Shown: piece by piece, positions 1 to 52,930 of the stretch | Layout of the letters: the number at the start of each line of letters is the position of its first letter | Numbering within the stretch: the stretch's first letter is position 1 | Source: Planctomycetota bacterium | Lineage (GTDB): Bacteria; Planctomycetota; Planctomycetia; Planctomycetales; Planctomycetaceae | Reading direction: 5' to 3' | DNA: 52,930 nt | Assembly: GCA_003670925.1 (NCBI GenBank) | Contig: QWQG01000201.1 | Span: 1 to 52,930, forward strand | The notes under the pieces: model-generated | What the model was told of the DNA's origin: nothing | Databases searched by the model: none | What the model saw: only the letters and a program-made list of their open reading frames with translations | Position numbers and translations under genes: made by a program

Positions 1-1560
1 AAACGAGGCCATGAGGACGCGAGCCTTCGTGGTTCGAAAAAAATCGGCCCATGTGGCTGGCGCATCTTCCAACTCATTCATCCCCATGACAGAATCCGCA
101 AAATTCGCGGACGACGGAGTTGCCGGGCGGAGATCAATTTCCTGTTCCGGATGATCGGAAATCATTGCGGCCAGCAGGTTTTCTTCAAAGCTGCGAAACA
201 CATGCACGCATGGCACTGGGTTCGCCGCAAACACATCATCCAGATAACGTTCCTGACGTCGATCGGCATTGTACCAGATCACGAACTCAGCATTCGTTTC
301 ATGCAAGCCATCGGCCATGCTTTTCTGCAGCAGTTCATCAAATAGCAACGCTCCCCGCGAAGTTCGGAAGCGATACACTTTCGCCAGCAGTTCGCGAAGT
401 CGAGGCTCTTCGAGAGCCGCTCCTGCGAGTAGATAGCGATGCCAGTTCACGATCGCCTCCAAACGTGAAGGCTCCTCATCCGCCATCTTTTCAAGATGCA
501 TGAAGAGGAATTCATTCAGCGTCGAACGTACAATCTGAAAGCGGTCATCACGGACAAGGTCTTCTCGACTTGCGGTCGGCGAACAATCTTCCAGTTCAAG
601 CACGCCGCGCAGAAACGTGGCCCACGGTGGCAAAAGATCTCTCACGCGGCGCGAGATCACCATGCGCCGCACAGTCACGGCGACCGTCGAGTCATCCGCA
701 AAACCTGGCGTTCGCTGCGGTGAAATGTACAACGCTCCGGCGATTGATGCAGGCTTTTCAACACGGATCGGAATCACATCCAATGGCGATTCATTGAAAT
801 AGTTGGCGAGCTCCAGTTCCAGTGCTTCAGGATCCGGGGTTGGATCAAACCACGCGACATGAATCACATTCACTCGCGCGCCAGCCCCGTTAAGATGGAT
901 GGGCACAGTGAGAAAGTCTGCGTAGGCCCTAATTGCGGCCTCAAGCGGTTCTGCCAATTCAGACATGAACCGAAATTGCGGTTTCAAGTAAAGACGCACA
1001 GACGTGCCGACTTCCACGCGATCGCAGGATGACAACTGAATACTCGTACCTGGCCCGGCTTCCCAGCGAATGCCTTCGACACAGTCTTCGCGACGACTTT
1101 CCACGACGAGTCGATCTGCCAGCATAAAGGCACTAAACAGGCCAATGCCGAACTGACCAATCAAATGTTCGCCGTCGCCGTTGATGGCTTCGCGTTGCTC
1201 ATCGCTGCCGCGACCTTTGAGCAATCCCGTGATGCCGATCCCCAGCGTTCCCAGAAACTGCTCGGCATCGTCCGCGTTCAAACCGATTCCGTCATCGGAA
1301 AATGTCAGCGTCCCATCGGCAGCGTGCTGCTGAATGTCGATTCGTCCATGAAACGAAAGATCCCGACTGCGCCGCCGCATAATGGCGTCGTGGGCATTTT
1401 GAATCAGCTCCCGAATTGGCGTGTCGACTCGGCTGTACAGCGACGACCCCATGATCTCAATCACGCCAGCAATATCCACCCTAAACGGAATCTGACGAGT
1501 CCACACGCTCTGCACCTCACGCTGCCCGCAACCATACCACTGACGTTCGGCCGTCTGCAT
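1..1560 (-). CDS. HSP90-family molecular chaperone (HtpG-like), C-terminus outside window
   Basis: The minus-strand frame is open from an ATG at 1560 to the left edge, giving 520 residues with no stop. An in-frame TGA lies seven codons upstream of this ATG, so it is the first usable start. The N-terminal half shows the GHKL ATPase signature of HSP90: ELIQNAHDAI (nucleotide-binding Asn and Asp), DDGIGL, and IGQFGIGLFSAFMLAD. Further on, a CSPTASREDL stretch corresponds to the conserved SRE segment of the HSP90 middle domain. Family knowledge: a cytosolic ATP-driven folding chaperone acting as a dimer. The middle region diverges from classical HtpG, so it may belong to the divergent bacterial 'HSP90 family protein' branch. 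The gene is partial only because the window ends. Confidence 0.9.
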   Translation of the reverse strand, partial: MQTAERQWYGCGQREVQSVWTRQIPFRVDIAGVIEIMGSSLYSRVDTPIRELIQNAHDAIMRRRSRDLSFHGRIDIQQHAADGTLTFSDDGIGLNADDAEQFLGTLGIGITGLLKGRGSDEQREAINGDGEHLIGQFGIGLFSAFMLADRLVVESRREDCVEGIRWEAGPGTSIQLSSCDRVEVGTSVRLYLKPQFRFMSELAEPLEAAIRAYADFLTVPIHLNGAGARVNVIHVAWFDPTPDPEALELELANYFNESPLDVIPIRVEKPASIAGALYISPQRTPGFADDSTVAVTVRRMVISRRVRDLLPPWATFLRGVLELEDCSPTASREDLVRDDRFQIVRSTLNEFLFMHLEKMADEEPSRLEAIVNWHRYLLAGAALEEPRLRELLAKVYRFRTSRGALLFDELLQKSMADGLHETNAEFVIWYNADRRQERYLDDVFAANPVPCVHVFRSFEENLLAAMISDHPEQEIDLRPATPSSANFADSVMGMNELEDAPATWADFFRTTKARVLMASF

Positions 1561-1833
1561 CGTCGTCAGATCTCCGTTCCGCCGTCACAGCCCACAGGGT
1601 AGCAGCAATCTCAACGCAGTTCACGCAAGTCTGGAATCCATATTCCAAGGAGTTTATGCGTTCCCGTAACGTGGACATGCCGATTCTTGTCTGAGCTCAA
1701 AAACACAGCCCAAACCCCACGTTTTGCGAACTTTTCGTCACGCGATTGATGCGTGAAAACTTTCAGATGCTGACGCGCGAGACATTCACATCGCGCATCG
1801 ACCTGCGGCGACTGCAATAGAGCCCATCCCGGT

Positions 1834-3144
1834 CTACCGCAGATGCGCGTCGGCAAACTTCAGATACTGCTCCCAGTCGTAGTCAGTCACGTCGTGTTTT
1901 CCTGATCGCATGTGGTAACCAACATCAGCCTGTAAGGGGGAATCGACTTCCGGCATCTTGTCGGATTCAAAGACCTTCTTTCCAAACAGGCGGAACGCCG
2001 GACCAGCATGATAAAGCCCTAGGTATTCGCCATAGGGATCAGCCCAAGTATCTTCTTCCGCACTCGCCACGTACACAGGCCGTGGTGCGCTGAGCGCAAT
2101 CAGCATGTGACTGTCCACCGGCATCGCCGCTTCGTTATTGTTGTACTTGCGATGATTGATGCAAAACCAGTGAGGGAACGACGTGTTGATCCGATTGACC
2201 GTCTCACCGAAAACTCTTTTATCTAGGGCCGCGCCCCCGCAGCCGGACTCGTTAGCGATCACCATGGCAAATCGCGGATCCGTCGCACCGGCCCAGAGCG
2301 ATGTCTTGCCTAGTCGTGAATGTCCGAAGACAGCCACCTTTTTCGCATCGATTGTGTTGTCTGATTCAAGTACATCCAGCGCGCGACTTAAGCCCCAAGC
2401 CCAAGCACTGATGGAGCCGCCCGCATCGCCTGCGCGCGGTGCATCACCTTTTTCAAAGAGCGAATGGATCCCATTCTTGAATCCATCATCAACGTCCGGG
2501 TCGACATCGCCGTAGTAGATCGTGACCAGCCCATAACCGCGACTGATAATCGTCGATACAGCCCAACGACTTGCCTCTGAGGCACGCGATGCCTCCGACG
2601 CCTGATTATTGTCGATTCCCAGTTCTTTTCTGTTTTGCATCCATGATTCGGTCAGATGAATTCGGGGGTCATTTTCAACCGCGTGATTGCCGCCAAAATT
2701 GTATCCGAGAAATGCGGGAACTGGCTTTGTCGCATTGACAGGCGTGTAAATCAACAGATCCATTTGTGGCCCGCTGTCGTCGTCGGAAAAGAACACTGTC
2801 ACTTCGCGGCGGAGCGCCTGACCGTCCAGAGCATCCGGCACAGATGAGCGAATTTTTGTGCGAAGCCTTATCTTTCCGGCTGGCAGTTTTCCGAACACAT
2901 TCTCCTCGAACATCCGAAGAATCTCGGAGCGGCGTTTCGTATGCCAGACGGCAGCAGAATCCACCCCTGTGCCATCGTCACACTTCAGCAAGTCCGGCAG
3001 CGTATACGGAGGCACTTTTGACTCGTCATAATTAAATTCTTCCGCGTGTAGCATCAACGAACTCCAAAAGTTGCTCACCAGCAGGCAGAAGGCGAAGACA
3101 AGCCCTGACCGCAGGGGATTGTGTGCATCAAGCAGACCAAACAT
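1834..3144 (-). CDS. Secreted CE15-like alpha/beta-hydrolase (glucuronoyl-esterase type)
   Basis: A 436-residue protein with an N-terminal hydrophobic segment (about residues 12-33, ending near LHAEE) that fits a signal peptide. The nucleophile elbow is GHSRLGKTSLWAG, followed by ESGCGGAA and, near the C-terminus, PVDSHMLIALSAPRPVYV, which supplies the expected histidine. This order (GxSRxGK, ESGCGGAA, H-x-LIAL-APRP) is that of carbohydrate esterase family 15, which cuts ester links between lignin alcohols and 4-O-methylglucuronate in xylan; related planctomycete proteins are often labelled acetylxylan esterase. The residue before the nucleophile serine is His, where fungal enzymes have Cys. 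It is divergent from mnmG and followed by the HSP90-like gene on the same strand, with no evident functional link. The exact substrate is not resolved. Confidence 0.82.
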   Translation of the reverse strand: MFGLLDAHNPLRSGLVFAFCLLVSNFWSSLMLHAEEFNYDESKVPPYTLPDLLKCDDGTGVDSAAVWHTKRRSEILRMFEENVFGKLPAGKIRLRTKIRSSVPDALDGQALRREVTVFFSDDDSGPQMDLLIYTPVNATKPVPAFLGYNFGGNHAVENDPRIHLTESWMQNRKELGIDNNQASEASRASEASRWAVSTIISRGYGLVTIYYGDVDPDVDDGFKNGIHSLFEKGDAPRAGDAGGSISAWAWGLSRALDVLESDNTIDAKKVAVFGHSRLGKTSLWAGATDPRFAMVIANESGCGGAALDKRVFGETVNRINTSFPHWFCINHRKYNNNEAAMPVDSHMLIALSAPRPVYVASAEEDTWADPYGEYLGLYHAGPAFRLFGKKVFESDKMPEVDSPLQADVGYHMRSGKHDVTDYDWEQYLKFADAHLR

Positions 3145-3371
3145 TAGTGATTTCTCCGGCAGGGTTTGTGGGGATGTTGTGCCTGTTCAGCATCATGGCA
3201 AAATCCTGACAGAACTCAATCGATTGTGAATCCAGCATGTCGTCCCTGCGAAAACGGGGCTGCAAGGTAGTTCCTCTGGTCCGACCACTCTATGATACGG
3301 AAAGGGTACCGGGTGGGCGTGAGCAATGTCCGGCACTAGCGCAGGGAAATTCAGGAGCGTAGAGATTCAAC

Positions 3372-5195
3372 ATGTCGTTCAAGTGCATTTATGATTTTGA
3401 TGTGGTGGTCGTGGGCGCCGGGCATGCAGGAACAGAAGCCGCCCTTGCCGCAGCGCGAATCGGGGCGAAGACGGCGCTTGTGACGATGAATTGCGACACC
3501 GTCGGGCAGATGAGTTGCAATCCAGCGATCGGGGGAATTGCGAAGGGACAGATTGTCCGTGAAATCGATGCGCTTGGCGGCGAAATGGGCCGCGTGATCG
3601 ATGCGACCGGGATTCACTTCCGGATGCTCAACAGCGGCAAAGGGCCAGCCATGCACAGTCCGCGCGCTCAGGCGGACAAAAAGGCATATCAATTTGAAAT
3701 GAAGAACCGGGTTGAACTGCAGGAGAATCTGACGCTCTGTCAGGAAACTGTTGAATCGATCGAAACAGACGGCGGAAAAATCACGGGCATCCGCGTCGCG
3801 GGTGATGCGTTGTACCGCGCCCGGGCTGTGATCCTGACGACCGGCACGTTTCTCAAAGCCATTATGCATACGGGCGAATCGAAGGCCGAAGGCGGACGAG
3901 CCGGTGACAAGGCGTCGCATGGGGTTTCAGGCGCATTGACGTCCCTGGGCTTTGAGCTGCGGCGTTTCAAGACCGGCACTCCCGCCCGTTTGAATGGTCG
4001 CACGATCGATTTTACGCGCTGCGAACCTCAACCCGGCGATGAAAATCCCGAACCGTTTTCATTCATGAATGATCGGATTGAGCAGTCTCAGATTCATTGT
4101 TATCTGACAAGTACGACTCACGAAATCCACGAAATCATCCGCGCCAACCTGCACCGCGCCCCGATGTATTCGGGGCAGATTCAATCCACGGGACCGCGTT
4201 ACTGTCCCTCGATTGAAGATAAAGTCGTCCGCTTTGCAGATAAGACGTCGCATCAAATTTTTCTCGAACCGGAAGGCCGCAATACTCAAGAAGTTTATTG
4301 CAACGGGATCTCCACTAGCCTTCCACGCGATGTACAGGATGAGATTGTGCGGCGAATTCCGGGCTGTGAAAAAGCCCAGATCATGCGGTACGGTTACGCC
4401 GTTGAATACGACTTCGCACCGCCAACACAACTGTATCCGACGATGGAAACGCGCCTTGTGGAAGGGCTGTACTTCGCCGGCCAGATCAACGGCACCACGG
4501 GGTATGAGGAAGCTGCCGGACAAGGTCTAATGGCTGGTCTCAATGCCGCCCTGAAAATTCAGGGTAAGGGGCCGTTTGTGCTTGATCGCAGCCAAGCATA
4601 TTTGGGCGTTCTGATCGATGATCTCGTCACCAAAGGTGTTGACGAACCCTATCGAATGTTCACATCGCGTGCCGAATATCGCCTACTGCTCCGACAGGAT
4701 AATGCTGATCGAAGGTTGACACCGCTGGGAATTCAGATCGGCAGCGTGTGTCCCGCGCGGACGGATCGCTTTCGCCGTTATGAAGATAATCTGCAACAAG
4801 GATTTGCGGCGATGAGCAAGCTCCGGTCACTGGGGGCCACGCTGGAAGAATGGCTGCGCCGTAACACGATCACATGGGACGAAGTCTATCAGCAGTTTCC
4901 GCAACTGACTGAGTTGAACCTGACCGTCAACACTCGGCGACAAATGATGATCGAAGCGCAGTATGCCGGCTACGTCCGGCGTCAGGAGACCGACATCGCA
5001 CGACTGCAAAAAGTAGATTCTGTCCGGATACCTGAGATATTTGACTATCTTGCCGTACCACAACTGCGTCACGAAGCGAAAGAAAAACTCACCCGCCTAC
5101 GTCCCGTCACTGTCGGCCAAGCCAGCCGTGTGAGCGGGATCACACCAGCGGATATCGCGATCCTAATGTTCTATTTGAAACCGTCAAGCAGTTGA
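3372..5195 (+). CDS. mnmG: tRNA uridine 5-carboxymethylaminomethyl modification enzyme MnmG (GidA)
   Basis: A 607-residue protein beginning with the FAD-binding Rossmann motif GAGHAGTEAA (about residues 14-23) and containing the family signatures GQMSCNPAIGGIAKG and GEMGRVIDATGI, plus TGYEEAAGQGLMAG and MFTSRAEYRLLLRQDNAD. The C-terminal helical region ends near SRVSGITPADIAIL, which matches the MnmE-interaction and tRNA-binding part of the family. MnmG works with MnmE (not in this window) to install cmnm5U at wobble uridine 34. The length is close to the usual 620-630 residues. The start is an ATG with an AGGAG about 15 bases upstream, rather far for a Shine-Dalgarno. The TPR gene follows on the same strand and may share transcription. 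Confidence 0.96.
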   Translation: MSFKCIYDFDVVVVGAGHAGTEAALAAARIGAKTALVTMNCDTVGQMSCNPAIGGIAKGQIVREIDALGGEMGRVIDATGIHFRMLNSGKGPAMHSPRAQADKKAYQFEMKNRVELQENLTLCQETVESIETDGGKITGIRVAGDALYRARAVILTTGTFLKAIMHTGESKAEGGRAGDKASHGVSGALTSLGFELRRFKTGTPARLNGRTIDFTRCEPQPGDENPEPFSFMNDRIEQSQIHCYLTSTTHEIHEIIRANLHRAPMYSGQIQSTGPRYCPSIEDKVVRFADKTSHQIFLEPEGRNTQEVYCNGISTSLPRDVQDEIVRRIPGCEKAQIMRYGYAVEYDFAPPTQLYPTMETRLVEGLYFAGQINGTTGYEEAAGQGLMAGLNAALKIQGKGPFVLDRSQAYLGVLIDDLVTKGVDEPYRMFTSRAEYRLLLRQDNADRRLTPLGIQIGSVCPARTDRFRRYEDNLQQGFAAMSKLRSLGATLEEWLRRNTITWDEVYQQFPQLTELNLTVNTRRQMMIEAQYAGYVRRQETDIARLQKVDSVRIPEIFDYLAVPQLRHEAKEKLTRLRPVTVGQASRVSGITPADIAILMFYLKPSSS

Positions 5196-5363
5196 GTGAC
5201 CAGCGGGAGTAGCACTCAACGTAGAACAGGTGATGGAGCACGGAACGGCAATTTGACTTTGAACGGCTACGTTCATATCATCGCATGGCGGTGCGGCAGG
5301 GAGCCGCGAGTGTTAGCAGATGATTGCTGCCGGAGACTTCCAAATGGCTTCAGGCGCTTTATC

Positions 5364-8300
5364 ATGTTTGACGTTGAATTTCGACGTGTGACCCTAATTT
5401 GTCTAGCCTCTGGCCTTCTGTTGACTAGGCTCACGGCCACCGCGGTGCACGGGGAAGAAACCGTTCAGGGCACGAGGCAGTTTGCCGTCGCTGTCGGGTT
5501 TCAAAATCAAAAACTCTACGAATCCGCGATAGACGAGTGGAACACGTTCCTCCAGAAATTCCCCGAAGATTCGCGCGTCGATAAAGCAACACACTATCTG
5601 GGAACCTGTCAGCTTCAGGCCAAACAACTTCCAGCTGCAGCAGCGACGTTTGAATCGGTTTTGCAGCAGTATCCTAAGTTCGAATTGCTCGACCAATCTA
5701 TTTTAAACCTTGGCACTGCATGGTACAGTCAGGCTCAGGACTCAAAGAAACAGGAAGACTATGCGAAGGCCGAAAGTTCGTTCACTCGGCTCGCGACGGA
5801 ATTTCCAAAAAGCCCTTATGCTGGTCGAGCGCTCTACTATCGCGGCGAGACCCAGTACCAGCAAAACAAGCTGGACGAAGCTGCCGTCAGCTATGCGGCG
5901 TTAACGAATACATTTCCCACAGACGAACTTGTACCAGACGCGACGTATGCATTGGGTATCTGTCAGGAAGCGTTGAAAAAGAATGACGATGCGGTGGCGA
6001 CGTTTGCTCGATTCGAAGCCAACTTTCCGCAACATGCATTGCTGGCTGAAGTGAAAATGCGACATGCGGAACTTCTTTTTAGCGCTACAAAATTTGATGA
6101 GGCCCAAGGACTATTCGCGCAGATCAGCGGCGTTAAAGACTTTCCGCTGGCCGACACCGCCATGTTGCGTCAGGCGCGTTGTCTCTATGAACTCAAAAAA
6201 TACGACGAGGCCGGTAATCTGTACTGGAATGTGCCGCGCCAGTTCACACAGTCGAAGCACTACGACATCGCGGTGTTGGCTGGTGCGAAATGCTTCTACT
6301 TGGCCGGTAAGTACGAACGTGCTCGATCTGGTCTTGAAAACGTTGCGAAACGCGATGTGCCTGAAGCAGCCGAAGCCTGTCAATGGATTGGACGTTCACT
6401 GCTGAAGGAAAACAATCCCCAAGAGGCCTTGAAGGTCCTTGATGCGGCCATTGCTAAACACGGATCAAATCCCACGTTTCCACAACTGGTGCTGGCTCGG
6501 ATTGACGCGTTGTACGAACTTCCTGATCGCCGGGTAGAAACGGTTCCGTTATACGCTGAGTTCTCTCAAAAATACCCTCAAGATGAACTGGCCGCGCAGG
6601 CACAGTATATGTCAGCGCTGACGGCCTTGGAATTCGACAAGCATGCAACAGCAAAGGTCAACTGCGATGCTTTCGCGCTGCGATTCCCCAAGGATCCCCT
6701 GCTGCCGGATGTGCTGTTCATTGGTGCCGAAGCGCGGCTTTTACTGGGGGAATTTGCGGAATCGGAACGTCTGTACCGCGATTTTCTGACGCGAGTTCCG
6801 CAACATCCCAACGCGGCACAAGCGCGAGTTCGCTTGGGGCTCGCCTTGCAACTGGACGGCCGGAACAAAGATGCCCTCGCAGAACTTGAGGCGACGCTGA
6901 GTAGTCTTTCCGAGGCGGCTTTGAAGAGCGAAGCCCTGGCAATCATGGGACGTTGTCAGGTCGCCGAGAATCAGCTGGACAAAGCTGCCGGGGCGTTCGA
7001 ACAGTCACTTGCGGCAAAGCCAGATCGCCCCCAGTCAGACCAGACGCTGCTGACCCTCGCAGATGTCTATCGTCGCCTTGAACGAGCTTCCGATTCGGCC
7101 GTACGACTGGAGCAGTTGAAACGCGAATTCCCGAAAAGTTCGCTCGTCGAAGAAGCGACGTTTCGACTTGGCGAAGCAGCTTATGCAAAGAGCGCATTTG
7201 ATCAGGCAATCAAGCAGTATACCGTTGTCGTCAACACGTGGCCGGCAGGCACGTTTGCACCACACGCGCAGTATGGTCTTGGCTGGTCTTACTTCAAACA
7301 GCAGGATTTCGCGAAGTCGGTAGCGGCCACGAAAACGCTGGCCGATCGTTACGGAAAATCGGATCTGGCCCCGAAGGGGATGTACGTTCGCGCGATGGCG
7401 CAATATCAACTCGGCCAGTTTGCCCCTGCAGTCGATGATGTGCGGGCATTCCTGAATAGCAAACCGCCTCAAAAAGATGCCTTAGACGCCGAGTATCTCT
7501 TGGGACTGTCGTTTGCGGCCCAGCAAAAGTTTGCGGAAGCCGCTCAGACCTATGCCGAAATCTTGGTAAAAGATTCAATGTATGCCGAGGCTGACAAGGT
7601 CTTGTATGAACTTGGCTGGGCACATTTTGAATTGATGCAGCGCAAAGAATCGAGTGCTGCATTTCGTCGTTTGGGAACTCAGTTTCCTGACAGTCCATTC
7701 GCGGCTGAAAGTTGGTTTCGGGTAGGCGAAGCATACTACGATGCCGGTGAATTTCTGGAAGCCGTGAATGCATACACGGAAGCCCAAGCCAAAGCGGGAG
7801 CAACTGCCAGCCAAGAAATTGGTGAAAAAGCCGCGCATAAACGAGGCTGGAGTTTTCTCAAAGCAAACGACTTTGCCGAAGCGACGAGGGCCTTTGAAAC
7901 GCAGTTGAAATCATATCCCGGAGGACCGTTGTCTGGCGACGCGCAATTTCTGTTGGGCGAATGTCTGTATAAACAGAAACAGTGGCAATTGGCGCTGCCG
8001 CATTACGCTTCTGTCATCGCTGCGAATCATCCAACTTATAATGCATTGGCGTTATATCGCTCTGGCGAGTGTGCCGCAGCATTAGAGCAGTGGGATGAGA
8101 GCGGTCGATTTCATCAGCAGGCTCTGGATGGTTTTCCCGAGTTTGAACTCAAACCGGAGGCCCGGTACGGAGTCGGTTGGTCCTTGCAGCAACGGAATAA
8201 GCTGGCGGAAGCAATTCTTTACTATGAAAAAGTGACGGAGGAAACAGAAACAGAAACGGCCGCCAAAGCCAGATTTATGATCGGCGAATGCTATTTCTCA

Positions 8301-8516
8301 CAGAAGAACCACAAGGAGGCGACAAAGCACTTTCTCAAGGCAGCGTTTGCATACGGTCACAAAGAATGGTCTGCGATGGCGTGGTTTGAAGCAGCGCGCT
8401 GTTTTGAAGTTCTGCAAGATTTGGCTCAGGCAAAGAACTGTTATCAGCAGATGATCGAGAAATTCCCCGATCATCCGAAAGTGGCCGATGCCAAAAAAAG
8501 ACGAGGCGAACTGTAA
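5364..8516 (+). CDS. Secreted tetratricopeptide-repeat protein of an ExbB/ExbD gene cluster
   Basis: The ATG at 5364 gives a 1050-residue protein starting with a clear signal peptide (a hydrophobic run near residues 8-22, then AVHGEE). The frame is open back to a GTG at 5196, directly after the mnmG stop, but that extension is not hydrophobic and would bury the signal. The rest is almost entirely TPR-type helix pairs with recurring patterns such as Y..A...F..L...FP.SP.A..A.y..Ge. Many repeats carry the 'FP' turn seen in outer-membrane lipoprotein and YbgF/CpoB-like TPRs. It lies upstream of exbB, exbD and the toroid protein, so a role as a periplasmic scaffold for a Tol/Ton-like complex is a reasonable inference, comparable to CpoB of the Tol-Pal system. 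No enzymatic motif was seen. Confidence 0.85.
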   Translation: MFDVEFRRVTLICLASGLLLTRLTATAVHGEETVQGTRQFAVAVGFQNQKLYESAIDEWNTFLQKFPEDSRVDKATHYLGTCQLQAKQLPAAAATFESVLQQYPKFELLDQSILNLGTAWYSQAQDSKKQEDYAKAESSFTRLATEFPKSPYAGRALYYRGETQYQQNKLDEAAVSYAALTNTFPTDELVPDATYALGICQEALKKNDDAVATFARFEANFPQHALLAEVKMRHAELLFSATKFDEAQGLFAQISGVKDFPLADTAMLRQARCLYELKKYDEAGNLYWNVPRQFTQSKHYDIAVLAGAKCFYLAGKYERARSGLENVAKRDVPEAAEACQWIGRSLLKENNPQEALKVLDAAIAKHGSNPTFPQLVLARIDALYELPDRRVETVPLYAEFSQKYPQDELAAQAQYMSALTALEFDKHATAKVNCDAFALRFPKDPLLPDVLFIGAEARLLLGEFAESERLYRDFLTRVPQHPNAAQARVRLGLALQLDGRNKDALAELEATLSSLSEAALKSEALAIMGRCQVAENQLDKAAGAFEQSLAAKPDRPQSDQTLLTLADVYRRLERASDSAVRLEQLKREFPKSSLVEEATFRLGEAAYAKSAFDQAIKQYTVVVNTWPAGTFAPHAQYGLGWSYFKQQDFAKSVAATKTLADRYGKSDLAPKGMYVRAMAQYQLGQFAPAVDDVRAFLNSKPPQKDALDAEYLLGLSFAAQQKFAEAAQTYAEILVKDSMYAEADKVLYELGWAHFELMQRKESSAAFRRLGTQFPDSPFAAESWFRVGEAYYDAGEFLEAVNAYTEAQAKAGATASQEIGEKAAHKRGWSFLKANDFAEATRAFETQLKSYPGGPLSGDAQFLLGECLYKQKQWQLALPHYASVIAANHPTYNALALYRSGECAAALEQWDESGRFHQQALDGFPEFELKPEARYGVGWSLQQRNKLAEAILYYEKVTEETETETAAKARFMIGECYFSQKNHKEATKHFLKAAFAYGHKEWSAMAWFEAARCFEVLQDLAQAKNCYQQMIEKFPDHPKVADAKKRRGEL

Positions 8517-8555
8517 AAGTTCATGGTGTATTCGACTTTAATGATCCATCCGACA

Positions 8556-8583
8556 GATCGTTCGATGGAACACGATCGTTTTG
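8556..8583 (+). terminator. Weak hairpin between the TPR gene and the exbB-like gene
   Basis: GATCGT at 8556-8561 pairs with ACGATC at 8572-8577 around a ten-base loop, followed by a short GTTTTG. The 6-bp stem and short T-run could act as a weak terminator or processing site that lowers expression of the membrane genes relative to the TPR gene. It may also be chance. Confidence 0.3.
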
Positions 8584-8622
8584 CATGGCCCTTCATTTTA
8601 CGAATCATACCGGGCAACTCAG

Positions 8623-9636
8623 ATGGCAAACGTTAAGCAGAGATCCCAATGGATGATTGCGACTGTCGTCCTCGTGACGGTCTGCTGTGCAACGGCAACG
8701 TCGGTGTTGCAAGCGCAGGCCGATGCAACTGCCGACGGGATTGCTGCTGAACCTAGGACTCTGCAGGCTCCAAGCAAGAACGTGCCCGACGAAGTTGCGA
8801 ACGGATTGACACCGAATGTCGCGAGACAACCGTTACCGTTCCTGTGGGACTTAGCAATGCAGGGCGGCGTCTTTATGATCCCGATTGGATTGTGTTCGAT
8901 CGTCGTCTTAGCCTTTGGCCTTGAACGGCGTGTTGGATTGCAGAAAGGCCGAATTCTTCCCCGTGGTCTGCTTGTCGCTCTGCAAAAACTCAATCAACAG
9001 AACACGGGCATCGACCCACGCTTGGCGTACGATGAATGTCAGAAATATCGCTCCCCGCTGGGACGAGTCATTCAGGCGGCGATTTTGAAAGTCGGACGAC
9101 CGCATGCAGAACTCGAGAAAACCGTCGAAGATGCTGTGAGCCGGGAAGCGGATGAAATGGCTCAAAATATTCGTCCGATCAATATCACGGCCAGTGTGGC
9201 CCCGTTACTCGGCCTCTTGGGCACGGTGCAGGGCATGATTATGGCCTTCATGGTGATGAGTACCACCGCTGCCTCAGGGACGGCGAAGGGTCAGGAACTG
9301 GCACAGGGAATTTACACCGCATTGGTGACCACGTTCGCCGGTTTATGTGTGGCGATTCCGGCTATCATTATTGCCAATTTATTAGAAGGCCGCATCGAGC
9401 GACTGCTCCGCGGGATGGAAGATGTGTTCAACGAAATTCTGCCGCTGTTCGAACGCTTTGAAGGCAAATGGCGCGTGACGATGAAGAGCGATGCTTCGGG
9501 AGTCGTTCTTAAGGGGACAAATTCTAAACCAGACATGTTGGCATCTTCCAAGTCGGGCGATTCCGAATCGAAGACTCGAAAACCAACACAACCTGTGGCG
9601 ATTGCAGAAGGGAACGAACAGGCACAGTTGCCTTAG
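8623..9636 (+). CDS. MotA/TolQ/ExbB proton channel family protein
   Basis: A 337-residue protein from the ATG at 8623. A TTG at 8581 would add 14 residues ahead of what looks like an N-terminal signal or membrane segment. After a roughly 45-residue extracytoplasmic stretch come TM1 (about 80-100), a cytoplasmic loop, TM2 (about 190-212, with VAPLLGLLGTVQGMI, the family hallmark) and TM3 (about 232-256, ALVTTFAGLCVAIPAI). This is the ExbB/TolQ fold, which with ExbD/TolR forms a proton-motive-force-driven stator in the inner membrane. The C-terminus after TM3 is long, charged and Ser/Lys-rich. The ExbD-like gene follows after 71 bases. The long N-terminal extension before TM1 is common in planctomycete homologues. 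Which of ExbB or TolQ it is cannot be decided. Confidence 0.92.
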   Translation: MANVKQRSQWMIATVVLVTVCCATATSVLQAQADATADGIAAEPRTLQAPSKNVPDEVANGLTPNVARQPLPFLWDLAMQGGVFMIPIGLCSIVVLAFGLERRVGLQKGRILPRGLLVALQKLNQQNTGIDPRLAYDECQKYRSPLGRVIQAAILKVGRPHAELEKTVEDAVSREADEMAQNIRPINITASVAPLLGLLGTVQGMIMAFMVMSTTAASGTAKGQELAQGIYTALVTTFAGLCVAIPAIIIANLLEGRIERLLRGMEDVFNEILPLFERFEGKWRVTMKSDASGVVLKGTNSKPDMLASSKSGDSESKTRKPTQPVAIAEGNEQAQLP

Positions 9637-9707
9637 GGTCCGGTTTAGCCCGCATCCTGATCAAACAACCCGTAGCGCCATTTCGCTGATACGACAGAAG
9701 CAGATCC

Positions 9708-10166
9708 ATGCGATTCCGATTCAAAAACCGTTACGCCAGTAGACGCAACATTGACATGACGCCGATGATCGACTGCGTCTTTCAATTGTTGCTGTTCTTT
9801 ATGGTGGCCAGTCGGTTTGAGGAAGAAGCAAAAGTGTCGGGTGAAGGTGCGTTGGATGCACATCTACCGGACGCTGTCGCAGCGATGCCGATGGTGATGC
9901 GCCCGAAAGAGATGATCGTCAATGTGAATTCTCGCGGCGAGTTCTACATCGGCGGTGAAATGCATTCGGAAGCTCAATTGGGCGAACGACTGCAGAGGGC
10001 GGAACTCAATAATCCTGGGAATCAGCCGGTCGTGATCCGAGGCGATGAGCGATCGGACTGGAAGTACATCGCCCGTGTGATGAGTCTGTGCAATCAGGCA
10101 AAGATTCGCGACTATCGTGTGGCAGTGCTGCCCCCGGATGAAATCAAGGAGGGTGGTGGTCCATGA
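9708..10166 (+). CDS. ExbD/TolR-type biopolymer transport protein
   Basis: A 152-residue protein with a short basic N-terminus, one membrane helix containing MTPMIDCVFQLLLFFMV, and a periplasmic domain of about 115 residues. Asp22 in the helix corresponds to the essential proton-carrying aspartate of ExbD/TolR. The periplasmic part includes the usual 'vVIRGDERSDWKYIARVM..C..A' pattern of the domain. It should sit inside the pore of the ExbB-like pentamer and couple proton flow to movement of a third protein. Its stop codon overlaps the start of the next gene (ATGA at 10163-10166), so the two are probably translated together, which ties the toroid protein to the complex. Confidence 0.93.
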   Translation: MRFRFKNRYASRRNIDMTPMIDCVFQLLLFFMVASRFEEEAKVSGEGALDAHLPDAVAAMPMVMRPKEMIVNVNSRGEFYIGGEMHSEAQLGERLQRAELNNPGNQPVVIRGDERSDWKYIARVMSLCNQAKIRDYRVAVLPPDEIKEGGGP

Positions 10167-13100
10167 GGGATCTTGTCCGGATTGCAGATAACGACTTGAA
10201 GGAACTCACTCCGAGCCACCTTCTGCGGATCTTCACAGCCTGCTCCATGGCTGTGGCGTGCGGGGTCTTCGCACTCCAAGGTATGGCCATTTTATTCACG
10301 GACGAGAACTTTGTGCCTCTGCCGGGGATGAATCAACTGTCCGGGCAGGTCGCGTGGGCGACGGCGTTAGTGGCAATGCTGGGCGGCGTCACGTTTCTGG
10401 TACGTGGTGTCATAAAACGCCGCCTGCAGTGGGCAATTGCGATCAGTCTGCTCATCCATTTTTTGCTCTGTCTGTCAGTCTCCGGGGTCCAATTTCGCGG
10501 ACCACGACTGCCGCCGGTAGCTGTCGCCGAATCGCTTGGCGCGACGCCGGAAGAGTTCACCTTGCCAGACTATGCGGGCGACGACACACCAAATTCCGAT
10601 GCGGTATGGAAGCAGCAAACTGACACTTCAACGCCGGAGAACGATGTTGCTGTTGCCCACACAGAAATGGCGATTGCCGAAGCAGACAAGCCACAACCCA
10701 TCGACACGCCACAGGCTCTGCCCGTCGAGAAAGTCGAGACTCTGGAACGCCAAGAACAAGTCATACTCGCCGCCGACACCGCAGCGGAAATAGCCCGTCA
10801 GGCAAAAGAAAGTGATTTGCCACCGCAACAGCAAATCGCCGCACCAGACGTGGCGCCAACCGAGATTGCGGAGCCCCTGCTGGACGTGCAATTGGATCAG
10901 GCGAAACAATCCAGTGAAACACCAATGATCGAGCGTGAACAGACTGAAGTCGCGTCCGCAACTCAGCTGCTAGCGTCCGCTAAATTAGAGGCTCAGCGCG
11001 TTGAAACGGCGAGCAGCCCGGAAGACGTGCAGGCTAACATGGCCGCGAAAAAAAACACCGAGTTCGAGGCGGCGATGGCTGCCACTGAAGACGTGAAAGT
11101 GGCCACCTCTGACGCGCGACAAATAGAGGTGCGGGAACAACAGCTTGAGCTTGCCCGGCAGCAGGCGGCAGCGGCATCGGAATCGACCGATAGCCCTGCC
11201 ACGAACGAAAAGTCGCTGTCTGCTACTAGTCCTGCGGTAAGTCGCGTGAAGCCAGCACGAGGGGCGGGGATTGGTGTTCCATCGGCAATAGCTCCGACAG
11301 CTGGTGGAGGAGTCTCAATCGCGCGCAGCAGGGCAAAAGCGAACGCAGCCACAGGGAACGCAGATGCGGAACACATGGAAGTCTCATCTGTTCCCGGGGT
11401 CAGTGCGCCAGCGATGTCTGAGTCGTCTGCGTCCACATCCCAGCGACGCGGCGCTGCGGCTACAGTGCCAGTCGGGGCTAACGCGGGCGGATCCTCCACG
11501 GCTGCGGGTGCTGGTCAGTCGCAAGGACAAATTTCCGGAACTACAGTCGCCAGATCAACAAAAGGCGGCAATCAACCGGCGATCGGAGATCCCAATGGAC
11601 AACCGGCGACGACCGGACGCGGCGAAGGTCGCAGGGCCGATGCCGTAGGGACGACCGCCAATGAAGTCGGAGTTAAGGCAGCGGGTGGCAACGTTACAAA
11701 GAACGGAGAAGGCATGATTGTCGGGCCTGCTGGGACTGCAGTTGGGCGGAGTACAAACGGCCTTGCTCCACGATCGGAGGCAAACGGAAGTGTCAGCGGT
11801 CCGTCAAGTCCTGCGTCGTCTGCTGGTGCGCCAGCCGGACCTACACGGTTATCATCTGCAGCAGGAGCGGGACAGGGAACAGAACCAAGTGCTCTGCTGA
11901 AGGCTGATGTTGGATTCGCGAGGAGCACAAATTCTGGACGTGCGGTGTCGCGGTCTTCTGCTGCGGTGGCCAGTCTGCCTGTGGGGGCTGCTGCTGCCGA
12001 ACAGGGCGGCACACTAGTGTTTGCAGGGCCGCAGGCGGCAGCGAGTGGCGTGATGACAGCGAGCAGTGGTTTGCCCGCGCCGCGTCTAAATTCAGTCCCA
12101 CGGCGAACCGCCGGATTGCCCGGTAGCAGCGCTCCCGCGACAGCCGCAGGTGCATCGCCGAGTGGTAATGCTGCGAAACAAGCACGAGTAGCCGTTGGCA
12201 GTCCCCGGGCCGGTGGTGGGACTAGGCAACCAACCTTAGTCTCGGCCGATGTCGTCGCGCGCATGCTTAAGAAGTCCGTGCCGGGACTTGGTGGATCTCC
12301 AGAAGCACGAATTGCAGACAGCCTGTCCATGCGAACTTCCGCCGCCCGGCGTGAAGCAGCTAAGACACTTGGCGGATCTCCTGAATCAGAAGAAGCAGTG
12401 GAGCGAGGACTCATCTGGTTGGCCCTAAATCAGTATCCCGATGGGCACTGGAGTATCAACGACTTCCCTGGTGAAGCCACCGCCGATATTGGTCAGGGCA
12501 GTTTTCGGGCCGACAGTGCCGCAACCGGACTCGCGTTACTGGCCTATCTCGGTGCGGGTTATACGCATCAGTCGGGAACGTACCAAGACGTTGTGAAACG
12601 CGGCGTGACTTGGTTGATGAATGGTCAGAAACCAGACGGCGATCTCTTTGCGGACGAATCTGATTTCGTCTGGTTTTACAGTCACGGCATGGCTGCCATT
12701 GCCCTGTGTGAGGCGTACGGACTTACGAAGGATGTCGCGTTGAGAGAGCCAGCACAACGGGCGTTAAACTTCATTATTGAATCACAGCATCCTGAATTTG
12801 GCGGCTGGCGATACCGACCCAAATTTGAATCTGACACGTCTGTCTCCGGCTGGCAATTGATGGCGTTGAAGAGCGGAGAAATGTCTGGTCTGATCGTGCC
12901 GCAAGACGCCTATGAACGTGTCGGCAAGTGGTTGAATTCGGTGCAAAGCAAAACATCTGCCGGGCAGTTCAGCTATCACCCTTCGCGTGACGCGAGTCCA
13001 ACCATGACGGCAGAAGGCTTGCTGATGCGCCAGTATCTGGGAGCCAAACGCGATGACGCGCAGTTGATCGCTGGAGCAAATTTCCTGAGCACTCGGCTGC

Positions 13101-13381
13101 CGGATTTTGGCCAGCGTGATTCGTACTATTGGTACTATGCGACTCAAGTCATGTTCCACATGCAGGGAGAACACTGGAGTCTTTGGAACAGCAGTCTCCG
13201 CGATTCGCTGGTAGAGACACAAAGCACTCACGGCACTGGTAATGGCAGTTGGGATCCCGGGGGCCCGACGCCCGAAAAATGGGCCAGCGCGGGTGGGCGG
13301 CATTACGTGACGTGCTTGAATCTATTGATGCTGGAAGTTTACTACCGGCACTTGCCGCTGTATCTGGAACTTGAAAAATGA
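10163..13381 (+). CDS. Membrane-anchored linker-toroid protein (prenyltransferase/squalene-cyclase-like repeats), TonB/TolA-like layout
   Basis: A 1072-residue protein overlapping the exbD-like gene by four bases. Three hydrophobic segments lie near residues 22-45, 62-84 and 88-108, so the remainder should be periplasmic if the N-terminus is cytoplasmic. The third helix contains S95-LLI-H99, the same SxxxH spacing as the Ser16/His20 pair of E. coli TonB. Residues about 120-350 are Gln/Ala/Glu-rich and probably helical. About 350-730 is Ala/Gly/Ser/Thr-rich and carries recurring ARSTKG, GRSTNG and ARSTNS motifs. From about 740 to the end are alpha-alpha repeats with GLIWLALNQYPDGHW, GVTWLMNGQKPDGDLF and ALNFIIESQHPEFGGWRY, typical of the terpenoid-cyclase/prenyltransferase toroid. 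No catalytic DxDD of squalene-hopene cyclase was noticed, so binding rather than catalysis is likely. The energy-transducer role is an inference. Confidence 0.85.
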   Translation: MRDLVRIADNDLKELTPSHLLRIFTACSMAVACGVFALQGMAILFTDENFVPLPGMNQLSGQVAWATALVAMLGGVTFLVRGVIKRRLQWAIAISLLIHFLLCLSVSGVQFRGPRLPPVAVAESLGATPEEFTLPDYAGDDTPNSDAVWKQQTDTSTPENDVAVAHTEMAIAEADKPQPIDTPQALPVEKVETLERQEQVILAADTAAEIARQAKESDLPPQQQIAAPDVAPTEIAEPLLDVQLDQAKQSSETPMIEREQTEVASATQLLASAKLEAQRVETASSPEDVQANMAAKKNTEFEAAMAATEDVKVATSDARQIEVREQQLELARQQAAAASESTDSPATNEKSLSATSPAVSRVKPARGAGIGVPSAIAPTAGGGVSIARSRAKANAATGNADAEHMEVSSVPGVSAPAMSESSASTSQRRGAAATVPVGANAGGSSTAAGAGQSQGQISGTTVARSTKGGNQPAIGDPNGQPATTGRGEGRRADAVGTTANEVGVKAAGGNVTKNGEGMIVGPAGTAVGRSTNGLAPRSEANGSVSGPSSPASSAGAPAGPTRLSSAAGAGQGTEPSALLKADVGFARSTNSGRAVSRSSAAVASLPVGAAAAEQGGTLVFAGPQAAASGVMTASSGLPAPRLNSVPRRTAGLPGSSAPATAAGASPSGNAAKQARVAVGSPRAGGGTRQPTLVSADVVARMLKKSVPGLGGSPEARIADSLSMRTSAARREAAKTLGGSPESEEAVERGLIWLALNQYPDGHWSINDFPGEATADIGQGSFRADSAATGLALLAYLGAGYTHQSGTYQDVVKRGVTWLMNGQKPDGDLFADESDFVWFYSHGMAAIALCEAYGLTKDVALREPAQRALNFIIESQHPEFGGWRYRPKFESDTSVSGWQLMALKSGEMSGLIVPQDAYERVGKWLNSVQSKTSAGQFSYHPSRDASPTMTAEGLLMRQYLGAKRDDAQLIAGANFLSTRLPDFGQRDSYYWYYATQVMFHMQGEHWSLWNSSLRDSLVETQSTHGTGNGSWDPGGPTPEKWASAGGRHYVTCLNLLMLEVYYRHLPLYLELEK

Positions 13382-13475
13382 GCGTCGCGCAACTGATGGG
13401 GTTGGTCAGGACTCTGTCCGTAGCCGCAGAAGGCCAGTTCAAATCAAGTTTAATGCGTGCCGGGCCGCCTTTGAA

Positions 13476-14645
13476 TTAGATCTGTTCAGGTGCTTTGTCG
13501 GTGAATTCAAAGACCACGAGGATCGGTGTTTTTTGAGCTCGTGCCGACTGAACAGATGAGACTTCGGCTGGCGGCACAGCGACTTTTTTGGCTGTCACGG
13601 ATAGACCAGCGGCTTTGTCGAGGGGCTTGGTGTTAGCCTCGACAGCGTCGCTCTGGGCGACCAGAGATTCTGAGGCAGCAGCCAGAGGTTTTGTGGATTT
13701 CGGCAGTGTCATGTACACTTGGCCAAAGTGCAGTTCGGAGTGCGTGGGAGTCTTCATGGATTCTTGCATGCCACGAATGAGACTTTCACGCGTTGAATCG
13801 GCAACCGAGCGAGGATTCCAGTCGGCGGATTGTGGATTCGTTTCAGAAATAACACTGTCGATGAAGGCTTTGTCATCAACACCGGTCGATGTGAATAGCA
13901 CGCCAAACCGAGCATCGTGATCGTCGTTGCCGACCACCGCTTGGATGTCCATGCCATGCTTTGCCACGAGTGATTCAATAATCCGCATGACTTCTTCGCG
14001 GTCTTTTGAATTGACAGTCACAACGACAATGCTCCACTTATCATTTTCGATGAAAGGTCGCATTTCTTCCTGCGGCACAATCGAATCCTGCTCAACGAGA
14101 GTGGACAGTTCGTCTACTTGGGCTTCGCTGCTGACAGCGACTTTCGCGGTCACCACCTCATCTGCAGCCGCGATGTTCACGGACATGTCAATGTCGAGCT
14201 TTCTGGCGAGACGCTGATCACTTTCTGGCGAAATCGGTGCCATGCCACCGGCAAGTGCGAAGACTTCAACGGCGCGCGGGGGCTGCAGGAGCAGTAACGT
14301 CGCGGCGCAGGCCGTGACGGAAACGGCCACGATCCCACGTATGATCCAGCCACGATTTGTCTTGGGTGCTGAAATGGGGGAGATCATTGTCGATGACTGC
14401 TGGAGAGCAGCATGCACCGAGGACACGAATGATGCGGACACCCGTTTAACTGGCAGTGCTTTCAATTGATCTCGCAAGCCTGCCATGGCTGCCAGATAGC
14501 TCCGATAAACGTCCGTCCGGAGGAACGCGGCCAATTCAGCGGCTTCTTCTGGCTGCAGATCGCCGTCCAACTGCCGTGACAAAAGCAACTGAATCCGTTC
14601 GGTTTCAGCAGGCTGACTGGATTTTGGATCTTGAGCAGAATTCAT
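13476..14645 (-). CDS. Anti-sigma-factor-like single-pass membrane protein (no zinc motif)
   Basis: A 389-residue protein. Residues about 15-60 (ERIQLLLSRQLDGDLQPEEA...) resemble the N-terminal anti-sigma helix-bundle domain, which usually starts with a 'LLS.YLDGEL..EE' pattern; the zinc-binding HxxxCxxC of many family members is absent. One membrane helix lies at about 101-121. The roughly 270-residue C-terminal part, presumably extracytoplasmic, has no recognised domain. By family analogy it would hold an ECF sigma factor at the membrane until a signal arrives. No ECF sigma gene is adjacent: upstream on the same strand is purU and downstream is the convergent toroid gene. The assignment rests on a short motif plus topology and is moderate. 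Confidence 0.5.
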   Translation of the reverse strand: MNSAQDPKSSQPAETERIQLLLSRQLDGDLQPEEAAELAAFLRTDVYRSYLAAMAGLRDQLKALPVKRVSASFVSSVHAALQQSSTMISPISAPKTNRGWIIRGIVAVSVTACAATLLLLQPPRAVEVFALAGGMAPISPESDQRLARKLDIDMSVNIAAADEVVTAKVAVSSEAQVDELSTLVEQDSIVPQEEMRPFIENDKWSIVVVTVNSKDREEVMRIIESLVAKHGMDIQAVVGNDDHDARFGVLFTSTGVDDKAFIDSVISETNPQSADWNPRSVADSTRESLIRGMQESMKTPTHSELHFGQVYMTLPKSTKPLAAASESLVAQSDAVEANTKPLDKAAGLSVTAKKVAVPPAEVSSVQSARAQKTPILVVFEFTDKAPEQI

Positions 14646-14819
14646 CGGTCATCAACGATCTGGCGGGAAAACAGCAGGATTCGCATCTGATAACGCCAAA
14701 TGCTTATCGGGGCAATCTGGCCGACTGCGCAGACGCTTGAGACGAATGTTACTCCTTCAAGGTTCCCGAATTCTGCAGGATTGTAAAATAATCGTCAGAT
14801 CACCGAGCGCAAGCCTGTT

Positions 14820-15683
14820 TTACTGGGGTTTTCGCACCACACGGTGAAAATGCAGCTCCACTTCTCGATCCACAACACGGCGGATGCCTTCCACAATGCA
14901 GTTCGGTTCATGGTCCGATTCTCCGATGCGTTTGATGTCAACCAGCGGTGTTCCTGGCAGCACGCTGAAAGCACTCTGAAAGAGAATTTGGTTTCCGGCA
15001 TCGAGCTCCGGGACAATGAAATGCACGGTGGCACCAAAGCACAGCATATGGTGCTGGAACGCATCTTCATAAGGCCGAAAACCAGGAAATGAAGGCAGCA
15101 GACCGTGATGCAGATTGATAATCCGTCCCCCCGCGAATTTCCAGCACAGTTCCGCTGGCAACACCCGCATGTAGCGGGCCAGCACGACGTAATCGATTTG
15201 CTGTACATCGATGACCTGTGCCAGTTTGGCATAGTCTGGATTACCGACACTGTCGCCGATATTGACGAACGGAACATCAAACTGATCGGCTACGCTCCGG
15301 CAGGCATTGCGGTTACCGATCATTACGGCGGCTTCAGCCTTAAGGCGGCGGTCGCGAATCGCACGCAGAATTGCCAAGGGAGGTTCAGTCCGAAATGTCG
15401 TGCAGATGGCGAGACGGGGCGGACGATCGTGCTCATCACGTGACCAGACGCGGATCTGCAGTCCTCGCAATTGCCCGATTTCCTCAAGATGCTTTCGCAG
15501 TGTCGCGACCGGCACACTCGTGCCCGGCCAGTCGATGCGCATGAACATCGCAAAAAGTTGTTCAGAATCCCGGTCGTACATCTGAATTTCATGGATATTC
15601 GCTCCGGCCCCGGTGACGTAGTGAATAATCGGATCGGCCAGACCTTTATGGTCAGGGCCCACGGCTGTGATGGTGACCTGCAT
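14820..15683 (-). CDS. purU: Formyltetrahydrofolate deformylase (PurU-like)
   Basis: The preferred start is the ATG at 15683 (287 residues, close to the 280 of E. coli PurU). A TTG at 15740 would add 19 residues without family character. Residues 1-80 form an ACT-like domain (ITAVGPDHKGLADPI). The C-terminal formyltransferase domain carries IINLHHGLLPSFPG and FGATVHFIVPELDAGNQI, giving the catalytic Asn190, His192 and Asp228 of the N-10-formyl-THF hydrolase/GART fold. It releases formate from 10-formyl-THF, balancing one-carbon pools and feeding PurT-type purine synthesis. The segment before the N-H-D site is more divergent than in proteobacterial PurU. A 57-residue candidate gene with its own terminator lies 131 bases upstream on the same strand. 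Confidence 0.9.
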   Translation of the reverse strand: MQVTITAVGPDHKGLADPIIHYVTGAGANIHEIQMYDRDSEQLFAMFMRIDWPGTSVPVATLRKHLEEIGQLRGLQIRVWSRDEHDRPPRLAICTTFRTEPPLAILRAIRDRRLKAEAAVMIGNRNACRSVADQFDVPFVNIGDSVGNPDYAKLAQVIDVQQIDYVVLARYMRVLPAELCWKFAGGRIINLHHGLLPSFPGFRPYEDAFQHHMLCFGATVHFIVPELDAGNQILFQSAFSVLPGTPLVDIKRIGESDHEPNCIVEGIRRVVDREVELHFHRVVRKPQ

Positions 15684-15798
15684 GGGAAATTGTTTCTTTA
15701 GATTTTCGTCTTCACGCGGGAGAAGCCAGACTCCAGCCAAGTCTTAGACATCTGACTGTGCTTGCCCAACAAATCGATTCATCTAGAACTGTAACGAA

Positions 15799-15829
15799 AA
15801 AAACGGGGCTCATCTATGAGCCCCGTTTT
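15799..15829 (-). terminator. Strong intrinsic terminator overlapping the small ORF stop
   Basis: A near-perfect inverted repeat, AAAACGGGGCTCA (15800-15812) and TGAGCCCCGTTTT (15817-15829), with a four-base loop. Read on the minus strand it is followed by a run of seven T at 15803-15797, the classic Rho-independent form. On the plus strand only four T follow. It sits between the start regions of divergent purU and the zinc-ribbon gene, so it must end a minus-strand transcript that begins within about 200 bases to its right. The 57-residue ORF ends inside its loop. Confidence 0.8.
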
Positions 15830-15987
15830 CGGGACACCTGGATAAGAGCAGTCGCAAATTTCAGCAGACAAATCACACCAAACCACGCAACCCACTTCGA
15901 CAATCGTGCGCGACGATATTCCTCGTCCAACCGTTTGACGTGCAGACTTCGCTCCAGCCTTACGATTGACGAAGTGACGCGGTTCAT
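15814..15987 (-). CDS. Candidate 57-residue single-pass membrane protein
   Basis: An ATG at 15987 (immediately preceded by an in-frame TGA) opens a 57-codon frame ending with TAG at 15816-15814. The N-terminal half is highly charged and probably helical (VRLERSLHVKRLDEEYRRAR). Residues about 32-51 form a hydrophobic segment (WVAWFGVICLLKFATALIQV) and the protein ends in a basic SRKRGS tail. The stop codon falls in the loop of a strong minus-strand terminator, which gives independent reason to believe that a transcript ends exactly here. No clear Shine-Dalgarno was seen (only CTGAG-like bases). Layout suggests a small inner-membrane protein with a charged cytoplasmic arm; no family is recognised. 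It could instead be a terminated leader RNA of purU with a chance ORF. Confidence 0.5.
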   Translation of the reverse strand: MNRVTSSIVRLERSLHVKRLDEEYRRARLSKWVAWFGVICLLKFATALIQVSRKRGS

Positions 15988-16047
15988 TCAAACTCAGCAA
16001 AAAGAACGTCGTCTCAAGGGAAAGCTTTATTCAAGGGGATCTGCACG

Positions 16048-16461
16048 ATGAAGTGTTTCGCTTGTCAGGCAGAAATACCGGACTATTCTGCGGTGTGTCC
16101 AAAGTGCGGCGACGATCCTCAGGCAAATCCTTTCGAAGCACCAACGGCACCACGCACGAGACCAGTAAGCACTCCCAGTGAAGGCGATGCCACGGGGGGC
16201 ATCATTCCGTACAAGAACCCTAAAGCTCTGATTGCCTATTACTTGGGCATCTTCAGCGGCTTTCCGGTCATCGGATTTTTCCTTGCAGTCCCGGCCCTCG
16301 TGCTGGGCATTATGGGACTCCGCGATCGCAATCGTAATCCCGCCATCAAGGGCAGCATTCATGCTGGGATTGGCATCGGCTGTGGTGCGATCTTTATGCT
16401 CCTGTGGGGCGCGGTCATTATTGGGATGATCATCAATTACTTATCAAATACTTGGCAGTGA
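16048..16461 (+). CDS. Zinc-ribbon plus two-helix membrane protein (DUF4190-like)
   Basis: A 137-residue protein. Residues 3-20 form a zinc ribbon (Cys3, Cys6, Cys17, Cys20 in two CxxC knuckles). A Pro/Thr-rich linker follows, then two membrane helices (about 61-87 and 106-130) separated by GLRDRNRNPAIKG, a pattern typical of the small DUF4190-like membrane proteins. The zinc ribbon presumably lies in the cytoplasm. Function unknown; such proteins are common in planctomycetes and Gram-positives. The next gene, a biotin ligase, begins three or twelve bases after its stop, so the two are probably co-transcribed without an obvious shared pathway. Confidence 0.7.
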   Translation: MKCFACQAEIPDYSAVCPKCGDDPQANPFEAPTAPRTRPVSTPSEGDATGGIIPYKNPKALIAYYLGIFSGFPVIGFFLAVPALVLGIMGLRDRNRNPAIKGSIHAGIGIGCGAIFMLLWGAVIIGMIINYLSNTWQ

Positions 16462-16464
16462 TGC

Positions 16465-17277
16465 TTGAAGGAAATGGCTAAAGCACGCTCACTGCAGTGT
16501 ACGTTTGACCTTGAACGCATCGTGGCCGACACGGACGTGCGTTACATTGAGTACCACGACACACTCAAATCGACCAACACGACCGCCGTGGAATTGCTCG
16601 GGCCGCTGTTGGACAACGCGCCGGCTGTGGTGCTGACACCAAAACAAACGGCAGGCCGGGGCCGCAAAGGGAATCCATGGTGGTCATCCGGAGGAGCGCT
16701 CACTTTTTCGTGGGTGGTTGATGCGGCTGACCTGCCATTGACGAGCGAACGCCGCCCGCTGATCTCCCTGGCTGCGGGACTGGCTGTGCGTGATGCGCTG
16801 CTAGACATGCTTCCGAACTGTCCGTTTGTCCTCAAGTGGCCGAATGATGTGCTCATCGGCGACCGTAAAGTTTGTGGCATTCTCGTCGAACAACATGCGG
16901 TCGCTCAGCGGCAGGCTGTGATTATCGGCATCGGCGTCAACGTCAATAATTCCCTCTGTGACGCGCCGATGGAGATTGCGCAACGAGCCACCTCGCTGTT
17001 TGATCTCGAAGGCCACTCATTTGATCTGACCAGTCTCCTGATTCTGATCCTGCAGCGACTCCGCCTACGGATCAACCAATTGACGACGCAGCCTCGGCTC
17101 GCACTCGCGGAAACAAATGGCCACAACGTGCTGACCGGCCGCATCGTAACTTTGCAAATTGGCGACACCACCATCACGGGTTTGTGTGTGGGTATCGACG
17201 ACGAGGGCCAGTTGGTCCTGCAAACCGAACAGCAAGTCCATCGCTGCGCCAGCGGGATTGTCGTGCAGTGGAATTAG
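16465..17277 (+). CDS. birA: Biotin--[acetyl-CoA-carboxylase] ligase (BirA type, no DNA-binding domain)
   Basis: A protein of up to 270 residues with the biotin-protein ligase core: STNTTAVELL, QTAGRGRKGNPWWSS (the GRGRxG biotinoyl-AMP loop), LKWPNDVLIGDRKVCGIL (KWPNDV lysine), and IIGIGVNVNNS. A C-terminal BPL_C-like domain follows (TGRIVTLQIGDTTITGLCVGIDDEGQLVLQ). It activates biotin with ATP and attaches it to the carrier domain of carboxylases. The N-terminal winged helix of E. coli BirA is absent, so it cannot repress a biotin operon directly. The start is uncertain: TTG at 16465, or ATG at 16474 with GAAGGA only one base upstream. Confidence 0.93.
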   Translation: MKEMAKARSLQCTFDLERIVADTDVRYIEYHDTLKSTNTTAVELLGPLLDNAPAVVLTPKQTAGRGRKGNPWWSSGGALTFSWVVDAADLPLTSERRPLISLAAGLAVRDALLDMLPNCPFVLKWPNDVLIGDRKVCGILVEQHAVAQRQAVIIGIGVNVNNSLCDAPMEIAQRATSLFDLEGHSFDLTSLLILILQRLRLRINQLTTQPRLALAETNGHNVLTGRIVTLQIGDTTITGLCVGIDDEGQLVLQTEQQVHRCASGIVVQWN

Positions 17278-17293
17278 GCGAACACTCCGCCCC

Positions 17294-17824
17294 CTAAAGC
17301 CAAAAACTCACAAGTTGTACGACGAAGATCGTCACCCCAACGGCACCTTTGGCGAGCATTCCAAGCAAGCGACCGAACATGGCTGCGGTGCCAATCTCGG
17401 TGCGCAGTGCCGGCTCCGTACCTTTCCATGCCTCTCCCAGCCAAGCTCCCGCAAATGCGCCGACTGCGGCGCCCAGAATTGCTCCGATCACACTGCCGAC
17501 GATGGGAATTGGAATCATAAAAGTTCCGGCAATGCTGCAGACGAAAGACATTCCCATCGAAATCAACATCGCGCGGCGACTGGCACCTTTCTTCGCGGCC
17601 TTGGCTGAACCCATGGCGAGTTCTAAAACCTCGCCCACGCCAGCCAAGGCGACACAGATCATGACGATCGTCCATGTGGGCCCATGTCCAAAATCGGAGA
17701 CCAAGAGGAAGATGCACAGGAGGCCTGTCATGAACCAGTTGCCTGGCAGCAGAAACAGATTACTCAGCAAAGCGACCGCATTCAAGACGCTCAGAACGCT
17801 TACGCACAGCCAGTAACTCATCAC
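17294..17824 (-). CDS. DUF456 family membrane protein
   Basis: A 176-residue, very hydrophobic protein with about five membrane segments. A glycine-rich small-residue helix (IVGSVIGAILGAAVGAFAGA) is followed by LGEAWKG, as in DUF456 proteins. The N-terminal part has LLPGNWFMTGLLCIFLL and the central part GVGEVLELAMGSAKAAKKGAS, both in the family pattern. Molecular function is unknown. The start codon overlaps the stop of the HEAT-repeat gene (ATGA, 17821-17824), indicating translational coupling. It converges on birA with 16 bases between stops. Confidence 0.8.
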   Translation of the reverse strand: MMSYWLCVSVLSVLNAVALLSNLFLLPGNWFMTGLLCIFLLVSDFGHGPTWTIVMICVALAGVGEVLELAMGSAKAAKKGASRRAMLISMGMSFVCSIAGTFMIPIPIVGSVIGAILGAAVGAFAGAWLGEAWKGTEPALRTEIGTAAMFGRLLGMLAKGAVGVTIFVVQLVSFWL

Positions 17825-18966
17825 GGCTGACCGATCGTTTTCAACAGTTCACCAGCTTGCTGACGTACGTCCGAAGCTGGAAACTTCTGCTCCACTTGTG
17901 TGACAATCGCAGTGAGCGATGCACGGTTTTCGATATCGATCTGCGGCCAAAGGTTCTCAATCGCTCGGAGACAATTGCGGGCAACCTGAACTTCTTCAAT
18001 CTGATGCCGCGCCTCCGCCTGCTGAGCAACCAGAGGTGCTGCTTCGTCCTTCAATGCGGGATCTACTTGATACTCAAACGGCGTCAGCGAAGTTGTCAAA
18101 AGCTGAATCATCGTCGGGACACCATCAATAGATCCATTTCGGGACAATCCGATTGCAGCATTGGCCTGCGCAAGGCGATTACCGTCAGTCAGCATCACAC
18201 GCAACTGCACTAGCGAATCGGGCCCACTCACGTTCCCCAAGGCATAGCCAGCCAGATGCCGCACGACCGGGTCTGAATCCTGAGCAGAACGTCGAAGTTG
18301 CTCAAGTACAGCAGAGTCTGAAATTGTGGGATTAGCCAAGGGTAACTTGCGTACAGACATTGACGGTGCCAATGCTTCCGCCGTGACGGCGGCAGAATAT
18401 CCCGTCACATGATCGAAATGGCGTCCCGCAATTGCTGCAATCGACATGAGCGAACTCTTGCGAACTTCGATGTTGTGAGAATCCTTCATGGCTTCCGCGA
18501 GGATTGGGAGTGTCTTTTCGTCGGCGTCGAGGGCAGCCAGCGTGCGTGCGAGGAATTCCTGATGCCGGATGTCTTCATCTGTAGTTGTGGTTGATGCCAA
18601 CGATTCGCTAAGCAGTTGAGTTAATGAATCGACCACAACCGGATTCGTCGCCAGCGGCTGTTGATCTCGCGGTGGATAGATTTGCTCATTCTGCAGCAAT
18701 TGAGCCAACCCCAATGCAGCACGCCAGCGGCGGTGTTCGTTGCTGCTGCTCAACTCTGTGGCAAGCTGCTTCCAATCATTGTCTGAATCTGCCAGTTTCC
18801 CGAACAACGCCCACACCGCCACCACCGCCATCACAATCAGGGCCGGAATCAGGAACAACTGCACAATAAATCCCGCCGAAGGCGGCGTCACCGGCGGCAA
18901 CTCTTCCGGCCGAAACTGGGAGGTCTCTCTGGACTTAAGATTATCTGGGTTGGATTCGGACGCCAT
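17821..18966 (-). CDS. Membrane-anchored HEAT-repeat protein
   Basis: A 381-residue protein with a polar, Pro-rich N-terminus of about 30 residues and one membrane helix (about 32-56, FIVQLFLIPALIVMAVVAVWAL). The remainder is helical with HEAT/PBS-lyase-type repeats: RWRAALGLAQLL, EVRKSSLMSIAAIAG, DPVVRHLAGYALGNVSG and LAQANAAIGLSRNG. Such repeats form a superhelical protein-binding surface. It is co-translated with the DUF456 gene through a four-base overlap, so the two may form a membrane complex; the partner and process are unknown. The side of the membrane carrying the repeats cannot be fixed from sequence. Confidence 0.75.
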   Translation of the reverse strand: MASESNPDNLKSRETSQFRPEELPPVTPPSAGFIVQLFLIPALIVMAVVAVWALFGKLADSDNDWKQLATELSSSNEHRRWRAALGLAQLLQNEQIYPPRDQQPLATNPVVVDSLTQLLSESLASTTTTDEDIRHQEFLARTLAALDADEKTLPILAEAMKDSHNIEVRKSSLMSIAAIAGRHFDHVTGYSAAVTAEALAPSMSVRKLPLANPTISDSAVLEQLRRSAQDSDPVVRHLAGYALGNVSGPDSLVQLRVMLTDGNRLAQANAAIGLSRNGSIDGVPTMIQLLTTSLTPFEYQVDPALKDEAAPLVAQQAEARHQIEEVQVARNCLRAIENLWPQIDIENRASLTAIVTQVEQKFPASDVRQQAGELLKTIGQP

Positions 18967-19914
18967 TTGCTGTCTCTTAAAATGTGAGCGAGAAGGCTAG
19001 GGAATTTACTGACGGACAACTGAATCAGGCTGGCAGAACGAAATACAGCACCCTCAAAACGGCGATCCTCGCAGTTGACATTGCCCGTAACCCGAAGCTT
19101 CAGCGAGGCCCGGAACTTGCCATTCCTTACTTCCGCATCAGGTTACGACATCCTAGGCGCAAATGGCCAGTTTTCACCGCCGCTAGTATAGCGGGCGTTG
19201 ATCTAATCTGGATTGAGACAGCGGTCAAGCACCCGAGTTTGTCAGCGCATCACTAAAACTCCTTGCTTTCCTCCAAACTTGAGAAGCTAAAAACTGGTCG
19301 AACCTTTCAATACACGGCATTAAAAACGGCTCCCGAGCCAGAACATCTGGTCGCTTTCGGATATCTCCCGCGCAAGCACCATTGAATTGGAGCTGAATTC
19401 GCAAGAATACGGGGGTATCCAAGATTAATGGTCGAATTATGGTGAATCCGGCGACTACTCACATCGCGGCAAACCAACACATGAGGAGACTCGGTTGGGT
19501 CACCTTTGAATTGCAGGCTTTTCTGAAAACACTTGGGCAAAGACCAATAACGCAAATCCCCCATGTGCCCTAATCTAATCACTATGTCTTCCTGTGTGGC
19601 AATTCTCTGCGAGTGTTGAGAATTCGAAAACAGGGTCGCGTCTGATGTGCCTGTTTGATTTGCGAGAAGAATTGGCTTCTCTATGATCCCTGAATCTCGT
19701 AGTTCAGGCGACCGTTAAAGTCCGAATTTTTTAGTCGAACGGCTGGTTGACTGAGCGAGGGGATAAGCGATTGGGATCAGCCGCTTTTGATCGGCAAGGT
19801 GCTGGCTCGAATGAAAGCCCAGTGTCGGGTTCGACCGGACCGCGGAAGGCAGTCTGGAATCGCTGGCCAAATTTATCTAATTCCGCATTGAAATTCCTTG
19901 GAGACGAACGAAGG
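18967..19914. other. Long intergenic region upstream of cysC
   Basis: About 950 bases with no convincing gene. Frames of 90-91 codons on either strand (18984-19256 plus, 19307-19582 minus) have no family character or ribosome-binding site. The last 180 bases, leading into cysC, contain possible stems: CGGCTG near 19740 with CAGCCG near 19780, and GATCA with TGATC around 19775-19792. A 5-bp stem with arms CTGAA and TTCAG occurs near 19690. These may be a structured leader, but no known riboswitch class is recognised. Confidence 0.4.
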
Positions 19915-20523
19915 ATGACTGAACAGAAGGCAACAAACGTTACATGGCATGCACACAACATCACGCGCGAAGACCGCCAGAAGCTGAACGGGCACCGTGG
20001 AGCGGTGCTGTGGTTCACAGGTCTCAGCGGCTGTGGCAAAAGCACGATCGCGAACGCAGTGGATCAAATGCTGCACGAACGGGGTGTGCACACCTTTGTG
20101 CTGGATGGAGACAACATCCGCATGGGGCTGAACAAGAATCTTGGTTTTACCCCCGAAGACCGGACCGAAAATATCCGCCGCATTGGTGAAGTCGCTAAAT
20201 TGTTCGCCGACGGCGCAACGATCGTATCGACTGCTTTCATTTCGCCTTACAAGGCCGACCGCGATTTGGTCAGAGGTCTCATGGCACCGGGTGAATTTAT
20301 CGAGATCATGGTGGAAGCCACTCTTGAGACCTGTGAAGCACGTGATCCAAAGGGGCTTTATAAGAAAGCGCGTGCTGGCGAAATTAAGAATTTCACTGGG
20401 ATCAGCGCGCCTTACGAGGCACCTGAAAAAGCGGAACTCACTTTGGATTCTGACAATAAGGGCATTGAAGAACTTGCGAAAGAAGTTATTGCGTATCTTG
20501 CAGATGCCGGGATTCTGAAGTAA
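19915..20523 (+). CDS. cysC: Adenylylsulfate kinase (APS kinase)
   Basis: The ATG at 19915 gives 202 residues, the normal length for CysC; the frame is open 56 codons further upstream but that stretch has no similarity to the family. A GGAG lies about 12 bases upstream. Residues 34-43 hold the P-loop (FTGLSGCGKST), then LDGDNIRMGLNKNLGF, ENIRRIGEVAKLFADGATIVSTAFISPY, DPKGLYKKARAGEIKNFTGI and APYEAPEKAEL, all APS-kinase signatures. It phosphorylates APS to PAPS. No cysN/cysD sulfate adenylyltransferase or sulfotransferase gene is adjacent, so it stands alone. A small GC-rich hairpin with a T-run follows 35 bases after the stop. Confidence 0.95.
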   Translation: MTEQKATNVTWHAHNITREDRQKLNGHRGAVLWFTGLSGCGKSTIANAVDQMLHERGVHTFVLDGDNIRMGLNKNLGFTPEDRTENIRRIGEVAKLFADGATIVSTAFISPYKADRDLVRGLMAPGEFIEIMVEATLETCEARDPKGLYKKARAGEIKNFTGISAPYEAPEKAELTLDSDNKGIEELAKEVIAYLADAGILK

Positions 20524-20557
20524 TCGACGGCTTTACCAGCAGGGATTTGCCGGAGCT

Positions 20558-20573
20558 AGGCGGGCGCCTTTTT
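20558..20573 (+). terminator. Probable intrinsic terminator of cysC
   Basis: AGGCG-GG-CGCCT (or AGGC with a four-base loop) followed directly by TTTTT, 35 bases after the cysC stop. The stem is short but fully GC except the outer pair, and the T-run is in the right place. Confidence 0.5.
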
Positions 20574-20621
20574 CCCGGGCAATCAAGAAATAGAGCGTTT
20601 GCTAACAATCTAAAGCTCAAA

Positions 20622-20683
20622 GACATGTGGCGGTCGAAATAGGGTCGCCGCATGTCGCGTCTTGCATTTTTAGCGAGAGACGC
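20622..20683. other. Tandem hairpins between cysC and the thioredoxin/YHS gene
   Basis: Two adjacent stem-loops with no spacer. Arm 20622-20632 (GACATGTGGCG) pairs with 20646-20656 (CGCCGCATGTC) over 11 bp with one G-U pair and a 13-base loop. Arm 20657-20662 (GCGTCT) pairs with 20678-20683 (AGACGC). They sit after the probable cysC terminator and before a minus-strand terminator-like hairpin, so this 280-base gap may encode a small RNA. Strand and function are not decided. Confidence 0.4.
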
Positions 20684-20746
20684 AACTGAAATCGGCGATA
20701 GGACGTCGCTGGCTGCTTCGCGGGATTTGAGCTGCCCCACCCCCCC

Positions 20747-20783
20747 AAAAAAAACGGGGCCTTTCAAGAGGAAAGAGCCGCGA
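20747..20783 (-). terminator. Minus-strand terminator-like hairpin before the thioredoxin/YHS gene
   Basis: On the minus strand, GGCTCTTTC and GAAAGGCC form a stem (one bulged base) around CTCTT, followed by CCGTTTTTTTT. On the plus strand the element begins with a run of seven C and eight A. No minus-strand gene is recognised to its right within reach, so either a short antisense or small RNA ends here, or the A-tract serves the plus-strand promoter region. Confidence 0.4.
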
Positions 20784-20812
20784 CCGACCTCTGTTCTGAA
20801 AGGATGCTGCGG

Positions 20813-21745
20813 ATGATTTCCGTGAGTACGATAGTGCTGCTTTGGCTTTCTGTGTCATTGGCTGTCATGGGACCGATAGTTGACGACTCGAGTAACTCTG
20901 ATGGACCCCAAGTTACAACTGTAGCCAACGACGCATCGTCTGGAAAATGGCTGACTTCGTTCGATGAGGCAAAAAAAACATCGATCGAGAGAAATGTGCC
21001 TCTCATCTTGCATTTTGAAGCCGTGTGGTGCGGAGCTTGCCGCCAGATGGATGCTGCAGTGCTGAATCACCAAGATGTGGCGAAACATCTGGGTAGCTCG
21101 GTGATTGGCGTGCGGATCGACGCGGATCGTGACCCGGAACTGATTGCCAAGTATGCCATTTCATCCTTACCCACAGAGGTGGTTATCGGATCCGATGGAT
21201 TAGAACTTGCACGGTACACCGGCAGTGCCACGCTGGCAGAATATACGGCGCGCCTTGATAAATCAGGTATCAGGAGCGGAACGGATCCGAACACAAATCC
21301 AATCCTTGGGCTAGACGATAGTCTGCGCCGGTGCCTGCTTGTGATGCGGGATGGCAAAGTTGTCGGGCTGGGTGGATTTTGTCCCGTGGCGATGATGCGA
21401 GACAAGAAATGGCTGAAGGGCTCTGAAGAATTTGTTGGTTCTTACGACGGGGTTGATTACTTCTTCCAAACGGCTGAAGAACGAGAATTCTTCTTTGCCT
21501 GCCCCAAAGAGTTTGTCCCTGGTCTGCACGGTTGCGATCCTGTGGAATTCCAACGCGGTCGCCGGGCTGAAACCGGTGCCATTGAACTTGGTGCCTTTTA
21601 TAAAGGCCGGGTCTTCTTCTTCACATCGCCGTCCAATCGCCGCCTATTTACCAATAATCCCGCTTGGTACGCCGAAGGGGTTTCTACTGACCGCATCCAA
21701 AATCTCGAACAGTTTCCATTTTTGAAATCGATGGACCTGAATTAG
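20813..21745 (+). CDS. Exported thioredoxin-fold protein with two YHS-like repeats
   Basis: A 310-residue protein from the ATG at 20813, chosen because AAAGG at 20799-20803 lies nine bases before it; an ATG at 20804 directly abuts that AAAGG. The N-terminus is a signal or anchor segment (about 2-22). A thioredoxin-like domain follows with VWCGACRQM (CxxC), DADRDPELIAKYAISSLPTEVVIG (cis-Pro loop) and YTGS. The C-terminal half holds two related units: one from GGFCPVAM to FFFACPKEFVP and one from GCDPVEF to FTNNPAWYA. Both follow the YHS plan, G-x-CPV/DPV, then G-x-Y-x-G, F-x-(S/T), and F-xx-(C/N)P. YHS domains are linked to metal binding. The combination suggests an extracytoplasmic redox or metal-handling protein. 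The physiological substrate is unknown. Confidence 0.75.
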   Translation: MISVSTIVLLWLSVSLAVMGPIVDDSSNSDGPQVTTVANDASSGKWLTSFDEAKKTSIERNVPLILHFEAVWCGACRQMDAAVLNHQDVAKHLGSSVIGVRIDADRDPELIAKYAISSLPTEVVIGSDGLELARYTGSATLAEYTARLDKSGIRSGTDPNTNPILGLDDSLRRCLLVMRDGKVVGLGGFCPVAMMRDKKWLKGSEEFVGSYDGVDYFFQTAEEREFFFACPKEFVPGLHGCDPVEFQRGRRAETGAIELGAFYKGRVFFFTSPSNRRLFTNNPAWYAEGVSTDRIQNLEQFPFLKSMDLN

Positions 21746-21865
21746 TGTCGTGTCACCTGGCGCGTGAATTGCCCCGGCAGGATCTCTGAACCCGTGTCGC
21801 AATTGCGCAACAAAAACGGGGTTGCAGTCACCGCTGAGTCAAAACGTCCCCGAGCTTCATTCCCG

Positions 21866-22798
21866 TCATTTTTTGTTTCGTTCCGTGGCCTGTTTGTGGA
21901 TGGCTTCTTGTGCATGCAGCAGACGGTCGGGCCAAACGAAAGTCGGAGCGGTCGATGGGTCGTAGCCTTGCATGTGACCAGTCAGTCGTGTGATGGCTTT
22001 CGTGTAGCGTAGTTCGGTATCTCGAAACACTTCGCGACAGAGCGCCGCAAGTTCCGGATCGTAGTCCAGCAATTCTTCGCGGGTATCCACATGGTTATGG
22101 TCATGATCATCTTCGCGATTGTTGTCGAACCATGACTGCACCCCTTCAGCGAAATATTCGTGGTGATTGACCGACGCATACTTTCCCTTCCACAGTCCAG
22201 CACTCATCGCTTTCTGGTACGCGGCTTGCAATCGTGGATCAAATGTGGGATCCACATTCACCAGTCCACGCAAATGAATATTGTGCGCAAATTCGTGGAT
22301 CAAAATATTCTCAGTCAGATACGGATCACCGCGGTAGCTCAACAGGTTTTCTTCGCCGCACGTGCAGTAGGCATCCGTTTCTGATCCTCCCATGCCACGC
22401 GCTCGCGCGTCCCAAAAGTTTTTTGCCGTGACGCCCTCAGCCTGTTTGTTGTCTTCCGACTCCGCTGCCATCCATTTCCATTCCGGCAGATCTGTTGTAA
22501 ATTCATGTGCCCCAATAATGCACATCCTGGACCCGCTTTTAATCATCGCATCTCGGACATCTGGCCGTTTAGCCAATAGCATGTTGATCAGAAACGCAGC
22601 TTCTTTTAAGGCGTAATCATTGACGTCTGCAGACGCCAAGATCGGATATCCGTTGGCGCTGATATATTTTGTGTAGAACTCTGGCGTCTTCAGTTCAGAC
22701 GGCGGTGCGGAAATATCCTGAGCGAACAGGAATGGCATCGTCGCAGTTGAAAAAAAAATGACCGTAAGCAAAACGGCAACTCGGCGGCGTGCAAGCAT
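21866..22798 (-). CDS. Secreted zinc metallopeptidase-like protein (gluzincin type)
   Basis: The ATG at 22798 gives 310 residues starting with a signal peptide (RRRVAVLLTVIFFSTAT...FAQD). A TTG 13 codons upstream is less likely. The zinc motif ILIHEFAHNIH has His168, Glu169 and His172; a downstream EYFAEGVQSWFD segment provides a plausible third ligand glutamate, as in gluzincins. Residues near the start contain ANGYPILASADVNDYAL. The family is not identified by name. It is a conserved-looking secreted protein with an intact catalytic HExxH. A histidine/aspartate-rich DDHDHNHVD stretch just after the zinc site could bind more metal. It converges on the thioredoxin/YHS gene. Confidence 0.72.
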   Translation of the reverse strand: MLARRRVAVLLTVIFFSTATMPFLFAQDISAPPSELKTPEFYTKYISANGYPILASADVNDYALKEAAFLINMLLAKRPDVRDAMIKSGSRMCIIGAHEFTTDLPEWKWMAAESEDNKQAEGVTAKNFWDARARGMGGSETDAYCTCGEENLLSYRGDPYLTENILIHEFAHNIHLRGLVNVDPTFDPRLQAAYQKAMSAGLWKGKYASVNHHEYFAEGVQSWFDNNREDDHDHNHVDTREELLDYDPELAALCREVFRDTELRYTKAITRLTGHMQGYDPSTAPTFVWPDRLLHAQEAIHKQATERNKK

Positions 22799-23035
22799 CG
22801 GGAGTAACTCTCGGGGATTTTGTGTTGACTTCACCAATCAGGTCTTGGAACATTCGAACTCGCGCGGTGCCGCTGATCCGATTGCAAGCGGAGCGATAAC
22901 AACAATTGTGGGCATCACGCGGTTAAAAAGTTTGATTTATCGGTTGAATTAACCAACCCTGAGTTGTGATGATACAGTCTCGAACGTTGCACACTACTTT
23001 ATTCCAGTTTTTCCCAGCACAGACTCGCCGCTCTT

Positions 23036-26000
23036 ATGAGAACGCTGATCCCGATTGTCGTTTTGTTCGCTATAACCGTCACCATTCCGATGAGCTTGCA
23101 AGCTACGGATGAGGAGGGCGTGCAGTTCTTCGAACAGAAAATTCGCCCGGTGCTTGTGCAGCATTGTTATGGTTGCCACTCGGTTGAAGCACTGGATAAA
23201 AAGAAACTCCAAGGCGACTTGTATCTCGATACGGCCGCTGGAGTTGCTGCTGGCGGCGAGTCAGGCAAAGCGTTGGTAGTCAAGGGAAAATCAGCGGAGA
23301 GTCTGCTGCTCAAAGCCCTCATGTATGACGGCATCGAAATGCCCCCCACGGGTAAGCTACCCGCCGAAGTGATCGCCGATTTTGCAAAGTGGATCGATCT
23401 TGGAGCATCTGATCCGCGAGATGGCGCGGCTGCGATTAAACCGAAGCGCGAGATCAACCTTGCGGAGGGCAAGCAATGGTGGGCGTTCCAGCCGTTGCAA
23501 GAGGTGGCGTTACCTGACGTGCCGAAGCCAATCGATGGATTCATTCGGCAGGCTCAGGAGATGCAGGGGTTGAAACCGAATCACCCTGCGGACAAAGAGA
23601 AGCTGATCCGGCGGGCGTGCTTTGACCTAATTGGTCTGCCGCCGACACCGGAACAAGTGGCTGCGTTCGTGGCGGACACCTCGCCGCAGGCGTTTGAAAA
23701 GGTGATCGATGAACTGCTGGCGAAGCCGGCGTATGGTGAGCGATGGGCGCGTCACTGGCTTGACGCCGCACGCTTCGCCGAGAGAGGTGGTTATGAGTTT
23801 GACGGTTTTCGGCCGGGAGCCTATCACTACCGCGACTGGGTCATTCGGGCGCTCAATCAGGACATGGCTTATGACCAGTTCGTGCGGATGCAGTTGGCTG
23901 GCGACGTGCTGGCTCCTGATGAAATGGCAGGCGCTGCGGCCACGGGATTTCTTGTGGCCGGGCCATATCCCGGACAGATCACGGCCAAAACGGTCGAGCG
24001 AATTCGATATGACCAACTTGACGACATGATGATGACAATTGGTGGCTCAATGTTGGGGCTGACATTGGGCTGTGCGCGGTGTCATGAACATAAATACGAT
24101 CCTATTCCGCATCAAGATTACTATGCGTTGGCGGCATCCTTGGCCCAAACGGCGCACGGCCCGCGGACGCTTGATCTCGATGAGGCCACAACCGAAAGTG
24201 CGTTTGAGAAACATCAGGCTGAACAGGAACGCCTCGCGACGGCGTTGAATGCGTTTGCCACGCATGAACTACCAGCCCGCTTCACAGCATGGCAGGCTAG
24301 CGAACTGGCTAAGCAACCCGAAGTTACGCGCTGGCAGGCATTGGAGCCAATTGCCTTGGAAGCCGAACGATCTTGGCTAAAGGAACTGCCGGGCGGAATC
24401 ATCGCGCACGACGGCGTGTTGAATCCGGGGACGATTATTCAGACGCGTGGTCAGCGGCGGAATGTCCGCAATGAAGAACAGTATCGCCTGATATTCCAGA
24501 CGCATCAAAAGAATGTGCAATCACTACGTCTCGATGCGTTGAGCGACAAGTCGCTGCCAGAACGTGGGCCGGGGCTGAGCGGCGATGGAAGTTTTCAGCT
24601 TGTCGAGATCACAGTCACCGCTCGTCCCTTGGATCCGCAGTCTGGCGACGCCGCGCAAGTGGTGAAGCTGAAACCGGTTTTTGCGGCATTTGAAGATCAG
24701 GATCAGCCGCTGGCAAACGCCGTCGATCAAAAGCCTGAAACGGCATGGGTGGTGCGGACGACTGCGAAGAAAGATAACGCGGCGATCTTTGAATTTGAAT
24801 CGCCGCTTGCGGGTTTCGCCAATGGGACGGAGTTGGTCGTGGAAATGAAGTTTCGGGACTTTGGGATTGGCCGCCTGCGGATCGCACTCAGTGTCGAGCC
24901 GAACCCGGCGACATGGGCAGGAGATGTTGCACGTCAGCATGTGGGAGAACTCCGGGCGATTGTCGCCGCCCACAGCGGGGAGCTGCCCACTCAGGTACGC
25001 GTTCCTCTCGCTCGTTGGTTTGCGCCGTTCGATGCGGAAACGTCGAAGGTGTTTCTGCCATTGCGTGAGCATTCTGCGGCCGCACCGCGGCCAAATCTCC
25101 AAGAAGTTTATACCACGATCGCTGGCGGACAGGATGTATTCTTCCTGCGACGCGGTGAAGTCGATAACAAGCAGGACAAGGCGGAGCCGGGTTACCTTCA
25201 AGTGTTGTGGCGAAGTAGTGAACCAGCGAAACCCGCTGCAACTGCTGTGTCTGAAGCTCCTCGCGTATCACTGGCTAACTGGATGACCGACCTTGAACAC
25301 GGGGCCGGGCCGCTGTTAGCACGCGTAATCGTCAATCGTGTCTGGCAGCATCATCTGGGGAAGGGAATCGTGGGAACCCCGAATGACTTTGGAGTGCAGG
25401 GAGAACGTCCAACACATCCCGAACTGTTGGAGTATCTCGCCGCCGAACTTGTTCGCGGCGGCTGGAAGCTGAAGCCACTGCACCGCGCGATCATGCTCAG
25501 TGATGTCTATCAGCAATCACACGAAGTCGATTCTGACAATTTAAAGATCGACCCCGCCAATCGCACTTGGTGGCATTTTCAGCCGCATCGTATGGAAGCA
25601 GAAACCATCCGGGATGCATTGCTTGCCACCGGTGGAAATCTCGACCCCACAATGTTCGGGCCAAGTGTACTTGAAGACAGCCAGCGTCGAAGCATCTATC
25701 TCCGCGTGAAGCGGAGCGAGCTACTGCCGATCATGACGATGTTCGACGCCCCCGAGCCGACGCAAAGTATCGGCGAACGCAGTGTCACCACTGTCGCCAC
25801 GCAGGCTCTGGCAATGATGAACTCACCGCTGGTACGAAAACAGGCGGAAAAACTATTCGCGATGATCAAGCCAACTGCAGACGTTCCGTTGTCGACAGCC
25901 GTCGATCGCGGCTATCAGATCGCTTTTGGCCGGTTACCGACGTCCGCTGAGCAAATGCGGATGACGGCGTTCATCGAGCAACAGCGGTCCGCGATGGGCG

Positions 26001-26086
26001 GCGATCTCCCGGAGTCGACAGACAATGCGTTGATTGAATTCTGTCATGTGCTGCTTTGTCTGAATGAGTTTGTGTACATCGACTGA
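23036..26086 (+). CDS. Planctomycete cytochrome-c / DUF1549 / DUF1553 protein (PSD1 family)
   Basis: A 1016-residue exported protein. After a signal peptide (about 1-22) comes a planctomycete-type cytochrome c domain with IRPVLVQHCYGCHS, giving heme-binding Cys44, Cys47 and His48, and a probable Met ligand in DGIEMPPTGKLP. DUF1549 follows (DKEKLIRRACFDLIGLPPTPEQ, YGERWARHWLDAARFAE, GCARCHEHKYDPIPHQDYYA; a second CxxCH occurs here). A variable beta-rich middle section comes next. DUF1553 is at the C-terminus (LLARVIVNRVWQHHLGKGIV, GVQGERPTHPELLEYLA, SIGERSVTTVATQALAMMNS). Such proteins occur in many copies per planctomycete genome, nearly always followed by a DUF1501 gene, as here. Role: probably heme-dependent redox processing of extracellular polysaccharide or sulfated substrates; not proven for this copy. 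Confidence 0.93.
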   Translation: MRTLIPIVVLFAITVTIPMSLQATDEEGVQFFEQKIRPVLVQHCYGCHSVEALDKKKLQGDLYLDTAAGVAAGGESGKALVVKGKSAESLLLKALMYDGIEMPPTGKLPAEVIADFAKWIDLGASDPRDGAAAIKPKREINLAEGKQWWAFQPLQEVALPDVPKPIDGFIRQAQEMQGLKPNHPADKEKLIRRACFDLIGLPPTPEQVAAFVADTSPQAFEKVIDELLAKPAYGERWARHWLDAARFAERGGYEFDGFRPGAYHYRDWVIRALNQDMAYDQFVRMQLAGDVLAPDEMAGAAATGFLVAGPYPGQITAKTVERIRYDQLDDMMMTIGGSMLGLTLGCARCHEHKYDPIPHQDYYALAASLAQTAHGPRTLDLDEATTESAFEKHQAEQERLATALNAFATHELPARFTAWQASELAKQPEVTRWQALEPIALEAERSWLKELPGGIIAHDGVLNPGTIIQTRGQRRNVRNEEQYRLIFQTHQKNVQSLRLDALSDKSLPERGPGLSGDGSFQLVEITVTARPLDPQSGDAAQVVKLKPVFAAFEDQDQPLANAVDQKPETAWVVRTTAKKDNAAIFEFESPLAGFANGTELVVEMKFRDFGIGRLRIALSVEPNPATWAGDVARQHVGELRAIVAAHSGELPTQVRVPLARWFAPFDAETSKVFLPLREHSAAAPRPNLQEVYTTIAGGQDVFFLRRGEVDNKQDKAEPGYLQVLWRSSEPAKPAATAVSEAPRVSLANWMTDLEHGAGPLLARVIVNRVWQHHLGKGIVGTPNDFGVQGERPTHPELLEYLAAELVRGGWKLKPLHRAIMLSDVYQQSHEVDSDNLKIDPANRTWWHFQPHRMEAETIRDALLATGGNLDPTMFGPSVLEDSQRRSIYLRVKRSELLPIMTMFDAPEPTQSIGERSVTTVATQALAMMNSPLVRKQAEKLFAMIKPTADVPLSTAVDRGYQIAFGRLPTSAEQMRMTAFIEQQRSAMGGDLPESTDNALIEFCHVLLCLNEFVYID

Positions 26087-26161
26087 GAACAGTCTAAAGC
26101 ATCCCTGCCCACTGATCTTACTATTTCAGTCATGCGAGACCCTGCCCAGAAGGATCACTTT

Positions 26162-27616
26162 ATGTTTAACTTCTACTCCCCTGCCGAAATCTCTTTGCCA
26201 GCTCGACGCAGTTTTTTGCAGCAGGCAGGGCTAGGCTTCGGGTCAGTTGCACTTGCTAGCATGCTGCAGGGCGAAACAGTTGCGACTGCTGCGCATCCTG
26301 CTGATCCACTTGCACTCCGGGCACCGGATTTTCCGGGGCGGGTAAAATCGATCATTTGGTTGTTCATGACCGGAGCGCCCTCGCAGGTCGACACGTGGGA
26401 TTATAAGCCGGAGTTGCAGAAACGAAACGGCGAGCAGCTTGCCGGATCCGACCCCCAGACCGGGTTCTTCACGACGAGCGGCAAGTGCCTGAAGTCACCG
26501 TTCGCATGGGCGCAGTATGGGGAGTCTGGTTCTTGGGTCTCGGACCTATTTCCGCATCTTTCGCAGCACGTCGATAAGATGTGCTTTCTCCACTCGATGC
26601 ATCTGAAGCAAAACAATCACGCGCCAGCGTCTCTTGAACTGATGTGTGGCACCAATCGACCCGGACTTCCTGCGCTTGGGGCTTGGATGACATACGGCTT
26701 GGGATCACAGAACCAGAATCTGCCATCTTATGTGGTCCTCCATGACACGCGGCCGCGTGGGGACGATCAAATCTGGTCAGCTGGTTTCCTGCCCAAGACG
26801 TATCAGGCACTGACCCTCGATGCGCGTCGCAAGGAATCGATTGACAACCTCGCGCGCGATGGCAAACACTCCGATATTCAGCAGCGTGCGCAACTTGATC
26901 TGATCCGCGAACTGAATCAGACACACGCCACCGGCCGGCCAACTCAGGCCGATCTGGCGGCCCGAATCAACTCGTTCGAACTGGCATACCGGATGCAAAT
27001 GGCGGCTCCGGAAGCGCTTGACCTATCCCGAGAATCCGAAGAAACGCACAAATTGTACGGGATGGATCAGCCGGAGTGCGCCACCTTTTCACGGCAGTGT
27101 TTACTCGCGCGGAGGCTTGTCGAACGCGGCGTGCGGTTCGTGCAGATCTTTGCGGGCAAGGGCGTGGGCGGCGACGGCAGCGTCAACGACGTCCCATGGG
27201 ATTGTCACAGCGACGTAGAAACCAACCACCGATCTTGCGGCTTGCATACCGATCAACCGGCCGCGGCCTTGCTGGCGGATCTGGATGCCCGCGGACTACT
27301 CGACACAACACTCGTCATCTGGGGTGGGGAATTCGGTCGCACTTCCGATTCGCAGGGCGAAAAGGGACGCGATCACAACCCCAATGGGTTCACGATTTGG
27401 ATGGCCGGAGCGGGCGTCAAAGGTGGCTTCCACTACGGCGCTACCGATCCCTTCGGCTACAAGGCGGTAGAAAACAAAGTCAACGCCAACGACCTCCACG
27501 CTACGCTGTTACATTTGCTGGGGCTAGAGCACACAAAGCTCACGTACCGATTCAATGGCCGTGATTACCGTCTGACCGACGTGGGTGGTGAGGTGCTCAA
27601 AGATATCCTTACCTGA
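26162..27616 (+). CDS. DUF1501 protein, Tat-exported, partner of the DUF1549/1553 protein
   Basis: The ATG at 26162 is preceded by AAGGA with seven bases spacing and is preferred over an ATG at 26132; it gives 484 residues. A twin-arginine signal starts at Arg15-Arg16 (RRSFLQQAGLGFGSVALAS). DUF1501 signatures follow: [108 protein letters not shown], and a C-terminal LLGLEHTKLTYRFNGRDYRLTD. DUF1501 belongs to the alkaline-phosphatase/sulfatase-like clan. Tat export suggests it folds or gains a cofactor in the cytoplasm. It starts 75 bases after its partner and is clearly one operon with it. Confidence 0.93.
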   Translation: MFNFYSPAEISLPARRSFLQQAGLGFGSVALASMLQGETVATAAHPADPLALRAPDFPGRVKSIIWLFMTGAPSQVDTWDYKPELQKRNGEQLAGSDPQTGFFTTSGKCLKSPFAWAQYGESGSWVSDLFPHLSQHVDKMCFLHSMHLKQNNHAPASLELMCGTNRPGLPALGAWMTYGLGSQNQNLPSYVVLHDTRPRGDDQIWSAGFLPKTYQALTLDARRKESIDNLARDGKHSDIQQRAQLDLIRELNQTHATGRPTQADLAARINSFELAYRMQMAAPEALDLSRESEETHKLYGMDQPECATFSRQCLLARRLVERGVRFVQIFAGKGVGGDGSVNDVPWDCHSDVETNHRSCGLHTDQPAAALLADLDARGLLDTTLVIWGGEFGRTSDSQGEKGRDHNPNGFTIWMAGAGVKGGFHYGATDPFGYKAVENKVNANDLHATLLHLLGLEHTKLTYRFNGRDYRLTDVGGEVLKDILT

Positions 27617-27804
27617 GGATCAACACGCTGGCATTTTTCTGGTAGGGGTTCAGCGTAGGAAATGGAAATTTGGGTGTTGCCCGCGAAGCACGCAAATGGG
27701 CGTGCATCTGAATCGCGGTCGTAGCGTAACTTCAGGTCTGGCCACCATCCGCGGGTGTCTCGGATTATGATCTGACGTCCGCATGCAATGTGCTTTGGCG
27801 TTGG

Positions 27805-29154
27805 TTACTTCGCAGGGCTTCTGATGCAATACAACTTATTGACACCACGCAGCAATAGGGAATCTCCGGCGATCGATGGTGTTGACCAAAAAAGGTCATT
27901 GATCTGGTTAGTCGCCAACACTTCGAATGTCGGTCCGGCTTTAATTACGAAACACTTTCCTGTTTCGTCGAGGATAAAGACTTTCTCCGCTGACGCCCAG
28001 AGTGATGCAGAGACTGTCGCAGCATCATCCAGACGATCACGGTACACTCGTTCGCCTGTCGCTGCCGCATAACAGGTCAGGATACTTCCACTCCCCGGGA
28101 CATAAAGGTAACCAGCCGACAGTACGGGCGATGCCATTCCCGGACCAGCTTTGAGTTTCGACCATCCCACGCCGGGTGTCTCTTTTTCTGGCTGCAGCTC
28201 CGTAGTCCCGGTGTTCCCGACCGCCACCGCCACCAGCGGACCACTGCTGAACGGTCCGCTGTTTCCGAAGAAGATGCGGTCATCACCAGACGCTGGAGAA
28301 GCACTGAACGACGAAGGGATTCCTGTCAGCTTCCAGAACTCATCACCTGTTTTGGCGTTGTAGGAAGTGACATTTCCTGTTCCGCAGACAATCAATTCCT
28401 TGCGTTGTGAATTATGCCAGACGAGGGGAGAACTCCATGCCGTCTTCGATTCACGGTCTTTTCTCCAGACATCTTTTCCCGTGTCGGCAGCGAGGGCCAG
28501 CAACATGGATTTTTCATCGTTGTCATATTGCAGAAAGACAAGTCCTTCATCAACCATGAGCGAAGAACCTGTCCCAAAGTCATTACCGGTCTTGAATGTG
28601 CCGACATCTCGTCGCCATAGCTCATTCCCGTCCAGATCCAGACCTGCGACCAGTCCGATAGCTCCAAAGTATACGAAAAGCTTCTCGCCGTCTGTCGCCG
28701 GAGATTCAGTCGCGAAACTGTTCGACGGATGAATAGCATGTGTTGGAATCTTCTGCTCAAGCGACTTTTGCCAGAGAAGACTGCCATCATTCAAATTCAG
28801 GCAGGCAACCGCAAACTGAAAAGTCTCCGTCGGTTTCTTGCCTCCCAGCCCCATGGACTGCATATTCCGCGTACCTTGTGTCATACCCAAAGGTTTTGTG
28901 CCGGCTTCGGAAATGGCCATCGTCACGAAGACGCGAGTCCCAACCACGATTGGCGATGACCAGCCCGACCCCGTGAGTTCGACCGCCCACGCCACATTTT
29001 CGGTATCGCTCCATGTCTCCGGATGCCTCAATTCCGCCACGTAGCCATTGCCTTGTGGACCCCGAAACTGCGTCCAGTCAGAAGCATGCAACACAGATGT
29101 GATTCCGCAAACTGCGGCGAAAGTCAGGAAGCTGATCCTTGCATTACTCATCAC
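27805..29154 (-). CDS. Exported PQQ-like beta-propeller protein
   Basis: A 449-residue protein with a signal peptide (about 1-24, ending VLHAS) and the typical start DWTQFRGPQGNG of planctomycete PQQ-propeller proteins. Repeated blades are visible: GSGWSSPIVVGTRVFV, ACLNLNDGSLLWQKSL, FAVACLNL, ALAADTGKDVWRKD, SYNAKTGDEFWKLTG, TCYAAATGERVYRDRL. Each carries the 'D/A..G...W' tail that closes a blade. BamB-like and quinoprotein dehydrogenases share this fold. No PQQ-binding disulfide or catalytic Asp of a true quinoprotein dehydrogenase was identified, so it is more likely a scaffold or binding protein. Its neighbours (DUF1501, GH13) suggest a secreted carbohydrate context, but this is weak. Confidence 0.86.
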   Translation of the reverse strand: MMSNARISFLTFAAVCGITSVLHASDWTQFRGPQGNGYVAELRHPETWSDTENVAWAVELTGSGWSSPIVVGTRVFVTMAISEAGTKPLGMTQGTRNMQSMGLGGKKPTETFQFAVACLNLNDGSLLWQKSLEQKIPTHAIHPSNSFATESPATDGEKLFVYFGAIGLVAGLDLDGNELWRRDVGTFKTGNDFGTGSSLMVDEGLVFLQYDNDEKSMLLALAADTGKDVWRKDRESKTAWSSPLVWHNSQRKELIVCGTGNVTSYNAKTGDEFWKLTGIPSSFSASPASGDDRIFFGNSGPFSSGPLVAVAVGNTGTTELQPEKETPGVGWSKLKAGPGMASPVLSAGYLYVPGSGSILTCYAAATGERVYRDRLDDAATVSASLWASAEKVFILDETGKCFVIKAGPTFEVLATNQINDLFWSTPSIAGDSLLLRGVNKLYCIRSPAK

Positions 29155-29382
29155 TGCTGATCCTTTGTGAATTCATCGAAATGCCCGTTTGGACAACCGT
29201 CTGCGGCGGTTTTAGACACCAACCTGAAAACGTCCACTCAACACGGGTCTCACATCCGGAAACATGTCATGGAGCTTGGACATCTTATACTCCACCGGAG
29301 CCCGCTCCACATGCTCAGGAACTTGGGTCCAATGCGATAGAAAGAGCGGAAACGGTCGGCAGAGCGGTCTGGCAGGAAGAAG

Positions 29383-30864
29383 TCAACGTAGTTTGTTGAT
29401 GGCAAACACCGCAGCTTTCCACGGAGGTTCATCGAGGAACAGTCCCTGCGTCTGCAGATCGGCACCATTCCGGTCGTAAACGGCGTTGCCAATTTGATCC
29501 TCAAGCGTCCAAGTCTTGTCCCCAAGATCCGCAAAGGGCAGACGAAGTTGGCATTGGCTTTGATGTGGCGCGTAGTTTACGGTCACCAGCAGGCACTCGC
29601 CAGCCAGACCACGCCAGGCAAACGCGACGAAGCAGTCGTTTGTCCAGTTGCCTTCCCAAGCTGGCGTGCATTCCAGCAATTGCCACTGTCCGTGGCGAAC
29701 AGTCGGCTGACGAATGACAGCCAGCAGGCATTCGTAAAACTCCTGTAACTTTTCATCAACAGGCTCGTGCGGGCCTCTCACTAAGTGAGGCGAGATGCGT
29801 TTTTTGCGGCCCTCGAACTGTCCTTGGAAAAAGAAACGCAAGCCGGGAGAAAGAAACGAAATCACGGCCGCAGCGTGGTGCACTTCTGGTGAGAATTTAG
29901 CCGCTGCGCGTGGTTCGTCGTGATTCTCGAGGAAACGCGCGAGCTTGTTCTGGTAAGCAAGTTCCGCGTGGAAATGCTCACGCACTGGTCGCGCACGCCC
30001 ATCTCCAAGGCGATCATACAGTCGTTTATCGTATGTGTAATTAAAACCTTGCTGCTGCAGCGTCCATTCGAGATCCCAATAAACCTCCGCCATGAACAGG
30101 AAGTCCGGCACATTTTCACGCACGCGCTGCGTCGCCGTCGGCCAGAAGAGAGGTGCCCGCTGGCCCCATGTTTGTTCAAACACATCAGGCAGCACCAGCA
30201 TCGCCATGTCGCAGCGGACTCCGTCACATTGGCCGGCAATCCTGAGTAGTTCGTCGATCATTGCGGCCTGCAGGGCGGGGTTGGCGTAGTTGAGTTGCAG
30301 GGTGTCGGGCCATCCGGAAAAATAAGGATCACGACCGTAGGCGAGAAGCAGATTACCGCTCTGGCGTTTCACCCGCGTGTAATTCTCGGGGGCCTGAGCA
30401 AGATCGCGTTCCGAACCTTGGATGAAGTAGTCAGGATGCTCTTCGATCCAAGGATGATCGAGCCCCATGTGATTGGGCACGAAGTCGAGCATAAGTTTCA
30501 AACCACGCTTAGCAAGCCGCTGCCGCAGTCGGGCCAGTGCCGCATTGCCCCCTAGACTCTGATGTACGATGTAGGCGGTAATGGCGAAACCTGACCCGGC
30601 AATGTCTTGTTCTTGCAAATCCGGCAGTGTTTCCTGAAACTCCCTGCGCCATTCAGAGTTGGTACGCGACACGACCTGCGCAGCATGGCCAGTCTGCCAT
30701 ACACTCAGGAACCAAACCCAATCGACACCCAGTCCCGCAATGTGATCCAATTCGCCGTCTGGAATATCATCCAACGTCGCTGAGCGTGCGAGTTGCCCGG
30801 ATAACTCCGTTAACCAGACGCGCGTATTGATCTCGTAGAGCATAGGATAAGTTGCTGAACTCAT
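29383..30864 (-). CDS. GH13 alpha-amylase-family glycosidase
   Basis: A 493-residue protein from the ATG at 30864, preceded by GGAGAAGG five bases upstream. The frame is open 67 codons further, but those codons have no family character. It starts MLYEINTRVWL, then shows the (beta/alpha)8 motifs of GH13: region I LMLDFVPNHMGLDHP; region II CDGVRCDMA (nucleophile Asp); region III FMAEVYWDLEW (acid/base Glu); region IV FLENHDEPRAA (Asp). The C-terminal beta domain contains VTVNYAPHQSQCQLRLP. No signal peptide is visible, so it is probably cytosolic and acts on glycogen or other alpha-glucans. The best specific reaction (maltogenic, phosphorylase-like or hydrolase) cannot be assigned by eye. Confidence 0.9.
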   Translation of the reverse strand: MSSATYPMLYEINTRVWLTELSGQLARSATLDDIPDGELDHIAGLGVDWVWFLSVWQTGHAAQVVSRTNSEWRREFQETLPDLQEQDIAGSGFAITAYIVHQSLGGNAALARLRQRLAKRGLKLMLDFVPNHMGLDHPWIEEHPDYFIQGSERDLAQAPENYTRVKRQSGNLLLAYGRDPYFSGWPDTLQLNYANPALQAAMIDELLRIAGQCDGVRCDMAMLVLPDVFEQTWGQRAPLFWPTATQRVRENVPDFLFMAEVYWDLEWTLQQQGFNYTYDKRLYDRLGDGRARPVREHFHAELAYQNKLARFLENHDEPRAAAKFSPEVHHAAAVISFLSPGLRFFFQGQFEGRKKRISPHLVRGPHEPVDEKLQEFYECLLAVIRQPTVRHGQWQLLECTPAWEGNWTNDCFVAFAWRGLAGECLLVTVNYAPHQSQCQLRLPFADLGDKTWTLEDQIGNAVYDRNGADLQTQGLFLDEPPWKAAVFAINKLR

Positions 30865-31079
30865 GAAACCTTCTCCGGAAACCAAGCGGTGGTTGGGTCG
30901 TGATGCTGGCAGTGCAGTCTGCACGGGGTCACGCCTCCTAAAAAAAACGGATTTTCGAGCCTCGCGGATTGTTGGGATGCCGTATGATACGTGACAATAG
31001 CCAAATGGCAGTTGCGTTGGGCGTTCTTCCACTCGGGGTTGATTTCGAAACACATTGCACGGCATGACAGGATAGCAAC

Positions 31080-31826
31080 ATGATCATTGGAAAGCTCTGG
31101 GGCAGTTTTAGGGCACAGTTGAACAAGCTGGCAAACTTTTTTTGGACAGCCGATCCTATCGCGCAGATGCAGTACGAATATGATCAAGCAGTTGAGCAAT
31201 TGAAGGGTGGTCGAGAAGGCCTTGCGCAGTATCGAGCATTGGTTGAAAAAGTCTCGCAGCAGGCGAACGCTGAAAAGACACGCGTCGTGCAGTTGGAAAG
31301 TCGTATCAAGGCGTATCTGCAGGCGGGTGATCGAGCCACTGCAGCAAAGTTCGCATTGGACCTCCAGAAGGCGAAGGAAAGTCTGGCTGACAAGATCGCC
31401 CAGATGACAATGCATGAAACATCTTATGAAAACAACGTCACAAAGATCAAGAACGCAACGAAAAAGGTGGGCGAGATCAAGGACAAGATGCACATGTATG
31501 ACGCGGAACTCAAGATGAGTCGCGCCGAAGCGGAAATGGCTGAACTGACAGGATCGCTGAACTTCGACATCACCACCGACATGGGTCAGATTGAACAAGT
31601 CCTCCAAGAGCAGATCAACCAGAACCGGGCAAAAGTCCGCGTTGCAGCAGACTTGTCAGGCGAGGGCGTTGACGACATTCTCCGGGAAGCAGCCGTCGAA
31701 GGTGTGTTGGCCGAAGATGCGCTCAAACAGTTCGAAGTAGAGATGGGTTATCTGACACCCGGGACCGCTAAAGTCACACAGGAAGAAAAGCAACTTGGCC
31801 CGCAGACGACGAAAGAAACGAACTAA
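31080..31826 (+). CDS. PspA/IM30-family membrane-remodelling protein
   Basis: A 248-residue protein, almost fully helical and coiled-coil. The amphipathic N-terminus (MIIGKLWGSFRAQLNKLANFF) and the following DPIAQMQYEYDQAVEQL and long heptad regions (residues about 30-190) follow the PspA/IM30/Vipp1 plan, the bacterial relatives of ESCRT-III. These proteins bind stressed or curved membranes and assemble into rods and rings. The C-terminal tail is acidic, then Thr/Gln-rich. It lies two bases upstream of a tandem AAA ATPase, so the pair must be one operon. No PspB, PspC or PspF gene is present nearby, so regulation differs from the enterobacterial system. Confidence 0.85.
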   Translation: MIIGKLWGSFRAQLNKLANFFWTADPIAQMQYEYDQAVEQLKGGREGLAQYRALVEKVSQQANAEKTRVVQLESRIKAYLQAGDRATAAKFALDLQKAKESLADKIAQMTMHETSYENNVTKIKNATKKVGEIKDKMHMYDAELKMSRAEAEMAELTGSLNFDITTDMGQIEQVLQEQINQNRAKVRVAADLSGEGVDDILREAAVEGVLAEDALKQFEVEMGYLTPGTAKVTQEEKQLGPQTTKETN

Positions 31827-31828
31827 AC

Positions 31829-33610
31829 ATGACCCACTCGTCTGAGATCGCTCGACCGACAATTGATCTGCCTGCGTGGTTTCCGGCATGGGCGAATGAT
31901 CTGGCCCAGAAATATTTTTCTGGGACGGCGTGTTTCTTTATCGTGCACGGCAATGTGCACGATTTGATTCCGGTGCCGCAGGACGGCGGGATGAAATTCT
32001 TAAGTTTGTCCGAATTCCTTGGCGAACATCTGTTTGCCAAATGGGATCTGGTGTTGGAGCACAATCTGAGCCAAGGTCTGCAGGCGCTCGCGGGCAGCAG
32101 TGCTGAGCGGCACACGAAGATGATGCAGGAACTGACCGACCTGTTTGGTCCGTATCGAAACTGGTCGCGTGATCCAGACGACATTCTGTTGACGCTCGAC
32201 CAAATGATTGAGCGGACATTGATCGAAGATGACTCTAAAAAACGCCGCCGGATGGCCGTGGTGTTTGATTTTGGTCAGTATCTGGTACCGCCGGGCGATG
32301 CTGCTCAAATCGCCGGTCGCGTGGCTGCCCGAGTCGTACGATTTCTCGACTGGGCGCGCAACCCTTGGATTCGTCGAGTCAACATGGCATTCTGTGTTGT
32401 CAGCGAAAACATCTCGGAACTTAACGAACGGCTGACGTCAAGTCCGTTCGTGGCTACTGTCGAGATTCCCATGCCGGATGCCGCAGCTCGCGAGAGTTTC
32501 GTCGCGGAACGGTTTCGCACAAACACTGCGAAGGGACCCCCAGCTGGAGACGTGATGAACGCCGCTCAGCTAACTTCTTCGTCGAACGGATTGAGTTTAC
32601 TGAGTCTTGATCATTTGATCTCTTTGGCATCACGCTCTGGTGGAGTCACGGTCAGGCAATTTCAGGAGCTGAAGAAGAACGCCATCGAACGCCAATGTGG
32701 CGGCTATCTAGAATTTGTCGAGCCCAAACACAAACTGGACTTGGTCGTCGGGCAGGAAGCCGCTGTCAAACGCTTGCGGGATGATGCGAGTCTGATCACG
32801 AATGGTCATCAGGAAGCGGCTCCCATGGGCTATCTCATTTGCGGACCGGTCGGTACGGGCAAGTCGTTTCTGGCAGAATGCTACGCAGGTTCGATTGGAA
32901 TCCCGTGCGTCAAGCTGCGCAACTTCAGATCAAAGTATGTCGGTGAATCCGAAGGCAACCTGCAACGTGTGCTCACGGTGTTACGCAGCCTAGGACCGGT
33001 CGTTGTGATGATTGATGAAGCGGACGCATCACTTGGAGATCGCAACCAAGACGGAGATTCAGGCACCAGTGGACGTATCTTTTCGATGATCGCCCAGCAG
33101 ATGGGCGACACTCGTTATCGCGGTCGTATTATTTGGATGTTGCTTACCTGCCGCCCGGATTTGCTGCCGATTGACCTCAAACGTCAGGGCCGTGCGGAGG
33201 TGCATATTCCGCTGTTTTATCCACATAGTGAGGCCGAAATTCGCACGATGTTCGGTGTGATGGGACGCAAGAATGGAATCACGCTCGATGCTAGCACGTT
33301 GACACTCAGCGAACGCCATCAGACACTCAGCGGTGCCGACATTGAAAGCGTCGTCCTCACGGCTCGACGTTTTGCCCTTGTGGCTGATCGAAAAGAAGTG
33401 CAGCAGGAAGACATTGCCCAAGCTCTCGCCGACTTTATTCCTTCGGCTCAAGGCATTGAAAAGGACATGCAGGAAGCTGCGGCCGTGCTTGAATGCACGC
33501 AGCTCGATTTCCTGACTCCCGAATGGCGTCAACGTCTGGAGGGGAGCAACGGCCGTGCGACCTTGCAACAGCAGTTCACACAGATGCGTGCGCTAGTCGC
33601 GCGAAACTAG
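31829..33610 (+). CDS. Tandem AAA ATPase paired with PspA (degenerate N-terminal module)
   Basis: A 593-residue protein starting two bases after pspA. The C-terminal AAA domain is intact: Walker A GPVGTGKS at 339-346, pore-loop-like KLRNFRSKYVGESEGN, Walker B VVVMIDEAD with Asp396-Glu397, sensor-1-like IIWMLLTCRPDLLPIDL, and an arginine-finger-like RQGRAEVHIPLFYP. The N-terminal 300 residues resemble an AAA fold without a P-loop: FIVHGNVHDLIP, a Walker-B-like strand RMAVVFDFGQYL (Asp147), a sensor-1-like CVVSENISELNERL, then VATVEIPMPDAAARESF. This two-module layout resembles Ycf46-like AAA proteins of cyanobacteria and plastids. It probably hydrolyses ATP to remodel or disassemble PspA polymers, by analogy with Vps4 and ESCRT-III; this is an inference. 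Confidence 0.85.
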   Translation: MTHSSEIARPTIDLPAWFPAWANDLAQKYFSGTACFFIVHGNVHDLIPVPQDGGMKFLSLSEFLGEHLFAKWDLVLEHNLSQGLQALAGSSAERHTKMMQELTDLFGPYRNWSRDPDDILLTLDQMIERTLIEDDSKKRRRMAVVFDFGQYLVPPGDAAQIAGRVAARVVRFLDWARNPWIRRVNMAFCVVSENISELNERLTSSPFVATVEIPMPDAAARESFVAERFRTNTAKGPPAGDVMNAAQLTSSSNGLSLLSLDHLISLASRSGGVTVRQFQELKKNAIERQCGGYLEFVEPKHKLDLVVGQEAAVKRLRDDASLITNGHQEAAPMGYLICGPVGTGKSFLAECYAGSIGIPCVKLRNFRSKYVGESEGNLQRVLTVLRSLGPVVVMIDEADASLGDRNQDGDSGTSGRIFSMIAQQMGDTRYRGRIIWMLLTCRPDLLPIDLKRQGRAEVHIPLFYPHSEAEIRTMFGVMGRKNGITLDASTLTLSERHQTLSGADIESVVLTARRFALVADRKEVQQEDIAQALADFIPSAQGIEKDMQEAAAVLECTQLDFLTPEWRQRLEGSNGRATLQQQFTQMRALVARN

Positions 33611-33611
33611 C

Positions 33612-34640
33612 TCAGAATTCTCCTGAAATTTCGCCGCCGTTACGCGTCCCGATTGATCGCCAGACGGCAAGATCGATGCTTGCACTGACTGGCCGCACCG
33701 AGCCATCAACGAACGCCGACTGGACAATGCCGGTGTGATGACTGCGCGAAGTGACTGCGGAATAGCTGATCTTTGTTAGATGGCTTCCCTCTTGACGTGA
33801 CGCATAGTCGAGATTGTGAAAATTTACGCCACTGTAGCTGAAGATCACGTCAGAGTTCGGAGTGAGTGTGGTCGTAAAGCCGCTGTGATGAGAATGGCCA
33901 TTTGCCCATTCCGTGTGCCCGGAACCATCCTGCGTCGCGGTGAACAGACGATCCTTCAGACCAGAATCTGCGTATTTGGCCACCAGAGATTTAGTACCAG
34001 GAATCGCGGTGTCCGGAGGTCCGCCGTTTCGAGTATAGGCTGTCCATGCATGGACCTCCGACGTCAACAGCGTATTGCTCGTTCCGTCCACGATGGACGC
34101 CATTTCGATCTTCGAATTGGGATACGTGACACCATCACCGCCGTGGCCGGTATTTGGATTAAAGACAAGCCATGTCCCAAAGTTAAACCCGTAACAGGTG
34201 GGCATGAGGAATATTCCGTTTGTGCCCGTGTCCCGCGCTCGATCTGCCTTAGGGTCCGACGGACACGCATAAACAGGAACTCGAAATCCGCTGATCACGG
34301 GGAAGTTTCCCCATGAACTGCTGAGGTCAATTCGACTGTAGAGATTTACCTGCTCAAGGTATGGAAGAATGCGTCCGTGAATTGACCATGAACTGCTGCC
34401 CGTCACCGCCGGGTTGATAGCCATGCTTGGCGGAAGAACGCCGTTCGTCGATTCGTAGTTATGAATTGCCAACGCGATCTGTTTGAGATTGTTCCGGCAT
34501 TGAGTTCGTCGCGCGGCCTCGCGTGCCTGTTGAACGGCGGGCAGGATCAAAGCGATGAGAATGGCGATGATTGCGATGACCACCAAAAGTTCAATGAGGG
34601 TAAAAGCCCTGCGAACCTGGGTATTTCTGCGACTCACCAT
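33612..34640 (-). CDS. DUF1559 protein with type IV prepilin-like N-terminus
   Basis: The ATG at 34640 gives 342 residues (a TTG five codons earlier is possible). The N-terminus has the pseudopilin signal [36 protein letters not shown], with probable cleavage after Ala and N-methylation of Phe. The following [20 protein letters not shown] is the DUF1559 opening. The extracellular domain includes [28 protein letters not shown], the usual DUF1559 C-terminal pattern. Planctomycetes carry many DUF1559 genes; they probably build pseudopilus-like or surface structures. The gene converges on the AAA ATPase with one base between the stop codons, so the two transcripts overlap. Confidence 0.92.
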
Positions 34641-34986
34641 TCCACGTTTCCGCAATTCGCCGCCAGAAGTAGCAACTTACATTCAAAAGCATGCCAAACA
34701 CCGAAGCGGCCGCAGAGGCGTGACTCCAATCCTGAAAGTACTTGCAGCCTTATGCTACTCTAAAAACGATAGAATTACATCGCCAGTGGCCAACATCCGC
34801 CAAGATCAGCGCAGTTTTTCCAGCCTGTCTTTTGAAAACAACGCCACGAGCCAACGATCTTGAATTGACGGCACGGGAAAGATCGCACCATCCTCAAGCA
34901 ACCATGCAGAGCGGATTGCGCAAAGAGGTCAAGAGGCTGCCATAGCGAGGATCTGGCGTCGTGAGCCGTTCGCGTTTCAAACAATC
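34641..34986. other. Intergenic region without a recognised gene
   Basis: About 350 bases between two minus-strand genes. Short frames on both strands are not supported by start signals or family similarity. It presumably holds the promoter of the DUF1559 gene; I could not place it with confidence. Confidence 0.4.
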
Positions 34987-35478
34987 TTATGAAACGCCAA
35001 CAGCGCTACTCACAGACGCAGCAGCAGACACAACGCTGACTGGTTGCGTTTCCGGATATTGGGCGTGGAGAACTACCACGAACGCGTTGAACCGCTGCTG
35101 ATAATCCGTCAGGAGATCGCCTTCACGAAGCTCGGCAGCATTAAGTTTTCCGGTCTTGCCAAAATCATTTAGCAGGGTTTCAAAGCGGAAGAGTGGTCCA
35201 GCGATGCGATTGGTAAGTTTTATTAAGTCCCAGATCAGGAACGGCGTCATGACCAACATACAGATCAGAACGGGAACTGCTTGGTACCAGAACGATAACG
35301 GTGCCGAGTTGACAACTGGATCAGCCAACGCTGAGAGCGCACTCTGCGCGAAATACACCGCTAGCAACAGAAACAAAGTCGCCAAATTGTACGCCAGAAA
35401 ATGGCCCATCAGACGCATGACGATAGCACCTTGAATGTTCCAGTTGATCAGCTTCTTCCTCCGTAACTGTTTGGCCAT
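34987..35478 (-). CDS. Two-helix membrane protein with HAMP-like cytoplasmic region
   Basis: The ATG at 35478 gives 163 residues; an ATG at 35550 would add 24 and cannot be excluded. The N-terminus is basic (AKQLRRKKLINW), followed by two membrane helices (about 22-49 and 63-84). After the second helix, LIKLTNRIAGPLFRFETLLNDFGKTGKLNAAELREGDLLTDYQQRFNAF has the 'TNRIAGP-L-RF...LREGD-L-D....FN' pattern of HAMP-like signal-transfer segments found in planctomycetes and proteobacteria. No kinase, cyclase or receptor output domain is attached, so it may be a stand-alone relay or structural protein. The C-terminus is Ser/Ala/Val-rich. Confidence 0.6.
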   Translation of the reverse strand: MAKQLRRKKLINWNIQGAIVMRLMGHFLAYNLATLFLLLAVYFAQSALSALADPVVNSAPLSFWYQAVPVLICMLVMTPFLIWDLIKLTNRIAGPLFRFETLLNDFGKTGKLNAAELREGDLLTDYQQRFNAFVVVLHAQYPETQPVSVVSAAASVSSAVGVS

Positions 35479-35646
35479 GATTCGATCGACTCCGCGAGAT
35501 TCAATGATTCCGTGAACCCAGAAACGTAGTTCATGCGGATGCGATAACATGCTCTATCTGGACAAGACCTGACACCCATGGCGAATCCGCAGTGGAGCCG
35601 TGCCCTAACGGTCGATCAAGCCGATTTTGATGAATGTGTCGATTCT

Positions 35647-35660
35647 ACGGGAATTCCCGT
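35647..35660. promoter_or_regulatory. 14-bp perfect palindrome between divergent genes
   Basis: ACGGGAATTCCCGT at 35647-35660, followed by TTTG, in the 440-base region between the divergent HAMP-like gene and the metallopeptidase/ATP-grasp pair. It may be an operator for either gene, or a short terminator. A second repeat, CAGCTG at 35764-35769 and 35779-35784, lies nearer the metallopeptidase gene. No other gene is seen in this region. Confidence 0.3.
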
Positions 35661-35916
35661 TTTGCACGAATTCGATGACAATCTCGGCCGCATTTAAACG
35701 AGTGCCTTGACGTGAATTTGGCAAAACCGTCAGACTTCAGCGGATTTGCAGTGAAACACCGGTCAGCTGGATTAGGTTCAGCTGCCAGTTCTGTTTCGTC
35801 AGGGCATGGTTGTGGCTCGTAATTCCCCACGGGGACATCTGCCACTGAGTGCCGGAGTTGTTAAGTCGTACGGAATCACTAAAAGCGTCGCCCTCAGCTG
35901 CTTGTTCGAACTGCAC

Positions 35917-36975
35917 ATGCCAAATTTGCGTCTAAGTTCACAGTCGGAATCTAGTAACTCTGAGCCCACGGAGTGGTGCCATCTTTCTGATGAGGAGTTG
36001 CTGGATGTTCGCATGAATCAACTCCATGTCCGGATTGAAGGCACGGTTCTAGAATCCCGGATCGAGCGACTTTATAGTGAACTTGAAGCCCGTAATCTGC
36101 GGTTCAGGCCGCATTTCTGGTTATCGGATGAGTGGTTTTCACCGGATGGTGTGCCAGGCATTGCGATCCCCTTCTACCTAGCACATCCTCGATTGGCGCG
36201 CCTTGAAAACCACATGATGCTGGAAATCGAGGGTGCGTCTGAAGGCGCGTGCATGAGAATTCTGCGGCACGAAACTGGCCACACGATTGAAACGGCGTAT
36301 CGGCTTTATCGCCGCCGCAAGTGGCAGGACATTTTTGGAAAGCGTTCCCAACCGTATCCTGAATATTACCAGCCAAAGCCTTACAGTAGAAACTTCGTGC
36401 ATCACTTAGACATGTGGTATGCGCAGAGCCATCCGTGTGAAGACTTTGCGGAGACCTTTGCCGTCTGGATGAAGCCGCGTTCGCGCTGGAAAACGCAGTA
36501 TGAAGGCTGGCCGGCCATGAAGAAATTGCTGTTCGTGGATGAGCTCATGCATGAGATCGGCACGACCCGCCCGCAGTTGAATTCTAAGCAGCATCTTTAT
36601 CCGCTCAAGTCCCTGCGGAAGACTCTTCGTCAGCATTACACTGATCGACGTGCGCATTATGGGATTGAAGCATGTAACTTTAACGATTCTGAACTGCGAA
36701 AACTGTTCTCGGATTCTCCGGATCACGCGCGTCGTGTCCCAGCGGCCTTGTTTTTGAGACAGAATCGCGCGGAGTTTCGACGATATCTTGCCGAATGGAC
36801 AGGGCAGTATCAATATACCATTGACGAAATTTTGTCCGAGATTATTCGTCGTTGTGAAGAACTGGATCTGCGGCTAGATCGACCACCTGCGCAGGTTCGC
36901 CGGGACGCGCTCGTGATGCTCACCGTGCAGGTGATGAACTACCTGCACAACGGCCACCATCAGGTGGCTTTATGA
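35917..36975 (+). CDS. Putative zinc-binding metallopeptidase coupled to an ATP-grasp ligase
   Basis: The ATG at 35917 gives 352 residues; an ATG at 35806 is in frame, but the added 37 residues look non-conserved, and neither start has a good Shine-Dalgarno. From about residue 20 it is globular: WCHLSDEELLDVRMNQLHVRIEGT, RPHFWLSDEWFSPDGVPGIAIPFYLAHPRL. The zinc motif is RHETGHTIE (His118, Glu119, His122), and HPCEDFAETFAVW (172-184) offers the third ligand, Glu175 or Glu179. This matches the 'putative zinc-binding metallopeptidase' family (Peptidase_Mx-like). No signal peptide is visible, so it is probably cytosolic. Its stop overlaps the ATP-grasp start (ATGA, 36972-36975), so the products are likely made in equal amounts and used together. 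Confidence 0.8.
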   Translation: MPNLRLSSQSESSNSEPTEWCHLSDEELLDVRMNQLHVRIEGTVLESRIERLYSELEARNLRFRPHFWLSDEWFSPDGVPGIAIPFYLAHPRLARLENHMMLEIEGASEGACMRILRHETGHTIETAYRLYRRRKWQDIFGKRSQPYPEYYQPKPYSRNFVHHLDMWYAQSHPCEDFAETFAVWMKPRSRWKTQYEGWPAMKKLLFVDELMHEIGTTRPQLNSKQHLYPLKSLRKTLRQHYTDRRAHYGIEACNFNDSELRKLFSDSPDHARRVPAALFLRQNRAEFRRYLAEWTGQYQYTIDEILSEIIRRCEELDLRLDRPPAQVRRDALVMLTVQVMNYLHNGHHQVAL

Positions 36976-37997
36976 AGCCTCTGCGAATTCTGGTATTGGC
37001 TCACGAAGACCTGCTGCCGCCAGACAGTATGGAAGGCTTTACCGACGAAGAAATTCTGGAATGGAAATGCGAATTTGATGTGCTTACCACGCTGCAGAAC
37101 ATGGGACACGACGCCCAGATCATCGGCGTACGGGACGATCTCGGGGTCATTCGTGAAAAACTGTCCGACTTTAAGCCGCACATCACATTCAACCTGTTGG
37201 AGGAGTTCCGCAGTGTTCCCACGTTCGACAGCTATGTTGTCAGTTATCTCATTCTGAAACAGCAAAAATTTACCGGCTGCAATCCTCGCGGCCTGATGTT
37301 GGCGCATGACAAAGCCTTGACCAAACAGATTCTGACCTATCATCGTCTTCCGACGCCGAAATTCTTTGTGATTCCTGTCGGCCGCACTTCCCGTAAGCCT
37401 TCTCGTCTCACGTACCCCTTATTCATTAAGTCCGCGACGGAAGATGCGTCACTGGGGCTTTCCCAAAGCAACATCGTGCACAACGATCAGGAACTTCAGG
37501 AGCGGGTATCAGACATTCACAGGGTGACTGAGTCCGATGCGATGTGCGAAGAATACATTGAAGGCCGCGAACTCTACGTCGGAATCGTGGGGAACATGCG
37601 GCTGACAACTTTCAAAATCTGGGAACTGCGATTCGATAAGAATAAAGAAAAGATTCCACTCATTGCGACGCGCGAAGCTAAGTGGGATCCAAAGTTTCAG
37701 AAGAAGTACGGTGTGATGACCTACCCGGCTGACGATTTGTCGCCCGAGATCGAGCAGAAGATTCTGCAAACGTGCAAACGCGTCTACCGCGCCTTGTTTC
37801 TTACGGGCTATGCACGCATCGATCTGAGGCTCACAGGCGATGGTCGAATTTTCGTGCTTGAGGCCAATCCCAACCCCAACTTATCCTATGGCGAAGATTT
37901 TGCTGAATCCGGTGATGCCCGAGGAATTCCTTACGAAGATCTGTTGCATCGGATTGTCCAACTTGGATTGCGATATTCACCAGTCAAATCGGTTTAG
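36972..37997 (+). CDS. ATP-grasp ligase of the D-Ala-D-Ala ligase-like fold
   Basis: A 341-residue protein. The N-terminal part shows the preATP-grasp layout (LRILVLAHEDLLPPDS..., PHITFNLLEEFRSVPTFDSYVVSYL, FTGCNPRGLMLAHDKALTKQIL). The ATP-grasp core contains YPLFIKSATEDASLGLSQ (nucleotide-binding Lys and Ser loop), CEEYIEGRELYVGIVG, YARIDLRLTGDGRIFVLEANPNPNLS (Mg-binding Asp, Glu and Asn) and a C-terminal LRYSP. This is the D-alanine-D-alanine ligase type, which joins a carboxylate to an amine through an acyl phosphate. Neighbouring genes are not cell-wall genes; the metallopeptidase partner suggests a peptide bond made here and cut there. Substrate unknown. Confidence 0.85.
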   Translation: MKPLRILVLAHEDLLPPDSMEGFTDEEILEWKCEFDVLTTLQNMGHDAQIIGVRDDLGVIREKLSDFKPHITFNLLEEFRSVPTFDSYVVSYLILKQQKFTGCNPRGLMLAHDKALTKQILTYHRLPTPKFFVIPVGRTSRKPSRLTYPLFIKSATEDASLGLSQSNIVHNDQELQERVSDIHRVTESDAMCEEYIEGRELYVGIVGNMRLTTFKIWELRFDKNKEKIPLIATREAKWDPKFQKKYGVMTYPADDLSPEIEQKILQTCKRVYRALFLTGYARIDLRLTGDGRIFVLEANPNPNLSYGEDFAESGDARGIPYEDLLHRIVQLGLRYSPVKSV

Positions 37998-38000
37998 AGG

Positions 38001-38018
38001 CATCCCTTGGGATGTTTT
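38001..38018 (+). terminator. Possible terminator after the ATP-grasp gene
   Basis: CATCCC-TT-GGGATG followed by TTTT, starting four bases after the stop codon of the ATP-grasp gene. The stem is compact and the T-run short, so it is at best moderate, but its position right after the stop is suggestive. The rest of the gap up to 38271 has no recognised gene. Confidence 0.45.
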
Positions 38019-38271
38019 CGGACTTATCCGCCAGCGGACGAATGCGAATCTGTAAACCGGCTCCGAGCGAAAATATCCTTGTCCCAAGAATTGAGGATCG
38101 AGATCGGAGGGCTAACGGACCACCTGTGCGGTGCGATGAGACTCCATGCGCTGCGTCTGTTCAAGGAATTCGCAGCGCACCCTTTCCATATTTCTTGCTT
38201 CAAGGTAACGTGACGACTGAAATCTCATAAATCAGCAGCAATGAAGTCTCGGCACAATCCGGAAATCAAGT

Positions 38272-39732
<1,461 letters not shown>

Positions 39733-39763
39733 AGATATCCGCTAAAACCAGAGGTAATTAGAG

Positions 39764-41002
39764 ATGGATTCAGGTTTGACGCGGCCGCAACTTCGCGGCG
39801 GCATGGTCGGGATGGGGATGATTTTTGATGACACGTATCGACCGTTCTTTGAGAACACGAAACTGCGGGGACTCTACGACCGGTCTTTTGGCGACGTCGA
39901 TGTCGCACTCGTCGCCGTCGCATCCAAGACGGGACAGCGGGCTGATCGATATCAGCAGCAGGCCAAGTCGCTGGGAATTGACTTTCACAACTTTAGCGGT
40001 GACAACGCCGTGCAAGAGTTGCTCACCCAAGATCTCACGTTTGCGTGTGTTGCCACGCCTGACGATCGGCATTTCGAAGCCAGCAAAGCCATTCTCGCAG
40101 CGGGCGTGCATCTGCTGGTGGAGAAGCCCTCAGTCTTGTCTCTGCAGCAACTGGATGAACTTGTCGCATTAGCGAAAGACCGTGGCGTGCTCGCGCGGGT
40201 TGTGTATCACAAGCTCTTGGATCCGGATCATAAGAAGCTCCGCACGCTGGTGTATGACAACGTGCTGCAGCATGTGAACAATGGCTACTGTTCGTTACTG
40301 GAACCCCGGCAGATTTCTGGGGCTCAGTTTTCGGAATGGATCACCGGTCGCAATCCTGGGACATATGTGGCAGTGCACTATATTAAGCTGATTGACTTCA
40401 CCTTTGGCGGGCGGCTAAAAACGATCACATGTACTGGGCAACGCGGAATTGTGGGAGCGGCAGATGGCAATACATGGGACAGTGTGCAACTGCGACTGAT
40501 CTACGAACACGATACCGGACGTGAGGCTGCATTTGACATTCATACGTCTTGGGTAACTCCTGACAATTTTCCCGGCTATGTGGAGCAGGAAGTTCAGTTC
40601 CGTTTCGACAATGGCATCTGGAACGGACATTCCCGGAAACGCGGTGTTGAGGTCACTGTCGAAAACTTGACGCCAATCCGGATGAAAAACACCATTAACA
40701 ATCATTACAACGGCACGTTTGTCGAACCGTGGGGTGAGCGAAGTCAGCGCGGCTACGGAGTGGAAGTCATCGACCGTTTTGCCAGAGAAGTCGCATTTGT
40801 CGAACATGGCGGTGCAGCGACTGAGCGTGATGCGCGTCTCCAATTTGTCAGCTCGCTGCATTATGCAGATCTCGCCGCTGACCGTCAGGTTGTGGCAGCT
40901 GTTCAAGCGATGGAAATGATCTTGGAGCAACAAGCGGCCGGTTGGCCGGACTGCGTCGTGCGTTATGACGGCCAGCAATTGCAAATGTTGAAGCCGACGT
41001 AG
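39764..41002 (+). CDS. Gfo/Idh/MocA-family NAD(P)-dependent oxidoreductase
   Basis: A 412-residue protein. The N-terminal Rossmann part has a glycine-rich turn (GGMVGMGMIFDDTYRP) and VDVALVAVASKTG; further on are TFACVATPDDRHFEASKAILAAGVHLLVEKPSVLSL, with the EKP motif of the family. The C-terminal alpha/beta domain includes YVAVHYIKLIDFTFGG, where His and Lys/Asp positions correspond to the usual substrate site. Such enzymes oxidise or reduce sugars, inositols or amino sugars. No signal peptide. Its position 31 bases after a DUF1501 gene suggests shared transcription; planctomycetes often keep Gfo/Idh/MocA genes next to sugar-related DUF clusters. Confidence 0.9.
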   Translation: MDSGLTRPQLRGGMVGMGMIFDDTYRPFFENTKLRGLYDRSFGDVDVALVAVASKTGQRADRYQQQAKSLGIDFHNFSGDNAVQELLTQDLTFACVATPDDRHFEASKAILAAGVHLLVEKPSVLSLQQLDELVALAKDRGVLARVVYHKLLDPDHKKLRTLVYDNVLQHVNNGYCSLLEPRQISGAQFSEWITGRNPGTYVAVHYIKLIDFTFGGRLKTITCTGQRGIVGAADGNTWDSVQLRLIYEHDTGREAAFDIHTSWVTPDNFPGYVEQEVQFRFDNGIWNGHSRKRGVEVTVENLTPIRMKNTINNHYNGTFVEPWGERSQRGYGVEVIDRFAREVAFVEHGGAATERDARLQFVSSLHYADLAADRQVVAAVQAMEMILEQQAAGWPDCVVRYDGQQLQMLKPT

Positions 41003-41614
41003 CTTACGTACGATGGACATTCGTGTTTGGCGGATGACCAATTCATTCCCGCGGAGCGATCGATTGGGCTGGAAAGACAATTAAAAGCTGTTGGGGAGTT
41101 ATCATCTGGCAGCTTTAGGAAAAGTTGATCCACGGCAGAGGAATGCCCATTTTGGCGGGTGTCAAACTCTTTCCTGCGTATCCACATGGATTGGGGCACG
41201 GGCTCAGGTTTTTGTCCGTCCTAGAGAAATGAGGGCAAGCTGCCACGTTAAGCGGAATCGCGGATGTCTTCCGAAAGCAGGGAAAAAGCCTCAGACAGAA
41301 GCCTGCAACACTGTGCCACGCAAGACTTTGCGACCTTAACTTTCCCTGCCAACGTTGGATGCAACAGCTTGACCGGGCGCGAATCGCGGCTAGAATTGCG
41401 CGACGCCGGACGAGGAGTTCAGGAAGCAACTCTGGGCGTCGCAAAGTTTTGTTCTTCAGCGGTTGAGCGATGATGCTCCCCCTGTTTCTAATAAGCCCTC
41501 TGGCAACATGCATCGACTGACAGGCGTTTTTGCTGCGCAGGTTGTTGGTTGTTTCAGCGGGAAAGCATGAGTCGGCATCCGACGGTTTGACGGATCACTT
41601 GATCGGAGTGCATT
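41003..41614. other. Long region upstream of dnaG
   Basis: About 610 bases with no supported gene; frames of up to 132 codons on the minus strand (41115-41513) have no family character. It includes a candidate promoter at 41369-41396 and otherwise looks like a long leader for the dnaG-rpoD operon. Confidence 0.4.
41369..41396 (+). promoter_or_regulatory. Candidate housekeeping promoter for dnaG-rpoD
   Basis: TTGACC at 41369-41374 and TAGAAT at 41391-41396 are 16 bases apart and fit the sigma-70 consensus well. Transcription would begin near 41403, leaving a leader of about 210 bases before the dnaG start. Confidence 0.4.
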
Positions 41615-43519
41615 GTGGATCAGAGTTTTGGAAATGACTTCAAGGAGCTTGTTCGGTCCAGCACGAATATCGTGGATCTGGTATCTGAAGTCGTGGCTCT
41701 CAAACCGCTGCACGGTGGGCGGGACTTTGTGGGATTGTGTCCGTTTCACGACGACAAAAATCCTTCGTTTCACGTGTATCCAGATCGACAGTCGTATCGT
41801 TGCTGGGTGTGTGACGCCGGGGGAGATTGTTTTCGTTGGGTGATTGAAATTGAACGAGTTCCGTTTCCGGAAGCATTGGAGTCTCTTGCGCGGCGGGCCC
41901 GGCTAGAAGTTCCCAAACATGCACGGAGTGGGGGATCACACGAAAACATAAGCCGGAAAACAGATTCGTTGGTTGTTGTCGAATGGGCCGTCAACCTGAT
42001 GAATCAAACGTTGCGGACCGGACCAACGGCAGACAATGCGCGACAGTATGTTCTCAAGCGAAAACTGTCGGATGAAACAGTAAATCATTTCAAGCTGGGA
42101 TATCACCCAGAGGACTGGAACTGGTTCCTTGAAAAGGCACGAGGAAAATTTACTCCGGCCCAACTCGTGTCTGCCGGCTTGATTCAGGAAAGGAACAACG
42201 GACCTGGGTACTTTGACAACTTAGTTGGTCGTCTGGTGTTTCCGATTTTTGATGAACGCGGCCGGCCTGTGGCGTTTGGAGGACGAGTGTTGCCCGGAGG
42301 CAACATTGAGAGCGACGCGAAATACTGGAACAGTGTTGAGAGTGCAATTTTCCAAAAACGCCGAATGTTGTTTGCCTTTGACCGAGCCCGGGAGGCGATT
42401 CGGAAAAGCAAAACCGCGATCATCGTAGAAGGATATATGGACTGCATCGCCTGCCATCAGGCGGGCATCATGAATGCCGTAGCGACTCTCGGGACGGCAA
42501 TGACTGAAGAACATGTCCGTTTTTTGCGGCGTTTCGCCGAAAAAGTCGTCTTGGTCTATGACAGTGATGACGCAGGGCAACAGGCGGCAGAACGGTCAAT
42601 CTCGCGATTTCTTGCACAGGATTTAGATCTTCGTGTCCTAAATGTTCCGTCAGGCAAGGATCCTGCGGATTACCTTGAAGCACATACGTCACAGGAATTC
42701 TACAAGCTCATCGAAGGGGCTGCTGAGGCGTGGGAATACAAGTTGCAATCGGTTCTAAGGCGTACGGACTCAGGTTCTGTAGCCGGGCGTCAGCAGATTT
42801 TGAATCACATGCTGGATTTTCTTGCAGAGTCGCAGGGACTGTCCGGCACTGTTCGTGAAGACATTATTTTGCGCAATGTGTGTTGGCGAGTTCAGGTCGA
42901 TGAACGCACGGCACGACAGCAATTGAATGAGCTGCGAAGTAAGAAGAAAAAGGGGGGAATTTTTCGTCGTGATTCTGACCGGATTTCGGCGGAGTTTGCA
43001 CCACGTCCCGAGAACGCAATTGAGCGTGCGGAACGGGAGATGCTAGAGATTATTTTGACATGTCCAGAAACCATCGACTTGATTCAGCACCATATTGGGG
43101 CGGATGATTTCGAAAATGTACGACATCGGCGGCTGCTGGCGTTGTGCATCGACCTGTGGAAGGAAGATGGAGACCTTCCAGAATTGAGCCGTTTGATCAT
43201 TGCAGCGGAATCAGACTCAGATCTCTTAAGTCTGATCAATGCAGTGGTGGATACGGCAGAGGAGAAAGGTATCTTCAGACTCATGACGGATCAGCCGAAC
43301 CGTGATGAGCAACCTGAGACTTCGGTCCCAGACCATCTAGAACGGGTCCTTGGGCCAATTCTGGAACGGCGAGAAAAACGACTGAACCTCGTGTCGAAAC
43401 AAATTCTGTCTCAATCGGCCAAGCCGTTGAGCGAACTCGACGACGACATAAAAGACGCGCTCCGCCGGCTTTACAATTTTCGTCAAAGTCAAATGGGTCA
43501 TCCTTCTTCCATGAAGTAA
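41615..43519 (+). CDS. dnaG: DNA primase DnaG
   Basis: A 634-residue protein from a GTG at 41615, with GGAG about six bases upstream. The N-terminal CHC2 zinc domain is complete: CPFH (Cys42, His45) and CWVC (Cys63, Cys66). It is followed by the catalytic RNA polymerase domain with [18 protein letters not shown], and the TOPRIM motifs [17 protein letters not shown] (about 268-284) and [16 protein letters not shown] (about 314-329). The C-terminal roughly 180 residues are helical and correspond to the DnaB-binding domain, though their sequence is divergent. The enzyme makes RNA primers for replication. It is followed by rpoD after 77 bases, as in the classic rpsU-dnaG-rpoD operon, but rpsU is not upstream here. 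Confidence 0.97.
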
Positions 43520-43596
43520 GACAGTTGTCACTTGATGTGACATTGTTCGCCATCATCACACATCAATCGACGACTCAAAACCACAGGAGTTTGAAT

Positions 43597-45246
43597 ATGT
43601 ACCGCCTCGATGAATCTCTCCGACAACTGATCGAAACCGGCCTGAAACAGGGGCACTTGTTATTTTCGCAGGTCAATGCTTTCTTACCTGACGAAGCCAC
43701 CGATCCGCTGCAGTTGGACAATTTAATCAACTGCCTTGAAGAATTGAATATGCAGATCAAGGCGGATCCCATCAAGGACGATGCCGGCGAACCGCTCGCG
43801 CTCCGCAAAAAACGTCGTCCTGAAATTCGGATCGATGGCGAAGATTCATCCCGTGGCACTGAAGATCCGATTCGTATGTATCTGTCACAGATGGGGGAAA
43901 TCCCGTTGTTGACACGCGAAGAGGAAATCTTCTTGGCCAAGCAGATCGAAGTTTCCCGTCGCCGTTATCGGCGTGCGTTGTTGACCAGCGAGTTTGCATT
44001 GAATTTCTGCCATGAAACTCTGATCAAGGTGCATCGCAGCGAGCTGCCGTTTGACCGCACGATTAAGGTGTCAATGACAGAAAGCCTTGAGAAAGAACAG
44101 ATCCTAGGTCGGATGCCGCTCAACTTGGCCACGATCGACAGCATGCGAATCAGAGATCTGCAAGACTACGCGAAACTGCGATCGCATGATCTCTCCGAAG
44201 CGGCTCGCGGTGATATTCAAAAGTCTCTGACCGAACGTCGCCGTCGTTGCGTGACGCTGCTCGAGGAGTTGAGCCTGCGAACTCAGCGTTTGCAACCGTG
44301 CATGAAACGCATGGAGCAGATTTCAAATCGGATGACGGAATTGCACGAACAGGTCAACAGCCTGCAAAATTTATCATCGGCAGAAGATGAATGTCGCTGC
44401 CTGCAAAAGGAACTTGGCGAGCTCATGGAATTGACCAAGGAGACGCCAGAATCTATGGCCGCTCAGATGCTTACGATTCATCAGCGGCATGGCGAATACG
44501 ACAAAGCGATGCGAGATCTGTCGGGAGGGAATTTGCGTCTGGTGGTTTCCATAGCGAAGAAGTATCGCAATCGCGGCATGACTTTTCTGGATCTAATTCA
44601 GGAAGGGAACACCGGGCTCATGCGGGCCGTCGATAAGTACGAATACCGCCGCGGGTATAAGTTCTCAACGTATGCCACATGGTGGATTCGGCAGGCCATT
44701 ACGCGAGCGATCGCAGATCAGGCACGCACGATCCGCGTACCCGTCCATATGATCGAAACGATGACCCGTCTGCGAAATGCTTCGCGCACACTGCTGCAAG
44801 ACAATGGACGCGAACCGACAGTCGAAGAGATGGCAGAACTCGCCGGTGTGCCCCTTGAAGAAGCACGCCGAGTGATGCGAATTTCACGGCAACCCATCAG
44901 TCTCGACAAACCCATCGGGGAAAGTGATGACAGCGCGTTCGGTGATTTCCTTGAGGATCGCAGCACCGATAGCCCGGTAAGTAATGCCGCCTCCGAAATG
45001 CTCAAGGACAAAATTGACACGGTCTTGAAGACGCTCACGTACCGTGAACGTGAAATCATCAAGTTACGGTACGGTCTGGGTGACGGTTACACCTACACGC
45101 TGGAAGAAGTCGGGCGCATATTTAAGGTGACCCGGGAGCGTGTGCGTCAGATTGAAGCGAAAGCTGTCAGAAAACTTCAGCACCCGGTTCGCAGTCGGCA
45201 GTTGCAGGGCTTTCTGGAAGGTTTCGCAGCCGTCGCCGCGAATTAG
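43597..45246 (+). CDS. rpoD: Primary RNA polymerase sigma factor (RpoD/SigA)
   Basis: A 549-residue protein from the ATG at 43597, with AGGAG at 43585-43589 and seven bases spacing; a TTG at 43525 is in frame but less likely. Region 1.2 is [22 protein letters not shown] roughly 200-residue non-conserved region with Arg/Glu-rich helices follows. Regions 2.1-2.4 contain [38 protein letters not shown] and [17 protein letters not shown]; region 3 has VPVHMIETM; region 4.2 has [26 protein letters not shown]. Full-length regions 1.2-4 mark it as the housekeeping sigma. It is probably transcribed with dnaG, with a possible extra promoter inside dnaG. A long inverted repeat follows at 45292-45336. 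Confidence 0.96.
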
Positions 45247-45291
45247 CATCGCCGGCGTTTGACTTGTCGCAGGGAGAAAGTGTCTCCGGTT

Positions 45292-45336
45292 GGCAGGAAA
45301 ATATCGAGTCCAAGACCAATGTCGAATTTTCCTGCC
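45292..45336. terminator. Long inverted repeat between convergent rpoD and the SDR gene
   Basis: GGCAGGAAAAT (45292-45302) and ATTTTCCTGCC (45326-45336) are perfect 11-base inverted arms; inside them TCGA pairs with TCGA, extending the stem past one bulged base. Then come GCCC and AATTTTT on the plus strand. A smaller hairpin, GGAGA-AAGTG-TCTCC, lies at 45273-45287. Position between convergent stops suggests a bidirectional terminator, though the T-run is displaced. Confidence 0.5.
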
Positions 45337-45368
45337 GCCCAATTTTTCGGCCTGTGTTGTGAATCAAT

Positions 45369-46244
45369 TTACAATTCTTCACCGCCGGTGACATTCAGGA
45401 TTTCACCCGTGATGAAATTGGAATCAAGCAAAAAGTTAATGGCATCGACAAGAGCTTGCGGCGAGCCCGTGCGTTTGAGCGGAATTGATGTGATCGCCCG
45501 TTGTTCGTGCCAATTCGTGCGATCTTCCGGCGGCAAAATGGCTCCGGGGGCGAGACCATTGACCTGAATCAGGGGCGCGAGCTGCAAGGCTAGTGATTTC
45601 GTCACGCTGGCCAGTGCCGCCTTGGTTGCGGTATAGACAAGATGATCGGCACCAGGACGCTGGGCGCGCCAGTCAAGAAGATTGATGATATGGCCGCGTT
45701 GGGCTTCACCGAGTTGTCTGATGAACTGCTGCGCCAAAAAGATGGGTGCCAGCAGATTGACTGACAAGTGGACGTTGCAGTGGTACAGATCGACCCACGG
45801 CAGCGCCCGGTTTTGAAACACGGCAGCGCTGTTGATAAGCGTCGTCACTTCACCCAGTTGAGCAGCGGCGGCAAACACGGCAATTGCAGCAGCGCGAGGG
45901 TCTCGCAAATCCGCACTGACGGCCACTGCCGTGCCACCTTGGCTGCGAATTCGCCGCACCAGCACGTCGGCTTCGACTGTCGAAGTTCCATGATGGACGA
46001 CGACCGCCAAGCCGCGTTCGGCCATCGCCAATGCAATCTCACGCCCTACGCGGCGAGCCGCTCCAGTCACGACCGCAACAGCCTTCTCTGAAGGCCCATG
46101 CTTTGAGCGAACTCTTTTCTGCGTCGCTTCTTTATCGACGTCAGACGACAGATGATGCTCCCCGTCCTTCGGCGTAACGTGGTTCACGGTGGAGCCATCA
46201 GGCAAGCCTACTTCATCGTCAGGTGGATCAGGGATTGTGGTCAT
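45369..46244 (-). CDS. Short-chain dehydrogenase/reductase, pteridine-reductase-like
   Basis: A 291-residue protein with a charged, non-conserved N-terminal extension of about 55 residues, then the SDR fold: VVTGAARRVGREIALAMAERG (TGxxxRxG cofactor turn), LINSAAVFQNR (NSAA for the usual NNAG), INLLDWRAQRPGADHLVYTATKAAL (YxxxK catalytic pair) and LAPGAILPPEDR, ending NVTGGEEL. Where most SDRs have the catalytic Ser in 'I-N-I-S-S', this one has Asp (NLLD), as do pteridine reductase PTR1 and FolM. It therefore probably reduces dihydropterin or dihydrofolate-like substrates with NADPH. The first 55 residues are of unknown meaning. Confidence 0.85.
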   Translation of the reverse strand: MTTIPDPPDDEVGLPDGSTVNHVTPKDGEHHLSSDVDKEATQKRVRSKHGPSEKAVAVVTGAARRVGREIALAMAERGLAVVVHHGTSTVEADVLVRRIRSQGGTAVAVSADLRDPRAAAIAVFAAAAQLGEVTTLINSAAVFQNRALPWVDLYHCNVHLSVNLLAPIFLAQQFIRQLGEAQRGHIINLLDWRAQRPGADHLVYTATKAALASVTKSLALQLAPLIQVNGLAPGAILPPEDRTNWHEQRAITSIPLKRTGSPQALVDAINFLLDSNFITGEILNVTGGEEL

Positions 46245-46330
46245 CGGATGAAACTGTAGCTGTGAATCCTACAAAGCGAGAGATTACCACAGGATAGTTA
46301 TTGTTCCGCGTTCACGCCATCCGCCCCTCG

Positions 46331-47962
46331 TTAATTGCCGATCCCAGGCTGAGACACGGTCTGAACTCGCAACAGACGACCGACCGGGCGACGAAGATCA
46401 ACGACGACGGGCTGGATTGTTTGAGCGGTGGCGATGTTGCCGGCGGCGTCGCGGGCGAGCAAGCGAAAATACAACTGCGTCGGCGTTCCCGGACGCACGC
46501 CCCATTGATATCCACTTTGGTCAAATTGCCAGTCAAATACTGGCGTCCAAGGCCCGCTCGGTGCCGCAGCGTATTCCAGACGCACGGGCGTGCTAGCGGG
46601 ATTTTGTTCACGCACCTGCCAAGACAGGAGAATCGTGCCAAAGCCATCGGTCCGCATTGTGGGCTGAGCCAACTCAATTGTCGGTAAACATTCATCCACT
46701 GTCACGACGATTTCCGGGGCCTGACCCGGTTGCGGCGCATCGTCGGCAAAACCAATTCCATTGCGAACTCGCACGGCAAACCCAAACGTGCCTTCACCGC
46801 GTGTGTCAATCAGCACTGGACTCCGCACATCGTCATCTTTGCCGTAGGTGAACCAATGTTGTCCGCCGTCTTCGGTAACAAATAATTCGACAGCACTCAC
46901 ACCGGACGGTCCCACATCATCAACTTGATATTCCAAGTCAAAGACATGCTGATTAATAATCTGGGCGCCAGCCGCTGATTCGTACCCAGCTTCTTTCATC
47001 GGAATGGATGCGGGCAAATTGTCCGTGGCAGTCGGAGTCGTGGGGAAAGCTCGCTGTGGCGGGACGAATCCGTTGGATGCTTGACTCGCCTGAATTTGGG
47101 GAGAACTCCCCCCAGCATTGACCGCGCCGGCTATTGATAATGGGTTGGAAGCGGAGGGAATGGTCAACGCCTTCGAACCAATGCGAGAATTGTCCGCAGT
47201 CGGCTGTAAACTTGGAAACGGTGACGGTCCAAGAGGTAACGCGACTGTCGATGGCGGCGGATTTTCAGGAACCACATTCGCTATCGACGCTAACCCACGC
47301 AAGACCAACTGCGCGGACGATTCGGCTTGATTGCCCGCTGCATCTTGGACGGTGGATCGCACGGAAACCACTGAACCGGCAGGAGCCTGAAGCGATACTT
47401 GACCACTTGTCGCAGCGGTCAGTGGCACGGATTTCCAACGCCCATCTGTACTGTCGGCAAATTCAATCATTAGCGTTTTGGGAACGATTGAAGCGTCTTG
47501 GGTGATCCAATTAATGAGTACCTGGCCATTGCCAGCATCCAGAAGTTCCAGTCGAATTTCCGGGGCGACGGTATCGACCACGACATCGAGTTCGGGAGCA
47601 CTCCCCTGGACGGCATCATGGAGATTTCCTTGGGCATCAGTGGTGCGAATGGCAAAGGCATAGCGGCCATCACGAGGGGCCGAAAATATAAAACTGCCAT
47701 TTGCAACTGGAACCGTGTTCAGTTTTTCCCAAGTACGGCCGCCATCGAGCGAACCAAACAAGGCCGCAAATCCTTCAGGCCGTTGGCCGGGTTCTGTTTC
47801 GATTTCGAATGGAATTTCGAATCTTCCAACGTTGGTGATCAGGGGTTCTTCGGCAGCTCCGCAGACCGGAATCGAAAACGCCACCGCGCTGGTTACCAAC
47901 GTAGCCAGAGCCGCGCGATCAAGTCCGCGTTGCATAAATTTTAAGAACTTCAGCATTGTCAT
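46331..47962 (-). CDS. Secreted beta-sandwich protein with internal duplication
   Basis: A 543-residue protein with a signal peptide (about 14-37, ending CGAAEE). Residues about 40-225 and about 335-530 have the same order of two domains. The first of each pair has 'GG..W......' and 'G.(Y/F)(A/G)FA(I/V)R' (SLDGGRTWEKL / TEDGGQHWFTY). The second has 'I.L..W......P..L.(I/L)EYA' and 'DAAGN' (VQDAAGNQAES / ARDAAGNIATA). A Pro/Ser/Ala-rich linker of about 100 residues joins the modules. The domains look like fibronectin-III or Ig-like sandwiches. No enzyme motif. Planctomycete exported protein of unknown role, perhaps an adhesin or wall-associated protein; the short N-terminal basic segment starts with ATG at 47962. 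Confidence 0.65.
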   Translation of the reverse strand: MTMLKFLKFMQRGLDRAALATLVTSAVAFSIPVCGAAEEPLITNVGRFEIPFEIETEPGQRPEGFAALFGSLDGGRTWEKLNTVPVANGSFIFSAPRDGRYAFAIRTTDAQGNLHDAVQGSAPELDVVVDTVAPEIRLELLDAGNGQVLINWITQDASIVPKTLMIEFADSTDGRWKSVPLTAATSGQVSLQAPAGSVVSVRSTVQDAAGNQAESSAQLVLRGLASIANVVPENPPPSTVALPLGPSPFPSLQPTADNSRIGSKALTIPSASNPLSIAGAVNAGGSSPQIQASQASNGFVPPQRAFPTTPTATDNLPASIPMKEAGYESAAGAQIINQHVFDLEYQVDDVGPSGVSAVELFVTEDGGQHWFTYGKDDDVRSPVLIDTRGEGTFGFAVRVRNGIGFADDAPQPGQAPEIVVTVDECLPTIELAQPTMRTDGFGTILLSWQVREQNPASTPVRLEYAAAPSGPWTPVFDWQFDQSGYQWGVRPGTPTQLYFRLLARDAAGNIATAQTIQPVVVDLRRPVGRLLRVQTVSQPGIGN

Positions 47963-48758
47963 CCTTGCGTTCCCCCGCTGGATGTCGTGACGATCCTCGG
48001 ACAGCGCGCGGAATTCATCCGCGCAGCTTCACACTTCGATCTATCGGAACTCCGGATTTGAAGACTTAAACGCAATATTACGACAATGCCGAAAGCAGCG
48101 ATTGTAGCTTGCGTCAACACCTCAGTTTTTCGGTCATCTCGCGCAACCAGCAAAAGTCGCCGGTGCGAAGGACACGATACGCTGGGGATGTCGAGAAATT
48201 ACCACGCCAAAATCAGACGGCAGCACCAGAGACGTTCAGGTTTGCCTAGTTGCACCAAGTGACGGCAGTTTGCGTAAGGCTTTAGACGTTCGTTTTATTT
48301 TATGCTCAATCGGGTGGCTGAATTCCGATGCGAAGCAATATTGAGCGCATTGTTCTGCGCAGTGACTTCGCGGTGGGTGTTGCGCAAGGATCAACTGCGG
48401 AAGCGAATGGTGATTGGCTTGAATTGTGGTTGCGGGAGGCGTGTTTAGACTCTCATCATTAGGCGTTTTTGATCCAGAAACGTGGAAAACTGAACACTCT
48501 GTCGTTAGAAGTGCGTGGGTTTTGCGTCAATTGCTTCGCGTCGTGTCGTTTTTTGTGAGAGCCGATTACTCAAGTTCAATTGATCCCCAGTAGGTTTTTC
48601 CACCGCGGTGAAACCTGCATTTGTTGGAATTGCTTGCATTAATTTGGTCTGAAGCTCAGGACTTTATCCACTTTCGCGTGTCGTGTCATGTTTTGGACAA
48701 GTTGGTTCAAGACGTGTGCTGAAATGATTAAAATTCTCTGAACAAGGTTTCTCAACCC
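47963..48758. other. Long divergent intergenic region before the surface subtilase
   Basis: About 800 bases without a supported gene. A stem with arms AGGTTT and AAACCT, with CACC/GGTG nested inside, lies near 48590-48613 and is not followed by a T-run. Two similar CGCGT(GT)CGTGTC stretches followed by T-runs occur near 48540 and 48678. It probably carries the promoters of both divergent surface-protein genes; none could be placed securely. Confidence 0.35.
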
Positions 48759-51700
48759 ATGTCCAAACCTCAATCCCGTACGAATGCGATTGTTGCTGCA
48801 CTGAAATCGATGGTGGGAGGACAGGTATTACTGAACGGAACGGTTCGGCAGACGAGAAATATTAGAAAAAATCGTGCTCAACGCTGTGCGATGCAGACAG
48901 AAGCCTGCGAAGCACGCGTTTTGCTGTCAGCGACAAACCCGGGGGCGAATGGTTTTAATGTTCAATCGATTGACTGGAATGGTGAGGTTCACAGCGTTGT
49001 CGCGGGCGGTTGGCTCGTGGGTCTGGACAGATCCAATAACAAAGGGGTGGACATTTCTGCGAACATCCAGACAACGCTTGCGGCAGCGAATAGTGAGGGT
49101 CCCGCTGTACTGCTCGATCACATCCTGATTGGCGGCAACGCCATTGAAATCACCACCACGGCGGGCGCGACATACTCGCAGGTGCTCGCCAAAGTCAGTG
49201 ATCTCGCCGGATTCCAGTATCTCGAACCAAATTTTATTCTGAGTACCGGCGATGTCACCGCCAATTTCGTCCCGAATGATCCGAGCTTTACCAGTCTGTG
49301 GGGGATGAATAATACCGGCCAGACAGGAGGGACGGTGGACGCGGACATCGACGCACCGGAGGCATGGGCGAGATCGACAGGGAGTCGTTCCGTGGTCGTT
49401 GGTGTCATTGATACGGGCGTTGATTATACGCATCCGGATCTCGTCGATAACATGTGGACCAATCCGGGGGAAATCAGAGGAGACGGCATAGATAACGACG
49501 GCAATGGTTTTATCGATGACATCCACGGCTGGGATTTCGCGAACGATGACAGTGATCCCATCGATGACAACGATCACGGTACACATGTCGCCGGCACCAT
49601 CGGCGCGACAGGGAATAACAGTGTCGGTGTCGTGGGTGTCAGCCACAATGTGTCAATCATGGCCCTGAAGTTCCTCGATAGTACCGGCATTGGGTCTCTT
49701 TCGGATGCTGTAGACGCCGTGAATTACGCCACACTGATGAATCTGATGGGCATCAATATCCGCTTGACCAACAATAGTTGGGGAGGTGGAGGGTTCTCCG
49801 AAACGCTGTTAGACGCGATTGCGGCGCAACGTAATGCAGGGATGTTGTTCATCGCGGCCGCAGGTAACAGCGGGACCGACAACGATATCACCCCTAGTTA
49901 TCCATCCAACTACAATCTGGCCAACATCGTGGCCGTGGCGGCGACGGACGACAACGACAATTTGGCTTTGTTCTCTCAATTTGGAGCAACCTCGGTCGAT
50001 CTGGCCGCGCCTGGGGTCGCCATTCTGAGTACTACGCGGGGAAATACCTATTCCTCATTCGACGGAACGTCGATGGCAGCGCCGCATGTGGCTGGTGCTG
50101 CGGCACTGGCGTTTAGCGTATCACCTATTGCCACAACAGCGGAGGTCATCAAAGCCGCGCTCTTAGCTGGCGTGGATCAAAAGTCCAGCTTGGACGGCAA
50201 GGTGCTGACTGGCGGTCGACTCAATCTGAACAAGACGCTTCAGCAATTGAGTGTTACGATGACAATTAATCCCACGTCGATTCGTGAGGATGCCGGAACG
50301 AATGCCGCCACAATTACAATTAAGCGTGTTGGGACGAATACCGCCGCCGATCTGGTGCTCGATCTTTTCTATGATGACCAGTCAGAAGTGGATGTGCCAG
50401 CACTTGCATTTACAAACCAAGTGACGATCCTCGCGGGCCAAAGCCAAATTACGCTGCCTGTTTCTGCACTCGACGACACCCTGCTTGACGGGACGCAGAC
50501 GGTCACATTTGATTTAAAATTTAGTGGAATATCGATCACCACTGCGACACTGCAAGTCACGGACTTCGAATCGTTAAACATCAGTATCAGTCCCACATCG
50601 ATTACAGAAAATGCCGGATTGAATGCCGCTCTTGTCACTGTGACGCGTCCGGAGACAGACACTACCACGAGCGTGATCGTCACACTCACAAATAGCGATC
50701 CTACAGAAGTGTCAATTCCTGTGCAGGTGACTATTCCCGTTGGAGAAAGGTCGGCCACCGTGGTTTTGGATGCTGTGGACGACTTCCTTCTTGACGGGAC
50801 GCAAGCCGTGACAATCACGGCCGCAGCCACTGGCTATGTAAGTGCTGCCGCTACAGTCGATGTCCTAGACTATGAAAACATCGGAATTGACATTATTGCG
50901 GATGAGATCTCAGAAGCGGACGGGGCTCAGGCAACTCAGGCTCGAGTCTTCCGAACCGACACCGACGGTCCATTCTCTTATATCTCACAGCAGACGGCCG
51001 CCAATCTGACGTCTAAAACGATCTTGGATTTCGACAAAATTCGATCACAGATTACCGTCCCTTCACAGATTTCGCGGCTGACGGATATCAATATCACATT
51101 GAGCCTGAAGCATACATGGCTCGGCGACCTCGATATTTTCCTGATTAGCCCGTCGGGGACACGTGTCGAACTCGTTACTGATCTCATCAGTAACGAACGA
51201 TACATGACAGAGACCACGTTTGATGACGCAGCTTTGGAAAGTATCCTTGCTGGAAGCGCGCCATTCACTGGAAGCTACCGCCCCGAGGGACTGTTGCAGG
51301 ATCTCGATGGTGAAAACCCATCGGGGATCTGGACGCTTGAGATTACAGACGACAATCAACAGAACTATGGTACGCTGTTCTCTTGGTCGCTCGACTTTGA
51401 AACAGCGGGACTTGACTCGCAAATTGTTGACCTTGCATCGGTTGGTGCTCCGGGAAAAATCGACTTCCCGTCTTCGGTTACCATTCCTGCGAATCAGGCT
51501 GAGGTCTATCTGTGGATCGACGCGGTCGACAATGATCTGTTAGATGGCCCGCAGATTGCCACAATTCAGACGAGCGCTACTACCCCAGGAATTAGCTTTG
51601 GCGAAGACAGTGTGCTAGTCCTCGACCAGGAACGGCTCACATTTACGGTCAGCCCGGCCAAAGTCTCCGAAGCGGCCGGCGTAGCGGCTTCGACGGGTAC

Positions 51701-52930
51701 CCTGACTCGCTGGAATACTGATATTTCAGCCGCTTTGACGGTGTCAGTCAGCAGCAGTGATACATCAGAACTGACGGTTCCGGCAACTGTGACCATTTTG
51801 GCCAACGAGACATCGGTAACGTTTCTTATCAACGCAATTGACGATGTGATTGTTGACGGTGACCAAAGTGTCGTGATCACCGTTTCAGCGGCGGCATACG
51901 GTGTGGATAAGTCGCAAACAATCATCGTTGAGGATTTTGAGCCCAGTCTCCTGTTGACCACCGCCACTCCGGTGGTTGCCGAAAATTCAGGCAGCTTTCA
52001 GGTGACGGTAACGCGGATTGCGGAGTCAGATTTGTTCTTCGACAGGGTTGTAATTTTGTCGGTTGGTGCAGGGCTTACGGTCCCTTCGACAGTGACTATT
52101 CCTGGGGGCCAAGCGAGTGTTACGTTTCCAGTCGGGATCGTTGACAACGCAATTCTCGATGGCACGCGCACTTCTGTGATTGCTGCAAGCGGAATTGGTG
52201 TCGTGGCGGGCAATCTGTCAATCACCATCACGGACTACGAAACTCTGACGATCACGGTTAACAAGTCTTCTTTCCTTGAAAATGCAGGTGTCAAAGCGGC
52301 GATTGGTACAGTCAGTCGCAGCAACACAGATCTGGCACTGCCACTGGTGGTTTCCCTCAGCAGTAGCGATGTGACAGAACTCAAAGTTCCCGCCACGGTG
52401 ACCATCCTTGCGGGCCAAGTTAGCGCCTCATTCGACATTGAGGCGGTCAATGATCCTGAGTTGGATGGGGCTCAGCTCGTCACAATAACGGCAGCCTCGA
52501 CGGGATATGTGAACGGCACCGTTAGCGTCACAGTTGAGGATCACGAACCACCGGTTCTGACAAGTCCAGCTGCCACGACACAGAGTTCCAAACCCACGAT
52601 CAGATGGAATGCGATCAGTGGCGCCTTGCGTTATGATGTTTGGATCTCCAATATCAGCACCGGCATTGGACCGATCGTCCGCAATTCCAACGTGACCACA
52701 AATCAATTTGTGCCGCCGGAAAATTTGGGGATCGGAATTTACCGCGTCTGGGTGCGTGCGTTTAATAATCTGGAAGTAGCCGGCTATTGGAGCGCGCCGC
52801 GTGATTTCTTCATCAATACGGCTCCCGTCATTACGGCCCCGGCAGCACAGACGGACATCGCCAGCCCTAATTTCCAGACGATCACGTGGACTGCAATTCC
52901 GGATGCTGTTAAGTATGAAGTTTGGGCGGA
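48759..52930 (+). CDS. Giant surface subtilase (S8) with Calx-beta repeats and P domain, 3' end outside window
   Basis: The frame is open from the ATG at 48759 to the right edge, 1390 residues. The start carries the planctomycete large-surface-protein motif EARVLLSA (51-58). A propeptide-like region is followed by an intact S8 protease: VIDTGVDYTHPDL (Asp218), NDHGTHVAGTIG (His273) and GTSMAAPHVAGAAAL (Ser438). From about residue 498 come Calx-beta repeats, each with 'I.P.SI.E.AG', 'VTI..G' and 'D...LDGTQ'. A P/Homo-B proprotein-convertase domain (HTWLGDLDIFLISPSGTR; WTLEITDD) interrupts the third repeat. Fibronectin-like repeats begin at about 52551 (SGALRYDVWISN; PDAVKYEVW) and run off the end. 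It is probably exported and cell-surface or wall attached, with calcium-binding repeats. Confidence 0.92.
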   Translation, partial: MSKPQSRTNAIVAALKSMVGGQVLLNGTVRQTRNIRKNRAQRCAMQTEACEARVLLSATNPGANGFNVQSIDWNGEVHSVVAGGWLVGLDRSNNKGVDISANIQTTLAAANSEGPAVLLDHILIGGNAIEITTTAGATYSQVLAKVSDLAGFQYLEPNFILSTGDVTANFVPNDPSFTSLWGMNNTGQTGGTVDADIDAPEAWARSTGSRSVVVGVIDTGVDYTHPDLVDNMWTNPGEIRGDGIDNDGNGFIDDIHGWDFANDDSDPIDDNDHGTHVAGTIGATGNNSVGVVGVSHNVSIMALKFLDSTGIGSLSDAVDAVNYATLMNLMGINIRLTNNSWGGGGFSETLLDAIAAQRNAGMLFIAAAGNSGTDNDITPSYPSNYNLANIVAVAATDDNDNLALFSQFGATSVDLAAPGVAILSTTRGNTYSSFDGTSMAAPHVAGAAALAFSVSPIATTAEVIKAALLAGVDQKSSLDGKVLTGGRLNLNKTLQQLSVTMTINPTSIREDAGTNAATITIKRVGTNTAADLVLDLFYDDQSEVDVPALAFTNQVTILAGQSQITLPVSALDDTLLDGTQTVTFDLKFSGISITTATLQVTDFESLNISISPTSITENAGLNAALVTVTRPETDTTTSVIVTLTNSDPTEVSIPVQVTIPVGERSATVVLDAVDDFLLDGTQAVTITAAATGYVSAAATVDVLDYENIGIDIIADEISEADGAQATQARVFRTDTDGPFSYISQQTAANLTSKTILDFDKIRSQITVPSQISRLTDINITLSLKHTWLGDLDIFLISPSGTRVELVTDLISNERYMTETTFDDAALESILAGSAPFTGSYRPEGLLQDLDGENPSGIWTLEITDDNQQNYGTLFSWSLDFETAGLDSQIVDLASVGAPGKIDFPSSVTIPANQAEVYLWIDAVDNDLLDGPQIATIQTSATTPGISFGEDSVLVLDQERLTFTVSPAKVSEAAGVAASTGTLTRWNTDISAALTVSVSSSDTSELTVPATVTILANETSVTFLINAIDDVIVDGDQSVVITVSAAAYGVDKSQTIIVEDFEPSLLLTTATPVVAENSGSFQVTVTRIAESDLFFDRVVILSVGAGLTVPSTVTIPGGQASVTFPVGIVDNAILDGTRTSVIAASGIGVVAGNLSITITDYETLTITVNKSSFLENAGVKAAIGTVSRSNTDLALPLVVSLSSSDVTELKVPATVTILAGQVSASFDIEAVNDPELDGAQLVTITAASTGYVNGTVSVTVEDHEPPVLTSPAATTQSSKPTIRWNAISGALRYDVWISNISTGIGPIVRNSNVTTNQFVPPENLGIGIYRVWVRAFNNLEVAGYWSAPRDFFINTAPVITAPAAQTDIASPNFQTITWTAIPDAVKYEVWA

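Follow-up and report, generated by a model that had tools for sequence, protein, structure and literature searches.

A planctomycete ExbB/ExbD operon encodes a candidate proton-energised transducer with a C-terminal alpha/alpha toroid

Proteins of the TonB and TolA type combine an inner-membrane helix carrying a Ser-x3-His motif with a long linker and a C-terminal domain, work with an ExbB/ExbD or TolQ/TolR motor, and are encoded together with exbBD or tolQR. The window analysed here, i.e. the whole stretch of 52,930 nucleotides of contig QWQG01000201.1 (Planctomycetota bacterium, assembly GCA_003670925.1), encodes a protein that shares this plan and, unlike most shorter toroid genes, the gene neighbourhood as well, but ends in an alpha/alpha toroid. 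This raises the question of whether the toroid protein is the energised partner of the motor encoded beside it, as a preliminary description of the sequence had proposed.

Four genes follow each other on the + strand in the order TPR, exbB, exbD and toroid gene. The TPR gene (5364..8516) encodes 1050 amino acids when read from its ATG (the frame stays open upstream to a GTG at 5196); the N-terminus looks signal-like by eye, and the protein matches many Pfam TPR families as well as TIGR02795 (YbgF-type TPR; 5.5e-118, 13 stretches). The exbB/tolQ-like motor subunit (8623..9636, 337 aa; PF01618 MotA_ExbB, 8e-29) sits within a longer TTG-start reading frame beginning at 8581, and its product possesses a signal-like N-terminus plus an N-terminal extension. 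It is followed by the exbD/tolR-like subunit (9708..10166, 152 aa; PF02472 ExbD, 5.3e-22) and by the toroid gene (10163..13381, 1072 aa as called from the open reading frame). The sequence at the junction of the last two genes agrees with the four-base overlap reported initially, and AAGGAGG precedes the start of the toroid gene.

The three hydrophobic helices described at the N-terminus of the toroid protein (10220..10489, residues ~20-109) were recovered by hydropathy at residues ~20-45, 62-84 and 88-109, and an AF2 model of residues 1-150, of low confidence (pLDDT 70.1, pTM 0.37), places helices at 3-14, 16-44, 59-82 and 86-106. In 59 of 64 homologous sequences with three hydropathy helices, loop 2 is more positive than loop 1. 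A positive loop 2 should be cytoplasmic, so that helix 3 would exit the cytoplasm and the toroid would be periplasmic, as in TonB; the positive-inside rule thus predicts the opposite of a cytoplasmic toroid, the topology that had been named as contradicting the proposal. Helix 3 leads into a low-complexity linker (10499..12337, residues 113-725), which is first Ala/Glu/Gln/Pro-rich, then Ala/Gly/Ser-rich (overall Ala 19%, Ser 11%, Gly 10%) and counts 613 residues instead of the approximately 620 given before. Estimated linker lengths across 68 sequences range from 116 to 1832 residues (median 615.5).

The C-terminal domain (12368..13378, residues ~736-1072) is predicted as an alpha/alpha toroid with high confidence, in agreement with the original reading (AF2 model of 372 residues, pLDDT 90.4, pTM 0.90; 15 helices listed, 12 of them between model residues 40 and 357). 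Sequence similarity to known toroids is low: Pfam SQHop_cyclase_C (PF13243) matches at 2.5e-6, with the best stretch at residues 739-827 and 27.2 bits against a cut-off of 26.1. Foldseek retrieved toroid or barrel structures (AprG, squalene-hopene cyclases, MstE, GH76 mannanases, sugar epimerases) with a best E of 3.9e-6 for AprG and TM-scores on query length of 0.48-0.64 among the 50 matches listed. The model was built from an alignment of the window toroid with 64 of 82 homologous toroid reading frames, near-duplicates and cut frames having been dropped by hand, and conservation was examined in these sequences. Invariant residues of the toroid include Tyr839, His841, Glu850, Asp891, Ser893, Tyr988, Tyr991 and Arg1046. 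Positions below 0.3 bit concentrate on the even-numbered helices (32/96) as compared to the odd-numbered ones (5/89; 12 helices, model residues 40-357). Judging from the usual build of the fold, the even-numbered helices would form the inner ring, and their conservation suggests a conserved central cavity.

The preliminary description had also asked for the catalytic residues of known toroid enzymes, and neither a DxDD motif nor a zinc site turned up in the 65 aligned sequences: DxDD and HExxH both occur in 0/65, and the two cysteines of the window toroid do not make a conserved zinc-type site (Cys849 kept in 57/65, Cys1051 in 14/65). In protein prenyltransferase beta subunits the zinc site consists of conserved Asp, Cys and His residues; the comparison with it was made on aligned sequences. 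Known toroid chemistries are therefore unsupported, and a terpene cyclase or prenyltransferase enzyme was rejected on the same two counts.

How far the gene order is conserved was studied in the best 80 matches of one genome-contig scan, all of which are titled Planctomycetota or carry the names of planctomycete genera; the main toroid reading frame is cut by the contig end in 12 of these loci and 5'-complete in 68. Among the loci with enough upstream DNA, exbD is found at most 1 kb upstream in 60 of 64, exbB upstream in 50 of 58 and a TPR relative in 40 of 47, with all three together in 40 of 47. Upstream exbD was not detected in four of the 64 loci (L116 with 1.2 kb covered, L155 with 2.9 kb covered, L122 and L141). 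Clustering of the neighbouring genes gave the same three companions, with the TPR, exbB and exbD clusters spanning 44, 45 and 42 loci, and no fifth gene of comparable frequency, the next clusters (14 and 13 loci) lying on the opposite strand.

Sampling by length of the toroid gene delimits this pattern. In the first 40 regions, 17 of 18 long toroid reading frames (>=900 aa) have a same-strand exbD upstream (4.8 kb away in L063), and the eighteenth, L061, reaches the contig end. The 23 shorter ones (<900 aa, including one 80-aa fragment and one cut frame) have exbD directly upstream in L046 and L081 and TPR-exbB in L071, as found by single-sequence searches that may miss distant exbB or exbD. 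In 20 further regions, chosen phylum-wide for longer toroid reading frames, TPR-exbB-exbD lies upstream in L207 and L208, exbD upstream in L216, L217 and L218, and exbB-exbD-exbD downstream in L224, with none of these arrangements in the other 14 within the DNA covered. The region sets overlap in some contigs (e.g. L087/L056, L106/L059, L125/L064). The expected exbB-exbD-toroid order consequently holds for the long family (60/64). Most shorter toroid genes and most of the 20 further regions instead show the toroid gene away from exbBD, an arrangement that had been named as contradicting the proposal. By these locus counts, the operon characterises the long family plus a few other toroid genes rather than the superfamily as a whole.

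Helix 3 contains Ser95 (10445-10447) and His99 (10457-10459), as first noted, and this Ser-x3-His stretch (10445..10459) matches the position of the E. coli motifs, TonB Ser16/His20 and TolA Ser18/His22, as given in PMC12215075 and PMC8928145. We aligned the N-terminus of the window protein with 71 sequences from 70 loci, including a separately read piece of L086, after removing 12 sequences that contain no N-terminal helix. In the resulting 72 rows, the His99 column holds His in 64, Asn in six and Tyr in two, and the Ser95 column is always small (Ser 55, Ala 7, Cys 5, Gly 5). Conservation of the motif, which the preliminary description required, is thus only partial in the strict sense (SxxxH in 49/72) but nearly complete as a small residue, three residues and His or Asn (70/72, the two others having Tyr). 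In 60 thinned rows, the two columns have the lowest entropies of the helix (0.67 bit for His, 1.19 for Ser). The states of the His column need at least seven changes on a toroid-only tree, a quick one with many open forks and two long branches that meet. Four of the Asn sequences adjoin detected exbB and exbD (L121, L130, L136, L143) and two a partial exbD (L125, L137). Swayne and Postle (2011) report in their title that asparagine can fully substitute for TonB His20.

The remainder of the SHLS signature is absent: the Leu (H+7) and second Ser (H+11) correspond to V106 and Q110 in the window protein, in variable columns. According to PMC12215075, both are less conserved in Ton as well. As a background for the motif we used 316 gene-like reading frames with 1-3 hydrophobic segments each, of which six carry SxxxH within such a segment, one of them being the broken toroid gene of L086. 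Compared with these 6/316, the motif is enriched among the aligned homologues (49/72, Fisher p ~1.5e-37) and among other toroid reading frames (33/44, p ~3.5e-31), p values which are indicative only, because the sequences share ancestry and the lengths searched vary slightly from set to set.

The motor subunits retain the residues expected of an ExbB/ExbD (TolQ/TolR) motor. A profile built from 13 ExbB rows matches solved TolQ (9.5e-23) and ExbB (3.8e-16), and the pore threonines T201 and T236/T237 are nearly invariant (>=90% in the 13 sequences). The conserved TPMID aspartate of ExbD corresponds to Asp22 and is invariant in 15/15; among 62 neighbouring ExbD reading frames, two are cut and the 60 that extend to the membrane aspartate all keep it (60/60). 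According to the cryo-EM data in PMC12215075, TonB Ser16/His20 contact Ser34 and Trp38 of ExbB. The serine matching Ser34 is kept in 47 of the 48 rows with a residue there (52 aligned; L149, one of the 47, looks misaligned), and the sole exception, Ala in L100, adjoins a toroid protein with Tyr in place of His. The contacting tryptophan occurs in 0/49 rows with a residue at that position, where the alignment to solved ExbB is weak (2.8 bits). An anti-phage motor of the Zorya type was considered and rejected, the ExbB-ZorA match being weak (7.7e-4) and the exbD, toroid and TPR proteins giving no match.

Gene order, the His column, the predicted topology and the failure to detect a TonB C-terminal domain in the host genome all support the proposed role of the toroid protein as energised partner of ExbB/ExbD. 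From sequence and structure models, we regard it as probably a TonB/TolA-like, proton-energised transducer in which the toroid replaces the outer-membrane-binding domain. In such a transducer, helix 3 would run from the cytoplasm to the periplasm, and His99, aided by the small residue 95, would dock it onto the exterior of the ExbB pentamer. Proton flow through ExbB/ExbD (Asp22 and the ExbB threonines) would then energise the toroid protein, the disordered linker of ~600 residues would transmit pull or movement across a wide and variable periplasm, and the toroid, through its conserved central cavity or surface, would engage a target, be it at the outer membrane, at the cell wall or on the TPR partner in the periplasm. 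The TPR gene being the third neighbour that is conserved, its product may plausibly act as a partner of the toroid protein; the periplasmic scaffold role once suggested for this product is conjecture. If the transducer reading holds, planctomycetes may power envelope work in a previously undescribed way.

The conserved cavity leads to a different reading, in which the toroid would be an enzyme or a binding protein of the periplasm that is not pulled: helix 3 would only dock it to ExbB, or ExbBD would serve as a switch for opening or positioning the pocket. Near-invariant residues on alternate helices (32/96 vs 5/89) are what a functional cavity would show, and enzymes make up most of the Foldseek neighbours among the matches listed (AprG, terpene cyclases, GH76, epimerases). 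We nevertheless hold this reading to be unlikely: the catalytic signatures are absent (DxDD 0/65, HExxH 0/65, no zinc-type Cys), linkers with a median of 615.5 residues suit reach or force more than a switch, and a conserved pocket fits both readings.

The transducer reading also has to be weighed against the view that the toroid protein shares the operon without being a client of the motor, SxxxH being an inherited feature of the anchor helix with no docking role. Many toroid genes away from exbBD still carry SxxxH, so its presence does not follow that of the neighbouring genes. An intramembrane histidine is costly, however, no other column of the helix varies less than this one (Asn and Tyr are the only replacements), and TonB and TolA can each use the motor of the other system (cross-complementation, PMC12215075), which makes a non-client quite improbable. 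Least credible of all, with a very slight chance, is a Ton or Tol system of the ordinary kind whose TonB or TolA has diverged: the motor genes and YbgF-type TPR matches do resemble Tol-Pal, yet neither the protein nor the genome has a TonB_C or TonB_2 match. With a C-terminal domain of another kind, the toroid protein is not TonB or TolA. A plain TonB or Tol-Pal system was likewise ruled out, by the all-helical toroid C-terminus predicted in a high-confidence model.

Compared to TonB and TolA, then, the window protein has neither their C-terminal domain nor the SHLS Leu and second Ser, its motif helix is the third instead of the first, and a plug-domain receptor as in the Ton system was not detected in its genome. 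With the C-terminal domain of squalene-hopene cyclase (PF13243), GH76 and AprG it shares the fold class and a weak sequence match, but the toroid is membrane-anchored, sits behind a long linker and is devoid of DxDD. The TPR protein resembles CpoB/YbgF of Tol-Pal in being a periplasmic-type TPR protein that adjoins TolQ/TolR-like genes and matches TIGR02795; its TPR matches are, however, not specific, and CpoB/YbgF are short (the CpoB model has 263 positions), whereas the window protein has 1050 residues and is encoded upstream of the motor.

The closest parallel is provided by von Willebrand factor A (vWA) proteins, which Williams-Jones et al. 2025 (PMC12204202) propose as a new class of force transducers. 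In the PVC group, according to that work, vWA proteins with SHLS helices are often encoded downstream of TPR, tolQ and paired tolR genes. They have in common with the window protein an SHLS-type helix, a disordered linker and a globular head that is not related to TonB/TolA, as well as the PVC group and the TPR-tolQ-tolR context. The differences are the head (vWA fold versus alpha/alpha toroid), the tolR-like genes (a pair versus a single exbD), the linker (~100 residues in many vWA proteins versus 613) and the three N-terminal helices of the window protein. As its sequences indicate, the toroid family follows the plan of the vWA transducers but differs in its head, in having one exbD and in a linker that is much longer. 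No toroid-headed transducer was found by title or abstract start among the open-licence PMC matches listed.

The genome to which the window belongs (99.5% complete) contains 10 ExbD matches, one Omp85 protein and two OmpA-domain matches, and TonB_C, TonB_2 and Plug were not found in it at E 0.001. Among 59 relatives, TonB_C occurs in 10 and Plug in 15. The toroid operon is present in some of these genomes as well, which means that both systems can exist side by side and that toroid proteins do not simply stand in for TonB in every case. Only 4/17 other genomes of the same genus, several of them incomplete, gave close orthologues (E <1e-180); the system therefore looks accessory, which argues against an indispensable role.

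Other toroid proteins often have a comparable anchor. Of 45 other toroid reading frames that are 5'-complete, 44 have a hydrophobic segment, and 33 of these 44 carry SxxxH inside it; some of the segments are signal peptides, and a few of the reading frames follow exbD. Two toroid proteins of the window's own genome (L042, L044) have a hydrophobic helix that does not carry the motif, and in L045 Asn replaces its Ser.

Extending the transducer reading, we tentatively suggest, as a possibility somewhat less likely than its opposite, that many planctomycete envelope motors run without TonB or TolA, on multi-copy toroid-headed transducers with their own or a shared motor. Given the conserved central pocket, the motor might power cycles of grip and release, or of catalysis, at a great distance across the wide periplasm, and a PD40 propeller in the first periplasmic loop would join TolA-like and TolB-like parts in one chain in one branch. 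If the toroid protein is indeed a transducer, the TonB/TolA C-terminal domain would be one of several heads on the 5:2 proton motor, and the planctomycetes, whose envelope is unusual, would be a large natural collection of exchanged heads and of linkers up to ~1800 residues long. Because homologues carry Asn in several branches, the question of docking versus protonation for the TonB histidine would become testable, and a common planctomycete family so far profiled only as squalene-cyclase-like would gain a testable function.

The PD40 propeller was found in nine of the toroid proteins scanned (L062, L063, L106, L125, L126, L128, L133, L146 and L151), between helix 1 and helix 2, which is predicted to be the first periplasmic loop. 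This position is suggestive, since TolB is the propeller protein of Tol-Pal.

All nine scanned toroid proteins with a wide spacing between helices 1 and 2 (regions L062, L063, L106, L125, L126, L128, L133, L146 and L151) contain a WD40-like propeller domain (PD40) between these two helices, a position that corresponds to the predicted first periplasmic loop. A second toroid sub-family of shorter proteins (744-809 aa; regions L046, L081, L216, L217 and L218) has two N-terminal helices, with the SxxxH motif placed in helix 2, and in each of these five regions the toroid gene is immediately preceded by an exbD gene. Another gene order was found in L224, from a distant planctomycete genome that shares only the phylum, where the toroid gene (9137-10813) leads and is followed by exbB (10827-11609) and two copies of exbD (11688-12194 and 12253-12726).

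The toroid gene of L086 (7600-11020) is broken, the frame of its N-terminal part differing from that of the remainder. L100 provides the only ExbB row with Ala at the helix-1 serine, and the adjoining toroid protein carries Tyr at the docking histidine; this pairing is one case and has possibly arisen by chance.

In the window, mnmG (GidA; 3372-5195, forward strand) ends directly upstream of the TPR open reading frame. A reverse-strand gene (13476-14645) converges on the operon; its product has a hydrophobic segment and weakly matches an anti-sigma zinc finger (E 0.033), and a relative of this gene adjoins the orthologous operon in L051. Further away are planctomycete-type PSCyt1/DUF1549/DUF1553 and DUF1501 genes (23036-27616 and 38272-39732), which fit a planctomycete origin of the DNA, and a forward-strand DnaG primase gene closely followed by a sigma-70 factor gene (41615-45246).
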